Source: a virus
DNA length: 43,390 nt
Virus record (IMG/VR): IMGVR_UViG_3300014501_000029
Span: 1 to 43,390 of that record
Direction: 5' to 3' (one strand)
Part shown: positions 1 through 43,390 of the stretch, one piece after another
How the letters are laid out: each line of letters starts with the position of its first letter
How positions within the stretch are numbered: the stretch's first letter is position 1
Notes under the pieces: generated by a model
Database searches by the model: none
Seen by the model: only the letters and a program-made list of their open reading frames with translations
Told to the model about the DNA's origin: nothing
Position numbers and translations under genes: made by a program

Positions 1-123
1 GTACTTGAACCAACTGGGGCTTCTGTACTACCGGAACAACTGGAGCAGGGGCTACTACACTAGGGGCAGGAACTTCAACCAGCGTATGAATCTCACGAAC
101 TTCCGTTGTATGAATTTCCGTAA
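1..123. repeat. Terminal direct repeat, left copy
   Basis: The first 123 bases are identical to the last 123 (43268-43390). The repeat lies inside a protein-coding gene that becomes intact only when the two ends are merged. It is therefore most simply the overlap of a circular assembly and not a physical genome end. A true short terminal repeat is possible but less likely. Confidence 0.95.
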
Positions 124-202
124 CTGGTTGAACAACTTGTTGAACGATTGGCCTATCGATACTTGCTAACGAGGCCAATCGCATGAAGTCACCGAGGTTC
201 AT
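1..202 (-). CDS. 5' part of a gp53-like virion protein gene cut by the window ends
   Basis: This is the N-terminal part of a 181-residue protein whose remainder is encoded at 42924-43267 once the ends are joined. The start ATG at 202 follows GGATGGGAG and overlaps the end of the upstream 76-codon gene (stop at 189), so the two are translationally coupled. The N-terminal half seen here is rich in Val, Gln and Pro (VVAPAPVVPVVQKPQ) and looks like a flexible or extended linker. The C-terminal half resembles the gp53-like domain at the tips of phage tail fibres. Confidence 0.75.
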   Translation of the reverse strand, partial: MNLGDFMRLASLASIDRPIVQQVVQPVTEIHTTEVREIHTLVEVPAPSVVAPAPVVPVVQKPQLVQV

Positions 203-419
203 AGAGCTCCCATCCTGATTCTGCTACCGGGAGATACTTCCCCTTAACTAGACTAGACTCCTTCCACGTATAAGTCTTTACGAATTGTTCCTTGGTTTCT
301 GGATTCGTAATCGTGTCCGTGAATAACTGTTCTGTTGCTGTGTAAGTATAGGCATGAGGCCAGCTGTGCGGAAACACTAGAGTCATGCCTTGCGTATCGT
401 ATGTACCGATGGCCTTCAT
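189..419 (-). CDS. Small hypothetical protein in the late operon
   Basis: A 76-residue protein of unknown function. The ATG at 419 follows AAGGACTGAT and lies 8 bases after the stop of the 292-residue gene. The sequence is rich in Thr and aromatic residues (HSWPHAYTYTATEQLF), with no membrane segment, cysteines or recognisable motif. Its stop overlaps the start of the gp53-like gene. It sits within fibre and adaptor genes, so a minor virion or fibre-associated role is plausible but not shown by sequence. Confidence 0.7.
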   Translation of the reverse strand: MKAIGTYDTQGMTLVFPHSWPHAYTYTATEQLFTDTITNPETKEQFVKTYTWKESSLVKGKYLPVAESGWELYEPR

Positions 420-427
420 ATCAGTCC

Positions 428-1306
428 TTACAGATTAGAGGGAGTGTAGATGGTCGGGAAGTAGTTCAAGTCCAAGAGCATCATAGTGAAGGAGCCACTA
501 ATCTCTGTTGCTGCTTGACCCACCTGAATCATACGCAAGGAGAAGTCCGTACCTGCGCTATGCCGAATGGTATTGATACCAACCAACTGGCTATACGGGA
601 AACCCGAAGTTAATGATGCGCGAACACCTGTGATAGTACAGGTATTGCCATTAGCGCGGAAAGCAACAGCAGCTTCACCATACGCAGCGGCGGTAGCTGA
701 ACCATTTATGGAGTATTGAACGCCAGTAAGAAGCGCCACGAAACCAGTAGGTACTGTGAAGACTGCAGCTTGAGCTTCACCGATACCCGCGGGAATCACA
801 GCTTGGGGACTACCGCCACCGACGAGCGAGAGAGTAACGATACCAGCATTGGTAGTACCCGTCCCTGCAGTGATACCCTGTACCTTGTTGACTCGCAGAT
901 ATTGATTGACCGTGTTAACAGGAGTCACGCCGTTGAGCGTCAATGTTTCAGAGATTGGATTGAAGCCAGCATCCAACCCCTTAACTAGAACCGTGCGAAG
1001 ACCTGTTCCTGCTGCCGTATCGAGAGCAGACGTGCTGACAATCTGAAGAGTAGCTGCAGCTGCAAGGAAAGGATAAAGCGTACCTTGGTCACAGATAGTA
1101 ACCGGCGCTACAGCAGTAACAGCAGTGGTAAGACCCGATGCGTGTCCGGCCATAAGTTGCACCGTAGCACCTGGAATAAGACCGGCTGCAGCAGAAGCAT
1201 GAAACTCAGGGCTAGTAATGTCTACAGCTTGGCCACCTCGAGTACTAGAGACAGGAAGATTATTTCCAGTGAAGCCACCTGGAACGGTAGTAAATGAGAG
1301 CGACAT
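428..1306 (-). CDS. Probable virion structural protein, beta-rich
   Basis: A 292-residue protein made almost wholly of small and beta-prone residues, typical of phage virion proteins. A recognisable stretch, VKGLDAGFNPISETLTLNG, is of a kind seen in structural proteins of many environmental phages, next to a VPTGFVALLTG motif typical of decoration or fibre domains. There are no catalytic motifs. The start at 1306 follows AAGGAATATTT. It lies directly downstream of the adaptor-like gene and the glycine-rich repeat protein, which suggests a part of the same fibre or adhesin assembly. The specific role is unknown. Confidence 0.65.
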   Translation of the reverse strand: MSLSFTTVPGGFTGNNLPVSSTRGGQAVDITSPEFHASAAAGLIPGATVQLMAGHASGLTTAVTAVAPVTICDQGTLYPFLAAAATLQIVSTSALDTAAGTGLRTVLVKGLDAGFNPISETLTLNGVTPVNTVNQYLRVNKVQGITAGTGTTNAGIVTLSLVGGGSPQAVIPAGIGEAQAAVFTVPTGFVALLTGVQYSINGSATAAAYGEAAVAFRANGNTCTITGVRASLTSGFPYSQLVGINTIRHSAGTDFSLRMIQVGQAATEISGSFTMMLLDLNYFPTIYTPSNL

Positions 1307-1315
1307 AAATATTCC

Positions 1316-1624
1316 TTAACAGGATGTGTACTTGATGGAAAGATCGAATGATGCTTCGATAACATTTCCCAATGTGGTAGTGACTTGACAGGTAACGGTA
1401 TCAACAGCACCCGGAGACCCTCCACCCAACCAGAAGGTAACGACATTGGTTACTACACCAGTCGTCTGACCTTCATTAGGGTTGAGTGTTAGATCTGAGG
1501 GCACTATGATAACAGGGGTACCTGTGATGTTCTCCCCACCAGCCAGCCACTGATTCCAGTCGAAGCCATAGCTAAGAATTGAATCAGGGACCTTCGGTGG
1601 GACGTCGTCACAGCAAGAAATCAT
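1316..1624 (-). CDS. Probable fibre/tail adaptor-like small virion protein
   Basis: A 102-residue protein with an N-terminal CC pair and a final Cys, and an Ig-like beta-sandwich composition: DSILSYGFDWNQWL, then alternating V/T strands ending in EASFDLSIKYTSC. Small proteins of this kind, with a statement of the type D-x-L-x-Y-x-x-D-W near the N-terminus, commonly sit between fibre and head or tail genes in myophages. Strong ribosome binding site AAGGAG, 2 bases after the stop of the 1058-codon gene. The functional assignment is by position and composition only. Confidence 0.55.
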   Translation of the reverse strand: MISCCDDVPPKVPDSILSYGFDWNQWLAGGENITGTPVIIVPSDLTLNPNEGQTTGVVTNVVTFWLGGGSPGAVDTVTCQVTTTLGNVIEASFDLSIKYTSC

Positions 1625-1625
1625 A

Positions 1626-4600
1626 CTATACTCCTTGATTGGTTCTTATTGCTGAACGAACAACGTGTATTCGATTCTCAGGTGGAACAGTGAAGGTAAA
1701 GAATGGCACGAAAGGCATACCACCAAGAATGACACCAGTAGTATTTCCCAACGTTACATTGATCGACCCGTACATGGGTTGATTGCCTTGGAAGTTAGCT
1801 GTCGTGTTACCAAGCGTTGAAGCTATGTTTCCGGTGTTTAATCCCCCACCAGTGAAATTCGCAATCGTATTGGCAAGGGTTGAGGCAATCGTACCATTAG
1901 CTGAACCATGACCCTGAAAGTTAGCAGTCGTGTTACCAAGCGTTGAGGCTACTGAACCATCATTACCTACCAAGCCGTTAACTGCTGCAGTAGTGTTAGC
2001 CAGCGTTGAAACTACATGCCCACTAACAACTCCTCCACCATTGAATGCTGCTGTCGCTGGTTGAAGCGTTGATGCTATGCTCCCGTAATACGTGCGACCC
2101 TGGAAGTTAGCAGTCGTGTTACCGAGGGTAGAGTTAATCGTTCCGCTGAATGTCTCATTAGCTTGGATATTAGACGTCGTGTTGCCTAGCGTGACTACCA
2201 GATAGCCTATGTTACCCACAAGACCATGGAAGGCTGCTGTCGTGTTTCCAAGCGTCTCAGTAATGGACCCTGAGAATGTTTCCTTGCCTTGGAAGTTAGC
2301 AGTAGCAGGTTGGAGCGTTTCGTTGATGGTCCCACTGAACATACCACCGCCTAGGAATACAGCAGTAGCAGGTTGGAGCGTTTCAGTAATAGATCCACTG
2401 AACTTCTCGTTACTCTGAATGTTAGCTGTCGTATCGCCCAGCGTTACATTGATTGTCCCGTTGTAGTTATAACCTTGGAAGTTAGCAGTAGCAGGTTGAA
2501 GCGTCGAGGCTAGAGCCACCTGCGTGATACTTGTGCCCTGGATGTTGGACGTTGTGTTGCCCAACTGTGAAGCAATGGAACCATCGTTACCAAGAAGACC
2601 ACTACTAACTATCGTGGTGTTCGCCAGCGTTGAAGCTATAGAACCACTATAGTTAAAGCCTTGGAAAGCACCGAGTGTTGGATCTAGCGTTGAAGCGATA
2701 GTACCCGTGAATTGCTGCGTAGCCTGAATGTTAGCTGTTGTGTTAGAAAGTGTTGATGCTAAGGTTGCTGTAAGTGGGCCTGCTCCAGCGTTGTACCCAA
2801 TAAGGATAACGCCTTGACCACCAGTACCTGCACTACCAGTAGAACCAGCACCCGCCGCACCACCACCACCACCGTACAATCCGCCGTTTCCACCATTATC
2901 AAGGTAGCTACAACCACCACCACCACCACCACCACCTGTTATTCCATCAGCTAAGTCACTACCGTTACCACCGTTACCTCCATTCTGGGAAGTATAGTAG
3001 TTAGCGCCACCGCCACCACCACCATTAGTACCAGCACCTCCTGGTGTACTACTAGTACCTCCTATACCACCTCCAGTACCTAGGAAGTTGTTACCGCCTG
3101 CACCACCAACTACACTAGATGTGGTTCCACCGTTACTACCACCACCATTACCACCACCACCACCTGAGCCATAGGGATTTCCACCGTTGTTACCCCCATT
3201 ACCACCAGGACCGTTAGGACCACCTGCGCCACCACCACCCGAAGTCGATCCATCGTAAGTGCTAACGCCATAACCACCAGTACCGCCGTTGTTATGTAGA
3301 GAACCACCTGTACCACCTGTTCCGCCTACACCACCAGCCGCTCCTGAAGTTGAGGCTAATCCACCATTGGCAATAATGAGGCCGGAGTTGAAGTTAGTGT
3401 TACCACCATTTCCACCAGCACTACCGTGCGTAGCCGTACCAGCAGCACCTATAGAGTAAGGGATAACATTGCCGACGTAGTAACCAGAGAGGTTTATAGC
3501 TTGACGATACTCGCCACCGCCACCGCCACCGGTATTATTGTTACCACCACCCGCACCACCACCAATCAATTCTACTGAGGCTAAAGTACCCACGCAGTCA
3601 TTAGGTACAGTCCAGGAGCTACCTGAGGTAAGAACAACATACTTTACGGTTGTGCCACCCGATGAAGTACCACCACTGATATTAGAAGTAGTGTTAGCTA
3701 GTTGGGAAGCGAAGGTCGCTGTGAATGTTTCTACAGCTTGAAAGATAGCTGTCGTGTTACCCAACTGAGATACAAGGCTACCACCAGATCCACCAGTACC
3801 TAAGAAACTAGCAATTACCGGTTCAAGTGTTTCGTTGATAGTTCCAGTAGTGAATGAAGCTTGGAAGTTCGACGTTGCGGAATCAAGTGTTGATGCCAGG
3901 GTGCCTATGAACTGCTGGCTTGCTTGGAAATTCGATGTTGCTGGTTGAAGTGTTGAAGCGAGGGTTCCTGTGGTTCCACCAGTAACAGGAGTATATGCTA
4001 TGAGGATGATACCTTGGCCACCTGCATTACCAAGAGATTGTCCGCCCCCTGCGCCGCCACCATACAGACCGCCAGCACCACCGTTACCACTCCCACCACC
4101 CCCTCCTCCGCCCCCTCCGTGAACACCATCAGCTAGATCAGTACCATTGCCCCCTGCGCCGCCACTGCTACCGAAGCCGCCGGAACCACCACCGCCACCG
4201 TTGGTACCTGCACTCCCTGGAGCCGGTCCGGTGGTATCAGGTGCACCGCCACCAGTGCCTTGAAAGTTATTACCCCCTGCATTACCGTCGGCGCCGCCTG
4301 CGCTGCCCCCGCCATTGCCACCACCCCCGCCAGATGCCCCACCGGCTCCACTCCCTAAACCGCCAGCGCCACCTACCCCGTTAGGACCACCGGCGCCGCC
4401 ACCTCCGCCTCGAATATTACCGCCGGCTCCGCCGTTGTTATGTAGACTTCCGCCAGTACCTCCAGTGCCTCCAGTGCCGCCTACGCCTGCGTTGAATACT
4501 CCAGCCTTGCCTCCTTTAGCCAGTATAGTGCTCGAGTTCCAATTGGTATCACCTCCGTTACCCCCTGCTACTCCGACACCTGCAGCGCCCCCTACACCCA

Positions 4601-4802
4601 GGGAGTAAGGTATGAAAGATCCAGGGGTGTATCCAGTCAAGGCTAAGCCTTTCCGCCACTCACCGCCACCACCCCCTCCATCGTCATTGCCGTTGGATCC
4701 CGCACCTCCACCGATCAATTCTACTGAATCTAAAGTACCACTACAATTAGCAGGGACTGTCCAACTTGTGCCACTTGTTAGTGCAATAAACGTCTGCGCC
4801 AT
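1626..4802 (-). CDS. Giant glycine-rich repeat protein, candidate adhesin or head/tail fibre
   Basis: A 1058-residue protein with a clear modular plan. Residues 1 to about 272 and about 383 to 675 are two paralogous modules. Each opens with a LTSG(T/S)SWTVP strand and SVELIGGGAG, runs through dense poly-glycine, and closes with GGQG(I/V)ILI. About 22 copies of a 20-25-residue repeat follow each module (5, then 17 copies), of the type (S/E)TLGNTTANFQG or STLQPATANFQG. The C-terminus ends with FTVPPENRIHVV. Poly-glycine modules of this kind form sandwiches of poly-Gly-II helices in phage receptor-binding proteins such as T-even gp38 adhesins. The ATG at 4802 follows GGGGGA. It lies just after the capsid genes. 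I infer a virion-surface adhesin. Confidence 0.75.
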   Translation of the reverse strand: MAQTFIALTSGTSWTVPANCSGTLDSVELIGGGAGSNGNDDGGGGGGEWRKGLALTGYTPGSFIPYSLGVGGAAGVGVAGGNGGDTNWNSSTILAKGGKAGVFNAGVGGTGGTGGTGGSLHNNGGAGGNIRGGGGGAGGPNGVGGAGGLGSGAGGASGGGGGNGGGSAGGADGNAGGNNFQGTGGGAPDTTGPAPGSAGTNGGGGGSGGFGSSGGAGGNGTDLADGVHGGGGGGGGGSGNGGAGGLYGGGAGGGQSLGNAGGQGIILIAYTPVTGGTTGTLASTLQPATSNFQASQQFIGTLASTLDSATSNFQASFTTGTINETLEPVIASFLGTGGSGGSLVSQLGNTTAIFQAVETFTATFASQLANTTSNISGGTSSGGTTVKYVVLTSGSSWTVPNDCVGTLASVELIGGGAGGGNNNTGGGGGGEYRQAINLSGYYVGNVIPYSIGAAGTATHGSAGGNGGNTNFNSGLIIANGGLASTSGAAGGVGGTGGTGGSLHNNGGTGGYGVSTYDGSTSGGGGAGGPNGPGGNGGNNGGNPYGSGGGGGNGGGSNGGTTSSVVGGAGGNNFLGTGGGIGGTSSTPGGAGTNGGGGGGANYYTSQNGGNGGNGSDLADGITGGGGGGGGCSYLDNGGNGGLYGGGGGAAGAGSTGSAGTGGQGVILIGYNAGAGPLTATLASTLSNTTANIQATQQFTGTIASTLDPTLGAFQGFNYSGSIASTLANTTIVSSGLLGNDGSIASQLGNTTSNIQGTSITQVALASTLQPATANFQGYNYNGTINVTLGDTTANIQSNEKFSGSITETLQPATAVFLGGGMFSGTINETLQPATANFQGKETFSGSITETLGNTTAAFHGLVGNIGYLVVTLGNTTSNIQANETFSGTINSTLGNTTANFQGRTYYGSIASTLQPATAAFNGGGVVSGHVVSTLANTTAAVNGLVGNDGSVASTLGNTTANFQGHGSANGTIASTLANTIANFTGGGLNTGNIASTLGNTTANFQGNQPMYGSINVTLGNTTGVILGGMPFVPFFTFTVPPENRIHVVRSAIRTNQGV

Positions 4803-4820
4803 CTGTTCCCCCTTATAAAT

Positions 4821-4853
4821 GAGCTAGCCAGCTATGGAGTGAGCTGGCTGCTC
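4821..4853 (-). terminator. Hairpin upstream of the glycine-rich gene
   Basis: The arms 4826-4833 (AGCCAGCT) and 4842-4849 (AGCTGGCT) are complementary with an 8-base loop. A further 4-bp GAGC/GCTC extension sits past a one-base bulge. It lies between the 129-codon gene and the glycine-rich gene on the late strand. No strong T run follows, so it may be an attenuator or processing site and not a full terminator. Confidence 0.4.
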
Positions 4854-4866
4854 TCACTAAGGAAGA

Positions 4867-5256
4867 TTAGGGGTTGCCATCAGTCAGAGTAGCCGAAGTA
4901 ATCGATACCGTAGCACCCGACGAGATAGCAGTAGAGTTAAGAATCAAGTCCGTACCCGAGGTGCCGACCGTCATGTCGAATACTTGCGTCGAACCCGAAG
5001 TAGTCAATCGTGCCCACGTTGCCGTACCCGTAGCCGATGCTGCATTACTGGTAATCGGATTCAACGTCAGAACACCAGCCGATGCTGCAGGGGCGAACGT
5101 TGCATTACACGTCAATGCCACCAGAGCGACAGTAGCAGCGCCACCCGTTGCTGGTTGCGTACCGTTATAGATAGTGAGAATTGCTGATCCACCAGCTGCT
5201 GTCGTAATCGCATTCAATCGCGAGTTACGCAGAGTTACGTTCATACCAAGAGCCAT
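4867..5256 (-). CDS. Small beta-rich virion protein next to the capsid gene
   Basis: A 129-residue protein rich in Ala, Thr and Ser: MALGMNVTLRNSRLNAITTA, then ILTIYNGTQPATGG, ending TSATLTDGNP. Proteins of this plan (short N-terminal helix, then a jelly-roll-like strand pattern with IYNGTQP) recur in environmental phage genomes, usually near head genes, and are thought to be virion components. There is no catalytic motif. It follows the major capsid gene after a 73-bp gap that contains a short hairpin. Head decoration is a reasonable guess; a role as part of the adjacent fibre is equally possible. Confidence 0.6.
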   Translation of the reverse strand: MALGMNVTLRNSRLNAITTAAGGSAILTIYNGTQPATGGAATVALVALTCNATFAPAASAGVLTLNPITSNAASATGTATWARLTTSGSTQVFDMTVGTSGTDLILNSTAISSGATVSITSATLTDGNP

Positions 5257-5286
5257 GATCTATTCCTTATTTAAATGTTAGAGAAG

Positions 5287-5304
5287 GGGAACTTAATCCC
5301 CTAT
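5287..5304 (-). terminator. Short hairpin after the major capsid gene
   Basis: A 6-bp stem (AGGGGA/TCCCCT) with a 6-base loop lies between the capsid stop and the next start on the minus strand. It is followed by TCTCTAACATTTAAAT and not by a T run. It could give partial termination, or stabilise the abundant capsid message. Confidence 0.3.
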
Positions 5305-5329
5305 TCCCTATTGAGTGATAACTGGCCGT

Positions 5330-6346
5330 TTATTGGTATTGAACGGAAAGCAACGTGGTAGCTTCCGGACGGATATTCCAGCCAGTGGTTGCCCGCAGTT
5401 CGGAAACTACATCGATACCACCATCAGGAATAGGCGTCGGAATTTCACGCGGAGCTGCCATGTCGCAATACATCAAGTTGGCTGCAGTGATACCAGGAGC
5501 CAGCTTAGCGAACTCATTCGTATCCGGCTCACCGCTTTCCGGGATCTTAATTTCCGGTGCAGTAATGATGATAAGGTCATTACCACCAGCGCCCTTACCA
5601 ATCAGCGTATCATCCACAACATAGATGATCTCGTCACCTTGCCAGCCAGCAACAGTAGCCACCGTACCGAGAATCGAATTCGAACCAGCACCCGGGCGTT
5701 GGAATTGCGTTACCGATACGACTTGGTAAGCCATAAGACCGATTGCTTCTTGCGGTCCCAACACCACGATACGGTAGGGGATACCAACACCGAATACGCG
5801 TTTCTTCAGGTTAACGATCTGCTGCAGAATTTCCGAAGCAATCCAACCCGTGCTCATTGTCGAAAGCGTAGTTGCCGAGTTCGACGGATCAGCCGGGAAG
5901 TTAACAGCGGTAGCACCAACCGTATTAATGAGACCTTCACCATTCGAAGCGCTCACGCCATACAGCAACATCGAACGCATACCTTGGAAGATAGCCTGAC
6001 GCATTGCCAGACGATTCGCATTCGGCAGCGACACGTTGAAGCGACCAGCCATCGCCGTATCATGATGATTGTATTCAGCACGCGAACGAATCAGATACGT
6101 ACCCGTCGAGATCTGACCATTCTGGATCATCGGCGTCGGGAGCTCATTGAAGGCCGATTGACCAAGAGCAATACGCGTACGCACCGACAACGTGTTGATG
6201 TACACGAAGAAATCAGATTCATCCAACTGCACCGTCAACTTACCATCAGCCAGCGTTTCGAAAGCGCCTGAGCGCTGCGAATACTGCATGAGGACGCCGG
6301 GTTCTACATGACTCGGCGTGAGACGTTCCATTACGTTAAATGCCAT
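5330..6346 (-). CDS. Major capsid protein
   Basis: A 338-residue protein that forms the icosahedral shell. Its place after the scaffold/protease and cement genes, its length and its sequence all fit an HK97-fold capsid of the DUF2184 type found in Bcep781-like and related myophages: an N-terminal MAFNVMERLTPSHVEPGVL, a central segment RIVVLGPQEAIGLM, and a C-terminal domain with a conserved proline-rich loop (AAPREIPTPIPDGG) before a final beta strand. The start at 6346 follows AGGAGAATCATA. It is preceded by the cement gene and would be among the most strongly expressed genes. Confidence 0.8.
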   Translation of the reverse strand: MAFNVMERLTPSHVEPGVLMQYSQRSGAFETLADGKLTVQLDESDFFVYINTLSVRTRIALGQSAFNELPTPMIQNGQISTGTYLIRSRAEYNHHDTAMAGRFNVSLPNANRLAMRQAIFQGMRSMLLYGVSASNGEGLINTVGATAVNFPADPSNSATTLSTMSTGWIASEILQQIVNLKKRVFGVGIPYRIVVLGPQEAIGLMAYQVVSVTQFQRPGAGSNSILGTVATVAGWQGDEIIYVVDDTLIGKGAGGNDLIIITAPEIKIPESGEPDTNEFAKLAPGITAANLMYCDMAAPREIPTPIPDGGIDVVSELRATTGWNIRPEATTLLSVQYQ

Positions 6347-6372
6347 TATGATTCTCCTAGAGGTTTATGAGA

Positions 6373-7260
6373 TTAAAGCTTGATGATTGCGGCAGCGCCG
6401 TTGTAGTTCCAGGAGACCATACCCGTTACCGAATTGTAGCTGATCGTCATGCAGTTCGACGGTTGAACTTGCAGCACTTCAACGTTCAGTGCACCCGTAC
6501 CGTTGTTGAGAACGATCGTACCAGCAAGCGTACCAATCGCACCGGCAGGAGCTGCAACTTGGAAGCTGAAGTTCTCATTGCTGGTAAACGAGGTAACGAT
6601 GAAGTTGCCGTTAACAAGCGCTGCACCACCCGTACCCGTATTGGTAACACCGGACAAGTTGATCGCATCACCAACAGCAGCAACAAGCGACGGAACACCA
6701 GTAGCAACTACGATGGTCCAGATTCCCGTTCCTGCATTGAACGTCGGCGTAAGCGAAGCTACCGAAGTAGTGCTCGTCGATGCATCATATGCTTGGAGAC
6801 GCGAGTTGTTGAAGTCCCAGCTAACTTGCGTGTTGACTGCACCGTTAACCAGCGAGCCAGCAAGACCCGGATCCATTGCTACAGCCAAGCGTACATCCGA
6901 ATTGAGACGGGCGAATTGAACACCCATACCCGGACGGACCGAAGGAGCTGAACCGTAGTCTTGACCGATAATGGCGTTAGACATCTGGGTCGCAACGGTG
7001 AAACCAGTGATAGTCGTTACTGCAGTAGCACGTGCAATCGATTTACCTGCACCACCAATGCTCTGGACATACGGCGGGATACTTTCGGTAATCGGAACGC
7101 CACCCCACATCGGGATAGTTTCGGAAGCAGCGACAACACCACCTGCGAGGAAGTAGCGCGAAGACGGATCAGGTTGGTATTCACCTTGAATGAAACCATC
7201 ACTGACCAAGGTGAAGAAACCACCTGCGTTGCTAGTCTGCATCGGGTTAGAGAGAGCCAT
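6373..7260 (-). CDS. Head structural (cement-like) protein with an inserted beta domain
   Basis: A 295-residue virion protein between the scaffold/protease and the major capsid genes, the usual place of the structural cement protein in this phage type. Residues 1-160 and 253-295 (ending MTISYNSVTGMVSWNYNG) form the core. Residues about 165-252 look like an inserted beta module with GDAINLSGVTNTG, then NGNFIVTSFTSNENFSFQV, similar in plan to insertions in the sheath (38321-39625) and the J-like baseplate protein (30568-31989). The start ATG is at 7260. The cement role is inferred from position and the general family plan. Confidence 0.65.
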   Translation of the reverse strand: MALSNPMQTSNAGGFFTLVSDGFIQGEYQPDPSSRYFLAGGVVAASETIPMWGGVPITESIPPYVQSIGGAGKSIARATAVTTITGFTVATQMSNAIIGQDYGSAPSVRPGMGVQFARLNSDVRLAVAMDPGLAGSLVNGAVNTQVSWDFNNSRLQAYDASTSTTSVASLTPTFNAGTGIWTIVVATGVPSLVAAVGDAINLSGVTNTGTGGAALVNGNFIVTSFTSNENFSFQVAAPAGAIGTLAGTIVLNNGTGALNVEVLQVQPSNCMTISYNSVTGMVSWNYNGAAAIIKL

Positions 7261-7296
7261 GAATGTTTACTCCGTATTAATTAGATTGAGAATTGA

Positions 7297-8862
7297 TTAG
7301 TGAAGCTTCGAAGCTTCTTTCAAGGCATCGATAGGTTGCTTCTCGAAGACGAATTGCTTGTGTGCGCCCATCCACGAATCCATATCACCGTAGAAGGAAG
7401 TAATCGTACGACCTGCTTCATCAGTACGCTTCGATGCGCGCAACTGCTTGGGACTGGTCAACGTCGACTTGGCAGCTTGGAGCGAATCAGCGAAGACGTC
7501 CGTTTCGATATTAGCCAACAGTACCGAATCATTGATCGACTTCACATTAGCCGTTGCCCACTTAGCCGAATGTTGCTGAAGCTTAGCAAGGACGCGCTTA
7601 CGATACGCCAGCGACTTCTCACCTTCGAAGGGACGAATAGCTTTCTGACCAAGAGCCATCGTAACCGAATCAGCCATCGTACGTGCATCAGCCATTGCTT
7701 CTTCTTCCTTCTCAGCAGCATCAGCCTTCGTTTCTTCTTCCTCTTCATCAGCAGCGTCAGCAACTACCGGGTCTTTCGTTTCTTCAGCAGCATCAGCTTT
7801 CGTTTCCTTCTTGGAGCCCTTCAACGATGCAAGTTCTTTCTTCAGAGCTGCGATCTCCGCATTCTGTTTCGTTTCCTTGTCTTCGTCACCACCATCAGCA
7901 CAGATGACGCCTTCTTCTTCAGAGGCTGCGTCATCCTTCACTTCGCTCGTCTTATCCATACCAGCAGACGGCTTACCAATCGTGGAATCAGCACGAACTT
8001 CCATTGCGTTGAGACGATCATTAAAGGGCTTCATCGCTTCGCCAATAGCACCAGCAAGCATAGCCTTGAGTTCTTCCGGGGTCATGTCAGTTTCCTTACT
8101 ATAAGATAGCACGCTATCAGGTTTAATTTCGATTGAATCAATCGCGTTTAGTACATCAATTGGTTCGAGCTTTACTGGCTCAGACTCAGGTGCTACTAGG
8201 GTTTCTGCAACATCAGCAATGTCGGGAATCAGTACGTCTTGAACAATCCCGTTAGGACCATTGTCGTGATCCCATACACCGTGAGGTACAATAGCCAGAT
8301 GGTCAATGAAGAGAGGAGCGCCTTCTTCAGTTGGCGACGACTTGGCAGTAACTACTGAAGGAGAAGTGCTCAGTTCATTCGAGAGGAGCGCTGCTTGTGC
8401 TTCACCATCCGTGATACGAGCGATTACCCATATGTCTTCCGGAAGATCCGAAGGTACATAAGAATGAACAGTCGTGCCCACCAGTTTAGTAGTGGTTTCA
8501 AGTTTACCTTTCTCTGGATGTTCGACAACTACTGGAACACCAATAGCGCGGGCCATTACTTCATCGTTAAGGTAGTGTTCTGGTCGTCGGTAGGTATCTC
8601 CAGTTGTGTCTCGCCACACGTCACCTGTACCAGTGAAACGAAACTTGTAGTAAAGGGAATTCGAAAGAACTTGTGGCGAAGGAAGCGTGCCATCTACTAA
8701 ACCATTGATGACTTGCGTTTCCAGAAGTTGACTAGATTGTTCATCAGCTAGAACTTCTTCATTCTCGAAAGGTTCATCAGGATCGAGTCCGACCGTATTA
8801 TTAACCAGAGTAAAGAACTCGTTGAACATGGATCTCAACAATTTCGATTGCGTAGCTTTCAC
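7297..8862 (-). CDS. Prohead protease fused to scaffold (DUF2213-like)
   Basis: A 521-residue protein. The N-terminal third matches the DUF2213 prohead core protein plan: VVVEHPEKG at about 115, LSTSPSVVTA at about 185, and FIDHLAIVPHGVWD at about 205, which contains the probable catalytic His region. Residues about 255-400 are helical and highly acidic (DAADEEEEETKADAA), as expected for a scaffold. The C-terminal part is basic and may bind capsid protein. The start appears to be GTG at 8862 after GGAGGTAA; both nearby ATGs run straight into a TGA. It would shape the procapsid and then digest the scaffold. Confidence 0.75.
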   Translation of the reverse strand: MKATQSKLLRSMFNEFFTLVNNTVGLDPDEPFENEEVLADEQSSQLLETQVINGLVDGTLPSPQVLSNSLYYKFRFTGTGDVWRDTTGDTYRRPEHYLNDEVMARAIGVPVVVEHPEKGKLETTTKLVGTTVHSYVPSDLPEDIWVIARITDGEAQAALLSNELSTSPSVVTAKSSPTEEGAPLFIDHLAIVPHGVWDHDNGPNGIVQDVLIPDIADVAETLVAPESEPVKLEPIDVLNAIDSIEIKPDSVLSYSKETDMTPEELKAMLAGAIGEAMKPFNDRLNAMEVRADSTIGKPSAGMDKTSEVKDDAASEEEGVICADGGDEDKETKQNAEIAALKKELASLKGSKKETKADAAEETKDPVVADAADEEEEETKADAAEKEEEAMADARTMADSVTMALGQKAIRPFEGEKSLAYRKRVLAKLQQHSAKWATANVKSINDSVLLANIETDVFADSLQAAKSTLTSPKQLRASKRTDEAGRTITSFYGDMDSWMGAHKQFVFEKQPIDALKEASKLH

Positions 8863-8892
8863 ATCATTACCTCCGATCGTTGTCTTGTTCTG

Positions 8893-8910
8893 TGCATGAT
8901 ATTAAATTGG
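8893..8910 (-). promoter_or_regulatory. Copy of recurring CCAATTTAATAT element
   Basis: On the minus strand this reads CCAATTTAATATCATGCA. It lies 3 bases after the stop of the F-like gene and about 30 bases before the protease start. It matches elements at 17078, 17463, 32659, 42904 and on the plus strand at 17575, 17857, 21071, 21386 and 21419, always oriented with the following gene. It is a candidate phage promoter or transcript-leader signal. Confidence 0.4.
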
Positions 8911-8913
8911 CAA

Positions 8914-10038
8914 TTAGCGCTTGATGCCCAATACGGCCAGCCCTTTAGCGGTTAACAGATGTGGTGCTCTACGATACAATTCGCGGAGATTGAATACGTA
9001 ATCAGCGGTGCATCTACAATACACTTCTTCAGCAGGTTGGGACGGAAGATCCTCAACGAATTTATACTTCCCCTTAGCGCCTTGAATCAATCCCTGTTCA
9101 TAAGCCCAGCTGTTCTTGATAGGAAACACTTCACCATCTAGTTCAGTGTGACGTTCTCGGGGATTCTTCGTGAAGTGCTGTCTCCACGTGAAGGCAATAG
9201 CTGAATTCGATTGTGCATTCACACTAGCAATAGCAGCTGCTAACTTATGTCCCTGATCGATTGCTACCCTTCGTTCCTTATACTTCAAGGACTCTACCGG
9301 TTCCTTCATTCCAGCATAAGCTTTCTCGAACTTAGCACGTTCATATTCTCCATGCGGTCGTTGTGCTGATACTGGGAGCTCCTGGCGTACCTTATACTCT
9401 TCGTAGACTGGTACCTGTTTATAAGGTGGGACGAAAGCTGACTTAGTTCCTCCACGCTTAGCTTCCGCTTCAAGTTCTGCCTTCGATTTCTTAACGAGCT
9501 TGAATTCACCGGTCTTTCTCCTCTTCACTACTTCTATGGACTTCTGCATCTGAGTCTTAGCAGGAATAGATGATGCCCACCCTTGGAGACGTTGCAATGT
9601 GCGTTGAGTCGAGGCCTCACGATTCAACTTAATAAGGTCTAGAGATTCCTGAATCTTGATATCAAGGAGCTTCTTAGCTTTCTCTTTCAGCATGTCCTTG
9701 GTGTAGATGGGAACCAATGCTTCGAATCCAGCTAACTCTTCTGCAGATGCCTTTATGTTACGGCCCTTCCTAATCTCCATCGCCTTACGCTTGTTCCGGA
9801 CCTTACGATAAGATGTAGCGCCCTTCGTCTTCTGGAATTGATGACTGAGTAAACTCTTCTTGATGTTGGAATTGAAGATGGATGACAGTGCGCGCCGAAC
9901 AGTAGCGAACGCATTATCATTCATCTCCTTGTCGATAGCTTGTCGGACGTTCGATACGTGTTGAGCAACAGACGTCTTAGTCGTGCCCTTCAGCAGTAAG
10001 TCGAGCATCGATTGTCGGAGTATCTGCTGCCAAGTCAT
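8914..10038 (-). CDS. Mu gpF-like head morphogenesis protein
   Basis: A 374-residue minor capsid protein, expected at the portal vertex. The N-terminal two thirds are helical and very basic (KKSLLSHQFQKTKG, MLKEKAKKLLDIK). The C-terminal domain has the Mu F pattern: WRQHFTKNPRERHTELDGEVFP at about 285, a G-rich loop, then AEEVYCRCTADYVF near 345, i.e. an H-LDG-CRC arrangement. It lies between the portal region and the prohead protease, the canonical place. The ATG at 10038 directly abuts the preceding stop, so it is probably translationally coupled. Confidence 0.8.
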   Translation of the reverse strand: MTWQQILRQSMLDLLLKGTTKTSVAQHVSNVRQAIDKEMNDNAFATVRRALSSIFNSNIKKSLLSHQFQKTKGATSYRKVRNKRKAMEIRKGRNIKASAEELAGFEALVPIYTKDMLKEKAKKLLDIKIQESLDLIKLNREASTQRTLQRLQGWASSIPAKTQMQKSIEVVKRRKTGEFKLVKKSKAELEAEAKRGGTKSAFVPPYKQVPVYEEYKVRQELPVSAQRPHGEYERAKFEKAYAGMKEPVESLKYKERRVAIDQGHKLAAAIASVNAQSNSAIAFTWRQHFTKNPRERHTELDGEVFPIKNSWAYEQGLIQGAKGKYKFVEDLPSQPAEEVYCRCTADYVFNLRELYRRAPHLLTAKGLAVLGIKR

Positions 10039-10248
10039 TTAAGTACCCCTTGGCGTGCGCAACAATTCTAAGACCTCGAAGAATAGCTGTTGAGTGGTAA
10101 CGAGAGTAATAGAACCTTTAGAAGCTGGTTCAGCAACTACCTTACCAATCAGTTGAGGACCAATCTTTCCCATATCAACATCAGACGAGAAGGAATATGC
10201 ACGCCCTCCTAGTCTGCCTTCTGGAGGACACTTCAATACGATGTTCAT
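10039..10248 (-). CDS. Small hypothetical protein between portal and head genes
   Basis: A 69-residue protein of unknown function, ending LFFEVLELLRTPRGT. The start at 10248 shares bases with the upstream stop (TAATG), so the two are coupled. There are no membrane segments or known motifs. Small genes at this place in related phages are often accessory head genes, but the sequence does not show a function here. Confidence 0.6.
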   Translation of the reverse strand: MNIVLKCPPEGRLGGRAYSFSSDVDMGKIGPQLIGKVVAEPASKGSITLVTTQQLFFEVLELLRTPRGT

Positions 10249-10499
10249 TAGTTACTCCTGGAAGGGTTTAGGTAATCGAGGTACTTGTTAAGCTGCTGCA
10301 CGTACTCTTTATGTGTAGGGTGCTTGGCGATTAACAATTCATAAGTGTAGCCAGAGCCCACACCACCTGAGCATCCTACTGAGCGCAATTCCTTACGTTC
10401 GAGACTAGTCAATATGTTGAACAATGCATCCTCTAATTCTTCGATGCTATCTGCTTGTAGATTGAGTGCGAATTGCACAGCCCGCTTGGGTTCTTCCAT
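10248..10499 (-). CDS. Small hypothetical protein, alpha/beta
   Basis: An 83-residue protein with a strand-helix-strand plan: RAVQFALNLQADSIEELEDALFNIL, then SVGCSGGVGSGYTYELLIAK, and a C-terminal helix. Small proteins with this layout, with a conserved serine/glycine turn, occur widely in phages, with unknown function. The start is at 10499, 14 bases after the portal stop, and the gene overlaps the downstream 69-codon gene by one base. Confidence 0.6.
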   Translation of the reverse strand: MEEPKRAVQFALNLQADSIEELEDALFNILTSLERKELRSVGCSGGVGSGYTYELLIAKHPTHKEYVQQLNKYLDYLNPSRSN

Positions 10500-10513
10500 T
10501 TCAGTCCCCTGCT

Positions 10514-12013
10514 TTATTTCTTCAATGGTTTCATTCGCGTTATCTTATCAGCCAAGATCATATCCTTAATGTCTGTCGTCTTATACAGCGCACGACCTTT
10601 AGGATTCTCGTAGTTGACAGAATCGTTCATATCTTCATTGTCGCTATCTGAAGTATCACCTTCTTCGTCACGCTCTTCTTCTTTCACTTCAGTAGGCTTA
10701 GCTATTGCGAAATCAGTATCATCCAACTCGAGGACCAAGGGTTCAGGAAACAATAGATCCATACCTTCTGAGTTAACAGTAGCGATAAGCCATTCAACGA
10801 GACCTTTACGACCAGACGGGCCGAGCGATGCTTGCAACTTATCGAAGAAGTCGAGCGCATTCTTAATCGATGCTTCCTGCTTCTTAATCTTCTCTGAATC
10901 AGGTTCAACGAGCAACGATGGAAACTTCGATTCGAATGTATCAGTCCACCGGTTGATTGCTACCTTAAAGCTAACACCTACATACTCCTCATTCTCTGCA
11001 ACGAACGCTTCATACCATTCTTCAGTCCATGCTGCACGTTGAATGCGTGGAATGAAGTATTGGTAGAGGGGTTCCATCTGCTTGCGGAAGTGCTCTACGT
11101 AGTGTGCAATGGAAATAGCATCTTGCGTACCTTCACCGAAACCATGCGTCATGATCTCTGACTTCAAGAGAACAGCAGGCATGTTGCAACCAGCAGCAAT
11201 GTTATCGAGTGTTGAATCCTTGGAAACTGTCATTGCGTCTGCGGTGTTCTGCATATTCAATGTTTCGACAGTATCGTTAACGCCGATGGAGAGCACACTG
11301 TTCGTTTCACTCTTCTTCAGGAATCGGCGTTTAATCGCCTGGAACATTCCCTTGATACCATCTGCTTGCGAACCACCATTCTCCGTCTTCGCAATGAGTA
11401 CGCCTGCTTTATATGCCACCATGTTATCAGTGAGCATTGATTGCAAGTACGTCTTGAGCAAGAACAACGTATTCTGGTAAACAGAACGACCATTGAAACC
11501 GAAGCTGGAGTTGGTGTATTGAATATACAATGCAGGACCGTTCTGAACTACAACTGATTTACCAAGGGGGAATTCCTTACCTTGTACTTCTACACCAGTA
11601 GGCTTCATGAAGTCTACAGCGGTAGGTTCTTGATTCAACACTACAGAACCCGCGGTATTCAATGGATCGAATACACTGAAGACGCCCGATGCTACTTCCG
11701 CACAACTGGCTAGACCATATATACGCGAGAGACGAACTGTTCCCGCGATGTTATCGTTAACGCCTGAGTTGCTCCACGTATCATTAAATTGCTTCTTAGC
11801 TAGTTCTGGAATACCTGTTACTTCACGCTCCTGGGACATAGCGAGCATGATTGGTGTATCTACCATCTTTAAACCTAATGGGTGATACGCGTAGATGATC
11901 TTACAGAGCTCATAAGAAGGATCAGTACCCGGGGTTATATCATCCGCCATCAACATCGCTTGAAGGACTGACTTATTACCTTCTTCCTGTGCATCGAAAT
12001 AGGAATCGCTCAT
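10514..12013 (-). CDS. Portal protein (DUF1073-like)
   Basis: A 499-residue protein that forms the DNA gate at the head vertex and docks the terminase. It follows directly on the terminase large subunit and matches the DUF1073-type portal plan: an early YELCKIIYAYHPLG segment, a central clip/stem region, AGCNMPAVLLKSEIMTHGFGEG at about 290 (typical late portal signature), then a helical wing and an acidic tail (EEERDEEGDTSDSDNEDMND). The start at 12013 follows GGAGAATACTCC. The acidic C-terminus may be disordered. Confidence 0.8.
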   Translation of the reverse strand: MSDSYFDAQEEGNKSVLQAMLMADDITPGTDPSYELCKIIYAYHPLGLKMVDTPIMLAMSQEREVTGIPELAKKQFNDTWSNSGVNDNIAGTVRLSRIYGLASCAEVASGVFSVFDPLNTAGSVVLNQEPTAVDFMKPTGVEVQGKEFPLGKSVVVQNGPALYIQYTNSSFGFNGRSVYQNTLFLLKTYLQSMLTDNMVAYKAGVLIAKTENGGSQADGIKGMFQAIKRRFLKKSETNSVLSIGVNDTVETLNMQNTADAMTVSKDSTLDNIAAGCNMPAVLLKSEIMTHGFGEGTQDAISIAHYVEHFRKQMEPLYQYFIPRIQRAAWTEEWYEAFVAENEEYVGVSFKVAINRWTDTFESKFPSLLVEPDSEKIKKQEASIKNALDFFDKLQASLGPSGRKGLVEWLIATVNSEGMDLLFPEPLVLELDDTDFAIAKPTEVKEEERDEEGDTSDSDNEDMNDSVNYENPKGRALYKTTDIKDMILADKITRMKPLKK

Positions 12014-12038
12014 GGAGTATTCTCCGTCTTCATATAGT

Positions 12039-13328
12039 TTAGGTTCGCGCTAGTGTTAGTTCTTTCTTATCTATGCAGCAGAGAATACCGTAGCAGAAGG
12101 TATCAAGTAAGTCATCTGCGCGTTTAGACGCATCTTTATCACCTAGACGAAAGGTCGTAACCTGCGTTAATTGGTGATTCTGTACTTTCTTCTTAAACTC
12201 CTGCTGCTTATGGTACGCATACTCACTAAAGCGTACTTTACCTAGATAAGCATATGATGAAATTGCCATTGCACGAGCATCTTTACCCATTGCAGTGAAG
12301 GCTGAGGGGATCGAAGATACAGGGAGACTTAAATCACGACACTGCTGGAGAAGGATACTACCAGATGCTTTATCTTCAATGAATACTCTTGGGATACCAA
12401 TATCCTGTTGTACTGCACCACATTGTCGTGCTAAGGCTGCAACACGTTGATGCACAGTAGGTAACCAGTTAATAAGTGATCCACCTTGAATCTGATGTAG
12501 TTCCCAATCGATGAGGACAAGAGGTGGCTTAGAAGTATCATACATATTACGTGCGAAGTACGAAACACCTGTGCCATCATGCTGTACACCATCTTTAATA
12601 GCAGAATCTATGATCGCCACAACATAATCACAACGGACAGGATCAGCTACGAATGGTTGAAGCTGGATGATTGCTGTACCCGACCAATCAATGAACTGTG
12701 CACCATATTCTTGACCGAATGCTTCCGGTAATTCTGTTCGCTGTAGATCTGCTAGCTCTTCCTTAGACATCTCAGGATTATCTGAAGTAGGAGCATAATA
12801 CTCTGTGAATCCATACTTCGGATTAGTACACACTTGGTAGAAGAAATTCTCTTCATCAACGCCATTAGGTGTAGAGAATACGAAGGCACGACCTCTATAG
12901 TCCAAGAGCGTTGGTTTAATGGCAAGTCGCCATATATCCATCATGTCTGGACCGTTGAAAGCCGTTTCATCGAGCAAGACGACATGGTATTTACGACCTC
13001 GTCCTGCTCTCTTGTTGTGATCCAGTGACCAAGTGTCTACATGCCCACCATTGATAGTTCTAATCGCACCTTGACCGGAATTACTGGACTTGATGATTGG
13101 ATCTAGGTGTGTAGCGATTGAAGTAAACTGTTCGCTAACTGTCTTGTACGTTGGTGCGAAGATGCCAGCACGCATACCATTCGATGCATAAGATGCTGCT
13201 ATTGTTTCCAAGGTGAATGACTTGCCCCAGCGGCGACCACAACGAACGGCGGTGAAACGTGTAGATTGTTGAAGCATTCGCTGCTGACCTTGGTGTAGGA
13301 CAGGTAGTTGAATTCGTTTATCACTCAT
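12039..13328 (-). CDS. terL: Terminase large subunit
   Basis: A 429-residue packaging motor and nuclease. The ATPase domain shows Walker A RCGRRWGKS at 29-37, Walker B HVVLLDETA with D120 and E121, and coupling motif FVFSTPNG near 150. The RNase H-like nuclease domain shows acidic residues D241 (IIDSAIKDG), E318/D319 (FIEDKASG) and D405/D406 (RADDLLDTFCYG). It overlaps the small subunit gene by 4 bases (ATGA). The motor would translocate DNA into the prohead and cut it. The packaging mode (headful or cohesive) cannot be told from the sequence alone. Confidence 0.92.
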   Translation of the reverse strand: MSDKRIQLPVLHQGQQRMLQQSTRFTAVRCGRRWGKSFTLETIAASYASNGMRAGIFAPTYKTVSEQFTSIATHLDPIIKSSNSGQGAIRTINGGHVDTWSLDHNKRAGRGRKYHVVLLDETAFNGPDMMDIWRLAIKPTLLDYRGRAFVFSTPNGVDEENFFYQVCTNPKYGFTEYYAPTSDNPEMSKEELADLQRTELPEAFGQEYGAQFIDWSGTAIIQLQPFVADPVRCDYVVAIIDSAIKDGVQHDGTGVSYFARNMYDTSKPPLVLIDWELHQIQGGSLINWLPTVHQRVAALARQCGAVQQDIGIPRVFIEDKASGSILLQQCRDLSLPVSSIPSAFTAMGKDARAMAISSYAYLGKVRFSEYAYHKQQEFKKKVQNHQLTQVTTFRLGDKDASKRADDLLDTFCYGILCCIDKKELTLART

Positions 13329-14230
13329 GGCTTAGTAGCATCCTCGATCTTGAATTCCATATCCTTATCATCGAGAGAAGTAACGCTATTAGGGTTCGGT
13401 TGCGGGTTCAACAACAGATCTTGTATTGAGTTCTCAACGATAATACGTACTTCATGATCGTTAGCATCTTTCTCTAGCATACCAACGGCTTGCATGTAGA
13501 GTTGGGAGGCCCTTAATTTATCGTGCATCTTAAGGTCTACCTTACCTGCTGGGGTGATCGAAATACCAGCAATAAGTTGTGTGCCCTTGGTGCCAGTGTT
13601 CGTATCCTTGATTATTACTTGAGAGACTCCATCTCCGAGACACTCAGGACAATCAGGATTAGGAGAGCGATAAGCATCATATCCAAGGCCGCCATTAGGA
13701 AACTTGCGTTCTTTAGAATCAAGGCGCTGCATAAATTTATCATGCGCTTCATCACGTTCTCGCTTAGATTTATAGTGATAGTCGTGGGTTATGATATGTA
13801 GCTTGCCTTTCTTGGTAGAATGTCCCCAGCAGTAACGGCAGGCACCATTGTAGTGTTCAATGAACTCTGCAACGTTAGCAGTTGCCATATCATACAGGTT
13901 GGTGAGCAGCTTCTCGTTGTCACGTTCTGCGACTGCTGCTCTCTCATTTACTATACGATCTATAGCTTGGCGTACGTGAGGTTTAGCTAACAGCTTAAGT
14001 ACATTGTCGCGGCGATGACCAGAACGACGACCAGCTAGTGTTAGATTGAAATCCTTCACGTATTCACGAACGAACTGCTGTTCCAGATAGGTTAGGACTC
14101 GTTCTTCTGGGACCGCTTCTGTTCGTTCATGGGGTACAGAGAATTCAGAGATGCCTTCAGATATCGCAGGAACTTGGCCTGTCCTACCATCAGGCTTGTC
14201 GTCTGCAATTGGTGGATCTTTCTTTATCAT
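13325..14230 (-). CDS. terS: Terminase small subunit with zinc-binding insertion
   Basis: A 301-residue DNA-recognition subunit. Residues about 47-105 hold a helix-turn-helix of the Terminase_2 type (EQQFVREYVKDFNLTLAGRRSG...NVLKLLAKPHVRQAI). A cysteine pair CRYCWG follows near 130 and a second pair CPECLGDG near 193, separated by a basic helical segment, which together look like a zinc ribbon split by an insertion. It starts inside the end of the RuvC-like gene (41-bp overlap) and overlaps terL by 4 bases. It is longer than minimal small terminases, consistent with the inserted zinc module. Confidence 0.8.
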   Translation of the reverse strand: MIKKDPPIADDKPDGRTGQVPAISEGISEFSVPHERTEAVPEERVLTYLEQQFVREYVKDFNLTLAGRRSGHRRDNVLKLLAKPHVRQAIDRIVNERAAVAERDNEKLLTNLYDMATANVAEFIEHYNGACRYCWGHSTKKGKLHIITHDYHYKSKRERDEAHDKFMQRLDSKERKFPNGGLGYDAYRSPNPDCPECLGDGVSQVIIKDTNTGTKGTQLIAGISITPAGKVDLKMHDKLRASQLYMQAVGMLEKDANDHEVRIIVENSIQDLLLNPQPNPNSVTSLDDKDMEFKIEDATKP

Positions 14231-14933
14231 GATAAGCTCGGAGGATAGGGGACAACGACCAACTTAACTTCTGATCTTCGGAAGCACGGGTAAGGGCCGT
14301 GCAAGCAACAGCGGTTGCATCAACCTGTTGCTCTGTGTATTCCTGGAACTTCTCATACACATCTTGAAGATCAATAAGATTAGCCTTGGCGTACTTCGTC
14401 TTCCAAGACTGGGCGGTCGTTGTGAATAACGGCATAGGACGCTGAACTTGTATCTCTTTCAGGTCTTGAGTAGGTTTAGGCAATTCATAGTGGGCGACTG
14501 GTATCTGTGAGAGAATCCCTAGCATCGCATTGCAACATTCCATCGTAACTACAGAGTGTGGACCTACTTGTTGGTAGCGTTCAACCGCTAGCGCATCGAC
14601 AGAGAAGCGTTCAGTTAATTCAACCACTTCCTTGGTGAAGGCCCATGACTGTTCGTTAAGCTGTGAGAAGTCGGAGATCGTGTGTTCTACGTGGGCAACA
14701 TGGAGCACCTGGAATTGATGCTTCATGACCTTGAAGAAACCTGAGCGGCGGATGAATCGACGAAGCACACGGAGCTCAACAACTGAGAGGCCGCATCGGT
14801 CCACACCTAAATCAAGTGCGAGAACACGATGCGAGGTCTCAATCGGAACTTCAGGTAGTATTTCATCGTCCATTGCTACATGCTTCAGGTTCTGATTACT
14901 CTTCCTCCTCGATTGTGGAGCTACTTTCATCAT
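14190..14933 (-). CDS. RuvC-like Holliday junction resolvase
   Basis: A 247-residue nuclease of the RNase H/RuvC fold. The acidic active-site pattern is visible: ALDLGVDRCG with D41, DALAVERYQ with E118, and QQVDATAVACTAL with D205. A RuvC-like TAQSWKTKYAK stretch lies near 173-183. It lies first in the packaging operon, just after a terminator, and overlaps terS by 41 bases. The likely job is resolving branched replicative DNA before packaging, as T4 gp49 and T7 gp3 do. The first of two adjacent ATGs at 14933 follows GAGGTAA. The N-terminal ~35 residues are probably disordered. Confidence 0.8.
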   Translation of the reverse strand: MMKVAPQSRRKSNQNLKHVAMDDEILPEVPIETSHRVLALDLGVDRCGLSVVELRVLRRFIRRSGFFKVMKHQFQVLHVAHVEHTISDFSQLNEQSWAFTKEVVELTERFSVDALAVERYQQVGPHSVVTMECCNAMLGILSQIPVAHYELPKPTQDLKEIQVQRPMPLFTTTAQSWKTKYAKANLIDLQDVYEKFQEYTEQQVDATAVACTALTRASEDQKLSWSLSPILRAYHDKERSTNCRRQA

Positions 14934-14944
14934 TTACCTCTAAT

Positions 14945-14993
14945 AAAAAAGATGGTGGACCCCATTGGAGATTTACAGAGAATTGGTCCACCA
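14945..14993 (-). terminator. Rho-independent terminator after the lipase gene
   Basis: The arms 14985-14993 and 14953-14961 form a perfect 9-bp stem (GGTCCACCA/TGGTGGACC) with a 23-base loop. On the minus strand the stem is followed by TCTTTTTTATT. This should end transcription of the 17435-15010 gene group. The RuvC gene starts inside the T-run side, so packaging genes need read-through or their own promoter. Confidence 0.75.
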
Positions 14994-15009
14994 CCGTAAA
15001 CTTGTTAGG

Positions 15010-15726
15010 TTAGTTGTTAAGTGCGATTAGGCGCTGGATGATTGTAGTGAGCGAATGATCTGGTTCCCACAATCCAAGGGGCCATTGAGAGGGAGTGATC
15101 ACCTCGTAGCCTGTCTTATGAAGCCACAAGACTTCTTGGTTAGCATGGACCCATTCGCCAAGGTGAGGATAACCATAGAAGATATCCGCACCATTCACTA
15201 CATTGATTGCGCTCTTGAAGATGTCTGCGTAGAATTCCCAATACTTGGCATTCGCACCCTTGGGAGCTTCGAACGTTACGAGCTGACCAATACGCTTAGG
15301 GTCGAGAAACAATGGAGTGTACAGGGTACGCCACCCACCTAGACTGTGACCTTCTACGTTGAATACAGTGGCGGCAGGTACCATTGATAGCGCCCAGTCC
15401 CACATGACGTCTAGGCCGTGATACGCACCTTCTGTTGCCTTCATACCTACATGAGGAGCACCAACTGAAACAGCAACGGTGAAAGCGTCATCAAGTAGGT
15501 CTGCGAATGCACCTTGGGAGAAACGCGTTCCACTGATAGAAAGGTAGACTGCACCTTGGGAATCCCGTGAGAGTACAGCTTGATGATCTTGATTCTGATA
15601 CTGACCAATAAACATCTGGCCTAGATTCTGAAATTGAAGGGCAGCAGAAGTAGCGTCTTCAGTGTAAGCTGCGTTCGCACGTTCTGCTGCTGCAAGGATC
15701 AACTTGAAGTCAGTAAGGCTAGTCAT
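15010..15726 (-). CDS. Class 3-type lipase (alpha/beta hydrolase)
   Basis: A 238-residue protein with a lipase fold. The nucleophile elbow GHSLGG at 126-131 gives catalytic S128, D181 (VVNGADIFYGYP) fits the acid and H224 (EPDHSLTT) the base. SISGTRFS at 63-70 fits the oxyanion strand. The start chosen is the ATG at 15726 after CGGAGATTTACA; an upstream in-frame ATG at 15744 lacks such a site. There is no signal peptide. It is the last gene of a group encoding exported proteins and lipoproteins, which hints at envelope disruption during lysis. The substrate is unknown. Confidence 0.75.
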   Translation of the reverse strand: MTSLTDFKLILAAAERANAAYTEDATSAALQFQNLGQMFIGQYQNQDHQAVLSRDSQGAVYLSISGTRFSQGAFADLLDDAFTVAVSVGAPHVGMKATEGAYHGLDVMWDWALSMVPAATVFNVEGHSLGGWRTLYTPLFLDPKRIGQLVTFEAPKGANAKYWEFYADIFKSAINVVNGADIFYGYPHLGEWVHANQEVLWLHKTGYEVITPSQWPLGLWEPDHSLTTIIQRLIALNN

Positions 15727-15757
15727 TGTAAATCTCCGAATCATTCAATAGTTATAG

Positions 15758-16339
15758 TTATTTAACAGTCGATGCCAAGGTAGAAGGAGCCGGCACCACT
15801 ACTGCTGCAGGTACACCGTTCACCGTAACCGTTGTCGAAACCGGTGCACCAGTTGCTGCCTGCATCGCCGATACTTGAGCAACGAGTGCAGTCAAGATCG
15901 GATACGCCATCGTCATCCCCAAGATAATACCAGATTTAGTCGCGGTTGGAATAGTGCTATCCTGGATGATAGTGAGGAGGGTAGGGTAGGCAGTAGAGTT
16001 GAAGGATTGGAGACTGGAGATATTAAGAGTTGTAGCGCCACTACATACCGCATTGACTTCAGGGGTAACTGGATTCTGAAGGAGTAAAGTTTCGCTGGCG
16101 TTAAGGACGCCCGGAAGTCCCAATGCGCTGATTGCAGCTTGAACAGAAGGACAGATTGAGGTTGCAAGTACAGCGGGACTAGGCAACACCGTGAGCGAAG
16201 GCAACGGAATCGGCAACTTAATAGCTGGTACCGAGGTCGTTGCAGTTACACCAGGAGTCGTCGGAGCTGCTGTCGGAAATGCACATGCACCAAGGGAGGC
16301 CACAAGAACTAAGGGGGCGATACATTTAAAGAGGTTCAT
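15758..16339 (-). CDS. Lipoprotein, proline-rich N-terminal region
   Basis: A 193-residue protein with a type II signal peptide: MNLFKCIAPLVLVASLGAC, lipobox SLGAC at about 15-19. A Pro/Thr/Val-rich stretch follows, then a helical region. The start at 16339 is preferred to an upstream in-frame ATG because it places the signal peptide correctly and avoids overlap with the preceding gene. It is expected in the outer or inner membrane leaflet. By place it could take part in lysis (an o-spanin-like role) but it is longer than usual o-spanins and shows no family match I can name. Confidence 0.7.
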   Translation of the reverse strand: MNLFKCIAPLVLVASLGACAFPTAAPTTPGVTATTSVPAIKLPIPLPSLTVLPSPAVLATSICPSVQAAISALGLPGVLNASETLLLQNPVTPEVNAVCSGATTLNISSLQSFNSTAYPTLLTIIQDSTIPTATKSGIILGMTMAYPILTALVAQVSAMQAATGAPVSTTVTVNGVPAAVVVPAPSTLASTVK

Positions 16340-16346
16340 AAATATC

Positions 16347-16757
16347 TCATTTAGGAAGTTGAACAACAGGAGTCAGTAAGGCTGTTACCGCACTTAACGT
16401 TGATACAGGTGCACTTGCTACTACGGTTGCTGGTGCGAACTGTGCGGCTGCGTTAGCACTAGCTACTACTGCTGAGGAAACTGAAGAAACACCAACGGTA
16501 GCTGCAGTGATAGACTTCGACGATACTACACCATCTTCAGTGAAGTCGACAACCATCGAACCATCAGTGGATCTCGCAATATGAGCAACCATCGACTTCA
16601 CATTCTTACCTGAGGTGACAGTTGCTTCACAACACACTTCGACCTTCGCTACTGGATCGTAGAAAGGCTTCACATCATAACGCGCTATACCTGCGTAGAG
16701 ATTAACGCAACCAGCAAGTGGAGTAACCATCAGTAAGGCTAAAGCTGAATACTTCAT
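16347..16757 (-). CDS. Lipoprotein of unknown function
   Basis: A 136-residue protein with a clear lipoprotein signal: MKYSALALLMVTPLAGC, lipobox PLAGC. The mature part has a CC pair (VEVCCEATV), a beta-rich domain, then a long Ala/Val/Ser tail. It overlaps the upstream membrane-protein gene by 4 bases (ATGA) and precedes the second lipoprotein by 7 bases, so the four genes form one translationally coupled group. A spanin or superinfection-exclusion role is possible; the sequence does not decide. Confidence 0.7.
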   Translation of the reverse strand: MKYSALALLMVTPLAGCVNLYAGIARYDVKPFYDPVAKVEVCCEATVTSGKNVKSMVAHIARSTDGSMVVDFTEDGVVSSKSITAATVGVSSVSSAVVASANAAAQFAPATVVASAPVSTLSAVTALLTPVVQLPK

Positions 16758-17065
16758 TGAGCGCCTCCCTTGGCTACAGAGTGAAGAGCAGATGCAGCGA
16801 AGTCACCAACTGCTTGCGACACTACAAGGGGAACAGCAGGTGCTACTACTTCGAGTGCTGTGGTTACGTCACGAGCAATAGTTGCTTGAGGAATAGTTGC
16901 CAGCTTCTGTTTCAGGATAGAATCCGCGAGTTCCATATCTTGTCGTGCTTTATGGATCAAGGCGTTCATCAAGGCCGGGTTCTTAATCAACATCATGCGA
17001 TTAAGAATGAAACCGAAGCCAAGACCTATGAGGAAGGATACAGGGACTATGTATTGTTGGAACAT
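16754..17065 (-). CDS. Single-pass membrane protein
   Basis: A 103-residue protein with one N-terminal membrane segment (about residues 5-25, VPVSFLIGLGFGFILNRMM) followed by a helical soluble part with basic and acidic residues (KARQDMELADSILKQK). The ATG at 17065 follows CGGAGAACCAC. This plan fits an i-spanin-like or pinholin-like protein next to lipoprotein genes, but no signature confirms either. Confidence 0.65.
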   Translation of the reverse strand: MFQQYIVPVSFLIGLGFGFILNRMMLIKNPALMNALIHKARQDMELADSILKQKLATIPQATIARDVTTALEVVAPAVPLVVSQAVGDFAASALHSVAKGGAQ

Positions 17066-17077
17066 GTGGTTCTCCGT

Positions 17078-17099
17078 GTGACTATGAAATTAAATTGGG
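17078..17099 (-). promoter_or_regulatory. Copy of recurring CCAATTTAA element
   Basis: On the minus strand it reads CCCAATTTAATTTCATAGTC, begins directly after the stop of the 111-codon gene and precedes the next start by about 12 bases. It belongs to the same set as the elements at 8893 and 42904. Its place at a gene-start boundary suggests a transcript start or processing signal. Confidence 0.35.
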
Positions 17100-17435
17100 T
17101 TAGTGGTTAATGAATCTCAGACACTCAGTTGCTGCTTCATCCGTTGCTGCATTCTTCGAGTACCATGCGTTATCGTACATAGCGTTGATGATCGACTTTA
17201 TCGTGTTCTGCATTTCAGGATCGCTAGACATAGCTACGAACTTTAAGAGCGCGGCGTCCTTATCGTGACCAGTGGAACGGTAGGTGAATACCTGACCAGT
17301 GATATCAACAATGAGGGTACAGAGTTGAGGTAGCTCTCGAGGTTGATACTTGGGAGGTATGCTAATCGTGGAAGGGGTGCCTGCTAGGGTTAGTGAGATA
17401 AGAGTAACAACAGCCAAGATCAGAACATACTTCAT
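17100..17435 (-). CDS. Secreted protein, first gene of the late arm
   Basis: A 111-residue protein with an N-terminal signal peptide (KYVLILAVVTLISLTLAG) and a periplasmic domain with two Cys (LCTLIVDITG and ECLRFINH), which could form a disulphide. The start at 17435 is preceded by GGGAGTCCTCCC. It is the first gene left of the divergent control region and heads the group of exported proteins and lipase. The function is not recognised. Confidence 0.65.
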   Translation of the reverse strand: MKYVLILAVVTLISLTLAGTPSTISIPPKYQPRELPQLCTLIVDITGQVFTYRSTGHDKDAALLKFVAMSSDPEMQNTIKSIINAMYDNAWYSKNAATDEAATECLRFINH

Positions 17436-17462
17436 GGGAGGACTCCCGTGGTGGAGAATTCC

Positions 17463-17481
17463 TGTGTATAGTGAAATTGGG
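17463..17481 (-). promoter_or_regulatory. Copy of recurring CCAATTTCAC element (leftward)
   Basis: The minus strand reads CCCAATTTCACTATACACA, about 28 bases before the start of the 111-codon gene. It mirrors the rightward copy at 17857 (CCCAATTTCACAGTGTA), so the two arms begin with the same signal in opposite directions. Confidence 0.4.
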
Positions 17482-17574
17482 ACAGAGCGAAACCTAGGAT
17501 TGGTGTAGGGGTCGCGTACTAAATATTCTGAAGTTATGGGTTACATGTAAATAATGTGTGAATGTCACAACATG

Positions 17575-17595
17575 CAATTTCAGATATATGTAAAG
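17575..17595 (+). promoter_or_regulatory. Copy of recurring CAATTT...TGTAAA element
   Basis: It reads CAATTTCAGATATATGTAAA on the plus strand within the divergent region, close to the form at 21071 (CCAATTTAAGTATATGTA). No gene starts directly after it; if functional it would give a long leader to the helicase gene. Confidence 0.3.
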
Positions 17596-17856
17596 GGTGG
17601 CGCGTACTAGACTGGTAAGGGACGGAGATGGATTCAAGGCAGATGGAACCCAATTTCTGAGGCTTCGAGGATGTTACGTTTATCATATAGAGAGAGATAC
17701 ACATAAACGAAACATGTTGTTAAATTCTGACCCTCCTAAACTTTCATAATTATCTATAGAAAGAATGTAGGCATATTTATGAAATCTTAGTTAAATTTCT
17801 CTATGAATAATCGCGTATTTCGACCTCACTCCCGTTTCTTACCCTAATTCGCGACC

Positions 17857-17876
17857 CCCAATTTCACAGTGTAGGC
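17857..17876 (+). promoter_or_regulatory. Copy of recurring CCAATTTCAC element (rightward)
   Basis: It reads CCCAATTTCACAGTGTAGGC, about 50 bases before the helicase start, and is followed by a second similar tract, ATCACTGTAAATAAG. It is the mirror image of the copy at 17463. Confidence 0.4.
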
Positions 17877-17926
17877 TAATTATGAAATCACTGTAAATAA
17901 GATACAACAATCCCTAGGAGTTACTC

Positions 17927-20311
17927 ATGAATAAGAACGCGACCCTAATGCAGATCTACAATACATCCATTCCCGTTACTCTTGGTACGCAAGAGGTCAC
18001 ACGGATTGATTACGTGAACGCTCTCCCAGGTGCGGGTAAGACGCATCAGTTCCTGAAGGCAGCGGTAAATCACGTTAAGAACAAGCAATCTAATTCCGTA
18101 CTTGTGTACGCAGCACCGACGAAGATTCTGTTAGATCAGGTTTCCACTGACCTGACGATGAAAGCTAATATCAGTAAAGACAAGATTAAGCAGATCACTG
18201 CTGAAGAGGGAACAGGTCGCGTGCAAGATCGTTTCCACGACGCACTCTTAGGTGACTTGGCAGTTGCAGACGGAACTATCCTGTTGGTTACACATGAATG
18301 TATAGCGAAGGTTCCCATGCTAATGGAAGGTAAGAGGCGTGTGACTCTGGTCTATGATGAAGCACGCGCATGTCTTCAAGATAATTACTCGTTGAATCTC
18401 CCGGAGAACGTGTATGACTTCTTTCTAAATCCGAAGTTGGCGCATGAAACCCGAGACGGCAGGAAATTCAGAGGTGCTCTGATTCAACCAGTAGTATCAA
18501 TGGAAGTTGGTGAAGGATCGCGATTAGAAGTGTGGAAGTGGCAGAATCCGGGTATTGAATTTCCTAGCCAGCAGTTCATCGAATCTCTTCTTCCCGATTC
18601 TACACAGAAGAGAACGCAAGCACAGCGCATTCATGAATTCCTAGAGAACGTGCATTCGTCCTCGATTGATGTTTATGTATCGGTCACCAAGAAGACGAAC
18701 AAGCCCTACTACGAAGTGAACAACGTATTCTCACCGACACGTATGTTCTACAGCTATGGCAAGGTATTGATCCTTTCAGCATTCTTCGATTCCTCGCAGA
18801 TGTACCACTTCCTAACTAACCCGTGCGTTGATCCTGAATTTCCGGTTAACCTGAACAGACTGAATAATTATATCGATCCGAAGCGCATGAAGAACATTAT
18901 CAATCGATTGAAGAACGTGCAACTTACATACGTGTTCGACTTCGGTGATAGGGAATTGACGAAGACGCAGATGGTAGAGGGACTAGTAGTTAAGGGTCAA
19001 CTAAATACGAAAGTTGCTAATGATCTGGCTAGTGATTGGAAAGCATCATTCGGGAAGAATCGTGTTCATACATATCGCTCGGTACAAGGTGTTCAAGAGA
19101 ATAGCGCGACTGCAATGGTGGAACAGTTCAACAATGTAGACCTCTCGAAACAATTCAAGTTGATGGACAAGTATCACTTCGAAGATATCATCAGCAACTC
19201 GTCGGTTGTTCGTTATATGGTTCAGCGTTCATTGGATCTTCAGAAGGCTTGGTTCAAGAAGAATAACTTGGCAGCAGAAGCATTGCCAATCGGTGTCAAT
19301 GCAAGTTTCCGGTCGCAGTCTAATCCCAAGGTTACACATCCGCTGTGGATCAAGGAGAACATCAACGGATTCAATAAGATGAAGAAGATGTATGAACCAG
19401 ATGCGAAGGGTAACATCATTCGTAAACTTCCGATGGTATCTCATGGTCTGAACAGGTGGAAACTGTGTCACTCTGCTGCATTCCTCGCAACCATGAAGTA
19501 CAGCCCGAACGAAACTCGATTCTTGAAATCCAGCGTTCCTTCTTATGATCCTTCGATTGATCGTACAGTTGATTATGCAATTCAAGTTCTGTTCCGTTCC
19601 AATGTTCGCATGGCAGATTCTAAAGATCCGTGTCTGTTGATCGTTACTGACAAGGCAATCGCTAATGCAATTCATAAACGGTTCCAGACGATTCTTGCTG
19701 AGAACGAATCCATGAAGGCTCGAGTTCTTAGTATCGTATCTCCCGACCTTATCATGGCGAAGTATCAGTTCGATTCGATTCTGTCGTATTCAACTCCGTA
19801 TGATAAGGAAGTGCAGAAGGCAGCGAACGGAAAGTATCAAGAGACCGACAATGGACAACTCAATCTGCAACTCAAGAAACTTTATGATAAGAGCGAACAC
19901 GGAGCACGTTATAGTTCCTTGACTACTCGTATCGGTCAGCTCAAGAAGCAGGGCGAAGACGTGAATGATCTTAAAGAAGAACGGTCTAACCTTATGTCAT
20001 TGGCACAATGGAAGAAGAGCGCAGAAGGCATAGCGACACTGAAGAAGTTGACGGCTCCTGTTAAATCGATGCAGCATAAGTTGCTGACAGTTCTCAATGA
20101 TTCACGTTTCTGGTCTGGTGATCGGGCTAAGCGACTTCCTCATGTCTTAGCGGCGAAGTGTGCGGGCATCCAACGTGAAGCTATCACGGCTTATCCTTCC
20201 GGTGATGGTCATCCGCCGATTAAGAACTGGAACGATAAGGAGTGGAAGGGGCATTGTACACCTGAGCAATTTATTCTTTCGCGTGCGAAAGCACTTAACA
20301 TTCAATTCTAA
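17927..20311 (+). CDS. SF2-like helicase/translocase, DEAR box
   Basis: A 794-residue NTP-dependent DNA or RNA enzyme. Walker A NALPGAGKT ends at 39, motif Ia VYAAPTKILLDQV is near 60-72, ILLVTHE near 118, and Walker B LVYDEARA has D144-E145-A-R in place of DEAD/DEAH. Near 550 QVLFRSNVR fits motif VI (arginine finger) and CLLIVTD follows. The region between about 180 and 540 is long and not recognised. The start follows TAGGAG. It is the first gene of the rightward arm and the only replication-type protein in the genome, so it probably opens phage DNA for the host replisome. Confidence 0.75.
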   Translation: MNKNATLMQIYNTSIPVTLGTQEVTRIDYVNALPGAGKTHQFLKAAVNHVKNKQSNSVLVYAAPTKILLDQVSTDLTMKANISKDKIKQITAEEGTGRVQDRFHDALLGDLAVADGTILLVTHECIAKVPMLMEGKRRVTLVYDEARACLQDNYSLNLPENVYDFFLNPKLAHETRDGRKFRGALIQPVVSMEVGEGSRLEVWKWQNPGIEFPSQQFIESLLPDSTQKRTQAQRIHEFLENVHSSSIDVYVSVTKKTNKPYYEVNNVFSPTRMFYSYGKVLILSAFFDSSQMYHFLTNPCVDPEFPVNLNRLNNYIDPKRMKNIINRLKNVQLTYVFDFGDRELTKTQMVEGLVVKGQLNTKVANDLASDWKASFGKNRVHTYRSVQGVQENSATAMVEQFNNVDLSKQFKLMDKYHFEDIISNSSVVRYMVQRSLDLQKAWFKKNNLAAEALPIGVNASFRSQSNPKVTHPLWIKENINGFNKMKKMYEPDAKGNIIRKLPMVSHGLNRWKLCHSAAFLATMKYSPNETRFLKSSVPSYDPSIDRTVDYAIQVLFRSNVRMADSKDPCLLIVTDKAIANAIHKRFQTILAENESMKARVLSIVSPDLIMAKYQFDSILSYSTPYDKEVQKAANGKYQETDNGQLNLQLKKLYDKSEHGARYSSLTTRIGQLKKQGEDVNDLKEERSNLMSLAQWKKSAEGIATLKKLTAPVKSMQHKLLTVLNDSRFWSGDRAKRLPHVLAAKCAGIQREAITAYPSGDGHPPIKNWNDKEWKGHCTPEQFILSRAKALNIQF

Positions 20312-20321
20312 GGAAGCAATC

Positions 20322-20642
20322 GTGATTAGCATAAAGGGAAACTATGTTAAGCCGCAGAAGAATCCTAACGACTATACTAAGGGCGTGCATAAAGTATGGG
20401 ACATGAATGATCTACATAATATTCCTACTACCGCTAGAACTATCGAAGTCATGCGGGTATTCAAGTTCTATCCAAGCTTCACTTCTCGTGGAAATATTAT
20501 GAGAGTTCGTATAATGGCCTATCAGTATCCAGAACGAGCGGAGAGACTTCGCAGAGTTGCCAAGAAGATTGCAGACCATCTGGATATACCATACGGTAAT
20601 ACCGAACGTAAAGATTTACTAACACAGATATTAGAATCATGA
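20322..20642 (+). CDS. Hypothetical basic protein after the helicase
   Basis: A 106-residue protein of unknown function. The GTG at 20322 is chosen because AAGGAAG lies 5 bases upstream; a longer open frame would lie within the helicase gene. The protein is basic, with strands (VMRVFKFYPSF...IMRVRIMAY) and a helix rich in Arg (ERAERLRRVAKKIADHL). Its stop overlaps the next start (ATGA), so the two are coupled. A nucleic acid-binding helper of the helicase is possible, inferred only from charge and position. Confidence 0.6.
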   Translation: MISIKGNYVKPQKNPNDYTKGVHKVWDMNDLHNIPTTARTIEVMRVFKFYPSFTSRGNIMRVRIMAYQYPERAERLRRVAKKIADHLDIPYGNTERKDLLTQILES

Positions 20643-20803
20643 ACCCATATAAAGAAGGTTACGATGCAGCATGGAAGTTCTGGGTTGAATGTGTAAGAGA
20701 CGACCCAGTAAATCCATACCCCAACAGGAGCATAGAAGGGGAACAGTGGGAGCAAGGGTACGAAGATTCTAGCGATGATTACGATGCGTGGGCGAATTCC
20801 TAA
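20639..20803 (+). CDS. Small RMF-like protein
   Basis: A 54-residue protein: NPYKEGYDAAWKFW at the N-terminus, then NPYPNRSIEGEQWEQGYEDS and an acidic tail. The pattern N-P-Y, then a later W-x-x-G-Y, is that of small ribosome-modulation-factor-like proteins found in many phages. The start at 20639 overlaps the previous stop by 4 bases. If it acts as RMF does, it would bind ribosomes; the family resemblance is short and the role is uncertain. Confidence 0.6.
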   Translation: MNPYKEGYDAAWKFWVECVRDDPVNPYPNRSIEGEQWEQGYEDSSDDYDAWANS

Positions 20804-20815
20804 TTGGAGAATATT

Positions 20816-21046
20816 ATGAACATGAAGCGTCTAGGCTGGCCGTGGAAATTCACGGGTGAGATCACTGAGGATACTGAGATTCAATGTCAGTACTGTAACG
20901 CATGGTCCGCCTTTAAGGAATGGGGACCTACTTCGGTAGAGTGTGAAACCTGTGGAGATCATGATGCACTAGAATGTCCGCATTGTTTCGAAGGACAGGA
21001 TCACATTCACCAACGTCCCTTCGAAACTAGGAATCCGCCAATTTAA
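20816..21046 (+). CDS. Small zinc-ribbon-like protein
   Basis: A 76-residue protein with three CxxC-type pairs: CQYCNAW near 25, CETCGDH near 45 and CPHCFEG near 57, plus nearby His residues. This should bind one or two zinc ions. The ATG at 20816 follows TTGGAGAAT; an in-frame TTG further upstream is less likely. It may regulate transcription or bind nucleic acid; no family is recognised. Confidence 0.65.
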   Translation: MNMKRLGWPWKFTGEITEDTEIQCQYCNAWSAFKEWGPTSVECETCGDHDALECPHCFEGQDHIHQRPFETRNPPI

Positions 21047-21070
21047 TCTAAAGACATAAATTCACGATTA

Positions 21071-21090
21071 CCAATTTAAGTATATGTATG
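21071..21090 (+). promoter_or_regulatory. Copy of recurring CCAATTTAA element
   Basis: It reads CCAATTTAAGTATATGTATG, followed by TAAATAC, in the gap before the 94-codon gene, about 27 bases ahead of its start. The preceding 20-base stretch has a partial copy (GCCAATTTAATC) that overlaps the stop of the zinc protein. Confidence 0.4.
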
Positions 21091-21116
21091 TAAATACTAG
21101 ATACACAAGGAGATTT

Positions 21117-21401
21117 ATGAAACACTTCGAAGGCTTCCGAATGCTTAAACAGATTTACCATACTAGCAAGTTCACAGGCGAAGTAATTGGAATTGATCGT
21201 GATCTAGAACGAGTCTACGTAGAAGCCTACGGTTCCAATGGTTCGACCTCAACCTACACAATCGATCTAGCGTTCTTTCCTAAACGGATGGAAGTTAACG
21301 AAGGTCTCAAGGTTGATGTAGAGGTAGTGATTCAGGACAAGCATTCGATCCCTGTTATGAAGATCAAGCCTCACGTTAAATCCATCAATTTAACATTGTA
21401 A
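21117..21401 (+). CDS. Hypothetical beta-rich protein
   Basis: A 94-residue protein. The ATG at 21117 is preceded by AAGGAGATTT, which decides it over the in-frame ATG at 21084. The sequence alternates strands (FTGEVIGIDRDLERVYVEAYG, LKVDVEVVIQDKHSIPVMKI), consistent with a small barrel such as an OB or S1-like fold. The end overlaps a copy of the CAATTTAACATTGTAAAC element. Nucleic acid binding is an inference from the fold guess only. Confidence 0.55.
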   Translation: MKHFEGFRMLKQIYHTSKFTGEVIGIDRDLERVYVEAYGSNGSTSTYTIDLAFFPKRMEVNEGLKVDVEVVIQDKHSIPVMKIKPHVKSINLTL

Positions 21402-21405
21402 ACAC
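21386..21405 (+). promoter_or_regulatory. Copy of recurring CAATTTAACATTGTAAAC element
   Basis: It overlaps the stop codon of the 94-codon gene. The next copy lies 33 bases downstream at 21419 with the same core ATTGTAAACA, so this is a tandem pair ahead of the 74-codon gene. Confidence 0.4.
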
Positions 21406-21418
21406 ATTATCACATTTA

Positions 21419-21438
21419 CCAATTTCACATTGTAAACA
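21419..21438 (+). promoter_or_regulatory. Copy of recurring CCAATTTCACATTGTAAAC element
   Basis: Fully intergenic, 17 bases before the ATG of the 74-codon gene. This and the 42904 copy are the closest pair from opposite arms: CCAATTTCACATTGTAAAC against CCAATTTAATATTGTAAAC. Confidence 0.45.
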
Positions 21439-21454
21439 TAAACGGAGTTACTTA

Positions 21455-21679
21455 ATGACTAAGACCCAACGTGCCACTGGTAGTATCAAGCAAGTAAAGA
21501 AGATTCAAGTCCGCGCAACCATCCCTGTTCAGGTTGCATTCGATCCTGAGTTCCACGCAGAGATGGTCGACTTCCAACATGAGAATCGTATTCCCAATAT
21601 GGCATCGCTTGTACGCCTAGCTCTCACCGCGTATATGGAATTCCCGAAGGTAGACGTTAAGAAGAAGGTGAAGAAATGA
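21455..21679 (+). CDS. Probable ribbon-helix-helix DNA-binding protein
   Basis: A 74-residue basic protein. A short strand (KKIQVRATIPVQVAF) is followed by a helix (DPEFHAEMVDFQHENR) and a second helix (MASLVRLALTAYMEF), the order and size of an RHH (Arc/MetJ-like) dimer; both termini are Lys rich. The tandem CCAATTT elements directly upstream would be natural operator candidates. The start follows CGGAGTTACTTA. It overlaps the next gene by 4 bases. An early transcription regulator is likely but unproven. Confidence 0.6.
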   Translation: MTKTQRATGSIKQVKKIQVRATIPVQVAFDPEFHAEMVDFQHENRIPNMASLVRLALTAYMEFPKVDVKKKVKK

Positions 21680-21969
21680 AGATCAAGATTCTTGTTGCTG
21701 CACTCTTCGCATGGAACATTCTGCTAACTGGTAACGCCATCGTTCTGTACCGCAGTCAGGTTGAAGTCGCAGCGAACGGACAGGAAGTAAAGGCTAATAC
21801 TAACGGTGCAGTCGCTGCTGAGAAAGAGGACTCAGCCGCCATCGATCAACTCAAGCTAGCAGTAATGATGTTGAAACATGATACCGACGAGGCCACCTCA
21901 CAGATTGGCGATATCGGACTGTTGGCATTGCAGGATCATAAGTATGTCGCTGCACACTCAGGAGACTAA
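21676..21969 (+). CDS. Small membrane-anchored protein
   Basis: A 97-residue protein with one N-terminal membrane segment (KILVAALFAWNILLTGNAIVLY) and a soluble helical part. The ATG overlaps the stop of the RHH-like gene by 4 bases. Early membrane proteins in phages may block superinfection or alter the envelope; this sequence does not show which. Confidence 0.6.
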   Translation: MKIKILVAALFAWNILLTGNAIVLYRSQVEVAANGQEVKANTNGAVAAEKEDSAAIDQLKLAVMMLKHDTDEATSQIGDIGLLALQDHKYVAAHSGD

Positions 21970-21970
21970 G

Positions 21971-22204
21971 ATGAGACATAGCAACACTGAACGTAAACAG
22001 TTGGCTACCGCTGAAGCGCTGGCAACCATCATGAAGTTCATCAAGGATCATCGTAAAGAGATCGAACGTATCGAGAGCATTACCCTTGGTTATACAATCG
22101 ATTCCAACATGAAGAAGGATCTGGCTTATCATAGAGCGCAACTTCAGATTCTGCTTTCGGCATTTAAGCTTGAGCTGGTGGGAGTCCAACATGGAGAACG
22201 ATAA
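21971..22204 (+). CDS. Hypothetical helical protein
   Basis: A 77-residue charged, helical protein (TIMKFIKDHRKEIERIESITLG, then MKKDLAYHRAQLQILLSAFKLEL). The ATG at 21971 follows GGAGACTAAG; longer in-frame reading would overlap the preceding gene by 90 bases. Its end overlaps the following gene by 14 bases. The function is unknown. Confidence 0.6.
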   Translation: MRHSNTERKQLATAEALATIMKFIKDHRKEIERIESITLGYTIDSNMKKDLAYHRAQLQILLSAFKLELVGVQHGER

Positions 22205-22760
22205 TGACTATGGTGTTTCTAATCCTAGCAATAGTGATAGCATTCCTGATAGCGAAGGTGATCGGGTTCCTGTTCAGAATCCTACTTCTACTTATGCTAG
22301 TGGCGGGAATAATGGCGTACATATCCGCCTACACACACTGGTAGACGCTAACGGTAATCGTAGCCAAGAATTCTACGGCGGTGGAGGTGGCGGGGCTAGT
22401 ATGAGCCATGAAGATACTGTAGCCAACGGTGCTCCTAGTATCGGCGGTAGTGGTAGATTCACTCCAATCAGTCCTTGGGTATCAGGCGGTGGTTCATCAG
22501 ACGACGAAGCACGACTTCATGGTGGTGGATATCCCGTTACCTACTCGGATGCTGGCACACGCGCTAAGCAACTCGAAGATGCACTTGCTGAAGTCGAGCA
22601 TTATAAACAAGCATTGGAGTATGCTGTGAACTGGCAGGCACGTGAAGTACGAACACTTGTGCACCAGAAGCTACACGATGTAGAAGGTTACGAGGTCATT
22701 AAGCGCAACAGATTGCAGCTAGATGTACTGAAGGCATTTCAACTTAAGACTAAGGAATAA
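22191..22760 (+). CDS. Hypothetical protein with Gly/Ser-rich region
   Basis: A 189-residue protein. The start at 22191 follows GGGAGTCCAAC. Residues about 1-125 are low-complexity (Ser, Asn, Gly; FYGGGGGGASMS), and residues about 127-189 form a coiled-coil-like helix (AKQLEDALAEVEHYKQALEYAV). The long disordered part is unusual for an early phage protein. There is no known domain. Confidence 0.6.
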   Translation: MENDNDYGVSNPSNSDSIPDSEGDRVPVQNPTSTYASGGNNGVHIRLHTLVDANGNRSQEFYGGGGGGASMSHEDTVANGAPSIGGSGRFTPISPWVSGGGSSDDEARLHGGGYPVTYSDAGTRAKQLEDALAEVEHYKQALEYAVNWQAREVRTLVHQKLHDVEGYEVIKRNRLQLDVLKAFQLKTKE

Positions 22761-22763
22761 ATC

Positions 22764-23033
22764 ATGAATATCACTAAAGAAGACTTGGCTACCATTGCTG
22801 AACTCCTATGCAAGTGGGATGAGGAGCCCTTAGGTTATTGGAATGATGGTAGCAAGCACGTTACCATTGGTCTCAAGGACGGCAACTGGATTGATTTCCG
22901 TAAGGATGTTGATGGTACATTCACAGTAACTGAAGGTACTGGTCGTCCTCTTATATCCGAGCTTATGATCGAAGCACGTGCCATGGGAGCTCGCGGTACC
23001 GAAGCACAACGCGCACGCTGGATCAATCAATAA
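22764..23033 (+). CDS. Hypothetical protein
   Basis: An 89-residue protein with a helix, then strands (SKHVTIGLKDGNWIDFRKDVDGTFTV) and a basic C-terminal helix. It is preceded by AAGGAATAAATC, a leader also used by the gene at 24713. It is one of a run of tightly packed small genes. I recognise no family. Confidence 0.6.
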   Translation: MNITKEDLATIAELLCKWDEEPLGYWNDGSKHVTIGLKDGNWIDFRKDVDGTFTVTEGTGRPLISELMIEARAMGARGTEAQRARWINQ

Positions 23034-23044
23034 GGAGTAACATC

Positions 23045-23260
23045 ATGAGTGAGCAACAATTCGTGGACTATCTGAAATGTGCAATTCCACCCAACTACCT
23101 AAATGAATTGGAACAACCAGCCGTTTCTGGTTTAGCACAAGGTTCAGAATTCAATGTACTTCTGTCTCGTGAAGCATTCGAATTTCTACTCACCAAGTAC
23201 CCTGAGATCCGGACCGATCTTGAGAACAAGAACATTGCGTGGACAGCGCGAAACCAATAA
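23045..23260 (+). CDS. Hypothetical protein
   Basis: A 71-residue protein beginning MSEQQFVDYLKCAIPPNYL, with a strong AAGGAGTAACATC leader. It is mainly helical with no motif. It lies between two genes of similar leader sequence and 10 bases before the coiled-coil gene. Confidence 0.55.
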   Translation: MSEQQFVDYLKCAIPPNYLNELEQPAVSGLAQGSEFNVLLSREAFEFLLTKYPEIRTDLENKNIAWTARNQ

Positions 23261-23270
23261 GGAGTGAATC

Positions 23271-24080
23271 ATGGAAGGAACAATCACAATGAGTCTCGCA
23301 GAATACGAAGAACTGGTAGGTCGTGGTCAGTGTATGGAAGGGTTCGCTGATACTATCGTGAATGTAGATATCGATTCGTTGCTCGCGCCCGAACCTACAC
23401 TAGATATGGCAGCAATTCATGCTGGCTATACCTTTCGAGAGCATATGGAAGCTGAACAACGAGAGACTGTGAACCGTATCATCAACGAGACCAATGCACC
23501 GAAGTCCAGTGGCGAGATTATAAAGATGCACAATGAGAATGTTAAGCTCCAGGCCGAACTTCACGATCTGCAACTTAGTTCGGCATCGAATGCAGACTTA
23601 GTAGTTAAGCTGGCTTTCGAGAATGAGGATCTGACATTTAAGGTGGAAGACTTGACCAAGCAGTTGGAGATCTCCAAGGAGCATCGTGCTAAGTTGGAGA
23701 ATCTTAGTGAAAGCAACCGGAAGACATCCATTAGCGCCCATTCAGAGATCATGGAATGGGAGGAGAAGATGAGTGTGGTGTATAAGGAACTTGGGGAAAT
23801 GCGGACGTCCAAGCAGTTGTCTAAACTCAAGTACGCTGCTGAGATTGAGACATTGAAGGGACAACTTGGAGCCGCTCTAGGTTGTATCGAAATCGCACGC
23901 TTTAGCGCTGCATCGATGGCTAACGAGATCGATCGCCTGAGTAAGAAGCTGGCTATCGCAGAAGGGGCTTTCGCTACATTCGGCACTGGTGGCGCAGGTA
24001 GTGACGGTAGCGGCACATCATTCCTTGGTGCAATCCCGACTGGTGGATTCGCAGGAGGCAGTGATGGACGAATCAAGTGA
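23271..24080 (+). CDS. Long coiled-coil protein
   Basis: A 269-residue protein with heptad-like helix over about residues 80-225 (NENVKLQAELHDLQLSS, FENEDLTFKVEDLTKQL, LKYAAEIETLKGQLGAAL) and a Gly/Ser-rich tail (GTGGAGSDGSGTSF). The leader is AAGGAGTGAATC. It overlaps the next gene by 17 bases. It looks like an oligomeric scaffold or a bridging factor; the function is not known. Confidence 0.6.
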   Translation: MEGTITMSLAEYEELVGRGQCMEGFADTIVNVDIDSLLAPEPTLDMAAIHAGYTFREHMEAEQRETVNRIINETNAPKSSGEIIKMHNENVKLQAELHDLQLSSASNADLVVKLAFENEDLTFKVEDLTKQLEISKEHRAKLENLSESNRKTSISAHSEIMEWEEKMSVVYKELGEMRTSKQLSKLKYAAEIETLKGQLGAALGCIEIARFSAASMANEIDRLSKKLAIAEGAFATFGTGGAGSDGSGTSFLGAIPTGGFAGGSDGRIK

Positions 24081-24318
24081 GATTTACGCATGGGCATACT
24101 GCACGGAAGAACAAGCAATGCAGAGTATCGAACGCCATATAGGTCATGAGTTGCGTCGATTGATATACGGTGCATTCTTTAAACCTACCCTCTGGACAGA
24201 CGAGTCGGCATTCAACTTCGCTCCCCAGGCGTTGATTGACATACCAGAAGAATCTCCGCATTCTAGGCAGCGATGGAATGACGAAGATGAGGATGACGAA
24301 GACGATGATTCCGATTGA
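24064..24318 (+). CDS. Acidic small protein
   Basis: An 84-residue protein. The ATG at 24064 follows AGGAGGCAGTG. It ends in a strongly acidic tail (NDEDEDDEDDDSD), a feature of DNA-mimic or protein-binding proteins such as phage anti-restriction or nucleoid inhibitors, but that is only a compositional hint. The start overlaps the previous gene, and the end overlaps the next. Confidence 0.55.
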   Translation: MDESSEIYAWAYCTEEQAMQSIERHIGHELRRLIYGAFFKPTLWTDESAFNFAPQALIDIPEESPHSRQRWNDEDEDDEDDDSD

Positions 24319-24466
24319 CGAATGTAACTTGCTTTACCTGTTGAAGATTGCTGAACGCCACTTGTCGCTCATTCTGGAAACGGGTAAACCGACAAGTGGT
24401 ACTCCTGACATAATCAAGGCGCTGCAGGACGAGTTAACCAAGGCTGAAATTAAATGGAAACTGTAA
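24305..24466 (+). CDS. Small hypothetical protein
   Basis: A 53-residue helical protein (MIPIDECNLLYLLKIAERHL...). The ATG at 24305 lies inside the last codons of the acidic gene, with no strong ribosome site of its own, so translation is probably coupled; an ATG at 24293 is an alternative. It abuts the next ATG at 24467. Confidence 0.45.
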   Translation: MIPIDECNLLYLLKIAERHLSLILETGKPTSGTPDIIKALQDELTKAEIKWKL

Positions 24467-24709
24467 ATGACTAAAGTATATGAAGATCCAGCAGTACAAG
24501 GCGCGCTCGTTAACTTCAGTGAAGTGCTGCTTCGAATGATGAAGGTAGGCGTAGACTGCAACGCCGCGAATGCTTACCAGCAGGATCTATTGCCCGACGA
24601 GTACAAGGATATCATTGCTCGCCTTGATAAGGTAAGCGCAGAGTACGAAACTTCAATCATGCTACTTCAAGAAACAATCGTAGCTTTCACTAAATCTAAC
24701 AAGGAATAA
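24467..24709 (+). CDS. Small hypothetical protein
   Basis: An 80-residue helical protein (VYEDPAVQGALVNFSEVLLRMM...). It starts on the base after the previous stop (TAAATG), so it is coupled to it. There is no recognisable domain. Confidence 0.55.
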   Translation: MTKVYEDPAVQGALVNFSEVLLRMMKVGVDCNAANAYQQDLLPDEYKDIIARLDKVSAEYETSIMLLQETIVAFTKSNKE

Positions 24710-24712
24710 ATC

Positions 24713-24979
24713 ATGACGACGTGGGCAACGATGGACACAGCACCGAAGGATCACCAGATCGTGATTCAGCACAATTCAGGAAAGCACGCAGTAGCACACT
24801 GGTATGAAGCAACAGCACAAGCATGCTGCGGATTCTACTGTATCGATGGTGATACCCTTACCCTGCTGGATAACGAAGAGCTCTGGTCAGAGCCAATCAT
24901 GGCAATTTCCGGCGGTATCAATATGGATGTAAACCGTCAGATCGTCGATGTAGCCGATCTTCAGGTCATCCCTGAATAG
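24713..24979 (+). CDS. Hypothetical protein (DUF551-like N-terminus)
   Basis: An 88-residue protein beginning TTWATMDTAPKDHQIVIQ, the W-x-x-M-D-T-A-P-K-D motif of small phage proteins of the DUF551 kind, with a CC pair (AQACCGFYC). The leader is AAGGAATAAATC. It is followed by a hairpin at 24990. The function of this family is not known. Confidence 0.6.
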   Translation: MTTWATMDTAPKDHQIVIQHNSGKHAVAHWYEATAQACCGFYCIDGDTLTLLDNEELWSEPIMAISGGINMDVNRQIVDVADLQVIPE

Positions 24980-24989
24980 TGTAGCCAGA

Positions 24990-25015
24990 GGCCCTTTCTA
25001 CTGTCAGGAAGGGCC
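24990..25015 (+). terminator. Hairpin after the first early gene run
   Basis: The arms GGCCCTTTC (24990-24998) and GGAAGGGCC (25007-25015) form a 9-bp stem with one G-T pair and an 8-base loop. No T run follows, so termination may be partial. It marks the end of the helicase-to-DUF551 run. Confidence 0.5.
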
Positions 25016-25070
25016 CGTAGCGAGTCTAAATTAGCCTTTATAGACATTTACCCATTAACGGAGATTTACC

Positions 25071-25376
25071 ATGAAGTTCTCGCAAGCAGCAATGGAAGCA
25101 ATAAAGCGGCTGGTTGACATTGATCGTAGTTCGCTGGCAATCTCAGAACGATCGAATTACGATGCAGAACACGTTATCGTAAATCGTGCAGATGTACACG
25201 AGTTGCTGCGCATCATATGGTCGCTAGGTGGGCAGAATATCGATGTAGAAACGCTGCAGGTACACGCGCAAGGTGGCGGCAATCAGCATGAAAGAGCCAT
25301 GCAGTTGGGAAACGGCACGAGTTGGACAATTCCGAATGATGCGCATAACGTCGAAATCCATGTTGATTATCGGTAA
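25071..25376 (+). CDS. Hypothetical protein
   Basis: A 101-residue protein with an N-terminal helical part (KFSQAAMEAIKRLVDID) and a short beta C-terminus. It has a strong ACGGAGATTTACC leader and stands alone between the hairpin at 24990 and the long non-coding leader. The function is not known. Confidence 0.55.
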   Translation: MKFSQAAMEAIKRLVDIDRSSLAISERSNYDAEHVIVNRADVHELLRIIWSLGGQNIDVETLQVHAQGGGNQHERAMQLGNGTSWTIPNDAHNVEIHVDYR

Positions 25377-25482
25377 GTAGCCAACAGTAGACAGATACAG
25401 AAGAATTCAGAAACCTTACAATTGTAATGCAGTAAATTTACATTGTTATATTTACACTTAACAAGTATCTGGTAAATAGTTG

Positions 25483-25511
25483 TTGACTGTAAATACAGCA
25501 TGCTTTATTAT
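25483..25511 (+). promoter_or_regulatory. Tandem promoter 1 (TTGACT-17-TATTAT)
   Basis: The -35 TTGACT at 25483-25488 and the -10 TATTAT at 25506-25511 are separated by 17 bases. Five bases later CTAGCAAG begins, which is shared with promoter 2 and fits the expected start of transcription. Confidence 0.7.
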
Positions 25512-25583
25512 TGAGTCTAGCAAGTGAGGCAAGAAGGGCAGGAAAGAAACGAGTTAATAACAAGTCTGGATAGTAAATAAGTG

Positions 25584-25612
25584 TTGACGGACAGGAGATA
25601 ACAAGTTAAACT
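25584..25612 (+). promoter_or_regulatory. Tandem promoter 2 (TTGACG-17-TAAACT)
   Basis: The same geometry as promoter 1: -35 at 25584-25589, 17 bases, -10 at 25607-25612, 5 bases, then CTAGCAAGTGAGG. The -10 is weaker. The 10 bases before it (GTAAATAAGT) resemble those before promoters 1 and 3. Confidence 0.55.
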
Positions 25613-25673
25613 AGAATCTAGCAAGTGAGGAAAGAAGTAAATAAGGTTAGAAACACTGAGATGTAAATAGTTG

Positions 25674-25702
25674 TTGACTGATAGAAACGAACAAGATAGA
25701 AT
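25674..25702 (+). promoter_or_regulatory. Tandem promoter 3 (TTGACT-17-TAGAAT)
   Basis: The -35 TTGACT at 25674-25679 and -10 TAGAAT at 25697-25702 are 17 bases apart; CTAGTAAG follows 5 bases later. It is close to consensus. It is the nearest of the three to the gene at 26024, giving a leader of about 310 bases. Confidence 0.7.
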
Positions 25703-25771
25703 GTAGTCTAGTAAGAAAGAAAGGCAGGAAACGAAATAAGTGCGGAATAACCGCGAAACACGGAAAGATTC

Positions 25772-25832
25772 AGAGAATCGACCGAGACTGTAACCCGCGA
25801 TCTTTAACAATTCGAATGATTGACGATTCTCT
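25772..25832 (+). promoter_or_regulatory. boxA-like antitermination element inside an inverted repeat
   Basis: GATCTTTAACAA at 25799-25810 differs at two positions from the rRNA operon boxA (GCTCTTTAACAA with its first base) that binds NusB-S10. It is enclosed by a perfect 9-bp inverted repeat, AGAGAATCG (25772-25780) and CGATTCTCT (25824-25832). It lies downstream of the promoters, as in rrn leaders. Confidence 0.5.
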
Positions 25833-25857
25833 AAATAAGAATTAACCCTTCCCAAGG

Positions 25858-25961
25858 TAGCCTTACTGAGTTTCACATAGCAACACTGATAGCCTTACTG
25901 AGAAATTAGCCTTACTGATAGCGGTATTGATAGCCTGACTGAGTTGGTTAGCAACATTGAG
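25858..25961 (+). repeat. Array of seven 13-bp repeats, TAGCCTTACTGA(G/T)
   Basis: Copies start at 25858, 25878, 25890, 25907, 25919, 25931 and 25949. Three are exact (TAGCCTTACTGA); the others vary in the middle (TAGCAACACTGA, TAGCGGTATTGA, TAGCCTGACTGA, TAGCAACATTGA). Spacing is 12, 17-18 or 20 bases. It sits between the boxA-like element and the ribosome site of the gene at 26024. Options are protein-binding sites on DNA (iterons or operators) or on the leader RNA. Confidence 0.7.
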
Positions 25962-26023
25962 ACTTACCGATAAACGGGGTACAGAAAGCCCCACCTACTA
26001 AACTTGGGAATTGGAGATTTACG

Positions 26024-26470
26024 ATGAAACAGAGAACGGCATACAACGGATTGGTCAAGATCGATACCAACGGCAAGCGCCTCGTAACCGATCATGCTAA
26101 ATCAATCTGGAAGGACATGGAAGTTAAAGGTCGCTTCATGTTGGTAACAGCACCGATTCACTTCAAGCCAGTATCGGGTGGGTATGTGTTGTTATTCAGT
26201 GTGTTAGATCAGATGGGACATGCGCATCAATCGAACATTATGATTGGTGACGTCAATCGAATGGTGGAAGATCAATGCCGAATTATTCGATGCAAGCCTG
26301 CAGATTTAAAGAATACGGAAGACTATAGCTGGATGTTGAATAATCTAGTCGGACGGGTCTTACGGTATTCGATACACGATAGCAGATGGATTCGGCCGGT
26401 AATGAGTCAGCCCGAACCCCTCGGATTGAATAGATTCATTGAGCAGTATAAAGACAACATTGCAGCCTAA
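26024..26470 (+). CDS. Hypothetical protein, first gene after the complex leader
   Basis: A 148-residue protein of unknown function with an alternating strand/helix pattern (GRFMLVTAPIHFKPVSGGYVLLFSVLDQ) and a Cys pair region (QCRIIRCKPAD). The leader is TTGGAGATTTACG. As first gene of the run driven by the three tandem promoters it is likely to be made early and in quantity. It could be a regulator of its own leader; nothing in the sequence proves that. Confidence 0.6.
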   Translation: MKQRTAYNGLVKIDTNGKRLVTDHAKSIWKDMEVKGRFMLVTAPIHFKPVSGGYVLLFSVLDQMGHAHQSNIMIGDVNRMVEDQCRIIRCKPADLKNTEDYSWMLNNLVGRVLRYSIHDSRWIRPVMSQPEPLGLNRFIEQYKDNIAA

Positions 26471-26499
26471 CTTAAACTTGGAAATTGGAGATTTACATC

Positions 26500-26802
26500 A
26501 TGAAGAGCTTTCGCAATCACGCCGCATTCTCGAAACTTAAAGCCCACGTTGCTCAGCAGATCAAGGCGCAAGTTGAGGCCGCAGTAAATGAAATCGCTGA
26601 GGAGTTGGTCAACAGTCTGGATGAGGCAGTGACGGAATCAATCGATGGAGTGCTTGTAGACGACACGTTTCAAGAATCCGAAGTTAATGTTCAGGATATC
26701 CCCGCGCTTCACATTCATACGGGAAAGGTTGAGGCTTTACATACGACAGCGCCGATGATGCCCCTCGAAACGATGTTAGCTCATATGAAGAGCGTATCAT
26801 GA
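26500..26802 (+). CDS. Hypothetical helical acidic protein
   Basis: A 100-residue protein with a long N-terminal helix (KLKAHVAQQIKAQVEAAV) and an acidic middle. The ATG at 26500 follows ATTGGAGATTTACATC, the same leader as the gene at 27342. Its stop overlaps the HNH start (ATGA). Confidence 0.6.
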   Translation: MKSFRNHAAFSKLKAHVAQQIKAQVEAAVNEIAEELVNSLDEAVTESIDGVLVDDTFQESEVNVQDIPALHIHTGKVEALHTTAPMMPLETMLAHMKSVS

Positions 26803-27326
26803 AAGCTAAAGCGTTACCCTCAGTGGAATATCTCAGAGAGTGTTTCACTTACAATCCGAAGACCGGTAGTTTAAAGTGGAAGGTGAGACCACAATATCAC
26901 TTCGCAACGGTGGCCGGGTGTAATCAGAGTAATTCAAGATTCGCTGGTAAGCTTGCAGGTCCGACAACGGTTAGTATATCCGGCGAATTCTATAAGGGTC
27001 ATCGAATCGCATGGGCACTTTATTACGGTGAAGATCCGGGAGATATATTGCTGGATCATAAAGATCTTAACGATCAGAATAATCGGATTAAGAATCTTCG
27101 AAAGGCAACCTCTAGTCAGAATATGTGCAATACTCACGCACAATCCAACAGTAAGTCAGGAGTTAAAGGAGTGTGCTGGGCTGCGCGGGAAGGTAAGTGG
27201 CTGGCGCAGGTTAATATAAATGGCAAGAAAGCCTTATTCCAGATGTTCCCTAACTTGGAAGATGCCGTCAAGGCCGTAGAGAGGACTCGTAACAGGGTTC
27301 ATAAAGAATTCGCTAATCACGCATAA
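26799..27326 (+). CDS. HNH endonuclease with AP2-type DNA-binding domain
   Basis: A 175-residue homing-type endonuclease. Residues about 1-30 are the usual N-terminal motif (LRECFTYNPKTGSLKWK), the HNH core spans about 66-105 (GHRIAWALYYG, then LLDHKDLNDQNNRIKNLR, with DH at 86-87 and the N-x-x-x-N pattern), and an AP2-like domain follows from about 118 (GVKGVCWAAREGKWLAQVNI). It would nick DNA and spread itself; it is not within another gene. It is coupled to the upstream gene by a 4-base overlap and is a mobile-gene candidate. Confidence 0.85.
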   Translation: MKAKALPSVEYLRECFTYNPKTGSLKWKVRPQYHFATVAGCNQSNSRFAGKLAGPTTVSISGEFYKGHRIAWALYYGEDPGDILLDHKDLNDQNNRIKNLRKATSSQNMCNTHAQSNSKSGVKGVCWAAREGKWLAQVNINGKKALFQMFPNLEDAVKAVERTRNRVHKEFANHA

Positions 27327-27341
27327 TTGGAGATTTACATC

Positions 27342-27869
27342 ATGACCGAAATTCAAGAATTGAATATGCAAGTAGCACAACTGAAATCATATCTGGTTAC
27401 ACTAGCGGAGCATCAGATCCATGACCAAGCGCGACTTGCAAGCCTTGAAGCGAAGAATGCAGGACTTGTCGAAACGATTGGGAAGCAACAAGCCGAGCTC
27501 CAAGCGATCCGGGAAGGCGTGGACGCAGACAAGATGATGCAAGGTAACATGAATTCGATGCTGTGGGATTATACGAATGATGTATCGATGGCCTTTCACG
27601 CACAGCAGGATGAACAGTGGGTGGAAAGCGATGCGAAGTTGGACACGGCTTTAAACTTCACCGTAGCAGAGGAAATGAAGAAAGCGCTCATGGTTGAGGC
27701 AGAGGCAGAGGGTGTTTCGATCGGAGCGGTAGTTCGTCAGTGTGTGGTAAAGGCCCGGCCGAAGTTGCAGCAACATGCGGGACCTCGCAGTAAGACATGT
27801 AACGGTAAATCGAAGTTTAGTGGTGTATCGCTGGATGACTTAGTGTTGCTGCCACCAGAACGAGTGTAA
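27342..27869 (+). CDS. Coiled coil with probable ribbon-helix-helix domain
   Basis: A 175-residue protein. Residues about 3-65 form a coiled coil (MQVAQLKSYLVTLAEHQ, LEAKNAGLVETIGKQQ). Residues about 108-142 look like an RHH unit: a strand LNFTV, then helices AEEMKKALMVEAEAEG and SIGAVVRQCVVKA. The tail is basic then hydrophobic. This arrangement would give a multimeric DNA-binding regulator. The leader is ATTGGAGATTTACATC. I infer an early gene regulator; the operator is unknown. Confidence 0.6.
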   Translation: MTEIQELNMQVAQLKSYLVTLAEHQIHDQARLASLEAKNAGLVETIGKQQAELQAIREGVDADKMMQGNMNSMLWDYTNDVSMAFHAQQDEQWVESDAKLDTALNFTVAEEMKKALMVEAEAEGVSIGAVVRQCVVKARPKLQQHAGPRSKTCNGKSKFSGVSLDDLVLLPPERV

Positions 27870-27918
27870 TTGAGGAGGGGGTGAAATTCCCCCTTACCTG
27901 AACTAATTGGAGCATTAA

Positions 27919-28020
27919 ATGATGAAATTTCTGAAAGACACAGCAGCGAATACCGAGTTGATGATCGTTATCGCAATCGCCTTGATCGTTTCCAACATTC
28001 CCGGTAGTCCCTTCTTCTGA
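27919..28020 (+). CDS. 33-residue membrane peptide
   Basis: A small gene: MMKFLKDTAANTELMIVIA, then a hydrophobic segment (LMIVIAIALIVSNIPG) and SPFF at the end. TTGGAG lies 6 bases before the first ATG. It is the last gene of the rightward arm, next to the shared terminator. Possible roles include a small holin-like or inhibitory peptide; this is a guess from shape only. Confidence 0.6.
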   Translation: MMKFLKDTAANTELMIVIAIALIVSNIPGSPFF

Positions 28021-28027
28021 TCAATCT

Positions 28028-28057
28028 GGGTGAATTCTGAATCAATAGAATTCACCC
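28028..28057. terminator. Shared hairpin between the convergent arms
   Basis: A perfect 11-bp stem (GGGTGAATTCT at 28028-28038, AGAATTCACCC at 28047-28057) with an 8-base loop lies between the last plus-strand gene and the last minus-strand gene. It has no long T run on either side (TGTCTGCTTT on the plus strand), so it is probably a bidirectional, perhaps partial, terminator. Confidence 0.65.
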
Positions 28058-28065
28058 TGTCTGCT

Positions 28066-29679
28066 TTAAGCCCCCGTGAATTGAACGAATGCCAATGCGT
28101 AGTACGGCGGTAATGTTGGAAGTGCAGCACCCCCGCCAGTATTAGCCGTTGTTATACCAGTAGCTGCAGCACTATTATAGACGCCCGTAAGAGCACCACT
28201 AAGATAAACACCAGTACCAGAAGCACTATTATAAATCCCAGTATCCGCAGCGTTGATATTAGCGTACTGTGCCTGAATACTCGCTCCTGTACCTGCTATC
28301 TCCGTCTGGTTATTGCTACCACTACCATAGTTGTAGGGACCATAGCCAGCACCTACCGCTAAACCTGACACTTGAACAGCACCGTTCTGGATAACGTGCG
28401 CGTGACCTGGGTCGATAAATCCATGACTGTGTACAGACTGACCATGATTATGACCTGGATCATTTATATAGTGGTTATGACCTGGATCATTCATATAGTG
28501 AGTATGACCTGGATCATTCATACCGTGATTATGACCTGGGTCGCTAACACCGTGACTGTGTGCAGGAAGGTTGCCGATAGCGATAACCGAAGTAGCTGCC
28601 CCACCCGTAGCGTTTCCTGCGTACAGATTACCCGCACCTATAACGAAACGATCCTCCAGATTTACTGTCCCTACTGTACCATTAGCAAGGTGCCAACCGA
28701 ATCCCCATGCCGCAGTAATCGCAGCTGCTAAGTTAGCATTCGTCGTACCAGTAGGTGGAGTCCACATACGAATTTCCCCTATAGCGAACGGGGGGTTATT
28801 CGGAACTGCAGCAATAAAGGCGGAACCTGTGTACATCATAATGTAGGTGGAACCAGCTTGGAACACACCGCCTACTAGTACCTGACCATTCTGAGCGAAT
28901 ACCGGAACTGCACCTAGTCCATTCACGTTGACAGTCGTACCTCCCGCTACGTTCGTGTTCGCTACCTTCACAATTAGAATCATTGCGGAGTAATAAGCAG
29001 CGAGTGGAACTGGCGTAGTAATGGTAACAACCGACGCCGTCACCGAAGAGTCTACTGCATAGAATGGAGCAATAGGTCGGTTAGTAACTACCCAGCGCGA
29101 GCCATCGTACATGAACTGATAGATGGTACCTGCAATCAATGCAGAGGGTACTACTGGTAGACCATCTTCACCCACTACTTGAATAGCACCGAAGTTATTC
29201 AATGCCAAGGTAACGGCAGTCGTGTTAGAAGACAGGACCTTAACGCGAGCAATTAGACCTGAGACGAGTGCCGTAGGGGCAGGATTAAGAGATGCCGTGA
29301 TAGCATTCCCCGTACCTGCACCTACTGCGAAGTTCATACCACCTGCTTGTACCTGAGCAATCTGAGTTAAGTTAGTAAACTCACCTGACGTGAAGAAGTT
29401 ACCAGCAGTGTCCCCTGCTAACCACGCGAGGGCTGCCGTTCCTTCCTGCGCTCGAAGTACAGTAAACGTATCGGTAGAAGTAGCCGTTACGTACATAATC
29501 TCGCGCTTGGCTCCAGTGGCAGCATCAACCATTGTCAGCCGGAATTGCGAGTTACCTACAGAGGGAACAGGAAAGAGAGCACCCGTACCCCCTACTACAG
29601 AGAGAGAAGTTGAGGTAGGAGTGATAGCCCCCGCCAAGGTTGTAGAAGCGTTATTAGCAGCTAGAAATGTAAGAGCCAT
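28066..29679 (-). CDS. Tail fibre with collar domain and histidine array
   Basis: A 537-residue protein, the last gene of the late arm. The N-terminal part (about 1-110) has a typical fibre adaptor plan (REIMYVTATSTDTFTVLRAQ), the middle has beta repeats, and about 325-375 is a tail-collar domain (GWHLANGTVGTVNLEDRF, then GNLPAHSHG). Next come seven HxH motifs over about 60 residues with repeats of the type NDPGHNHYIN. Such HxH sets bind metal ions in T4 gp37-like needle shafts. It should be the receptor-contacting fibre, and is a determinant of host range. Confidence 0.75.
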   Translation of the reverse strand: MALTFLAANNASTTLAGAITPTSTSLSVVGGTGALFPVPSVGNSQFRLTMVDAATGAKREIMYVTATSTDTFTVLRAQEGTAALAWLAGDTAGNFFTSGEFTNLTQIAQVQAGGMNFAVGAGTGNAITASLNPAPTALVSGLIARVKVLSSNTTAVTLALNNFGAIQVVGEDGLPVVPSALIAGTIYQFMYDGSRWVVTNRPIAPFYAVDSSVTASVVTITTPVPLAAYYSAMILIVKVANTNVAGGTTVNVNGLGAVPVFAQNGQVLVGGVFQAGSTYIMMYTGSAFIAAVPNNPPFAIGEIRMWTPPTGTTNANLAAAITAAWGFGWHLANGTVGTVNLEDRFVIGAGNLYAGNATGGAATSVIAIGNLPAHSHGVSDPGHNHGMNDPGHTHYMNDPGHNHYINDPGHNHGQSVHSHGFIDPGHAHVIQNGAVQVSGLAVGAGYGPYNYGSGSNNQTEIAGTGASIQAQYANINAADTGIYNSASGTGVYLSGALTGVYNSAAATGITTANTGGGAALPTLPPYYALAFVQFTGA

Positions 29680-29681
29680 AA

Positions 29682-29888
29682 TTATTTACTACCTTTAGTA
29701 ATGAGTTTATCAATGAGATCCTGGTGGGTATCCAAGTGCTGTTGCATGTGTGATTTAGATGATGCTGAGTCAGTTTCACCTAGTACCTTCTCTGCCGATG
29801 CTTTCGAGATTCCCGTCTTCTTAGCAACGGCAGGCTCATGTTTAACTGCCTGCATTAATCGTCTCTGTGCTTCACTCTTCGCTGGCAT
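29682..29888 (-). CDS. Small DUF3008-like protein
   Basis: A 68-residue basic protein beginning MPAKSEAQRRLMQAVKHEP, the PAKS-x-x-Q-R-x-L-M signature of small proteins (DUF3008-like) in phages, and ending with a helix rich in His and Gln. The function is unknown. It lies between the baseplate I-like gene and the fibre gene. Confidence 0.65.
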   Translation of the reverse strand: MPAKSEAQRRLMQAVKHEPAVAKKTGISKASAEKVLGETDSASSKSHMQQHLDTHQDLIDKLITKGSK

Positions 29889-29896
29889 GATAACCC

Positions 29897-30565
29897 CTAG
29901 ACAAGACTATATGTGTATTGGAAAGGCATCTGGCAAGCGCCTCCTGATATAGCGGCCTTCAGAATGGCCCATAGGGCGGTATACTGAGAACCAGTGACAG
30001 TTATGCCCACGGTATAGTTACCTTGGAATTCAACACTAACAGCGTACGTCTGGGACACGCCTGCGCCATTGAATCCATCCTGCCCATCATTGCCATCTAA
30101 GAAGCGCTGAATGCGACGCTTCAACCACGCGATAGTGAATGTCTGTCCATCACCTTTATACAGATTCCAGGTGGCAATACGCTTGTAGACATCATCTGAT
30201 GTTACGAATACTTGGATAGCCTCTGATGCCTTGTACTTTAGATAAGGATACGTATCATAAGGTATAGTATTGAAGACACCCAGTGCTGCACTCGTTGTAG
30301 AGGGCAGTGTTGGCCTAGGGATACCATAGAGGCCAGTTAGTACCCAGTCTAGAAGTGGTCCTACTAGCAACGGATTCCCTGCATACACTGGAAGGTTGAT
30401 AGTGTTGAACCACGTCAGATAATCCTGAGTCATGCTGTTGAACGCAGAGATGAATGCCTGCAGATCCTGATCGTCATTGTACTCAGTATAGAGATACGCG
30501 TAAGGCCCTGTAGCGATTGATTGCAGACTCTGCTGGGGAAATGATTGATACGCTGGAAGTCCCAT
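29897..30565 (-). CDS. Baseplate protein, I-like (wedge end)
   Basis: A 222-residue protein directly after the J-like gene, where P2 gpI or T4 gp53-type wedge proteins lie. The ATG at 30565, 2 bases after the J-like stop and preceded by GGGG, gives MGLPAYQSFPQQ; an upstream in-frame ATG at 30610 would overlap the J-like gene by 43 bases. It is rich in aromatic residues (YAYLYTEYNDDQDLQAF), then helix and beta. It may link the wedge to the fibre. The role is assigned mainly by gene order. Confidence 0.65.
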   Translation of the reverse strand: MGLPAYQSFPQQSLQSIATGPYAYLYTEYNDDQDLQAFISAFNSMTQDYLTWFNTINLPVYAGNPLLVGPLLDWVLTGLYGIPRPTLPSTTSAALGVFNTIPYDTYPYLKYKASEAIQVFVTSDDVYKRIATWNLYKGDGQTFTIAWLKRRIQRFLDGNDGQDGFNGAGVSQTYAVSVEFQGNYTVGITVTGSQYTALWAILKAAISGGACQMPFQYTYSLV

Positions 30566-30567
30566 AG

Positions 30568-31989
30568 TTAACCCCGAACGATAGCGACGCCTGTGGACAG
30601 AATAGTCCATCCAGATTCAGGATCACCGAAGATAGAGTCTTCACCAGAACCAGGTGACGTTATCACTCCATTGATAGTGAAGGAGAACTGATACCGGGAT
30701 TGCAGCTGAACCGGAATCAATGGTGCGATTGCTACTTGGATCAATGCTTGAAGTGCCGCCTGATTTATGTAAGCACCTACCTGCAGCGTATTGATATAGG
30801 CGACTACTACTGGAATCATCAACTGAGCAATGGTCGCATTCGATACGATGTTAACTGCCGTAGTATTCCACGTTACCGTGCACGTCACTGTCTGAACTGG
30901 AGGCACAATGTACGTTACGGTATAAGTATTAGGAGGATCGCTTAACGTGATTACCTGATTGCGTGGATTAGGATTGAGCGTACCACCAGACACGTAAGCA
31001 GTATCCCCAGACGTATTGAGCCCAATGCTAAACGTATAAGGAGTAAGCACAGTTACCGTCAATAATACATTGTTCAACTGTGTGGTTCCAACAATACCCG
31101 TTAGCGTGATCGTCTCTCCTGAAGCCAAGCCATGTGCCAAGTTGGTAGTGACAACACCAGGGTTAGCAAGTGTGATTCCTGATACCGCAAGTTTCGATCC
31201 TACCAGTGTCGATACATCGAACATCGAACTTGCAATTGCAGCTGCGGTAGCATATGGATCACCTCCACCGCAGATAACAGCCCACCCGCCACCTGGTTGC
31301 TGAACTAACCCAGTTAATGTAGGTTGCACACCTGGTACAGCTTGGAGCGCGTTAGTGAGAGTAGTGGTCATGCCTGTGCCGATCGACTGACCCGCATTCA
31401 ACACACGCGTTCTATAGGCAGCTAGAAGTTCAGGCGGTTGTCCTTGTACACCAGCACTTGGGTTCGTACACGTTGCAGTAACAGGACTCTGGGGTTGAGT
31501 AATCAAGTTAGTTACTGATCCAGCAGGAATAGGGAAGGTACCAGGAGTCGTGCACACGAAGTAGATAGGTAACGATGTGCCAGAGGCCGGAATAACACCA
31601 ATCTCCTGCGATACGTATTGGTTAGTACCATCTGATACTATCCAGCCTTCTTGAATCTGCCAACCAGGTGTATTCGATTCGAAGACCATGAAGACCGAAG
31701 CATTGGTCGTCAGGTTAGGTGGAATACCTGCTTGGTTACCCAATTGATTCAGTGTGTATGCGTTAGCTCCATAAGGAGTCAATGAATTCACTGTCTCAAC
31801 TCGAGCCTGATCGATTAGGGTTAGAGCACCTGTACCCGTTGACGAGAAGTCTTCGATCAATGAGGCCGGAAGGTTAGCAGTGAGACCTGGAGATAGCGCA
31901 GTGGCTTCTGCTATAAGTTGTGCGTTAAGTGAAGACGGTGACTGAGGTTGAAGACCATCAATCGTTAGTACGGTTGGAAGCGTGGCCAT
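30568..31989 (-). CDS. Baseplate J-like wedge protein
   Basis: A 473-residue protein with the gpJ/T4 gp6-type plan: helical N-terminus, a beta domain (VFMVFESNTPGWQIQEGW), LLAAYRTRVLNAG near 190, and C-terminal VVAYINTLQVGAYINQAALQALI. Residues about 265-338 are an inserted beta module (ANPGVVTTNLAHGLASGETI and following) not normal for J. It assembles baseplate wedges and triggers contraction on binding. It lies after the gp25-like gene as usual. Confidence 0.85.
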   Translation of the reverse strand: MATLPTVLTIDGLQPQSPSSLNAQLIAEATALSPGLTANLPASLIEDFSSTGTGALTLIDQARVETVNSLTPYGANAYTLNQLGNQAGIPPNLTTNASVFMVFESNTPGWQIQEGWIVSDGTNQYVSQEIGVIPASGTSLPIYFVCTTPGTFPIPAGSVTNLITQPQSPVTATCTNPSAGVQGQPPELLAAYRTRVLNAGQSIGTGMTTTLTNALQAVPGVQPTLTGLVQQPGGGWAVICGGGDPYATAAAIASSMFDVSTLVGSKLAVSGITLANPGVVTTNLAHGLASGETITLTGIVGTTQLNNVLLTVTVLTPYTFSIGLNTSGDTAYVSGGTLNPNPRNQVITLSDPPNTYTVTYIVPPVQTVTCTVTWNTTAVNIVSNATIAQLMIPVVVAYINTLQVGAYINQAALQALIQVAIAPLIPVQLQSRYQFSFTINGVITSPGSGEDSIFGDPESGWTILSTGVAIVRG

Positions 31990-31999
31990 AAGCCCTCAT

Positions 32000-32356
32000 T
32001 CAGAATACTGTTGCTGTTAGGTTCGAACCACTGAAGGTAGTAGCTGTTACCAGATAGGTAGGCTCAACTTCTCCATTAGGACCAGGTGTACCTGCTGTGG
32101 ATCTAACTATAGAGAGCGCTGCGAAGTATTGAGCGAACTGCTGTTGAGTTATCTGCACGAACACGTCAGGGAAATTCTGACCTAGAACAGATTGAACACC
32201 TGGTATTCCATAGTTAGCCCAGATGGGAGATTCATTCAAGTTAAGCTTTAGTACTTGGCACAATGTAGTCAGCATGACGTTCGAGTTGTCACCAGTCGAA
32301 CTAGTCGATACTGTCTGCCACTTCCCTGTACCCTTAGGGCGTCCATATGTTCTCAT
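32000..32356 (-). CDS. gp25-like baseplate wedge protein
   Basis: A 118-residue protein placed immediately before the J-like gene, as T4 gp25 and P2 gpW homologues are. The N-terminal core has VMLTTLCQVLKLNLNESPIW, compatible with the gp25 helix-strand plan, then IPGVQSVLGQN and a C-terminal strand pair. The wedge nucleates sheath contraction. Assignment is by position, length and pattern; the start ATG is at 32356. Confidence 0.65.
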   Translation of the reverse strand: MRTYGRPKGTGKWQTVSTSSTGDNSNVMLTTLCQVLKLNLNESPIWANYGIPGVQSVLGQNFPDVFVQITQQQFAQYFAALSIVRSTAGTPGPNGEVEPTYLVTATTFSGSNLTATVF

Positions 32357-32368
32357 GGGAAGCTCCTG

Positions 32369-32641
32369 TTACCGTGTAGGCTTCGCCAAGGGCTTGCGCG
32401 GCTTACTGAAGGGACCAGTACGTACCACGGCAGGTTCGACAGGGGGCTTGTAATTGGCGAGGTACTCTATGTAGCCTTCCGGATATGTTACTGTAGCTTC
32501 GAATGGTTCTGCTACATGGGCTTTAATGAAGTTTCCAGTAACGGACATTATGGCCTCTATGATCGCCATGTCGTCTAGTACCTCTTCAACCAATTTCAAT
32601 TCTTCGATCTTATCTTCAAGAGCTTGCAACAAGGTGGACAT
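32369..32641 (-). CDS. Small hypothetical protein in the baseplate cluster
   Basis: A 90-residue protein with a helical N-terminus (LQALEDKIEELKLVEEVLDD), then VTYPEGYIEYLANYKPP and a basic Pro-rich tail. It stands between the lone plus-strand gene and the gp25-like gene, with a good CGGAGTTACT leader. It may be a baseplate accessory or chaperone; unknown. Confidence 0.6.
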   Translation of the reverse strand: MSTLLQALEDKIEELKLVEEVLDDMAIIEAIMSVTGNFIKAHVAEPFEATVTYPEGYIEYLANYKPPVEPAVVRTGPFSKPRKPLAKPTR

Positions 32642-32658
32642 AGTAACTCCGTGAATTT

Positions 32659-32677
32659 CATGTATATAGTTAAATTG
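32659..32677 (-). promoter_or_regulatory. Copy of recurring CAATTTAA element
   Basis: The minus strand reads CAATTTAACTATATACATG in the gap between the divergent genes at 32641 and 32694, about 18 bases before the 90-codon gene start. The form is closest to the copies at 17463 and 21071. Confidence 0.35.
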
Positions 32678-32693
32678 TAGCCTTGGAGGGCGT

Positions 32694-33143
32694 ATGGAAC
32701 TTAACCTTGGTGTTGTAGATCAACTCTATGAGAATGGCGAATCGACAGCGAAGGTCGCACGCGTACTAGAAGACAAGTATGGAATCATGCAGACCTTCGT
32801 GGATAATAACCTGCAGTTCATCGCTGATCAACTTGCGAACTCAGTCGCTGATAACTTGGAGACTATACTAGGTAGCGGTCAGAAGTTAGGGGCTGATACC
32901 AACCTGTTCACTCAAGGTACGAATAACATTGAGCAGGCTTTCCGTGAATTTCTAGATCGTAACGGTACGGGTATCGTAACTCAAGCATCTACTCAGGGTA
33001 CCAGTGGACGCTTCAAGGATGAAGGAAACAAGAAGAAGAAACGTAAGAAAGATCCACGACTACTTGAGGGACAAGTTCGCCCCTCGTTCGTTGCTACCGG
33101 TCTTTATCAAGCCTCCTCTAAAGTATGGACTAACGAGGACTAA
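32694..33143 (+). CDS. Lone plus-strand protein in the tail cluster
   Basis: A 149-residue protein of unknown function on the strand opposite to its neighbours. GGAGGGCGT precedes the ATG. The N-terminus (NLGVVDQLYENGESTAKVARVLEDKYG) may hold a helix-turn-helix-like unit (ESTAKVARVLEDKYGI), the middle is helical, and the C-terminal third is very basic (KKKKRKKDPRLLEG). Its stop overlaps by 4 bases the stop of the hub gene coming the other way. A moron, regulator or antitoxin-type gene is possible. Confidence 0.65.
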   Translation: MELNLGVVDQLYENGESTAKVARVLEDKYGIMQTFVDNNLQFIADQLANSVADNLETILGSGQKLGADTNLFTQGTNNIEQAFREFLDRNGTGIVTQASTQGTSGRFKDEGNKKKKRKKDPRLLEGQVRPSFVATGLYQASSKVWTNED

Positions 33144-34171
33144 ATACTAATCGAATTATCGGCGCAAGTAATGATGGTCACCCACTCCATTCCACTACCC
33201 GTACCTCTGAAGTCACCTAGGTGGCGAATCTCCAATACCCCATAGTTACCTGACCATTGAGTCCCTGGATCAGGTGCCCTACTGGGTAGTCCACTTGCTG
33301 ATATAATAGGGGCCGCCGCCTGATTCTGCGTACTAGTAGTGGGGAGACTAATAATAGACCCTACTTGAATATCAGAACGCATCAAGCACATTACTTGAAA
33401 GGTGTTGTTCTGAATTCGAGCGATGTTGCCTATAAGTTCTGAGTAAGCAACTGGAATCGGTTGCGGATCAACTTTCACAGTCTGATCCATAACGAATATC
33501 TGATTCCCTCTCCAGCCTATCTGCACGCCTTGGTAGTTATTTACGGAACCACCAAGTTGCCGCATCGATTCCTTGTTCGCCCACTTAATGAATTCCTCCA
33601 TCGAAGTGAAGGTTCCCAACTGTGCCTGTGTACATACTAAGTTAGGTGAGATAAAGAAGTTGCTCTTTACAGTTGGATAAGCAGTAGCGAACGTATTCTG
33701 TATCGCCGACTGCATGGTCTGCCCGACTTGATAATTCATTACGATGTTATCTTGATCGGCCGCAGCACCTGCCATACCGATAATAGGTATGTCTACATAG
33801 AGCTCAGTCCCCTTCCAGTTAGCTACAGGGAATTGAGCTGTTCCGGATATTAAGAGACCTGTACCATGATTAGTAGCCATCATCGTGGAAAGCGGGAAGC
33901 CCTTAGTCCAACCTCCGAATACCTGTACACCGTAACCATCCCAATTTACTGCCTGTGCTACGTCCTGGTAGGGAATTCCATAGATTCGAAGTATCTTAGA
34001 GCCACTACCAGAAGAGCCATTACTATTAGAAGCTAGATCGAATTCAACCTGTAGTGCTGCAGGGTTACCAGTTGAATCTAAGATGAAGCCCGAAGGATTG
34101 CCCTTAGCACTAAAGGGAGGCGGTGGACCCCCATCTGGAGGCGTCAGTATAACTTTATAGTATCGTGCCAT
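33140..34171 (-). CDS. Baseplate hub protein (gpD/gp44-like)
   Basis: A 343-residue protein between the plug and the wedge genes, as expected for the trimeric hub that carries the spike. The pattern VQVFGGWTKGFPLST (hub beta-barrel), GTAQFPVANWKGTELYVDI, and a C-terminal domain with RGTGSGMEWVTIITC agrees with hub proteins of contractile phages. Strand-rich throughout. The N-terminal MARYYKVILTPP is conserved-looking. Start ATG at 34171. Confidence 0.7.
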   Translation of the reverse strand: MARYYKVILTPPDGGPPPPFSAKGNPSGFILDSTGNPAALQVEFDLASNSNGSSGSGSKILRIYGIPYQDVAQAVNWDGYGVQVFGGWTKGFPLSTMMATNHGTGLLISGTAQFPVANWKGTELYVDIPIIGMAGAAADQDNIVMNYQVGQTMQSAIQNTFATAYPTVKSNFFISPNLVCTQAQLGTFTSMEEFIKWANKESMRQLGGSVNNYQGVQIGWRGNQIFVMDQTVKVDPQPIPVAYSELIGNIARIQNNTFQVMCLMRSDIQVGSIISLPTTSTQNQAAAPIISASGLPSRAPDPGTQWSGNYGVLEIRHLGDFRGTGSGMEWVTIITCADNSISI

Positions 34172-34180
34172 TAGTTATTC

Positions 34181-34465
34181 CTAAGTGATCTCGAAGTTAC
34201 CGCTACTCACTCTGTAGACTAGAGTAGTCTGGAAGTAGCCTTGCGTCATTGATATATCGCTAGTATCCGGACTTCCTACTAGAGGCACTGTGAACTCGTG
34301 AACTCCTTGCTGTGAGACACAAGTCACATAGTATCTCTGAGCGAAGTAATTGAAGGGCACAGTTATCGTATAGTTATTCGTGTAACCTGTGAGGTCTATG
34401 AAGGTCGCATTGAATTGAGGGATCTGGATCTGACTTATAACGAAGGGTACATAAGTTGTCGTCAT
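34181..34465 (-). CDS. Probable baseplate plug protein
   Basis: A 94-residue protein beginning MTTTYVPFVISQIQIPQ. The ATG at 34465 overlaps the upstream stop by 4 bases (ATGA), which fixes the start. A strand-rich sequence with LTGYTNNYTITVPFNYFAQRYYV fits the small plug protein placed between the tube-baseplate gene and the hub gene in Pam3-like and Bcep-like phages. The fit is by length, fold type and position. Confidence 0.6.
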   Translation of the reverse strand: MTTTYVPFVISQIQIPQFNATFIDLTGYTNNYTITVPFNYFAQRYYVTCVSQQGVHEFTVPLVGSPDTSDISMTQGYFQTTLVYRVSSGNFEIT

Positions 34466-35187
34466 ACCATGTTCCCCAAGCTCGTAAGACCACCTTGCAC
34501 CGAAGAGACGGCGCCTCCGATAGAACTTCCTATAGAAGACCACACTCCACTAGTAGGCAGACTACCATTAATCTTGCTCATCATGTTATTCAGAACAGCA
34601 CCTAGTTGAGTCTGATTCACTAGAGGCTGTGTGAATGTCCAAGTGAATTCCGTCTGCGTCTGAAGATCTCCACCAGGACTAGAATCTCTCAAGTCGGTCA
34701 ATATACAATTAGCGTATACCATTGCCGGGGTCAGCACAGTGAAGAGCCCACCAGCATTTATATGCGCGTTCAATGCTGAAGTCAGCGCAATCAGTGTAGC
34801 CGTCTTTACGATGTAGCCGAATGCACCAGTAGCGGGACACGTCATTGCCAACGAAACATTTAAGGGCTGTGTGATAGCCGTAGCAGCTGCGATAGCCTGA
34901 CTAGCGAATGGGTGCGTACCTGCCTGTTGTGAGATAAGAGTAGACCCAGGTAGCGGCCTAAAGTTAGCGAATGCCGGAGTACTAGTGAGACTACTGATTA
35001 TATTACTTGGATTAGTAATCAGCGCACCTAGGGCATTAGCTGCCAGCGGAAGCGCTTCTAGGATTAGATAAATGGGCAACGTCTGCCCGGGAATTGCTTG
35101 CGCTATGCCGCCCGTCAACAATATCGGAGACTGTTGGTAGGCGAAGGCATAGGCTATATTCGCAATGTCTGAAAGTACTGAAGCCAT
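34462..35187 (-). CDS. Dit-like baseplate/tube initiator protein
   Basis: A 241-residue protein directly after the tape measure, containing QQSPILLTGGIAQAIPGQTLPI near the N-terminus, a signature I associate with the Dit-like N-terminal domain in contractile phages of this type. It is mainly Ala/Ser/Thr rich. It would form the ring where the tube starts and the tape-measure C-terminus is held. Start at 35187. Confidence 0.6.
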   Translation of the reverse strand: MASVLSDIANIAYAFAYQQSPILLTGGIAQAIPGQTLPIYLILEALPLAANALGALITNPSNIISSLTSTPAFANFRPLPGSTLISQQAGTHPFASQAIAAATAITQPLNVSLAMTCPATGAFGYIVKTATLIALTSALNAHINAGGLFTVLTPAMVYANCILTDLRDSSPGGDLQTQTEFTWTFTQPLVNQTQLGAVLNNMMSKINGSLPTSGVWSSIGSSIGGAVSSVQGGLTSLGNMV

Positions 35188-35198
35188 AGTTATCCTTG

Positions 35199-37106
35199 TT
35201 AGTAAGCCGTGCTACCAGCAATCTTAGTAGTATCAGCACCCGTCTGATTCTGAATCTTAAGCGCTATGTTAACCTGCTGTTGAGATGGTGCGTTCTTAAC
35301 TTCCTGAACACTCATAGCACGTACAAGTTGGGCCAACAGCTGAGGATTGTTCGTTATATCCAACTGCTTGTTAGGATCAATACCAACTGCCTTAGAAACA
35401 TCTCGAGCATACTGTGCTTGCTTATCAGGGGACGCATCGGTCGCCCAACCCTTCACCAACTTGCTAATCGTGTCTTCATGATGCTTAGTGATATCGACCA
35501 TGATCTGATTAGCATCTGCACGAATACCCGCTTCTTGCGTAGGGTAGCCAGCATAACCACCAACGTTAGTTGCCCCTGCTTGTCCGATATACTTCAGATT
35601 CAATGGATTGTTCGTACGTCCATATAGAGTATCTGCTGAGCTGACTGCATTAGAAGTAGGACTCGCTGCATCAACAGGTTTAAATGGATTCGCTGAAGTC
35701 TTCAGACCATCTGGAACTGGAGGACCGACGAATCCGGGAGCTTGCGGATGAAGTAGCGGATTGTAGTATCTCTTTATAGAATCCCACATTGAAGACCCTA
35801 CTGCTCCATAGAGCGATCCTGATATTTCTGCAGCAGGCACGACATACTTATTAACCAGAGCTGCATTGCGCGCATTAGCCGCAGCACCTACCGAAGTATC
35901 ACCACCGAATGAAATAGGTTCAGGTACATCAGCAGCAGCGGCCGTAGCAGCGATCTTCGCCTTGTCCGTATCAGAGGTTTCGCTGGGTAGCCACTTGTCA
36001 ATGAAGGCAGCAACTCGTTCCATACCGTGCGCCATAGCCGCAACTTGTGTTTCGAAGTTGTTTAAATCGGTCTTGAACTGAGGGCTCCCCAGATACTTAT
36101 TAAATTCGTCTAGCTCAACCGATAGTGACTTCAGCGCATTCTTAACTTCCGGCGAACTGATCAATGTTCCGAAGACGTCACCAAGCTGCTTCACTATACC
36201 TTCAATAGCAGGAGCTAGAGGTATCAAGTCCTTAAAGATAGTAGTCTTCAGAGAAGTAGCCGCCTGCTCCATAGCCTGCTCGAAATCTTGAGCAGCATTG
36301 ACTCCCCCTTGCCCAATATTCATAGAGGCAGCAGTTGGAGCGAATTGTGCGCGTTGCTTCGCGAACTCTTCCGGCGATGCGTTAATGATGTTACCGAACT
36401 GTGAAGAGCTAATACCCTGTTGCTGAGCTATGTTCCATGCACGTTGATGACCGGAATCACCTTGAGCATTAATATCGCGCAGGTGCTGCATGATAATCTG
36501 CGACAACTCTGCAGGAGTAGCACTCTGTACTTCTGATCTATTATGTAGACCCGATGCTTGCATTAGATAGCCAGTCTGGCTTGAATCTCTCTGCTGTGCG
36601 GCAATATTCTCTAGATTACTTTCCCCGAACCCCCAGCGACTATAGAGTTGCGTGTATGCTCTAGTCTGTCCAATGCTCTCACCTAGCCCCCCGCTGACAG
36701 TTCCTTCGTTAGCAACTCCTCGGGATAGGCCAGCAAGCATTGCGAATCCAGCAGCAGGTAATCCTAGAACAGCACCTAGTCCAAGGCTCAATGAACCCAT
36801 ACCAGGAAGGATGCGGCCGATAATAGAGCCTGTTTCCTTGAGTGCGGTATTGATACCTATGCTACTCTTATGGATAACATCCCAAGCTCCACCAAGTTTC
36901 TCAGTATCCTTTACAGTCTCTTTAAGTTGTCCCCCATCGCCCTCAGAAGCTCCATCCATAATAGAAGCAGCTTCTTCCATCAACTTATTGATCTTCTGCC
37001 ATTCAGGAGGCATATCACCCACTGACTTCTTCCAGTCTTCCCAGCGCTTAACCATTTCGTTGAAGTCGTCATCGTCAACTCCAATCTTGATAATTCCTTC
37101 TGCCAT
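35199..37106 (-). CDS. Tape measure protein with C-terminal lysozyme-like domain
   Basis: A 635-residue protein that sets tail length, about 95 nm by the usual 1.5 A per residue rule. The first 120 residues are helical (MVKRWEDWKKSVGDMPPEW), then hydrophobic (LSLGLGAVLGLPAAGFAML) as usual. The C-terminal part (about 510-635) has RTNNPLNLKYIGQAGATNVG, AGYPTQEAGIRADANQI and later LAQLVRAMSVQEVK, which resembles muramidase-type domains carried by tape measures. Such a domain opens peptidoglycan at infection. It follows the tail chaperone gene and the hairpin at 37136. Confidence 0.75.
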   Translation of the reverse strand: MAEGIIKIGVDDDDFNEMVKRWEDWKKSVGDMPPEWQKINKLMEEAASIMDGASEGDGGQLKETVKDTEKLGGAWDVIHKSSIGINTALKETGSIIGRILPGMGSLSLGLGAVLGLPAAGFAMLAGLSRGVANEGTVSGGLGESIGQTRAYTQLYSRWGFGESNLENIAAQQRDSSQTGYLMQASGLHNRSEVQSATPAELSQIIMQHLRDINAQGDSGHQRAWNIAQQQGISSSQFGNIINASPEEFAKQRAQFAPTAASMNIGQGGVNAAQDFEQAMEQAATSLKTTIFKDLIPLAPAIEGIVKQLGDVFGTLISSPEVKNALKSLSVELDEFNKYLGSPQFKTDLNNFETQVAAMAHGMERVAAFIDKWLPSETSDTDKAKIAATAAAADVPEPISFGGDTSVGAAANARNAALVNKYVVPAAEISGSLYGAVGSSMWDSIKRYYNPLLHPQAPGFVGPPVPDGLKTSANPFKPVDAASPTSNAVSSADTLYGRTNNPLNLKYIGQAGATNVGGYAGYPTQEAGIRADANQIMVDITKHHEDTISKLVKGWATDASPDKQAQYARDVSKAVGIDPNKQLDITNNPQLLAQLVRAMSVQEVKNAPSQQQVNIALKIQNQTGADTTKIAGSTAY

Positions 37107-37135
37107 AAGATTCTCCTTGTAGAGCAGAAATGATA

Positions 37136-37168
37136 AAGGGAGTGTTCCCGGTTAAAGAACACTCCCTT
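37136..37168 (-). terminator. 12-bp hairpin between chaperone and tape measure
   Basis: A perfect 12-bp stem (AAGGGAGTGTTC at 37136-37147, GAACACTCCCTT at 37157-37168) with a 9-base loop lies in the gap after the frameshifted chaperone stop (37180) and before the tape-measure start (37106). No T run follows, so it may reduce transcription of tape measure or stop exonucleases. Confidence 0.55.
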
Positions 37169-37179
37169 AGTCCTTCCGG

Positions 37180-37820
37180 TTATAGCGATCTGTTAAACCG
37201 CGCCCGAAACATGGCAGGTACGGTATACTTACCTTCTGTTATTGTATCGAAGCAGTGGATTGAGGCGTAGTCGAGGAAGGTGGCAATGACTCCTGGTTCT
37301 TCGTAGTATCTGCGGCCCGCATCAATGTCACTAAGGAAGTTGTATACTCCGTAGAGTTTAACGACGTCGACACAGTTCCGTGCAAGCCATTCGTCTGGGC
37401 CAAGAGGGCTGTCCTCTCCTTCACCGAAGCTAGGAAGGAGAGAGCTGTAAAAAAAGCTAGAAAGCCCTCCACCTGAGCCATGTCCTCATCGTCCATAACT
37501 CCTTCCTTCACTGCATTCTCGATCATGTACTCCTTATATCCTTCCTTATCATCTGGGAGATAAGCCCTACACTTGTGAAGCATGTCACGCCGGAGAGGAT
37601 CTATATTGATAGCGGAAATCTTAGCCAGTCTCTTCAGCATTAGCCCTGCTACCTTGGGGCCTGCGAGAGTCCCTAGCCCTTGAGCATAAACGGAAGAGTA
37701 CACTTGACCGAAGAGCATGAAGAACTCTTCATAGACACTACGATCAACGGGTTCTGCATGTACGTAACCGCCACGCTCAAGGGGGATAACGAAGTTAAGC
37801 CTACGATTAATCATTGCCAT
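37180..37820 (-). CDS. Tail assembly chaperone, long (-1 frameshift) product
   Basis: A -1 shift at the T7 run (37449-37455) lets ribosomes leave the 193-codon frame after residue 124 and read 89 more codons to the stop at 37182-37180, giving 213 residues. The added part is protein-like and without stops: it holds DEWLARNCVDVVKLYGVYN, then DYASIHCFDTITEGKY and ends FRARFNRSL. This is the G-GT arrangement of lambda and of P2 gpE/E' type tail chaperones. It would bind and protect the tape measure while the tail is built. Confidence 0.8.
37239..37820 (-). CDS. Tail assembly chaperone, short product
   Basis: A 193-residue protein between tube and tape-measure genes. It is helical and acidic (DRSVYEEFFMLFGQVYS, PDDKEGYKEYMIENAV, MDDEDMAQVEGFLAFF). 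After residue 124 the zero frame becomes a Ser/Thr-rich tail (SLPPSSTTPQSTASIQ) with little structure, as expected when the conserved part continues in the -1 frame. The leader ATGGAGATTTACA gives strong start. It works with the long form to chaperone the tape measure. Confidence 0.8.
   Translation of the reverse strand: MAMINRRLNFVIPLERGGYVHAEPVDRSVYEEFFMLFGQVYSSVYAQGLGTLAGPKVAGLMLKRLAKISAINIDPLRRDMLHKCRAYLPDDKEGYKEYMIENAVKEGVMDDEDMAQVEGFLAFFTALSFLASVKERTALLAQTNGLHGTVSTSLNSTEYTTSLVTLMRAADTTKNQESLPPSSTTPQSTASIQ
37449..37455 (-). promoter_or_regulatory. Slippery heptamer for -1 frameshift
   Basis: On the minus strand the zero frame reads GCT TTT TTT ACA, so the heptamer T-TTT-TTT allows both tRNAs to slip back one base and re-pair fully. 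The next -1 codon is TAC. The -1 frame is then open for 89 codons. Confidence 0.8.
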
Positions 37821-37850
37821 TGTAAATCTCCATTGCTACGCTATTAGTTA

Positions 37851-38288
37851 TTATGCCCAGAGGGAGCTATTGATCGGCAAGTAGCCCGTAATCACCAGCG
37901 CCATGTCTACCGTAGTACCGTTGAATACCTGATCGTTAAACGACTGGATCGAACAGTTCTGGAGGACATAAGGTGGCAGAGTCGTCACGTCTGGCTTAAT
38001 CGTAACTGCACCAATCACAGCATTCGACAAGAACTGCGATTGATAGGTAGCAGCGATTCCGTTAGAACGCAACAGATTCACTGTTATACGCCCCATGATG
38101 TATGGTTGCGGACTAGTAGTCGTTCCCGTGAGCGTCGGAATCTGAATCACTGAGTCACCCGTGAATGCCAGTGCGATACCGGCCTTCGCAAGATAACCTG
38201 CAGTGACATTCAGGTTAGGATACGCTGGAACAATTACTGAGGCGAGGGTTAAATTGGTTGTGCCTTGCGGAACATTGGTATTAGCCAT
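37851..38288 (-). CDS. Tail tube protein
   Basis: A 145-residue protein directly after the sheath and before the chaperone, the canonical place for the tube. The sequence is a two-sheet pattern (TNLTLASVIVPAYPNLNVTA, then SVIQIPTLTGTT and VDMALVITGYLPINSS) in line with tube folds. It has no Cys-rich or catalytic motif. It polymerises on the baseplate into the inner tube through which DNA passes. Start at 38288. Confidence 0.75.
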   Translation of the reverse strand: MANTNVPQGTTNLTLASVIVPAYPNLNVTAGYLAKAGIALAFTGDSVIQIPTLTGTTTSPQPYIMGRITVNLLRSNGIAATYQSQFLSNAVIGAVTIKPDVTTLPPYVLQNCSIQSFNDQVFNGTTVDMALVITGYLPINSSLWA

Positions 38289-38320
38289 GATTATCCTTGA
38301 TCAACTTAATGGGTAAGCTA

Positions 38321-39625
38321 TTACGCGAAAGACGTAGCTTGGAGATTGAACACAACTTGCGTGAAGCCGTTCTGCGGGGTCATGACGCACGACAGACCAC
38401 CGTAGGTACCAGCAGCGTAAGCAGACGGGTTAGCTTGCGTGTATGCACCGAAAGTTACTGCAGCCACTGTAACCGGACCAAGCAAGAGTCCATAAGTAAC
38501 ACCAGCATTCAACGTATTCTGAGCTACTGCTTGCAACGTATCGATACCTGGCTGATCGTAGTACAGCGGATTGATCGTGTTGTTCGACCCGTTGATAACA
38601 GCGTTAGCCAAGGACACGTGGACGTTAATCATCGCCCAGTCCGTTGCCCACCAGAAGTTGTAATACAGACTCGAACCAAGGTTACCGCCCTTGAGAATCG
38701 TATTCGTGATATTGCCTTCGCTGCCGGTATCTGCATAGCTAAGGTTGAGCGACTTGAATTGCGCAACTTGCGGACCAGTCCAAGCATACGGCGTAACACC
38801 GACGAGGAACGAATACAGGAGCGGCGGCACCTTGTTAACTGCGGACGGGTTACGATTCAGCGTGATCTGTTGAACTGCAGCAACCGAGAATTCCGTAGCA
38901 GCAACGGTAGGAGCTTCAACGAAACCGAAGAATGCCTTCATGCCTGCGAACGCCGAGGCTTGTGCGAAATTCGATTCATTGAACGTAACGAAGAAGTACG
39001 TGCATGCCGTATCACCCGACTGCGCGCTAACCAATGCTGGGAACGTCGGCTCCGTTGCCCATTCACGCGGTACCAGATACGAATAAATGGTAAGGGGGTT
39101 ATTAGCAATGTATGTCGTAAGAGCGGTAACACCTGCCGCCGGATTGCCTGCGCCCAACTCAAGAATGTAAATCGGAGCAGTAGCGCCTTGTGCGAAGAAG
39201 GTCGTGATTGCAGCCAAGTCTTCTGCTTCATCCGTTGCGATTGCCGAACCTTGAATACTAGCGGTACCCGGATTGGTTGCCAGTGCGTAAGTAACGGCGT
39301 TGGTCGTAGTTGCCGTTACAGCGAACGTACCGTTATAGCCAGAAGGCGTTACACCGAGAATCGTGAAGTTAACCGTTTCGCCAACGGGGATACCATGCGG
39401 CGATACTAGCGTTGCTGTTACTACATTCGATGCCCACACGATGCCTGAAATATTGATCGCATTAACAAGCAACGGTGTAAGATCTGAACCCTGCGTGATA
39501 AGCTGTTTCGTACCCGGGGTGATACTAGTACCCCCTTGGCTAACAACTACGCCCGTACCCTGTAGCGTTGATGCGCCGGGTGCGAACTGTGTACTTACAT
39601 TGATGATGACTATTGGGTTGGACAT
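38321..39625 (-). CDS. Contractile tail sheath protein
   Basis: A 434-residue protein. The C-terminal half carries sheath-type features (NPLYYDQPGIDTLQAVAQN, NFWWATDWAMINVHVSLAN), and the order sheath, tube, chaperone, tape measure confirms the role. Residues about 55-130 are an inserted beta module (SPHGIPVGETVNFTIL, NGTFAVTATTTNAVTYAL) that breaks the usual N-terminal domain and would be exposed outside the tail. The sheath contracts on adsorption. ATG at 39625 is 2 bases after the previous stop. Confidence 0.85.
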   Translation of the reverse strand: MSNPIVIINVSTQFAPGASTLQGTGVVVSQGGTSITPGTKQLITQGSDLTPLLVNAINISGIVWASNVVTATLVSPHGIPVGETVNFTILGVTPSGYNGTFAVTATTTNAVTYALATNPGTASIQGSAIATDEAEDLAAITTFFAQGATAPIYILELGAGNPAAGVTALTTYIANNPLTIYSYLVPREWATEPTFPALVSAQSGDTACTYFFVTFNESNFAQASAFAGMKAFFGFVEAPTVAATEFSVAAVQQITLNRNPSAVNKVPPLLYSFLVGVTPYAWTGPQVAQFKSLNLSYADTGSEGNITNTILKGGNLGSSLYYNFWWATDWAMINVHVSLANAVINGSNNTINPLYYDQPGIDTLQAVAQNTLNAGVTYGLLLGPVTVAAVTFGAYTQANPSAYAAGTYGGLSCVMTPQNGFTQVVFNLQATSFA

Positions 39626-39627
39626 GA

Positions 39628-40659
39628 TTAGCCTATATTAAATGGGTCAGGGGGAACTTCGTAACCAGTAAAGTCTATTGCTGTTCCGTTAAGTTCTTGA
39701 ACAACGAAGTTCGGTATAGCCTCCGTAATTAAGCGTAGAGCACTTGATAGGGAGGTTGTCTGATTATAGGAAACTTCGAATCTAATCTCCTTCTTCTGAG
39801 CACGGATTCGAAGTTCACTCTGTATACGAGGCACATCAACTAGAACTGGCATGCCCATCAACCCCATGATGTTCGGATTGACCGTCATGTAGTTGATTAT
39901 GTAATTCATGTACAGCATCGCCTGAGTATTCGAGAAGCCGTAGAGAATGAGCCGTACTTCATCCTTCACTAACTGTTCAATCTGCGTAGTCACCACATCA
40001 TTGATTATCCAGTTGTAGACATGGGGAATCAACTGCAGACTCTCTGTCTTAACTACATGTGCGACAACGTAAGGAGGTACTAGATTCTCAGTCACCAGAT
40101 ACTCAGGATATACCTGATAGGTAGTAGGCGCTAAGTTAGATGGTACATTTACTGAAGCAATGCTCATCCATATAGGAATCGAATTCGACAGGATCTGATC
40201 AGTAGGCAAGTCCTTGGCGTAATCCAGCAATTGAGTCTGCATCACTGGGTAGACTGCTTTCCCAACATAATGATGGAAGCCTGCTTGCTGAAAGTACGAA
40301 CGCCTAGAATTGAATGCGAACTTGATATCCTTGAATGCTCCAATGTAGATACAGGTAGGATCTAGTTCGTTGAATTCTTGAATCTCCTCCTCGGCGCTGA
40401 AGATGACATTGTTGAGGCCGAAGGTTTCGTCTACATTCTGCTGCATTTCCGTAGTGTAGTGAAGAGCTCCACTTACCTTAACCACGGAACTAGCTTGTTT
40501 AACATAGAACACATAACCATCGACAGGGAGAATAACCTTCTTATACAGAGTGAAAGCTATCTCCTGATTCTTGGAGAGGAGGTTAAGACCAGCAGACAGT
40601 AAGCCTGATACTGCTGGATTCTTAGTCCCGTCTCCTACTACTTCGTTAATACCAGCCAC
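39628..40659 (-). CDS. Tail or neck structural protein of unknown type
   Basis: A 343-residue protein between the spike and the sheath genes. The sequence is alpha/beta with aromatic residues (VDGYVFYVKQASSVVKVSG, MLYMNYIINYMTVNPNIMG) and no known motif. The place just before the sheath may fit a tail terminator, neck or sheath-associated protein. Start ATG at 40659. The last codons contain a CATTTAATATAGG string that looks like the recurring element but is coding. Confidence 0.6.
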   Translation of the reverse strand: MAGINEVVGDGTKNPAVSGLLSAGLNLLSKNQEIAFTLYKKVILPVDGYVFYVKQASSVVKVSGALHYTTEMQQNVDETFGLNNVIFSAEEEIQEFNELDPTCIYIGAFKDIKFAFNSRRSYFQQAGFHHYVGKAVYPVMQTQLLDYAKDLPTDQILSNSIPIWMSIASVNVPSNLAPTTYQVYPEYLVTENLVPPYVVAHVVKTESLQLIPHVYNWIINDVVTTQIEQLVKDEVRLILYGFSNTQAMLYMNYIINYMTVNPNIMGLMGMPVLVDVPRIQSELRIRAQKKEIRFEVSYNQTTSLSSALRLITEAIPNFVVQELNGTAIDFTGYEVPPDPFNIG

Positions 40660-40668
40660 ATTGCCTCC

Positions 40669-41406
40669 TTAGCCTACGCCCTTCCCTGTTGAACTCGAAC
40701 CAGCTTGAACGCCTGGGTGAACGTGATTCTCAAGGCTAACAGTACCGGCAGTCACATCATTAACAACGGTGAGAGGACCTTGCAATGTTGCTGCATAACT
40801 ACTACCGCCACCGCTAGGTGTACCCTGCGTCAATTGACCATTCAACATGATCGTTGGCGCATTGATAGTGAATGTCTGAGTCGTTGCAGTGATCGATGAA
40901 CCATTCATTACGAATGTGGTATTACCTACCTTGCACGTGATACTCGAGGGGAGCAACGTAACAACTGCGCCACTGTGAGTATCACGCATGACCACGCCGT
41001 TCGGCCCATAGATCGTTACTGCTTGAGGATCTACTGCGCTCCAGTTGATGTTGCCAATCGGCATGAACACCAATGAAGTAAGGTTAGCTGCTTGATCTGG
41101 TACTCGAGGTGCTGTCACTGGTCCGAGTCCACTCATGTTGCCTAGAGTAGTATCGGCAGACATTGCATAGCCCTTGTCCCCTACCTGAATCGGATACCGA
41201 ATATACTCAGGCCCGAACAATGGCATCGTTGCAGTAGGGATAACCCAACGTGACTGCACTTCGAACTTCACGGTAATGATAGCGCCAACCACCTTAACTA
41301 CTGAACAAGGATAACCTTGCGTCCTACGTTGTGTAGCGCCTTCGCCACCTTTCTCCGTTGCCCTACTCAGAGAATTAGCATAAGGCATTGTAATGAAGTC
41401 TGCCAT
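40669..41406 (-). CDS. Baseplate spike protein (gpV/gp45-like)
   Basis: A 245-residue membrane-piercing spike. The start is ATG at 41406, which overlaps the upstream stop (TAATG); an upstream in-frame GTG is disfavoured. The N-terminal OB-fold includes YPCSVVKVVGAIITVKFEV and VGDKGYAMSAD. Next comes a beta-helix (VVTLLPSSITCKVGNTTFVMN, then FTINAPTIMLNGQL), and the end ENHVHPGVQAGSSSTGKG is the typical metal-binding C-terminus of gpV-type spikes. It sits on the hub and punctures the outer membrane. Confidence 0.85.
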   Translation of the reverse strand: MADFITMPYANSLSRATEKGGEGATQRRTQGYPCSVVKVVGAIITVKFEVQSRWVIPTATMPLFGPEYIRYPIQVGDKGYAMSADTTLGNMSGLGPVTAPRVPDQAANLTSLVFMPIGNINWSAVDPQAVTIYGPNGVVMRDTHSGAVVTLLPSSITCKVGNTTFVMNGSSITATTQTFTINAPTIMLNGQLTQGTPSGGGSSYAATLQGPLTVVNDVTAGTVSLENHVHPGVQAGSSSTGKGVG

Positions 41407-41876
41407 TATGACATACCCCACAAGCTACCCATACGTTGCATCATCCCGAGATAGAATCGACCATACGGATCCTTCAAGTACTGGAGATCCGCAATCGAAG
41501 CGCCCTTAACCCAATCAGGCGTTGCCAGCGTCGTGCTATCCGTTTCATCAGAAGTAGAGGACACTACGCCACCAACGAAGGTATTGATACCTAGACCTTC
41601 TCGCATCTTCTTGAAGTAATCCATTCGCGGTTGATCAGGTGCCCAATTGATAATGTATGATGCACCACAATTGTAGACACAGAGGTCATACAGAGGAGTA
41701 CCTGAACCCATGTTAGGCATTGCTTGAAGCTCTGGAAGCACCGAAGCAACAGCGAATCCGTATGCATCCTGTATCACTTGTGCGTTGCTAGGTAGGGCGG
41801 TTACTGGAATGTCTACCGTCCCTCCTGCAGCTACAGGCCCTAGAAACTTTATGAAGCTACTTGTGCTTATTGTCAT
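41406..41876 (-). CDS. Hypothetical virion protein, possible connector
   Basis: A 156-residue protein. The start at 41876 is set by AAGGAGG 6 bases before; it overlaps the end of the membrane-protein gene by 20 bases. A helical middle (NAQVIQDAYGFAVASVLPELQ) is followed by YFKKMREGLGINTF and a C-terminal LGMMQRMGSLWG. It is coupled to the spike gene. A connector or neck role is possible; there is no firm match. Confidence 0.6.
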   Translation of the reverse strand: MTISTSSFIKFLGPVAAGGTVDIPVTALPSNAQVIQDAYGFAVASVLPELQAMPNMGSGTPLYDLCVYNCGASYIINWAPDQPRMDYFKKMREGLGINTFVGGVVSSTSDETDSTTLATPDWVKGASIADLQYLKDPYGRFYLGMMQRMGSLWGMS

Positions 41877-42327
41877 TACTAGCCTCCTTGGGAACCTGTA
41901 GACTTGATAGTTCGTCGTTGATATTATTAACTGAATGTTCAACCGAAGTTACATGAATCGTGTTGGTTAAGCTATCAGCAGTCAGCTTATCTATCTTATC
42001 CATAACGGGTAACAACTGTTGGCGAGTATCATCAGTCCACGGGTGCCACATATAGACAAGGGCAGCAATGAGGGCAGGGATACCACCACCCATCCACATA
42101 GCTATACTGGAAACTTTCTTGATACCTACCATGTCGTCACGGAAAGGTTGCATCTCTCTCTTGTAGGTATCGAATTCATCTCTCAACGTTTCGACACCTT
42201 CTTGTTTCACCTCCAGGCGAATTAGACGTTCATTCATTTCCCCAAGTTGCGTAGATTGGGTCTTAGAGTTATTCAACAACTCAGTTAGTAACACTACTAC
42301 TATTCTATCATCGCTTTCTGGAGGCAT
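41857..42327 (-). CDS. Coiled-coil membrane protein, holin-like plan
   Basis: A 156-residue protein: coiled coil at about 15-70 (TQLGEMNERLIRLEVKQEG), one membrane segment at about 73-93 (SSIAMWMGGGIPALIAALVYM), then a second helical part. This plan is seen in haemolysin XhlA-like and some holin-type proteins. It lies in the late arm away from the lipase group. The leader is CGGAGTTTCGCT. A holin role is a reasonable but unproven guess. Confidence 0.6.
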   Translation of the reverse strand: MPPESDDRIVVVLLTELLNNSKTQSTQLGEMNERLIRLEVKQEGVETLRDEFDTYKREMQPFRDDMVGIKKVSSIAMWMGGGIPALIAALVYMWHPWTDDTRQQLLPVMDKIDKLTADSLTNTIHVTSVEHSVNNINDELSSLQVPKEASNDNKHK

Positions 42328-42352
42328 AGCGAAACTCCGTTAGAGCGATATA

Positions 42353-42877
42353 TTACCGACCGCGTTGGTTGTTGAGGTTACGCTTCGACTGGAAGCCTTC
42401 CTTGGCGACACTGATAGTTTCTTCACGGCGATCGCTTTCCGACTTCAGCATATTGACGTCACGAACTTCAACCGACAGTTCAAGCAACTTACGATCCGAT
42501 GATTCTTGTTGTTGATCGATGGTATTAGAAACGGATGCAGCGTTCGTCTTGCGATCTTCGAAAGCGATCAAGTCACGAGCTTCACCGTTCTGTTGAGTCA
42601 GTGCGCTAATGTTATCGAGCTCTACCGCACGATCCAAGTGATACGTCAATGCGATATAGGTACCACGTTGAGTACGCAGCGCTTCTTCTTGCGTAACGAA
42701 ACCATAGTGTTGATGTTGCTGAATGATGTAGTCAATCTGAGCATCATTCAGATTAGTAGGAAGCATTGCTTGGTCTGCTGGACGAATGGTAACCCGTTGA
42801 ACCTTGGGGTTCTCCATTGTGTGATAGCAGAATTGTTGTACTTGCTTGGTGTTGTTAATGACGTACAGACGCGACAT
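42353..42877 (-). CDS. Hypothetical helical virion-cluster protein
   Basis: A 174-residue protein, with an N-terminal strand (SRLYVINNTKQVQQFCYH), AMLPTNLNDAQIDYIIQQH near 40, and a long charged helical second half (DQQQESSDRKLLELSVEV). No family is recognised. The leader is CTGGAGAGATTTACC. A copy of the CCAATTTAATATTGTAAAC element lies 27 bases upstream. Confidence 0.6.
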   Translation of the reverse strand: MSRLYVINNTKQVQQFCYHTMENPKVQRVTIRPADQAMLPTNLNDAQIDYIIQQHQHYGFVTQEEALRTQRGTYIALTYHLDRAVELDNISALTQQNGEARDLIAFEDRKTNAASVSNTIDQQQESSDRKLLELSVEVRDVNMLKSESDRREETISVAKEGFQSKRNLNNQRGR

Positions 42878-42903
42878 GGTAAATCTCTCCAGGGGTTTAA
42901 TTG

Positions 42904-42922
42904 GTTTACAATATTAAATTGG
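42904..42922 (-). promoter_or_regulatory. Copy of recurring CCAATTTAATATTGTAAAC element
   Basis: The minus strand reads CCAATTTAATATTGTAAAC, starting 1 base after the stop of the gp53-like gene and 27 bases before the next start. It is the closest late-arm match to the early copy at 21419. Confidence 0.45.
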
Positions 42923-42923
42923 C

Positions 42924-43390
42924 TTAACGCCCAATTGCGAAACAGGAAATCATCATGGTTACGGCCTGACGTGCATCGGCTCCACCACGTGCTTCTTTCT
43001 TATTCCAGAAGGGACCCTCCGTTGCACCATGACCGATAGACGCTAAGGACCCAACATAATTAGCAGGGAGAGCCCATGCTATGGCGCAACAGTCTGTGAA
43101 CTCTTTAGGGAACGTCCACACGAATGGCGTGGTAACTCCACCAGAAGCAACATCCACCTTGATGGTTTCCCATTGCAGCATGAAGCCCGTCTCTTCATCT
43201 ATGTAGTGACCGGGATTCTCTGCTAGGAAGGAATTAGCCTTACGTGCGAGGACAGTTGGATTAGGTAGTACTTGAACCAACTGGGGCTTCTGTACTACCG
43301 GAACAACTGGAGCAGGGGCTACTACACTAGGGGCAGGAACTTCAACCAGCGTATGAATCTCACGAACTTCCGTTGTATGAATTTCCGTAA
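42924..43390 (-). CDS. 3' part of the gp53-like virion protein gene
   Basis: This continues the gene whose 5' part lies at 1-202; the bases 43268-43390 repeat 1-123. The complete product has 181 residues. The C-terminal domain (GFMLQWETIKVDVASGGVTT, then FPKEFTDCCAIAWALP and ending MMISCFAIGR) has the plan of the gp53-like fibre-tip domain: LQWG-type strand, FP-x-x-F, and a final AIG strand. It could be a small receptor-binding or decoration protein. Certainty is moderate because the match is short. Confidence 0.65.
   Translation of the reverse strand, partial: TEIHTTEVREIHTLVEVPAPSVVAPAPVVPVVQKPQLVQVLPNPTVLARKANSFLAENPGHYIDEETGFMLQWETIKVDVASGGVTTPFVWTFPKEFTDCCAIAWALPANYVGSLASIGHGATEGPFWNKKEARGGADARQAVTMMISCFAIGR
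43268..43390. repeat. Terminal direct repeat, right copy
   Basis: Identical to bases 1-123. Merging the two copies gives a circle of 43,267 bp and restores the reading frame of the gp53-like gene with no change. Confidence 0.95.

Follow-up and report, generated by a model that had tools for sequence, protein, structure and literature searches.

A small myovirus carries three promoter units of fixed geometry, followed by a boxA-like element and then by a set of genes in the same orientation; these features can be read directly from the DNA. Our preferred explanation, to which we give about an even chance, is that one transcript, driven by a sigma70-type promoter present in three copies, runs through a boxA leader protected by host Nus factors. 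On this explanation, positions 25472-25727 would hold one sigma70-type promoter module copied three times in a row, and host RNA polymerase would start at the A of each CTAG. The three promoters would feed a single rightward transcript, probably an early one, with an untranslated leader of 300-500 nt, which would run into the genes at 26024-27869 and end near a hairpin at 28028. Rho attacks long untranslated RNA. By analogy with rRNA operons, host NusB and NusE would bind the boxA at 25799 and the polymerase would then resist Rho. The arrangement suggests that the phage may drive a small gene set in a manner taken over from rRNA operons. The idea of strong early transcription, put forward in the first-pass annotation, is compatible with a leader of this kind.

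Several observations were counted in favour of this explanation, among them the position of the array and the kind of hexamers. The promoter array sits in a 647-bp gap (25377-26023) and points into a co-directional operon of four rightward genes; a coding role for the gap was ruled out, as its plus strand holds no open reading frame of at least 30 amino acids. The promoter hexamers resemble those of host sigma70, and no RNA polymerase gene was recognised among the window proteins scanned. Only four small genes lie downstream, and why the phage would need antitermination for them is not evident.

Genome context

The window, by which we mean the whole stretch of DNA analysed, is one IMG/VR record of 43,390 bases and of myovirus type. 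Comparison of its ends showed that positions 1-123 are identical to 43268-43390, and because of this 123-bp terminal repeat the record probably represents a whole genome of ~43.27 kb, circular or terminally redundant. Rightward genes occupy 17927-27869, and the remainder consists of leftward structural genes that cross the record ends. For the capsid, portal, terminase and baseplate proteins, identity is 37-51% to the counterparts in Shewanella phage QDWS, Yersinia phage vB_YenM_29.18, Pantoea phage PdC23 and one viral contig, wherever the gene is present there, and the capsid protein is 48% identical to that of Klebsiella phage Chronis. The capsid protein was found in 14 phage records, 13 with gammaproteobacterial hosts and one with a Tenericutes host. 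The record labelled Tenericutes (OP650936.1) matches Shewanella phage QDWS in length (47,902) and in capsid identity; the two are possibly the same phage, and the host label doubtful.

Apart from the HNH gene and a distant match to a DEAD helicase, no relatives of the rightward block were found in the collections searched, where two of the searches with early proteins covered 48 of the 81 structural-gene relatives in viral_contigs. Comparison with phage and plasmid nucleotide sequences gave no match to the window. Searches of viral_contigs by exact DNA pattern returned no relative of the promoter unit or of the block downstream of it, and no relative in the collections searched holds the promoter-boxA module.

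Two other regions were noted. On the minus strand at 15758-17435, four small leftward genes lie ahead of the packaging genes; their signal-peptide, lipoprotein or membrane-like starts, judged by eye, suggest a lysis cassette. The 491-bp divergent gap at 17436-17926, between leftward and rightward genes, contains inverted repeats together with recurring GGGTCGCGTACTA-like words and is a candidate control region or origin.

Three promoter units of one design

The first-pass annotation had described three promoters of the form TTGAC-17-TAnnnT-5-CTAG, separated by 101 and 90 bp. Both the geometry and the spacings proved exact, with sites at 25483, 25584 and 25674 on the plus strand. Unit P1 (25472-25536) consists of GTAAATAGTTG, a -35 hexamer TTGACT (25483-25488), 17 bp, a -10 hexamer TATTAT (25506-25511), 5 bp and CTAGCAAGTGAGG. 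Unit P2 (25573-25637) has GTAAATAAGTG, TTGACG (25584-25589), 17 bp, TAAACT (25607-25612), 5 bp and again CTAGCAAGTGAGG, and unit P3 (25663-25727) has GTAAATAGTTG, TTGACT (25674-25679), 17 bp, TAGAAT (25697-25702), 5 bp and CTAGTAAG. The predicted starts are the A of each CTAG, at 25519, 25620 and 25710 respectively. The three units have the columns GTAAATA..TGTTGAC, TA...T and TCTAG.AAG in common. The downstream flank, which had also been described as repeated, is exact in P1 and P2 (CTAGCAAGTGAGG), while in P3 the likeness is weaker and partial (CTAGTAAGAAAGA).

The pattern TTGAC-17-TAnnnT has three matches on both strands of the whole window, all in the array at 25483-25712, and GTAAATANNTGTTGAC, allowed up to three mismatches, likewise gave three matches, each of them exact. 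All three units have the near-consensus hexamers at 16-18 bp spacing of a sigma70-type promoter, matching the consensus at 10/12 (P1), 9/12 (P2) and 10/12 (P3) positions with a 17-bp spacer; a minus-strand site elsewhere in the window matches better (11/12). A loose promoter pattern with 16-18 bp spacing occurs four times in the window against 4.67 expected. Because this frequency is at chance level, a single promoter-like site proves nothing; what carries weight is that one non-coding gap has three such sites, all on the same strand and with flanks that repeat, not any single hexamer pair. About 0.01 sites are expected per 192 bp on one strand, and the Poisson probability of three is ~2e-7, a figure obtained by arithmetic from the loose-pattern rate for a region picked post hoc.

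Over 64 bp the three pairs of units are identical at 43, 40 and 43 positions, whereas no self-match in 60 shuffled versions of the region exceeded 37/64. With the hexamers removed, identity is 35, 30 and 34 of 52. These identities and the conserved CTAG block bear out the proposal that the repeat is a duplicated promoter-like module, including bases around and past the presumed start. Selection, for a very strong or buffered early transcript, had been suggested as well, and here the pairs differ. Between P1 and P2 the upstream and CTAG blocks are conserved and identity in the 17-bp spacer is close to chance (6/17; Fisher p 0.0006), and the same is true of P1 and P3 (5/17; p 0.0014). Between P2 and P3 the spacer is also similar (11/17), and there is no contrast of flank with spacer (p 0.33). 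Since the flanks outmatch the spacer in two of the pairs, they are likely to be under selection, with retained function rather than only a fresh copy; P2 and P3 may be the younger copy. With flanks conserved and spacers drifting in two of the three comparisons, the three units offer natural variants of one promoter class, in which the roles of GTAAATA and CTAG could be gauged.

A boxA-like element in the leader

The first-pass annotation did not mention a boxA-like element, GATCTTTAACAATT, at 25799-25812 on the plus strand in the leader of the array, and its presence, with that of the TAGC repeats described below, changes the likeliest meaning of the region. The element matches 13 of 14 positions of the E. 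coli rrnB boxA and 10 of 11 positions of GYTCTTTAANA, given as the gammaproteobacterial boxA consensus in the part of the source consulted (PMC5725501). It lies on the sense strand of a presumed leader, as an rrn-type boxA does, and departs from the strict consensus at position 2, where it has A and the consensus has Y. Among the 12 rrn leaders read, namely E. coli and 11 plasmid-borne operons from 60 rows of 381 records, only Acinetobacter has A at this position.

A matrix was built from nine gamma- and betaproteobacterial leaders, four of them identical; three alphaproteobacterial leaders, none with a full gamma/beta-type boxA, were excluded. GATCTTTAACAATT scored 20.4 of 22.3 bits, and the runner-up on either strand of the window scored 13.8, or 6.6 bits lower. 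One Acinetobacter site, itself within the matrix, scored 10.5 bits, below the phage site. None of 3000 shuffled leaders reached 20.4 bits. In 1,718,331 bases of other viral loci (all but the window itself, L001, and L086-L098 and L133) there was no match as good as GATCTTTAACAATT and one of at least 18 bits. When the matrix was calibrated on a lambdoid relative (L004), the top sites were one just past cro, at 17.0 bits, and one on the leftward side, at 14.7 bits, and on a stretch of lambda nutL ranked first (11.4 bits).

The sole match of at least 18 bits lies in Shewanella phage QDWS (L003), in a 594-nt early leader at 42485-43078, where a terminator, a TTGACA promoter-like site and a GC hairpin, read by eye, precede it; the TTGACA site was not listed by a strict promoter scan. 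This long leader with a strong boxA resembles an rrn leader. For relatives L005, L134 and L135, in a comparison that left out L136, the best matrix matches (14.2-14.6 bits) fell outside the early leaders, which means that not every member of the group has a strong boxA. A 20-mer spanning the element had one match in genome_contigs, in Bdellovibrio, which is about the number expected by chance and was rejected as a hint of the host.

Phage boxA elements are known mainly where phage N remodels the Nus complex. No boxB with a GNRNA loop was found after the boxA here, just a weak CAAUU-CGAAU-GAUUG hairpin that overlaps it, and boxC (GTGTGGG) is absent from the leader after 25812. The window has 18 arginine-rich reading frames, none a plausible gene by eye, although a diverged N could escape such a reading. 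A near-perfect rrn boxA lacking boxB or a recognised N would offer a natural test of host-only antitermination in viruses. One elaboration, which we put forward tentatively and regard as rather unlikely in its full form, is an rrn-like start with multiplied host promoters and boxA, where host Nus factors alone would give Rho resistance in the absence of phage N and the TAGC-N5-TGA array described below would add a signal of the phage's own, in RNA or DNA.

The main alternative, which we consider unlikely, is that these are simply early promoters in tandem, as in T7 A1-A3, whose combined effect is strong early transcription, with the boxA-like word a coincidence and the repeated start a leftover of duplication. 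The promoter geometry and position would fit, T7 having A1, A2 and A3 at 498, 626 and 750, and the spacer likeness of P2 and P3 is what a fresh duplication would leave. This alternative does not account well for a boxA match that far exceeds both shuffles and other viral DNA, nor for the retention of flanks but not spacer in P1/P2 and P1/P3. The T7 units, moreover, are identical at 22-24 of 64 positions when aligned on the annotated starts (27 at best shift) as against the 40-43 found here.

TAGC repeats

Seven copies of TAGCNNNANTGA occupy 103 bp of the leader on the plus strand, at 25858-25960, with start-to-start distances of 20, 12, 17, 12, 12 and 18; they too are absent from the first-pass annotation. 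Genes outside the array contain eight sense copies of the array motif, against 0.75 expected from synonymous-codon shuffling, where none of 300 shuffles reached eight, and a mean of 0.85 over 400 letter permutations of the motif, again with none reaching eight. The form TAGC-N5-TGA, often TAGCCTTACTGA, has 14 sense copies in genes, compared with 0-7 when the gap is set to any other length between 0 and 11. These copies lie mostly at 15.7-27.4 kb (for example at 15721, 16741, 20031 and 21979), and three stand head to tail at 22226-22261. TAGC-N5-TGA looks like a real, unexplained feature of the phage. A 16-mer of the array gave 34 single matches in viral_contigs, which were set aside as chance because none came with an array or an early-gene relative.

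The repeats bear on a second alternative, a regulated switch, in which GTAAATANNTG and TCTAG would be sites for a phage regulator on all three promoters and the TAGC array a second site, in DNA or RNA. Conserved blocks do reach beyond the hexamers, the enrichment of TAGC-N5-TGA on the gene sense strand could reflect such a site, and proteins with a possible, weakly predicted ribbon-helix-helix are encoded at 21455 and 27342. The candidate sites are not clean palindromes, however, and no repressor or lysogeny gene was recognised among the window proteins scanned; we regard a switch as improbable.

Leader and downstream genes

The first 243 nt from the first presumed start (25518-25760, plus strand) are 72% purine and 10% C, a purine content reached by 2 of 4315 genome windows. 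Rho favours C-rich RNA, and because this part of the leader is C-poor and purine-rich, Rho would be expected to bind it poorly. Inverted repeat arms of 13 nt at 25768-25780 and 25824-25836, 92% complementary, flank the boxA-like element. Folding of the leader RNA was ordinary compared with shuffles (z -1.17), and Rfam gave no match. A replication origin, with the tandem promoters making primer RNA or an R-loop and the TAGC copies as iterons, would suit a leader whose purine content ranks with the highest in the genome and a direct-repeat array adjoining promoters, but is very improbable given repeat distances that are not helix-phased, a cumulative GC skew minimum at ~13 kb rather than at the array (though the skew here tracks gene direction) and no recognised initiator.

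In the preferred explanation, the Nus-protected leader would deliver polymerase to four plus-strand genes. The first (26024-26470), with ribosome site GGAGATTTAC, encodes a 148-residue protein of no known family, for which the AlphaFold model (pLDDT 43) was too low in confidence for use. The second (26500-26802) has its ATG at 26500 after GGAGATTTACATC and is listed from a TTG at 26485. The third (26799-27326) encodes an HNH endonuclease (phrog_99, E 1e-55). The fourth (27342-27869), listed from a TTG at 27327, encodes a coiled coil and, by a weak prediction, a possible ribbon-helix-helix. A terminator-like 12-bp hairpin on the plus strand at 28028-28057 lies where the rightward and leftward gene blocks converge. 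The extended ribosome-binding word GGAGATTTAC precedes several genes (for example at 25060, 26013, 26487 and 27329), and the ribosome-binding 10-mer has seven copies in the window.

Comparison with known systems

In open-access papers, seen mainly as titles and the beginnings of abstracts, we found no phage with a multiplied promoter and an rrn-type boxA. The rrn operons of E. coli resemble the phage in having tandem sigma70 promoters and then boxA in a long untranslated leader; in rrnB these elements are named P1, P2, boxB, boxA and boxC. The phage has three near-identical promoters where E. coli rrn has two unlike ones, and its boxA lies ~90 nt past the last presumed start, as against ~32 nt for rrnB by the same reckoning. 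It has no clear boxB, and phage genes rather than rRNA follow. As boxC is absent, we do not class the region as an rrn leader.

Lambda nut and the N-dependent phages share with the window a boxA, predicted here, in the early leader of a tailed phage. Unlike lambda nut, the window has no GC hairpin of boxB type behind its boxA and no convincing arginine-rich gene for an N-like protein, and for these reasons it is not classed as a lambda-type nut site; the nutL boxA scores 11.4 bits by the same matrix, against 20.4 for the phage element. According to the portion of the source consulted, N-dependent phages include the non-lambdoid mEp group (PMC11893012).

The early promoters of phage T5 carry a conserved ATATT discriminator next to the -10 (PMC7472727, consulted in part). 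T5 is thus like the window in that a promoter class of one phage is marked by a conserved sequence; the mark lies in the discriminator in T5, and at the start (CTAG) and upstream of the -35 (GTAAATA) in the window. The closest promoter arrangement is that of T7 A1-A3, three promoters for host polymerase in tandem at ~100-130 bp ahead of small genes. The T7 promoters stand at a genome end, unlike the array described here, and their flanks are not repeated, whereas in this phage the flanks recur with each promoter.

Follow-up and report, generated by a model that had tools for sequence, protein, structure and literature searches.

A seven-unit array of a two-part motif in an early leader of a contractile-tailed phage, with single copies near the starts of other genes

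Ahead of a gene in the early region of IMG/VR virus record IMGVR_UViG_3300014501_000029 lies a cluster of seven short repeats, and the question that it raises is what the repeats are and whether they are read as DNA or as RNA. Here, we report an analysis of the array, of its surroundings, and of the same motif elsewhere in the window (the whole stretch of DNA analysed, 43,390 nucleotides, positions 1 to 43,390 of the record).

The phage was contractile tailed (tail sheath, baseplate, portal, terminase, and capsid families were recognised), with structural genes on the minus strand. The plus strand carried an early-type block (17.9 to 27.9 kb) whose small genes were mostly orphans and which was headed by a helicase-like gene (phrog_2467, DEAD). 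The 794-aa DEAD-helicase-like protein encoded there (17927 to 20311) had only remote (~22%) relatives, in the Burkholderia jumbo phages BcepSaruman and BcepSauron. Because the first 124 bases are repeated at the end (direct terminal repeat, 1 to 124 and 43267 to 43390), the record can probably be read as one circular map, complete at ~43,266 bp. Cumulative GC skew had its minimum at 13076 and its maximum at 33051, almost exactly half a genome apart and not at strand-switch points, a sign that replication may proceed in both directions from about 13 kb. A strong 12-bp terminator-like hairpin (28028 to 28057) separated the convergent early and late operons, and coding low-complexity repeats occurred in tail fibre-like genes (2859 to 3564 and 28448 to 28530; GGT/GGC runs and repeated PGH motifs).

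No plausible gene was found between 25377 and 26023, and the array stood in this leader, behind promoter-like repeats. The features were as follows.

25472 to 25511, plus strand: promoter-like unit 1, GTAAATAGTTGTTGACTG, TTGACT-17-TATTAT (consensus match only)
25573 to 25612, plus strand: promoter-like unit 2, TTGACG-17-TAAACT, 101 bp 3' of unit 1
25648 to 25659, plus strand: degenerate eighth unit of the motif, TAGAAACACTGA, between promoter-like units 2 and 3
25663 to 25702, plus strand: promoter-like unit 3, GTAAATAGTTGTTGACTG, TTGACT-17-TAGAAT, 90 bp 3' of unit 2
25772 to 25832, plus strand: predicted stem-loop in which AGAGAATCG (25772 to 25780) pairs with CGATTCTCT (25824 to 25832)
25799 to 25809, plus strand: boxA-like element GATCTTTAACA, one mismatch to GYTCTTTAANA
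25849 to 26010, plus strand: 8-nt inverted repeat around the array, TTCCCAAG at 25849 and CTTGGGAA at 26003
25858 to 25960, plus strand: seven-unit array (pattern matches), consensus TAGC-NNN-A(C/T)TGA
26013 to 26022, plus strand: GGAGATTTAC, Shine-Dalgarno module of the gene that follows the array, a 10-mer that recurs before several others
26024 to 26470, plus strand: first gene after the array, 148 aa, without recognisable family

Seven non-overlapping plus-strand matches to TAGCNNNAYTGA started at 25858, 25878, 25890, 25907, 25919, 25931, and 25949, with start-to-start spacings of 20, 12, 17, 12, 12, and 18, which bears out the 12 to 20 given in a preliminary description made from the letters alone. 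That description had presented seven copies of a single sequence; there are seven units, but exact TAGCCTTACTGA was found in only three (25858, 25890, and 25907), the unit at 25931 had one mismatch to it, and the other three had only TAGC....A(C/T)TGA in common. The base 3' of the consensus was G or T in all seven, and each unit contained, as had been claimed, both TAG and TGA, nine bases apart and hence in one frame. Within the 647-nt leader, the seven matches compare with 0.0087 expected (maximum of 1 in 20,000 first-order simulations); the whole window held 13 consensus matches versus 0.97 expected. The array is confirmed as real and non-coding, far above chance. The last unit ended 63 nt 5' of the ATG at 26024.

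Ordinary explanations were considered for the array. A coding sequence, raised in the preliminary description as a possible undoing of the array, was checked and rejected, because units spaced by 20 and 17 cannot share one reading frame, and stops were present; a reverse-strand open reading frame (25517 to 25876) overlapped only the first unit. Neutral decay of tandem copies was rejected as well, since changes were confined mostly to three columns: measured against the commonest unit, 9 of 11 differences were in the middle three columns (P ≤ 0.0013), and the spacers were unrelated in sequence and length. Coding, chance, and neutral tandem repetition are excluded as explanations. With the middle three bases variable and the flanks almost fixed, the units have the pattern of a two-part recognition site that selection would have kept, rather than that of decaying tandem copies. 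The array RNA folded no better than shuffles (z = +0.49; folding covered the array), neither RNA nor DNA folding found structure within the array, and folding gave no boxB-like or stable hairpin there. A search of Rfam found nothing that reached a gathering score (the best match, RAGATH-33, was weak, with E 0.042, far under cutoff). The 8-nt inverted repeat that brackets the array may be due to chance; its CTTGGGAA arm adjoins the Shine-Dalgarno sequence of the 26024 gene.

The promoter-like units consist of GTAAATAGTTGTTGACTG followed 17 bases on by a -10-like hexamer, with TCTAGCAAGTGAGG also present. A generic promoter scan was at chance level (23 found versus 23.0 expected), so the support for three promoters is the repeated 90- to 101-bp context alone; a scan with the promoter-unit 18-mer returned one match, in an unrelated fragment without an array. 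The predicted 9-bp stem (z, -1.70; 9 of 200 shuffles fold as well) encloses the boxA-like element, which lies 48 nt 5' of the array. The sequence at 25799 is GATCTTTAACAATT, within which TCTTTAACAATT, 12 nt, is identical to the Escherichia coli rrnB boxA region. The boxA consensus used, GYTCTTTAANA, is gammaproteobacterial (PMC5725501), and the one-mismatch pattern had 10 matches in the window versus 5.3 expected, which makes the boxA-like element suggestive only. The triplet of promoter-like units (25472 to 25702) ahead of the boxA-like element is laid out like the tandem promoters of rRNA operons. The Shine-Dalgarno module GGAGATTTAC, often extended to TTGGAGATTTACA, recurred at 14967, 15737 (minus strand), 25060, 26013, 26487, 27329, and 37831 (minus strand).

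The motif was also found in other messages, as single sites and in one looser tandem cluster.

15710 to 15721, minus strand: exact single site TAGCCTTACTGA, nt 6 to 17 of the gene starting at 15726 (ATGACTAGCCTTACTGAC)
16373 to 16384, minus strand: CAGCCTTACTGA, exact 11-nt core, 45 nt 5' of the start codon at 16339
16730 to 16741, minus strand: exact single site TAGCCTTACTGA, nt 17 to 28 of the gene starting at 16757
20031 to 20042, plus strand: TAGCGACACTGA, within the helicase-like gene, sense strand
21979 to 21990, plus strand: TAGCAACACTGA, the same sequence as in the array unit that starts at 25878, nt 9 to 20 of the gene starting at 21971
22226 to 22261, plus strand: three 12-nt TAGCN5TGA units, one after another, close to where the gene at 22191 begins
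27373 to 27384, plus strand: TAGCACAACTGA, nt 32 to 43 of the gene starting at 27342

The core AGCCTTACTGA occurred three more times, each on the sense strand of the minus-strand operon (15710 to 15721, 16373 to 16384, and 16730 to 16741). Against nulls made by shuffles that preserve protein and codon usage, these three sense copies in coding sequence compare with 0.012 expected (0 of 3,000 shuffles; Poisson, ~3e-7), with no antisense copy in coding sequence. For the broader TAGCNNNAYTGA, genes held five sense matches (0.41 to 0.43 expected) and one antisense match (0.22 to 0.23 expected). Four genes (15726, 16757, 21971, and 27342) had a sense-strand TAGCNNNAYTGA within their first 52 nt, versus 0.12 to 0.15 expected (0 of 5,000; Poisson, ~1e-5). 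The sites are few, and these tests were framed after the first matches had been seen; the exact-core AGCCTTACTGA result depends least on post hoc choices. The start-proximal sites stand in two reading frames, where they encode S-x-T-D/E or A-x-L; the constraint is thus on nucleotides, and the proteins offer no explanation. Outside the leader, 9 of the 10 top hits of an array-derived matrix were sense, as was AGCNNNACTGA in 6 of 6 cases, a bias drawn from few sites in one genome, and column-permuted control matrices reached six start-proximal sense hits in only 5 of 2,000 trials. A specific recognition code that appears to be used across several genes of the phage is well supported by these counts, and the sense-strand, start-proximal recurrence favours recognition in RNA rather than a simple DNA operator or an array of iterons.

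The tandem TAGCN5TGA units at 22226 are looser and coding (PSNSDSIPDSEGD) and may therefore be a peptide repeat. The sole antisense full-consensus site, TAGCATGATTGA, lies on the minus strand at 24653 to 24664, ~49 nt before the gene at 24713.

Relatives were sought for the motif, for the leader, and for the genes around it. In the collections searched, none were found for the leader or early genes, nor close ones for the 26024, RHH-like, and helicase proteins; the early helicase had no match in 54 IMG/VR records, in a search run without a positive control. Capsid and terminase relatives shared 41 to 57% identity (capsid up to 57%, terminase up to 48%) and were without the array, the consensus had no match in four named phages with related capsids, and in 50 IMG/VR records it was present as scattered single matches only. 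When viral and genome collections were scanned for the pattern, 15 and 104 stretches came back, and no comparable array was found among the 95 that were examined. Clustered hits were uniform-period tandem repeats or frame-preserving coding repeats (pentapeptide-like), and the few unevenly spaced clusters were near-identical local duplications, unlike the leader array. The product of the 26024 gene had no family and no homolog in searches, and its single-sequence structure prediction was unusable (pLDDT, 43). Family searches of the early proteins recognised no RegA homolog or other known RNA-binding repressor, and no known RNA-binding fold was found.

The preliminary description had placed the cluster within the predicted transcript and left DNA and RNA readings in competition, and both points hold. 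It had also named the products of 26024, 21455, and 27342 as candidate binders, and all three are still putative. Were the repeats bound as double-stranded DNA by a phage repressor, perhaps the RHH-like product of 21455 or 27342, that repressor would sit 3' of the three promoters and block or slow transcription, autoregulating the operon that contains 27342. This is the leading rival to an RNA reading, and both the binding and the circuit strike us as rather unlikely. Ribbon-helix-helix proteins bind direct repeats in DNA, and the encoding of two possible members counts against an RNA reading. The repeats are direct, non-palindromic, 12 bp long, and adjoin promoters, and 27342, with its weak RHH_1 match (E = 0.038), lies in the downstream operon and has its own site at nt 32. 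The units also show a weak helical phasing (R = 0.77 at ~10.2 bp; p ~0.009, post hoc), as expected of a DNA-bound array and again counter to an RNA reading. The units lie, however, ~150 to 480 bp 3' of the promoter-like units and not over them, the RHH assignments are sub-threshold (27342) or absent (21455, for which no family match was accepted and whose two-helix model matched no fold), and single sites at gene starts, sense only and in both operon orientations, are unexpected of operators. A replication origin or partition centromere, where the repeats would serve as iterons for a Rep or ParR-like protein, is improbable. Several irregular direct repeats do lie beside a region down to 28% GC, but family searches recognised no Rep, ParM, or ParA, DnaA-box matches numbered one versus 3.4 expected (the one, at 14421, far from the array), the GC-skew extremes lie at 13.1 and 33.1 kb and not at 25.9 kb, and single motif copies in coding sequence would go unexplained. 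The last three of these weaken the likeness to iterons that the preliminary description had drawn.

Two further readings keep recognition in the transcript. An antisense or small RNA containing UCAGUAAGGCUA, encoded by the host or transcribed antisense to the array, could pair with the sites and make the leader a sponge, and nearly all strong sites are indeed sense strand, the array is unstructured, and three units and three target sites have 11 nt in common, more than the general consensus requires. We give this a low probability, as four units vary freely at their three middle bases, a freedom that continuous pairing would preclude; moreover, the phage holds no complement of at least 9 bases except the opposite strands of the sites and one at 43243, and pairing with E. 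coli rRNA extends to 7 nt, no better than shuffles. Nut-like antitermination, with the array as the phage-specific part beside boxA on which a phage antiterminator loads, would account for the boxA-like element in a stem-loop 5' of the array and for the sense orientation, but it seems very improbable: the array has no boxB-like hairpin, the downstream operon runs for only ~1.9 kb before the terminator-like hairpin at 28028 and convergent genes, no N-like protein was recognised, one-mismatch boxA matches are themselves frequent in the window (10 versus 5.3 expected), and the start-proximal single copies would stay unexplained.

An unstructured array of two-part units behind promoter-like repeats, with sense, start-proximal recurrence of its motif, is consistent with sites read in RNA, and the suggestion of an RNA-binding array made in the preliminary description gains from the single copies and from the absence of structure, which tilt the balance toward RNA. 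The likeliest of the readings considered, quite possible although we stop short of calling it probable, is that the array consists of a regulator's RNA sites acting on translation. Triplicated promoters would drive strong early transcription of the leader, presenting the boxA-like element and then seven sites; the boxA-like element may recruit host NusB/NusE, and the seven sites would be bound by a sequence-specific regulator that reads UAGC-NNN-AYUGA in unstructured RNA. Once loaded on the leader, the regulator would control the translation, or the survival, of the 26024 message, and the same regulator would act on the single-site messages (15726, 16757, 21971, 27342, and perhaps 16339), with the seven-site leader as its most sensitive target and as a sink for free regulator. 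With the array ending 63 nt 5' of the start codon, a protein bound there would leave the ribosome site itself uncovered, a point against this reading. By inference, the reader would be a protein, for which the 26024 product, encoded directly downstream and then autoregulating, is the economical guess. Whether this amounts to an undescribed phage post-transcriptional regulon, in which an RNA-binding protein reads UAGC-N3-AYUGA at or inside several mRNA starts and the leader serves as autoregulatory sensor or sponge, is a more doubtful matter, which we place somewhat on the unlikely side.

Only a few model phages have furnished translational regulators that recognise specific sequences, and the sites of such regulators are seldom easy to spot. 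Here, in a phage with early genes that lack known relatives, a clear motif connects a leader array with named target genes, which could reveal a new family of RNA- or DNA-binding proteins among orphan phage genes, and motif arrays in leaders may be usable for finding regulon members within coding sequence.

Several known systems resemble this arrangement in part. CsrA sites centre on GGA, and CsrB and RsmZ are sponge RNAs; the present case is like theirs in having many sites in one RNA and single sites near target start codons, but GGA, which was searched for as a CsrB-like sponge feature, is absent from the array. TRAP leaders have UAG/GAG triplets every 4 to 5 nt. The array, too, offers eleven such triplets in unstructured leader RNA, but 7 to 12 nt apart, and no TRAP gene was recognised. 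As in rRNA operon and lambdoid nut leaders, a boxA-like element follows repeated promoter-like units (PMC5725501), but here it has one mismatch to the gamma consensus, lacks a boxB-like hairpin, and precedes an array of unrelated 12-mers. The nearest described sequence phenomenon is the TAACTGA heptamer repeats of Beggiatoaceae and others, exact 7-nt tandem units that stand as direct repeats, in Beggiatoaceae mostly forward and 5' of start codons, and for which a post-transcriptional regulator has been proposed (PMC4679880). The array shares with them direct repetition and, in most units, CTGA; it differs in its 12-nt two-part units and irregular spacing of 12 to 20, and TAACTGA itself is absent from the leader. 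Unstructured repeated elements 5' of a regulated gene recall the T4 gp32 leader operator, where gp32 nucleates on a pseudoknot and UUAA(A) repeats overlap the ribosome site (PMC3014915); the present array ends 63 nt before the AUG. The closest working parallel is T4 RegA, a phage repressor whose unstructured sites overlap the start codons of ~30 mRNAs (PMC3014915). Both phages have short sites (unstructured, in the present case, in the array) at or close to the starts of multiple phage messages, but those of RegA are rich in A+U, with a weak consensus, and either overlap the AUG or stand immediately 5' of it (PMC3014915), whereas the site found here has a fixed 12-nt, two-part form, in many cases falls within the beginning of the coding sequence, and is joined by a seven-copy leader array.
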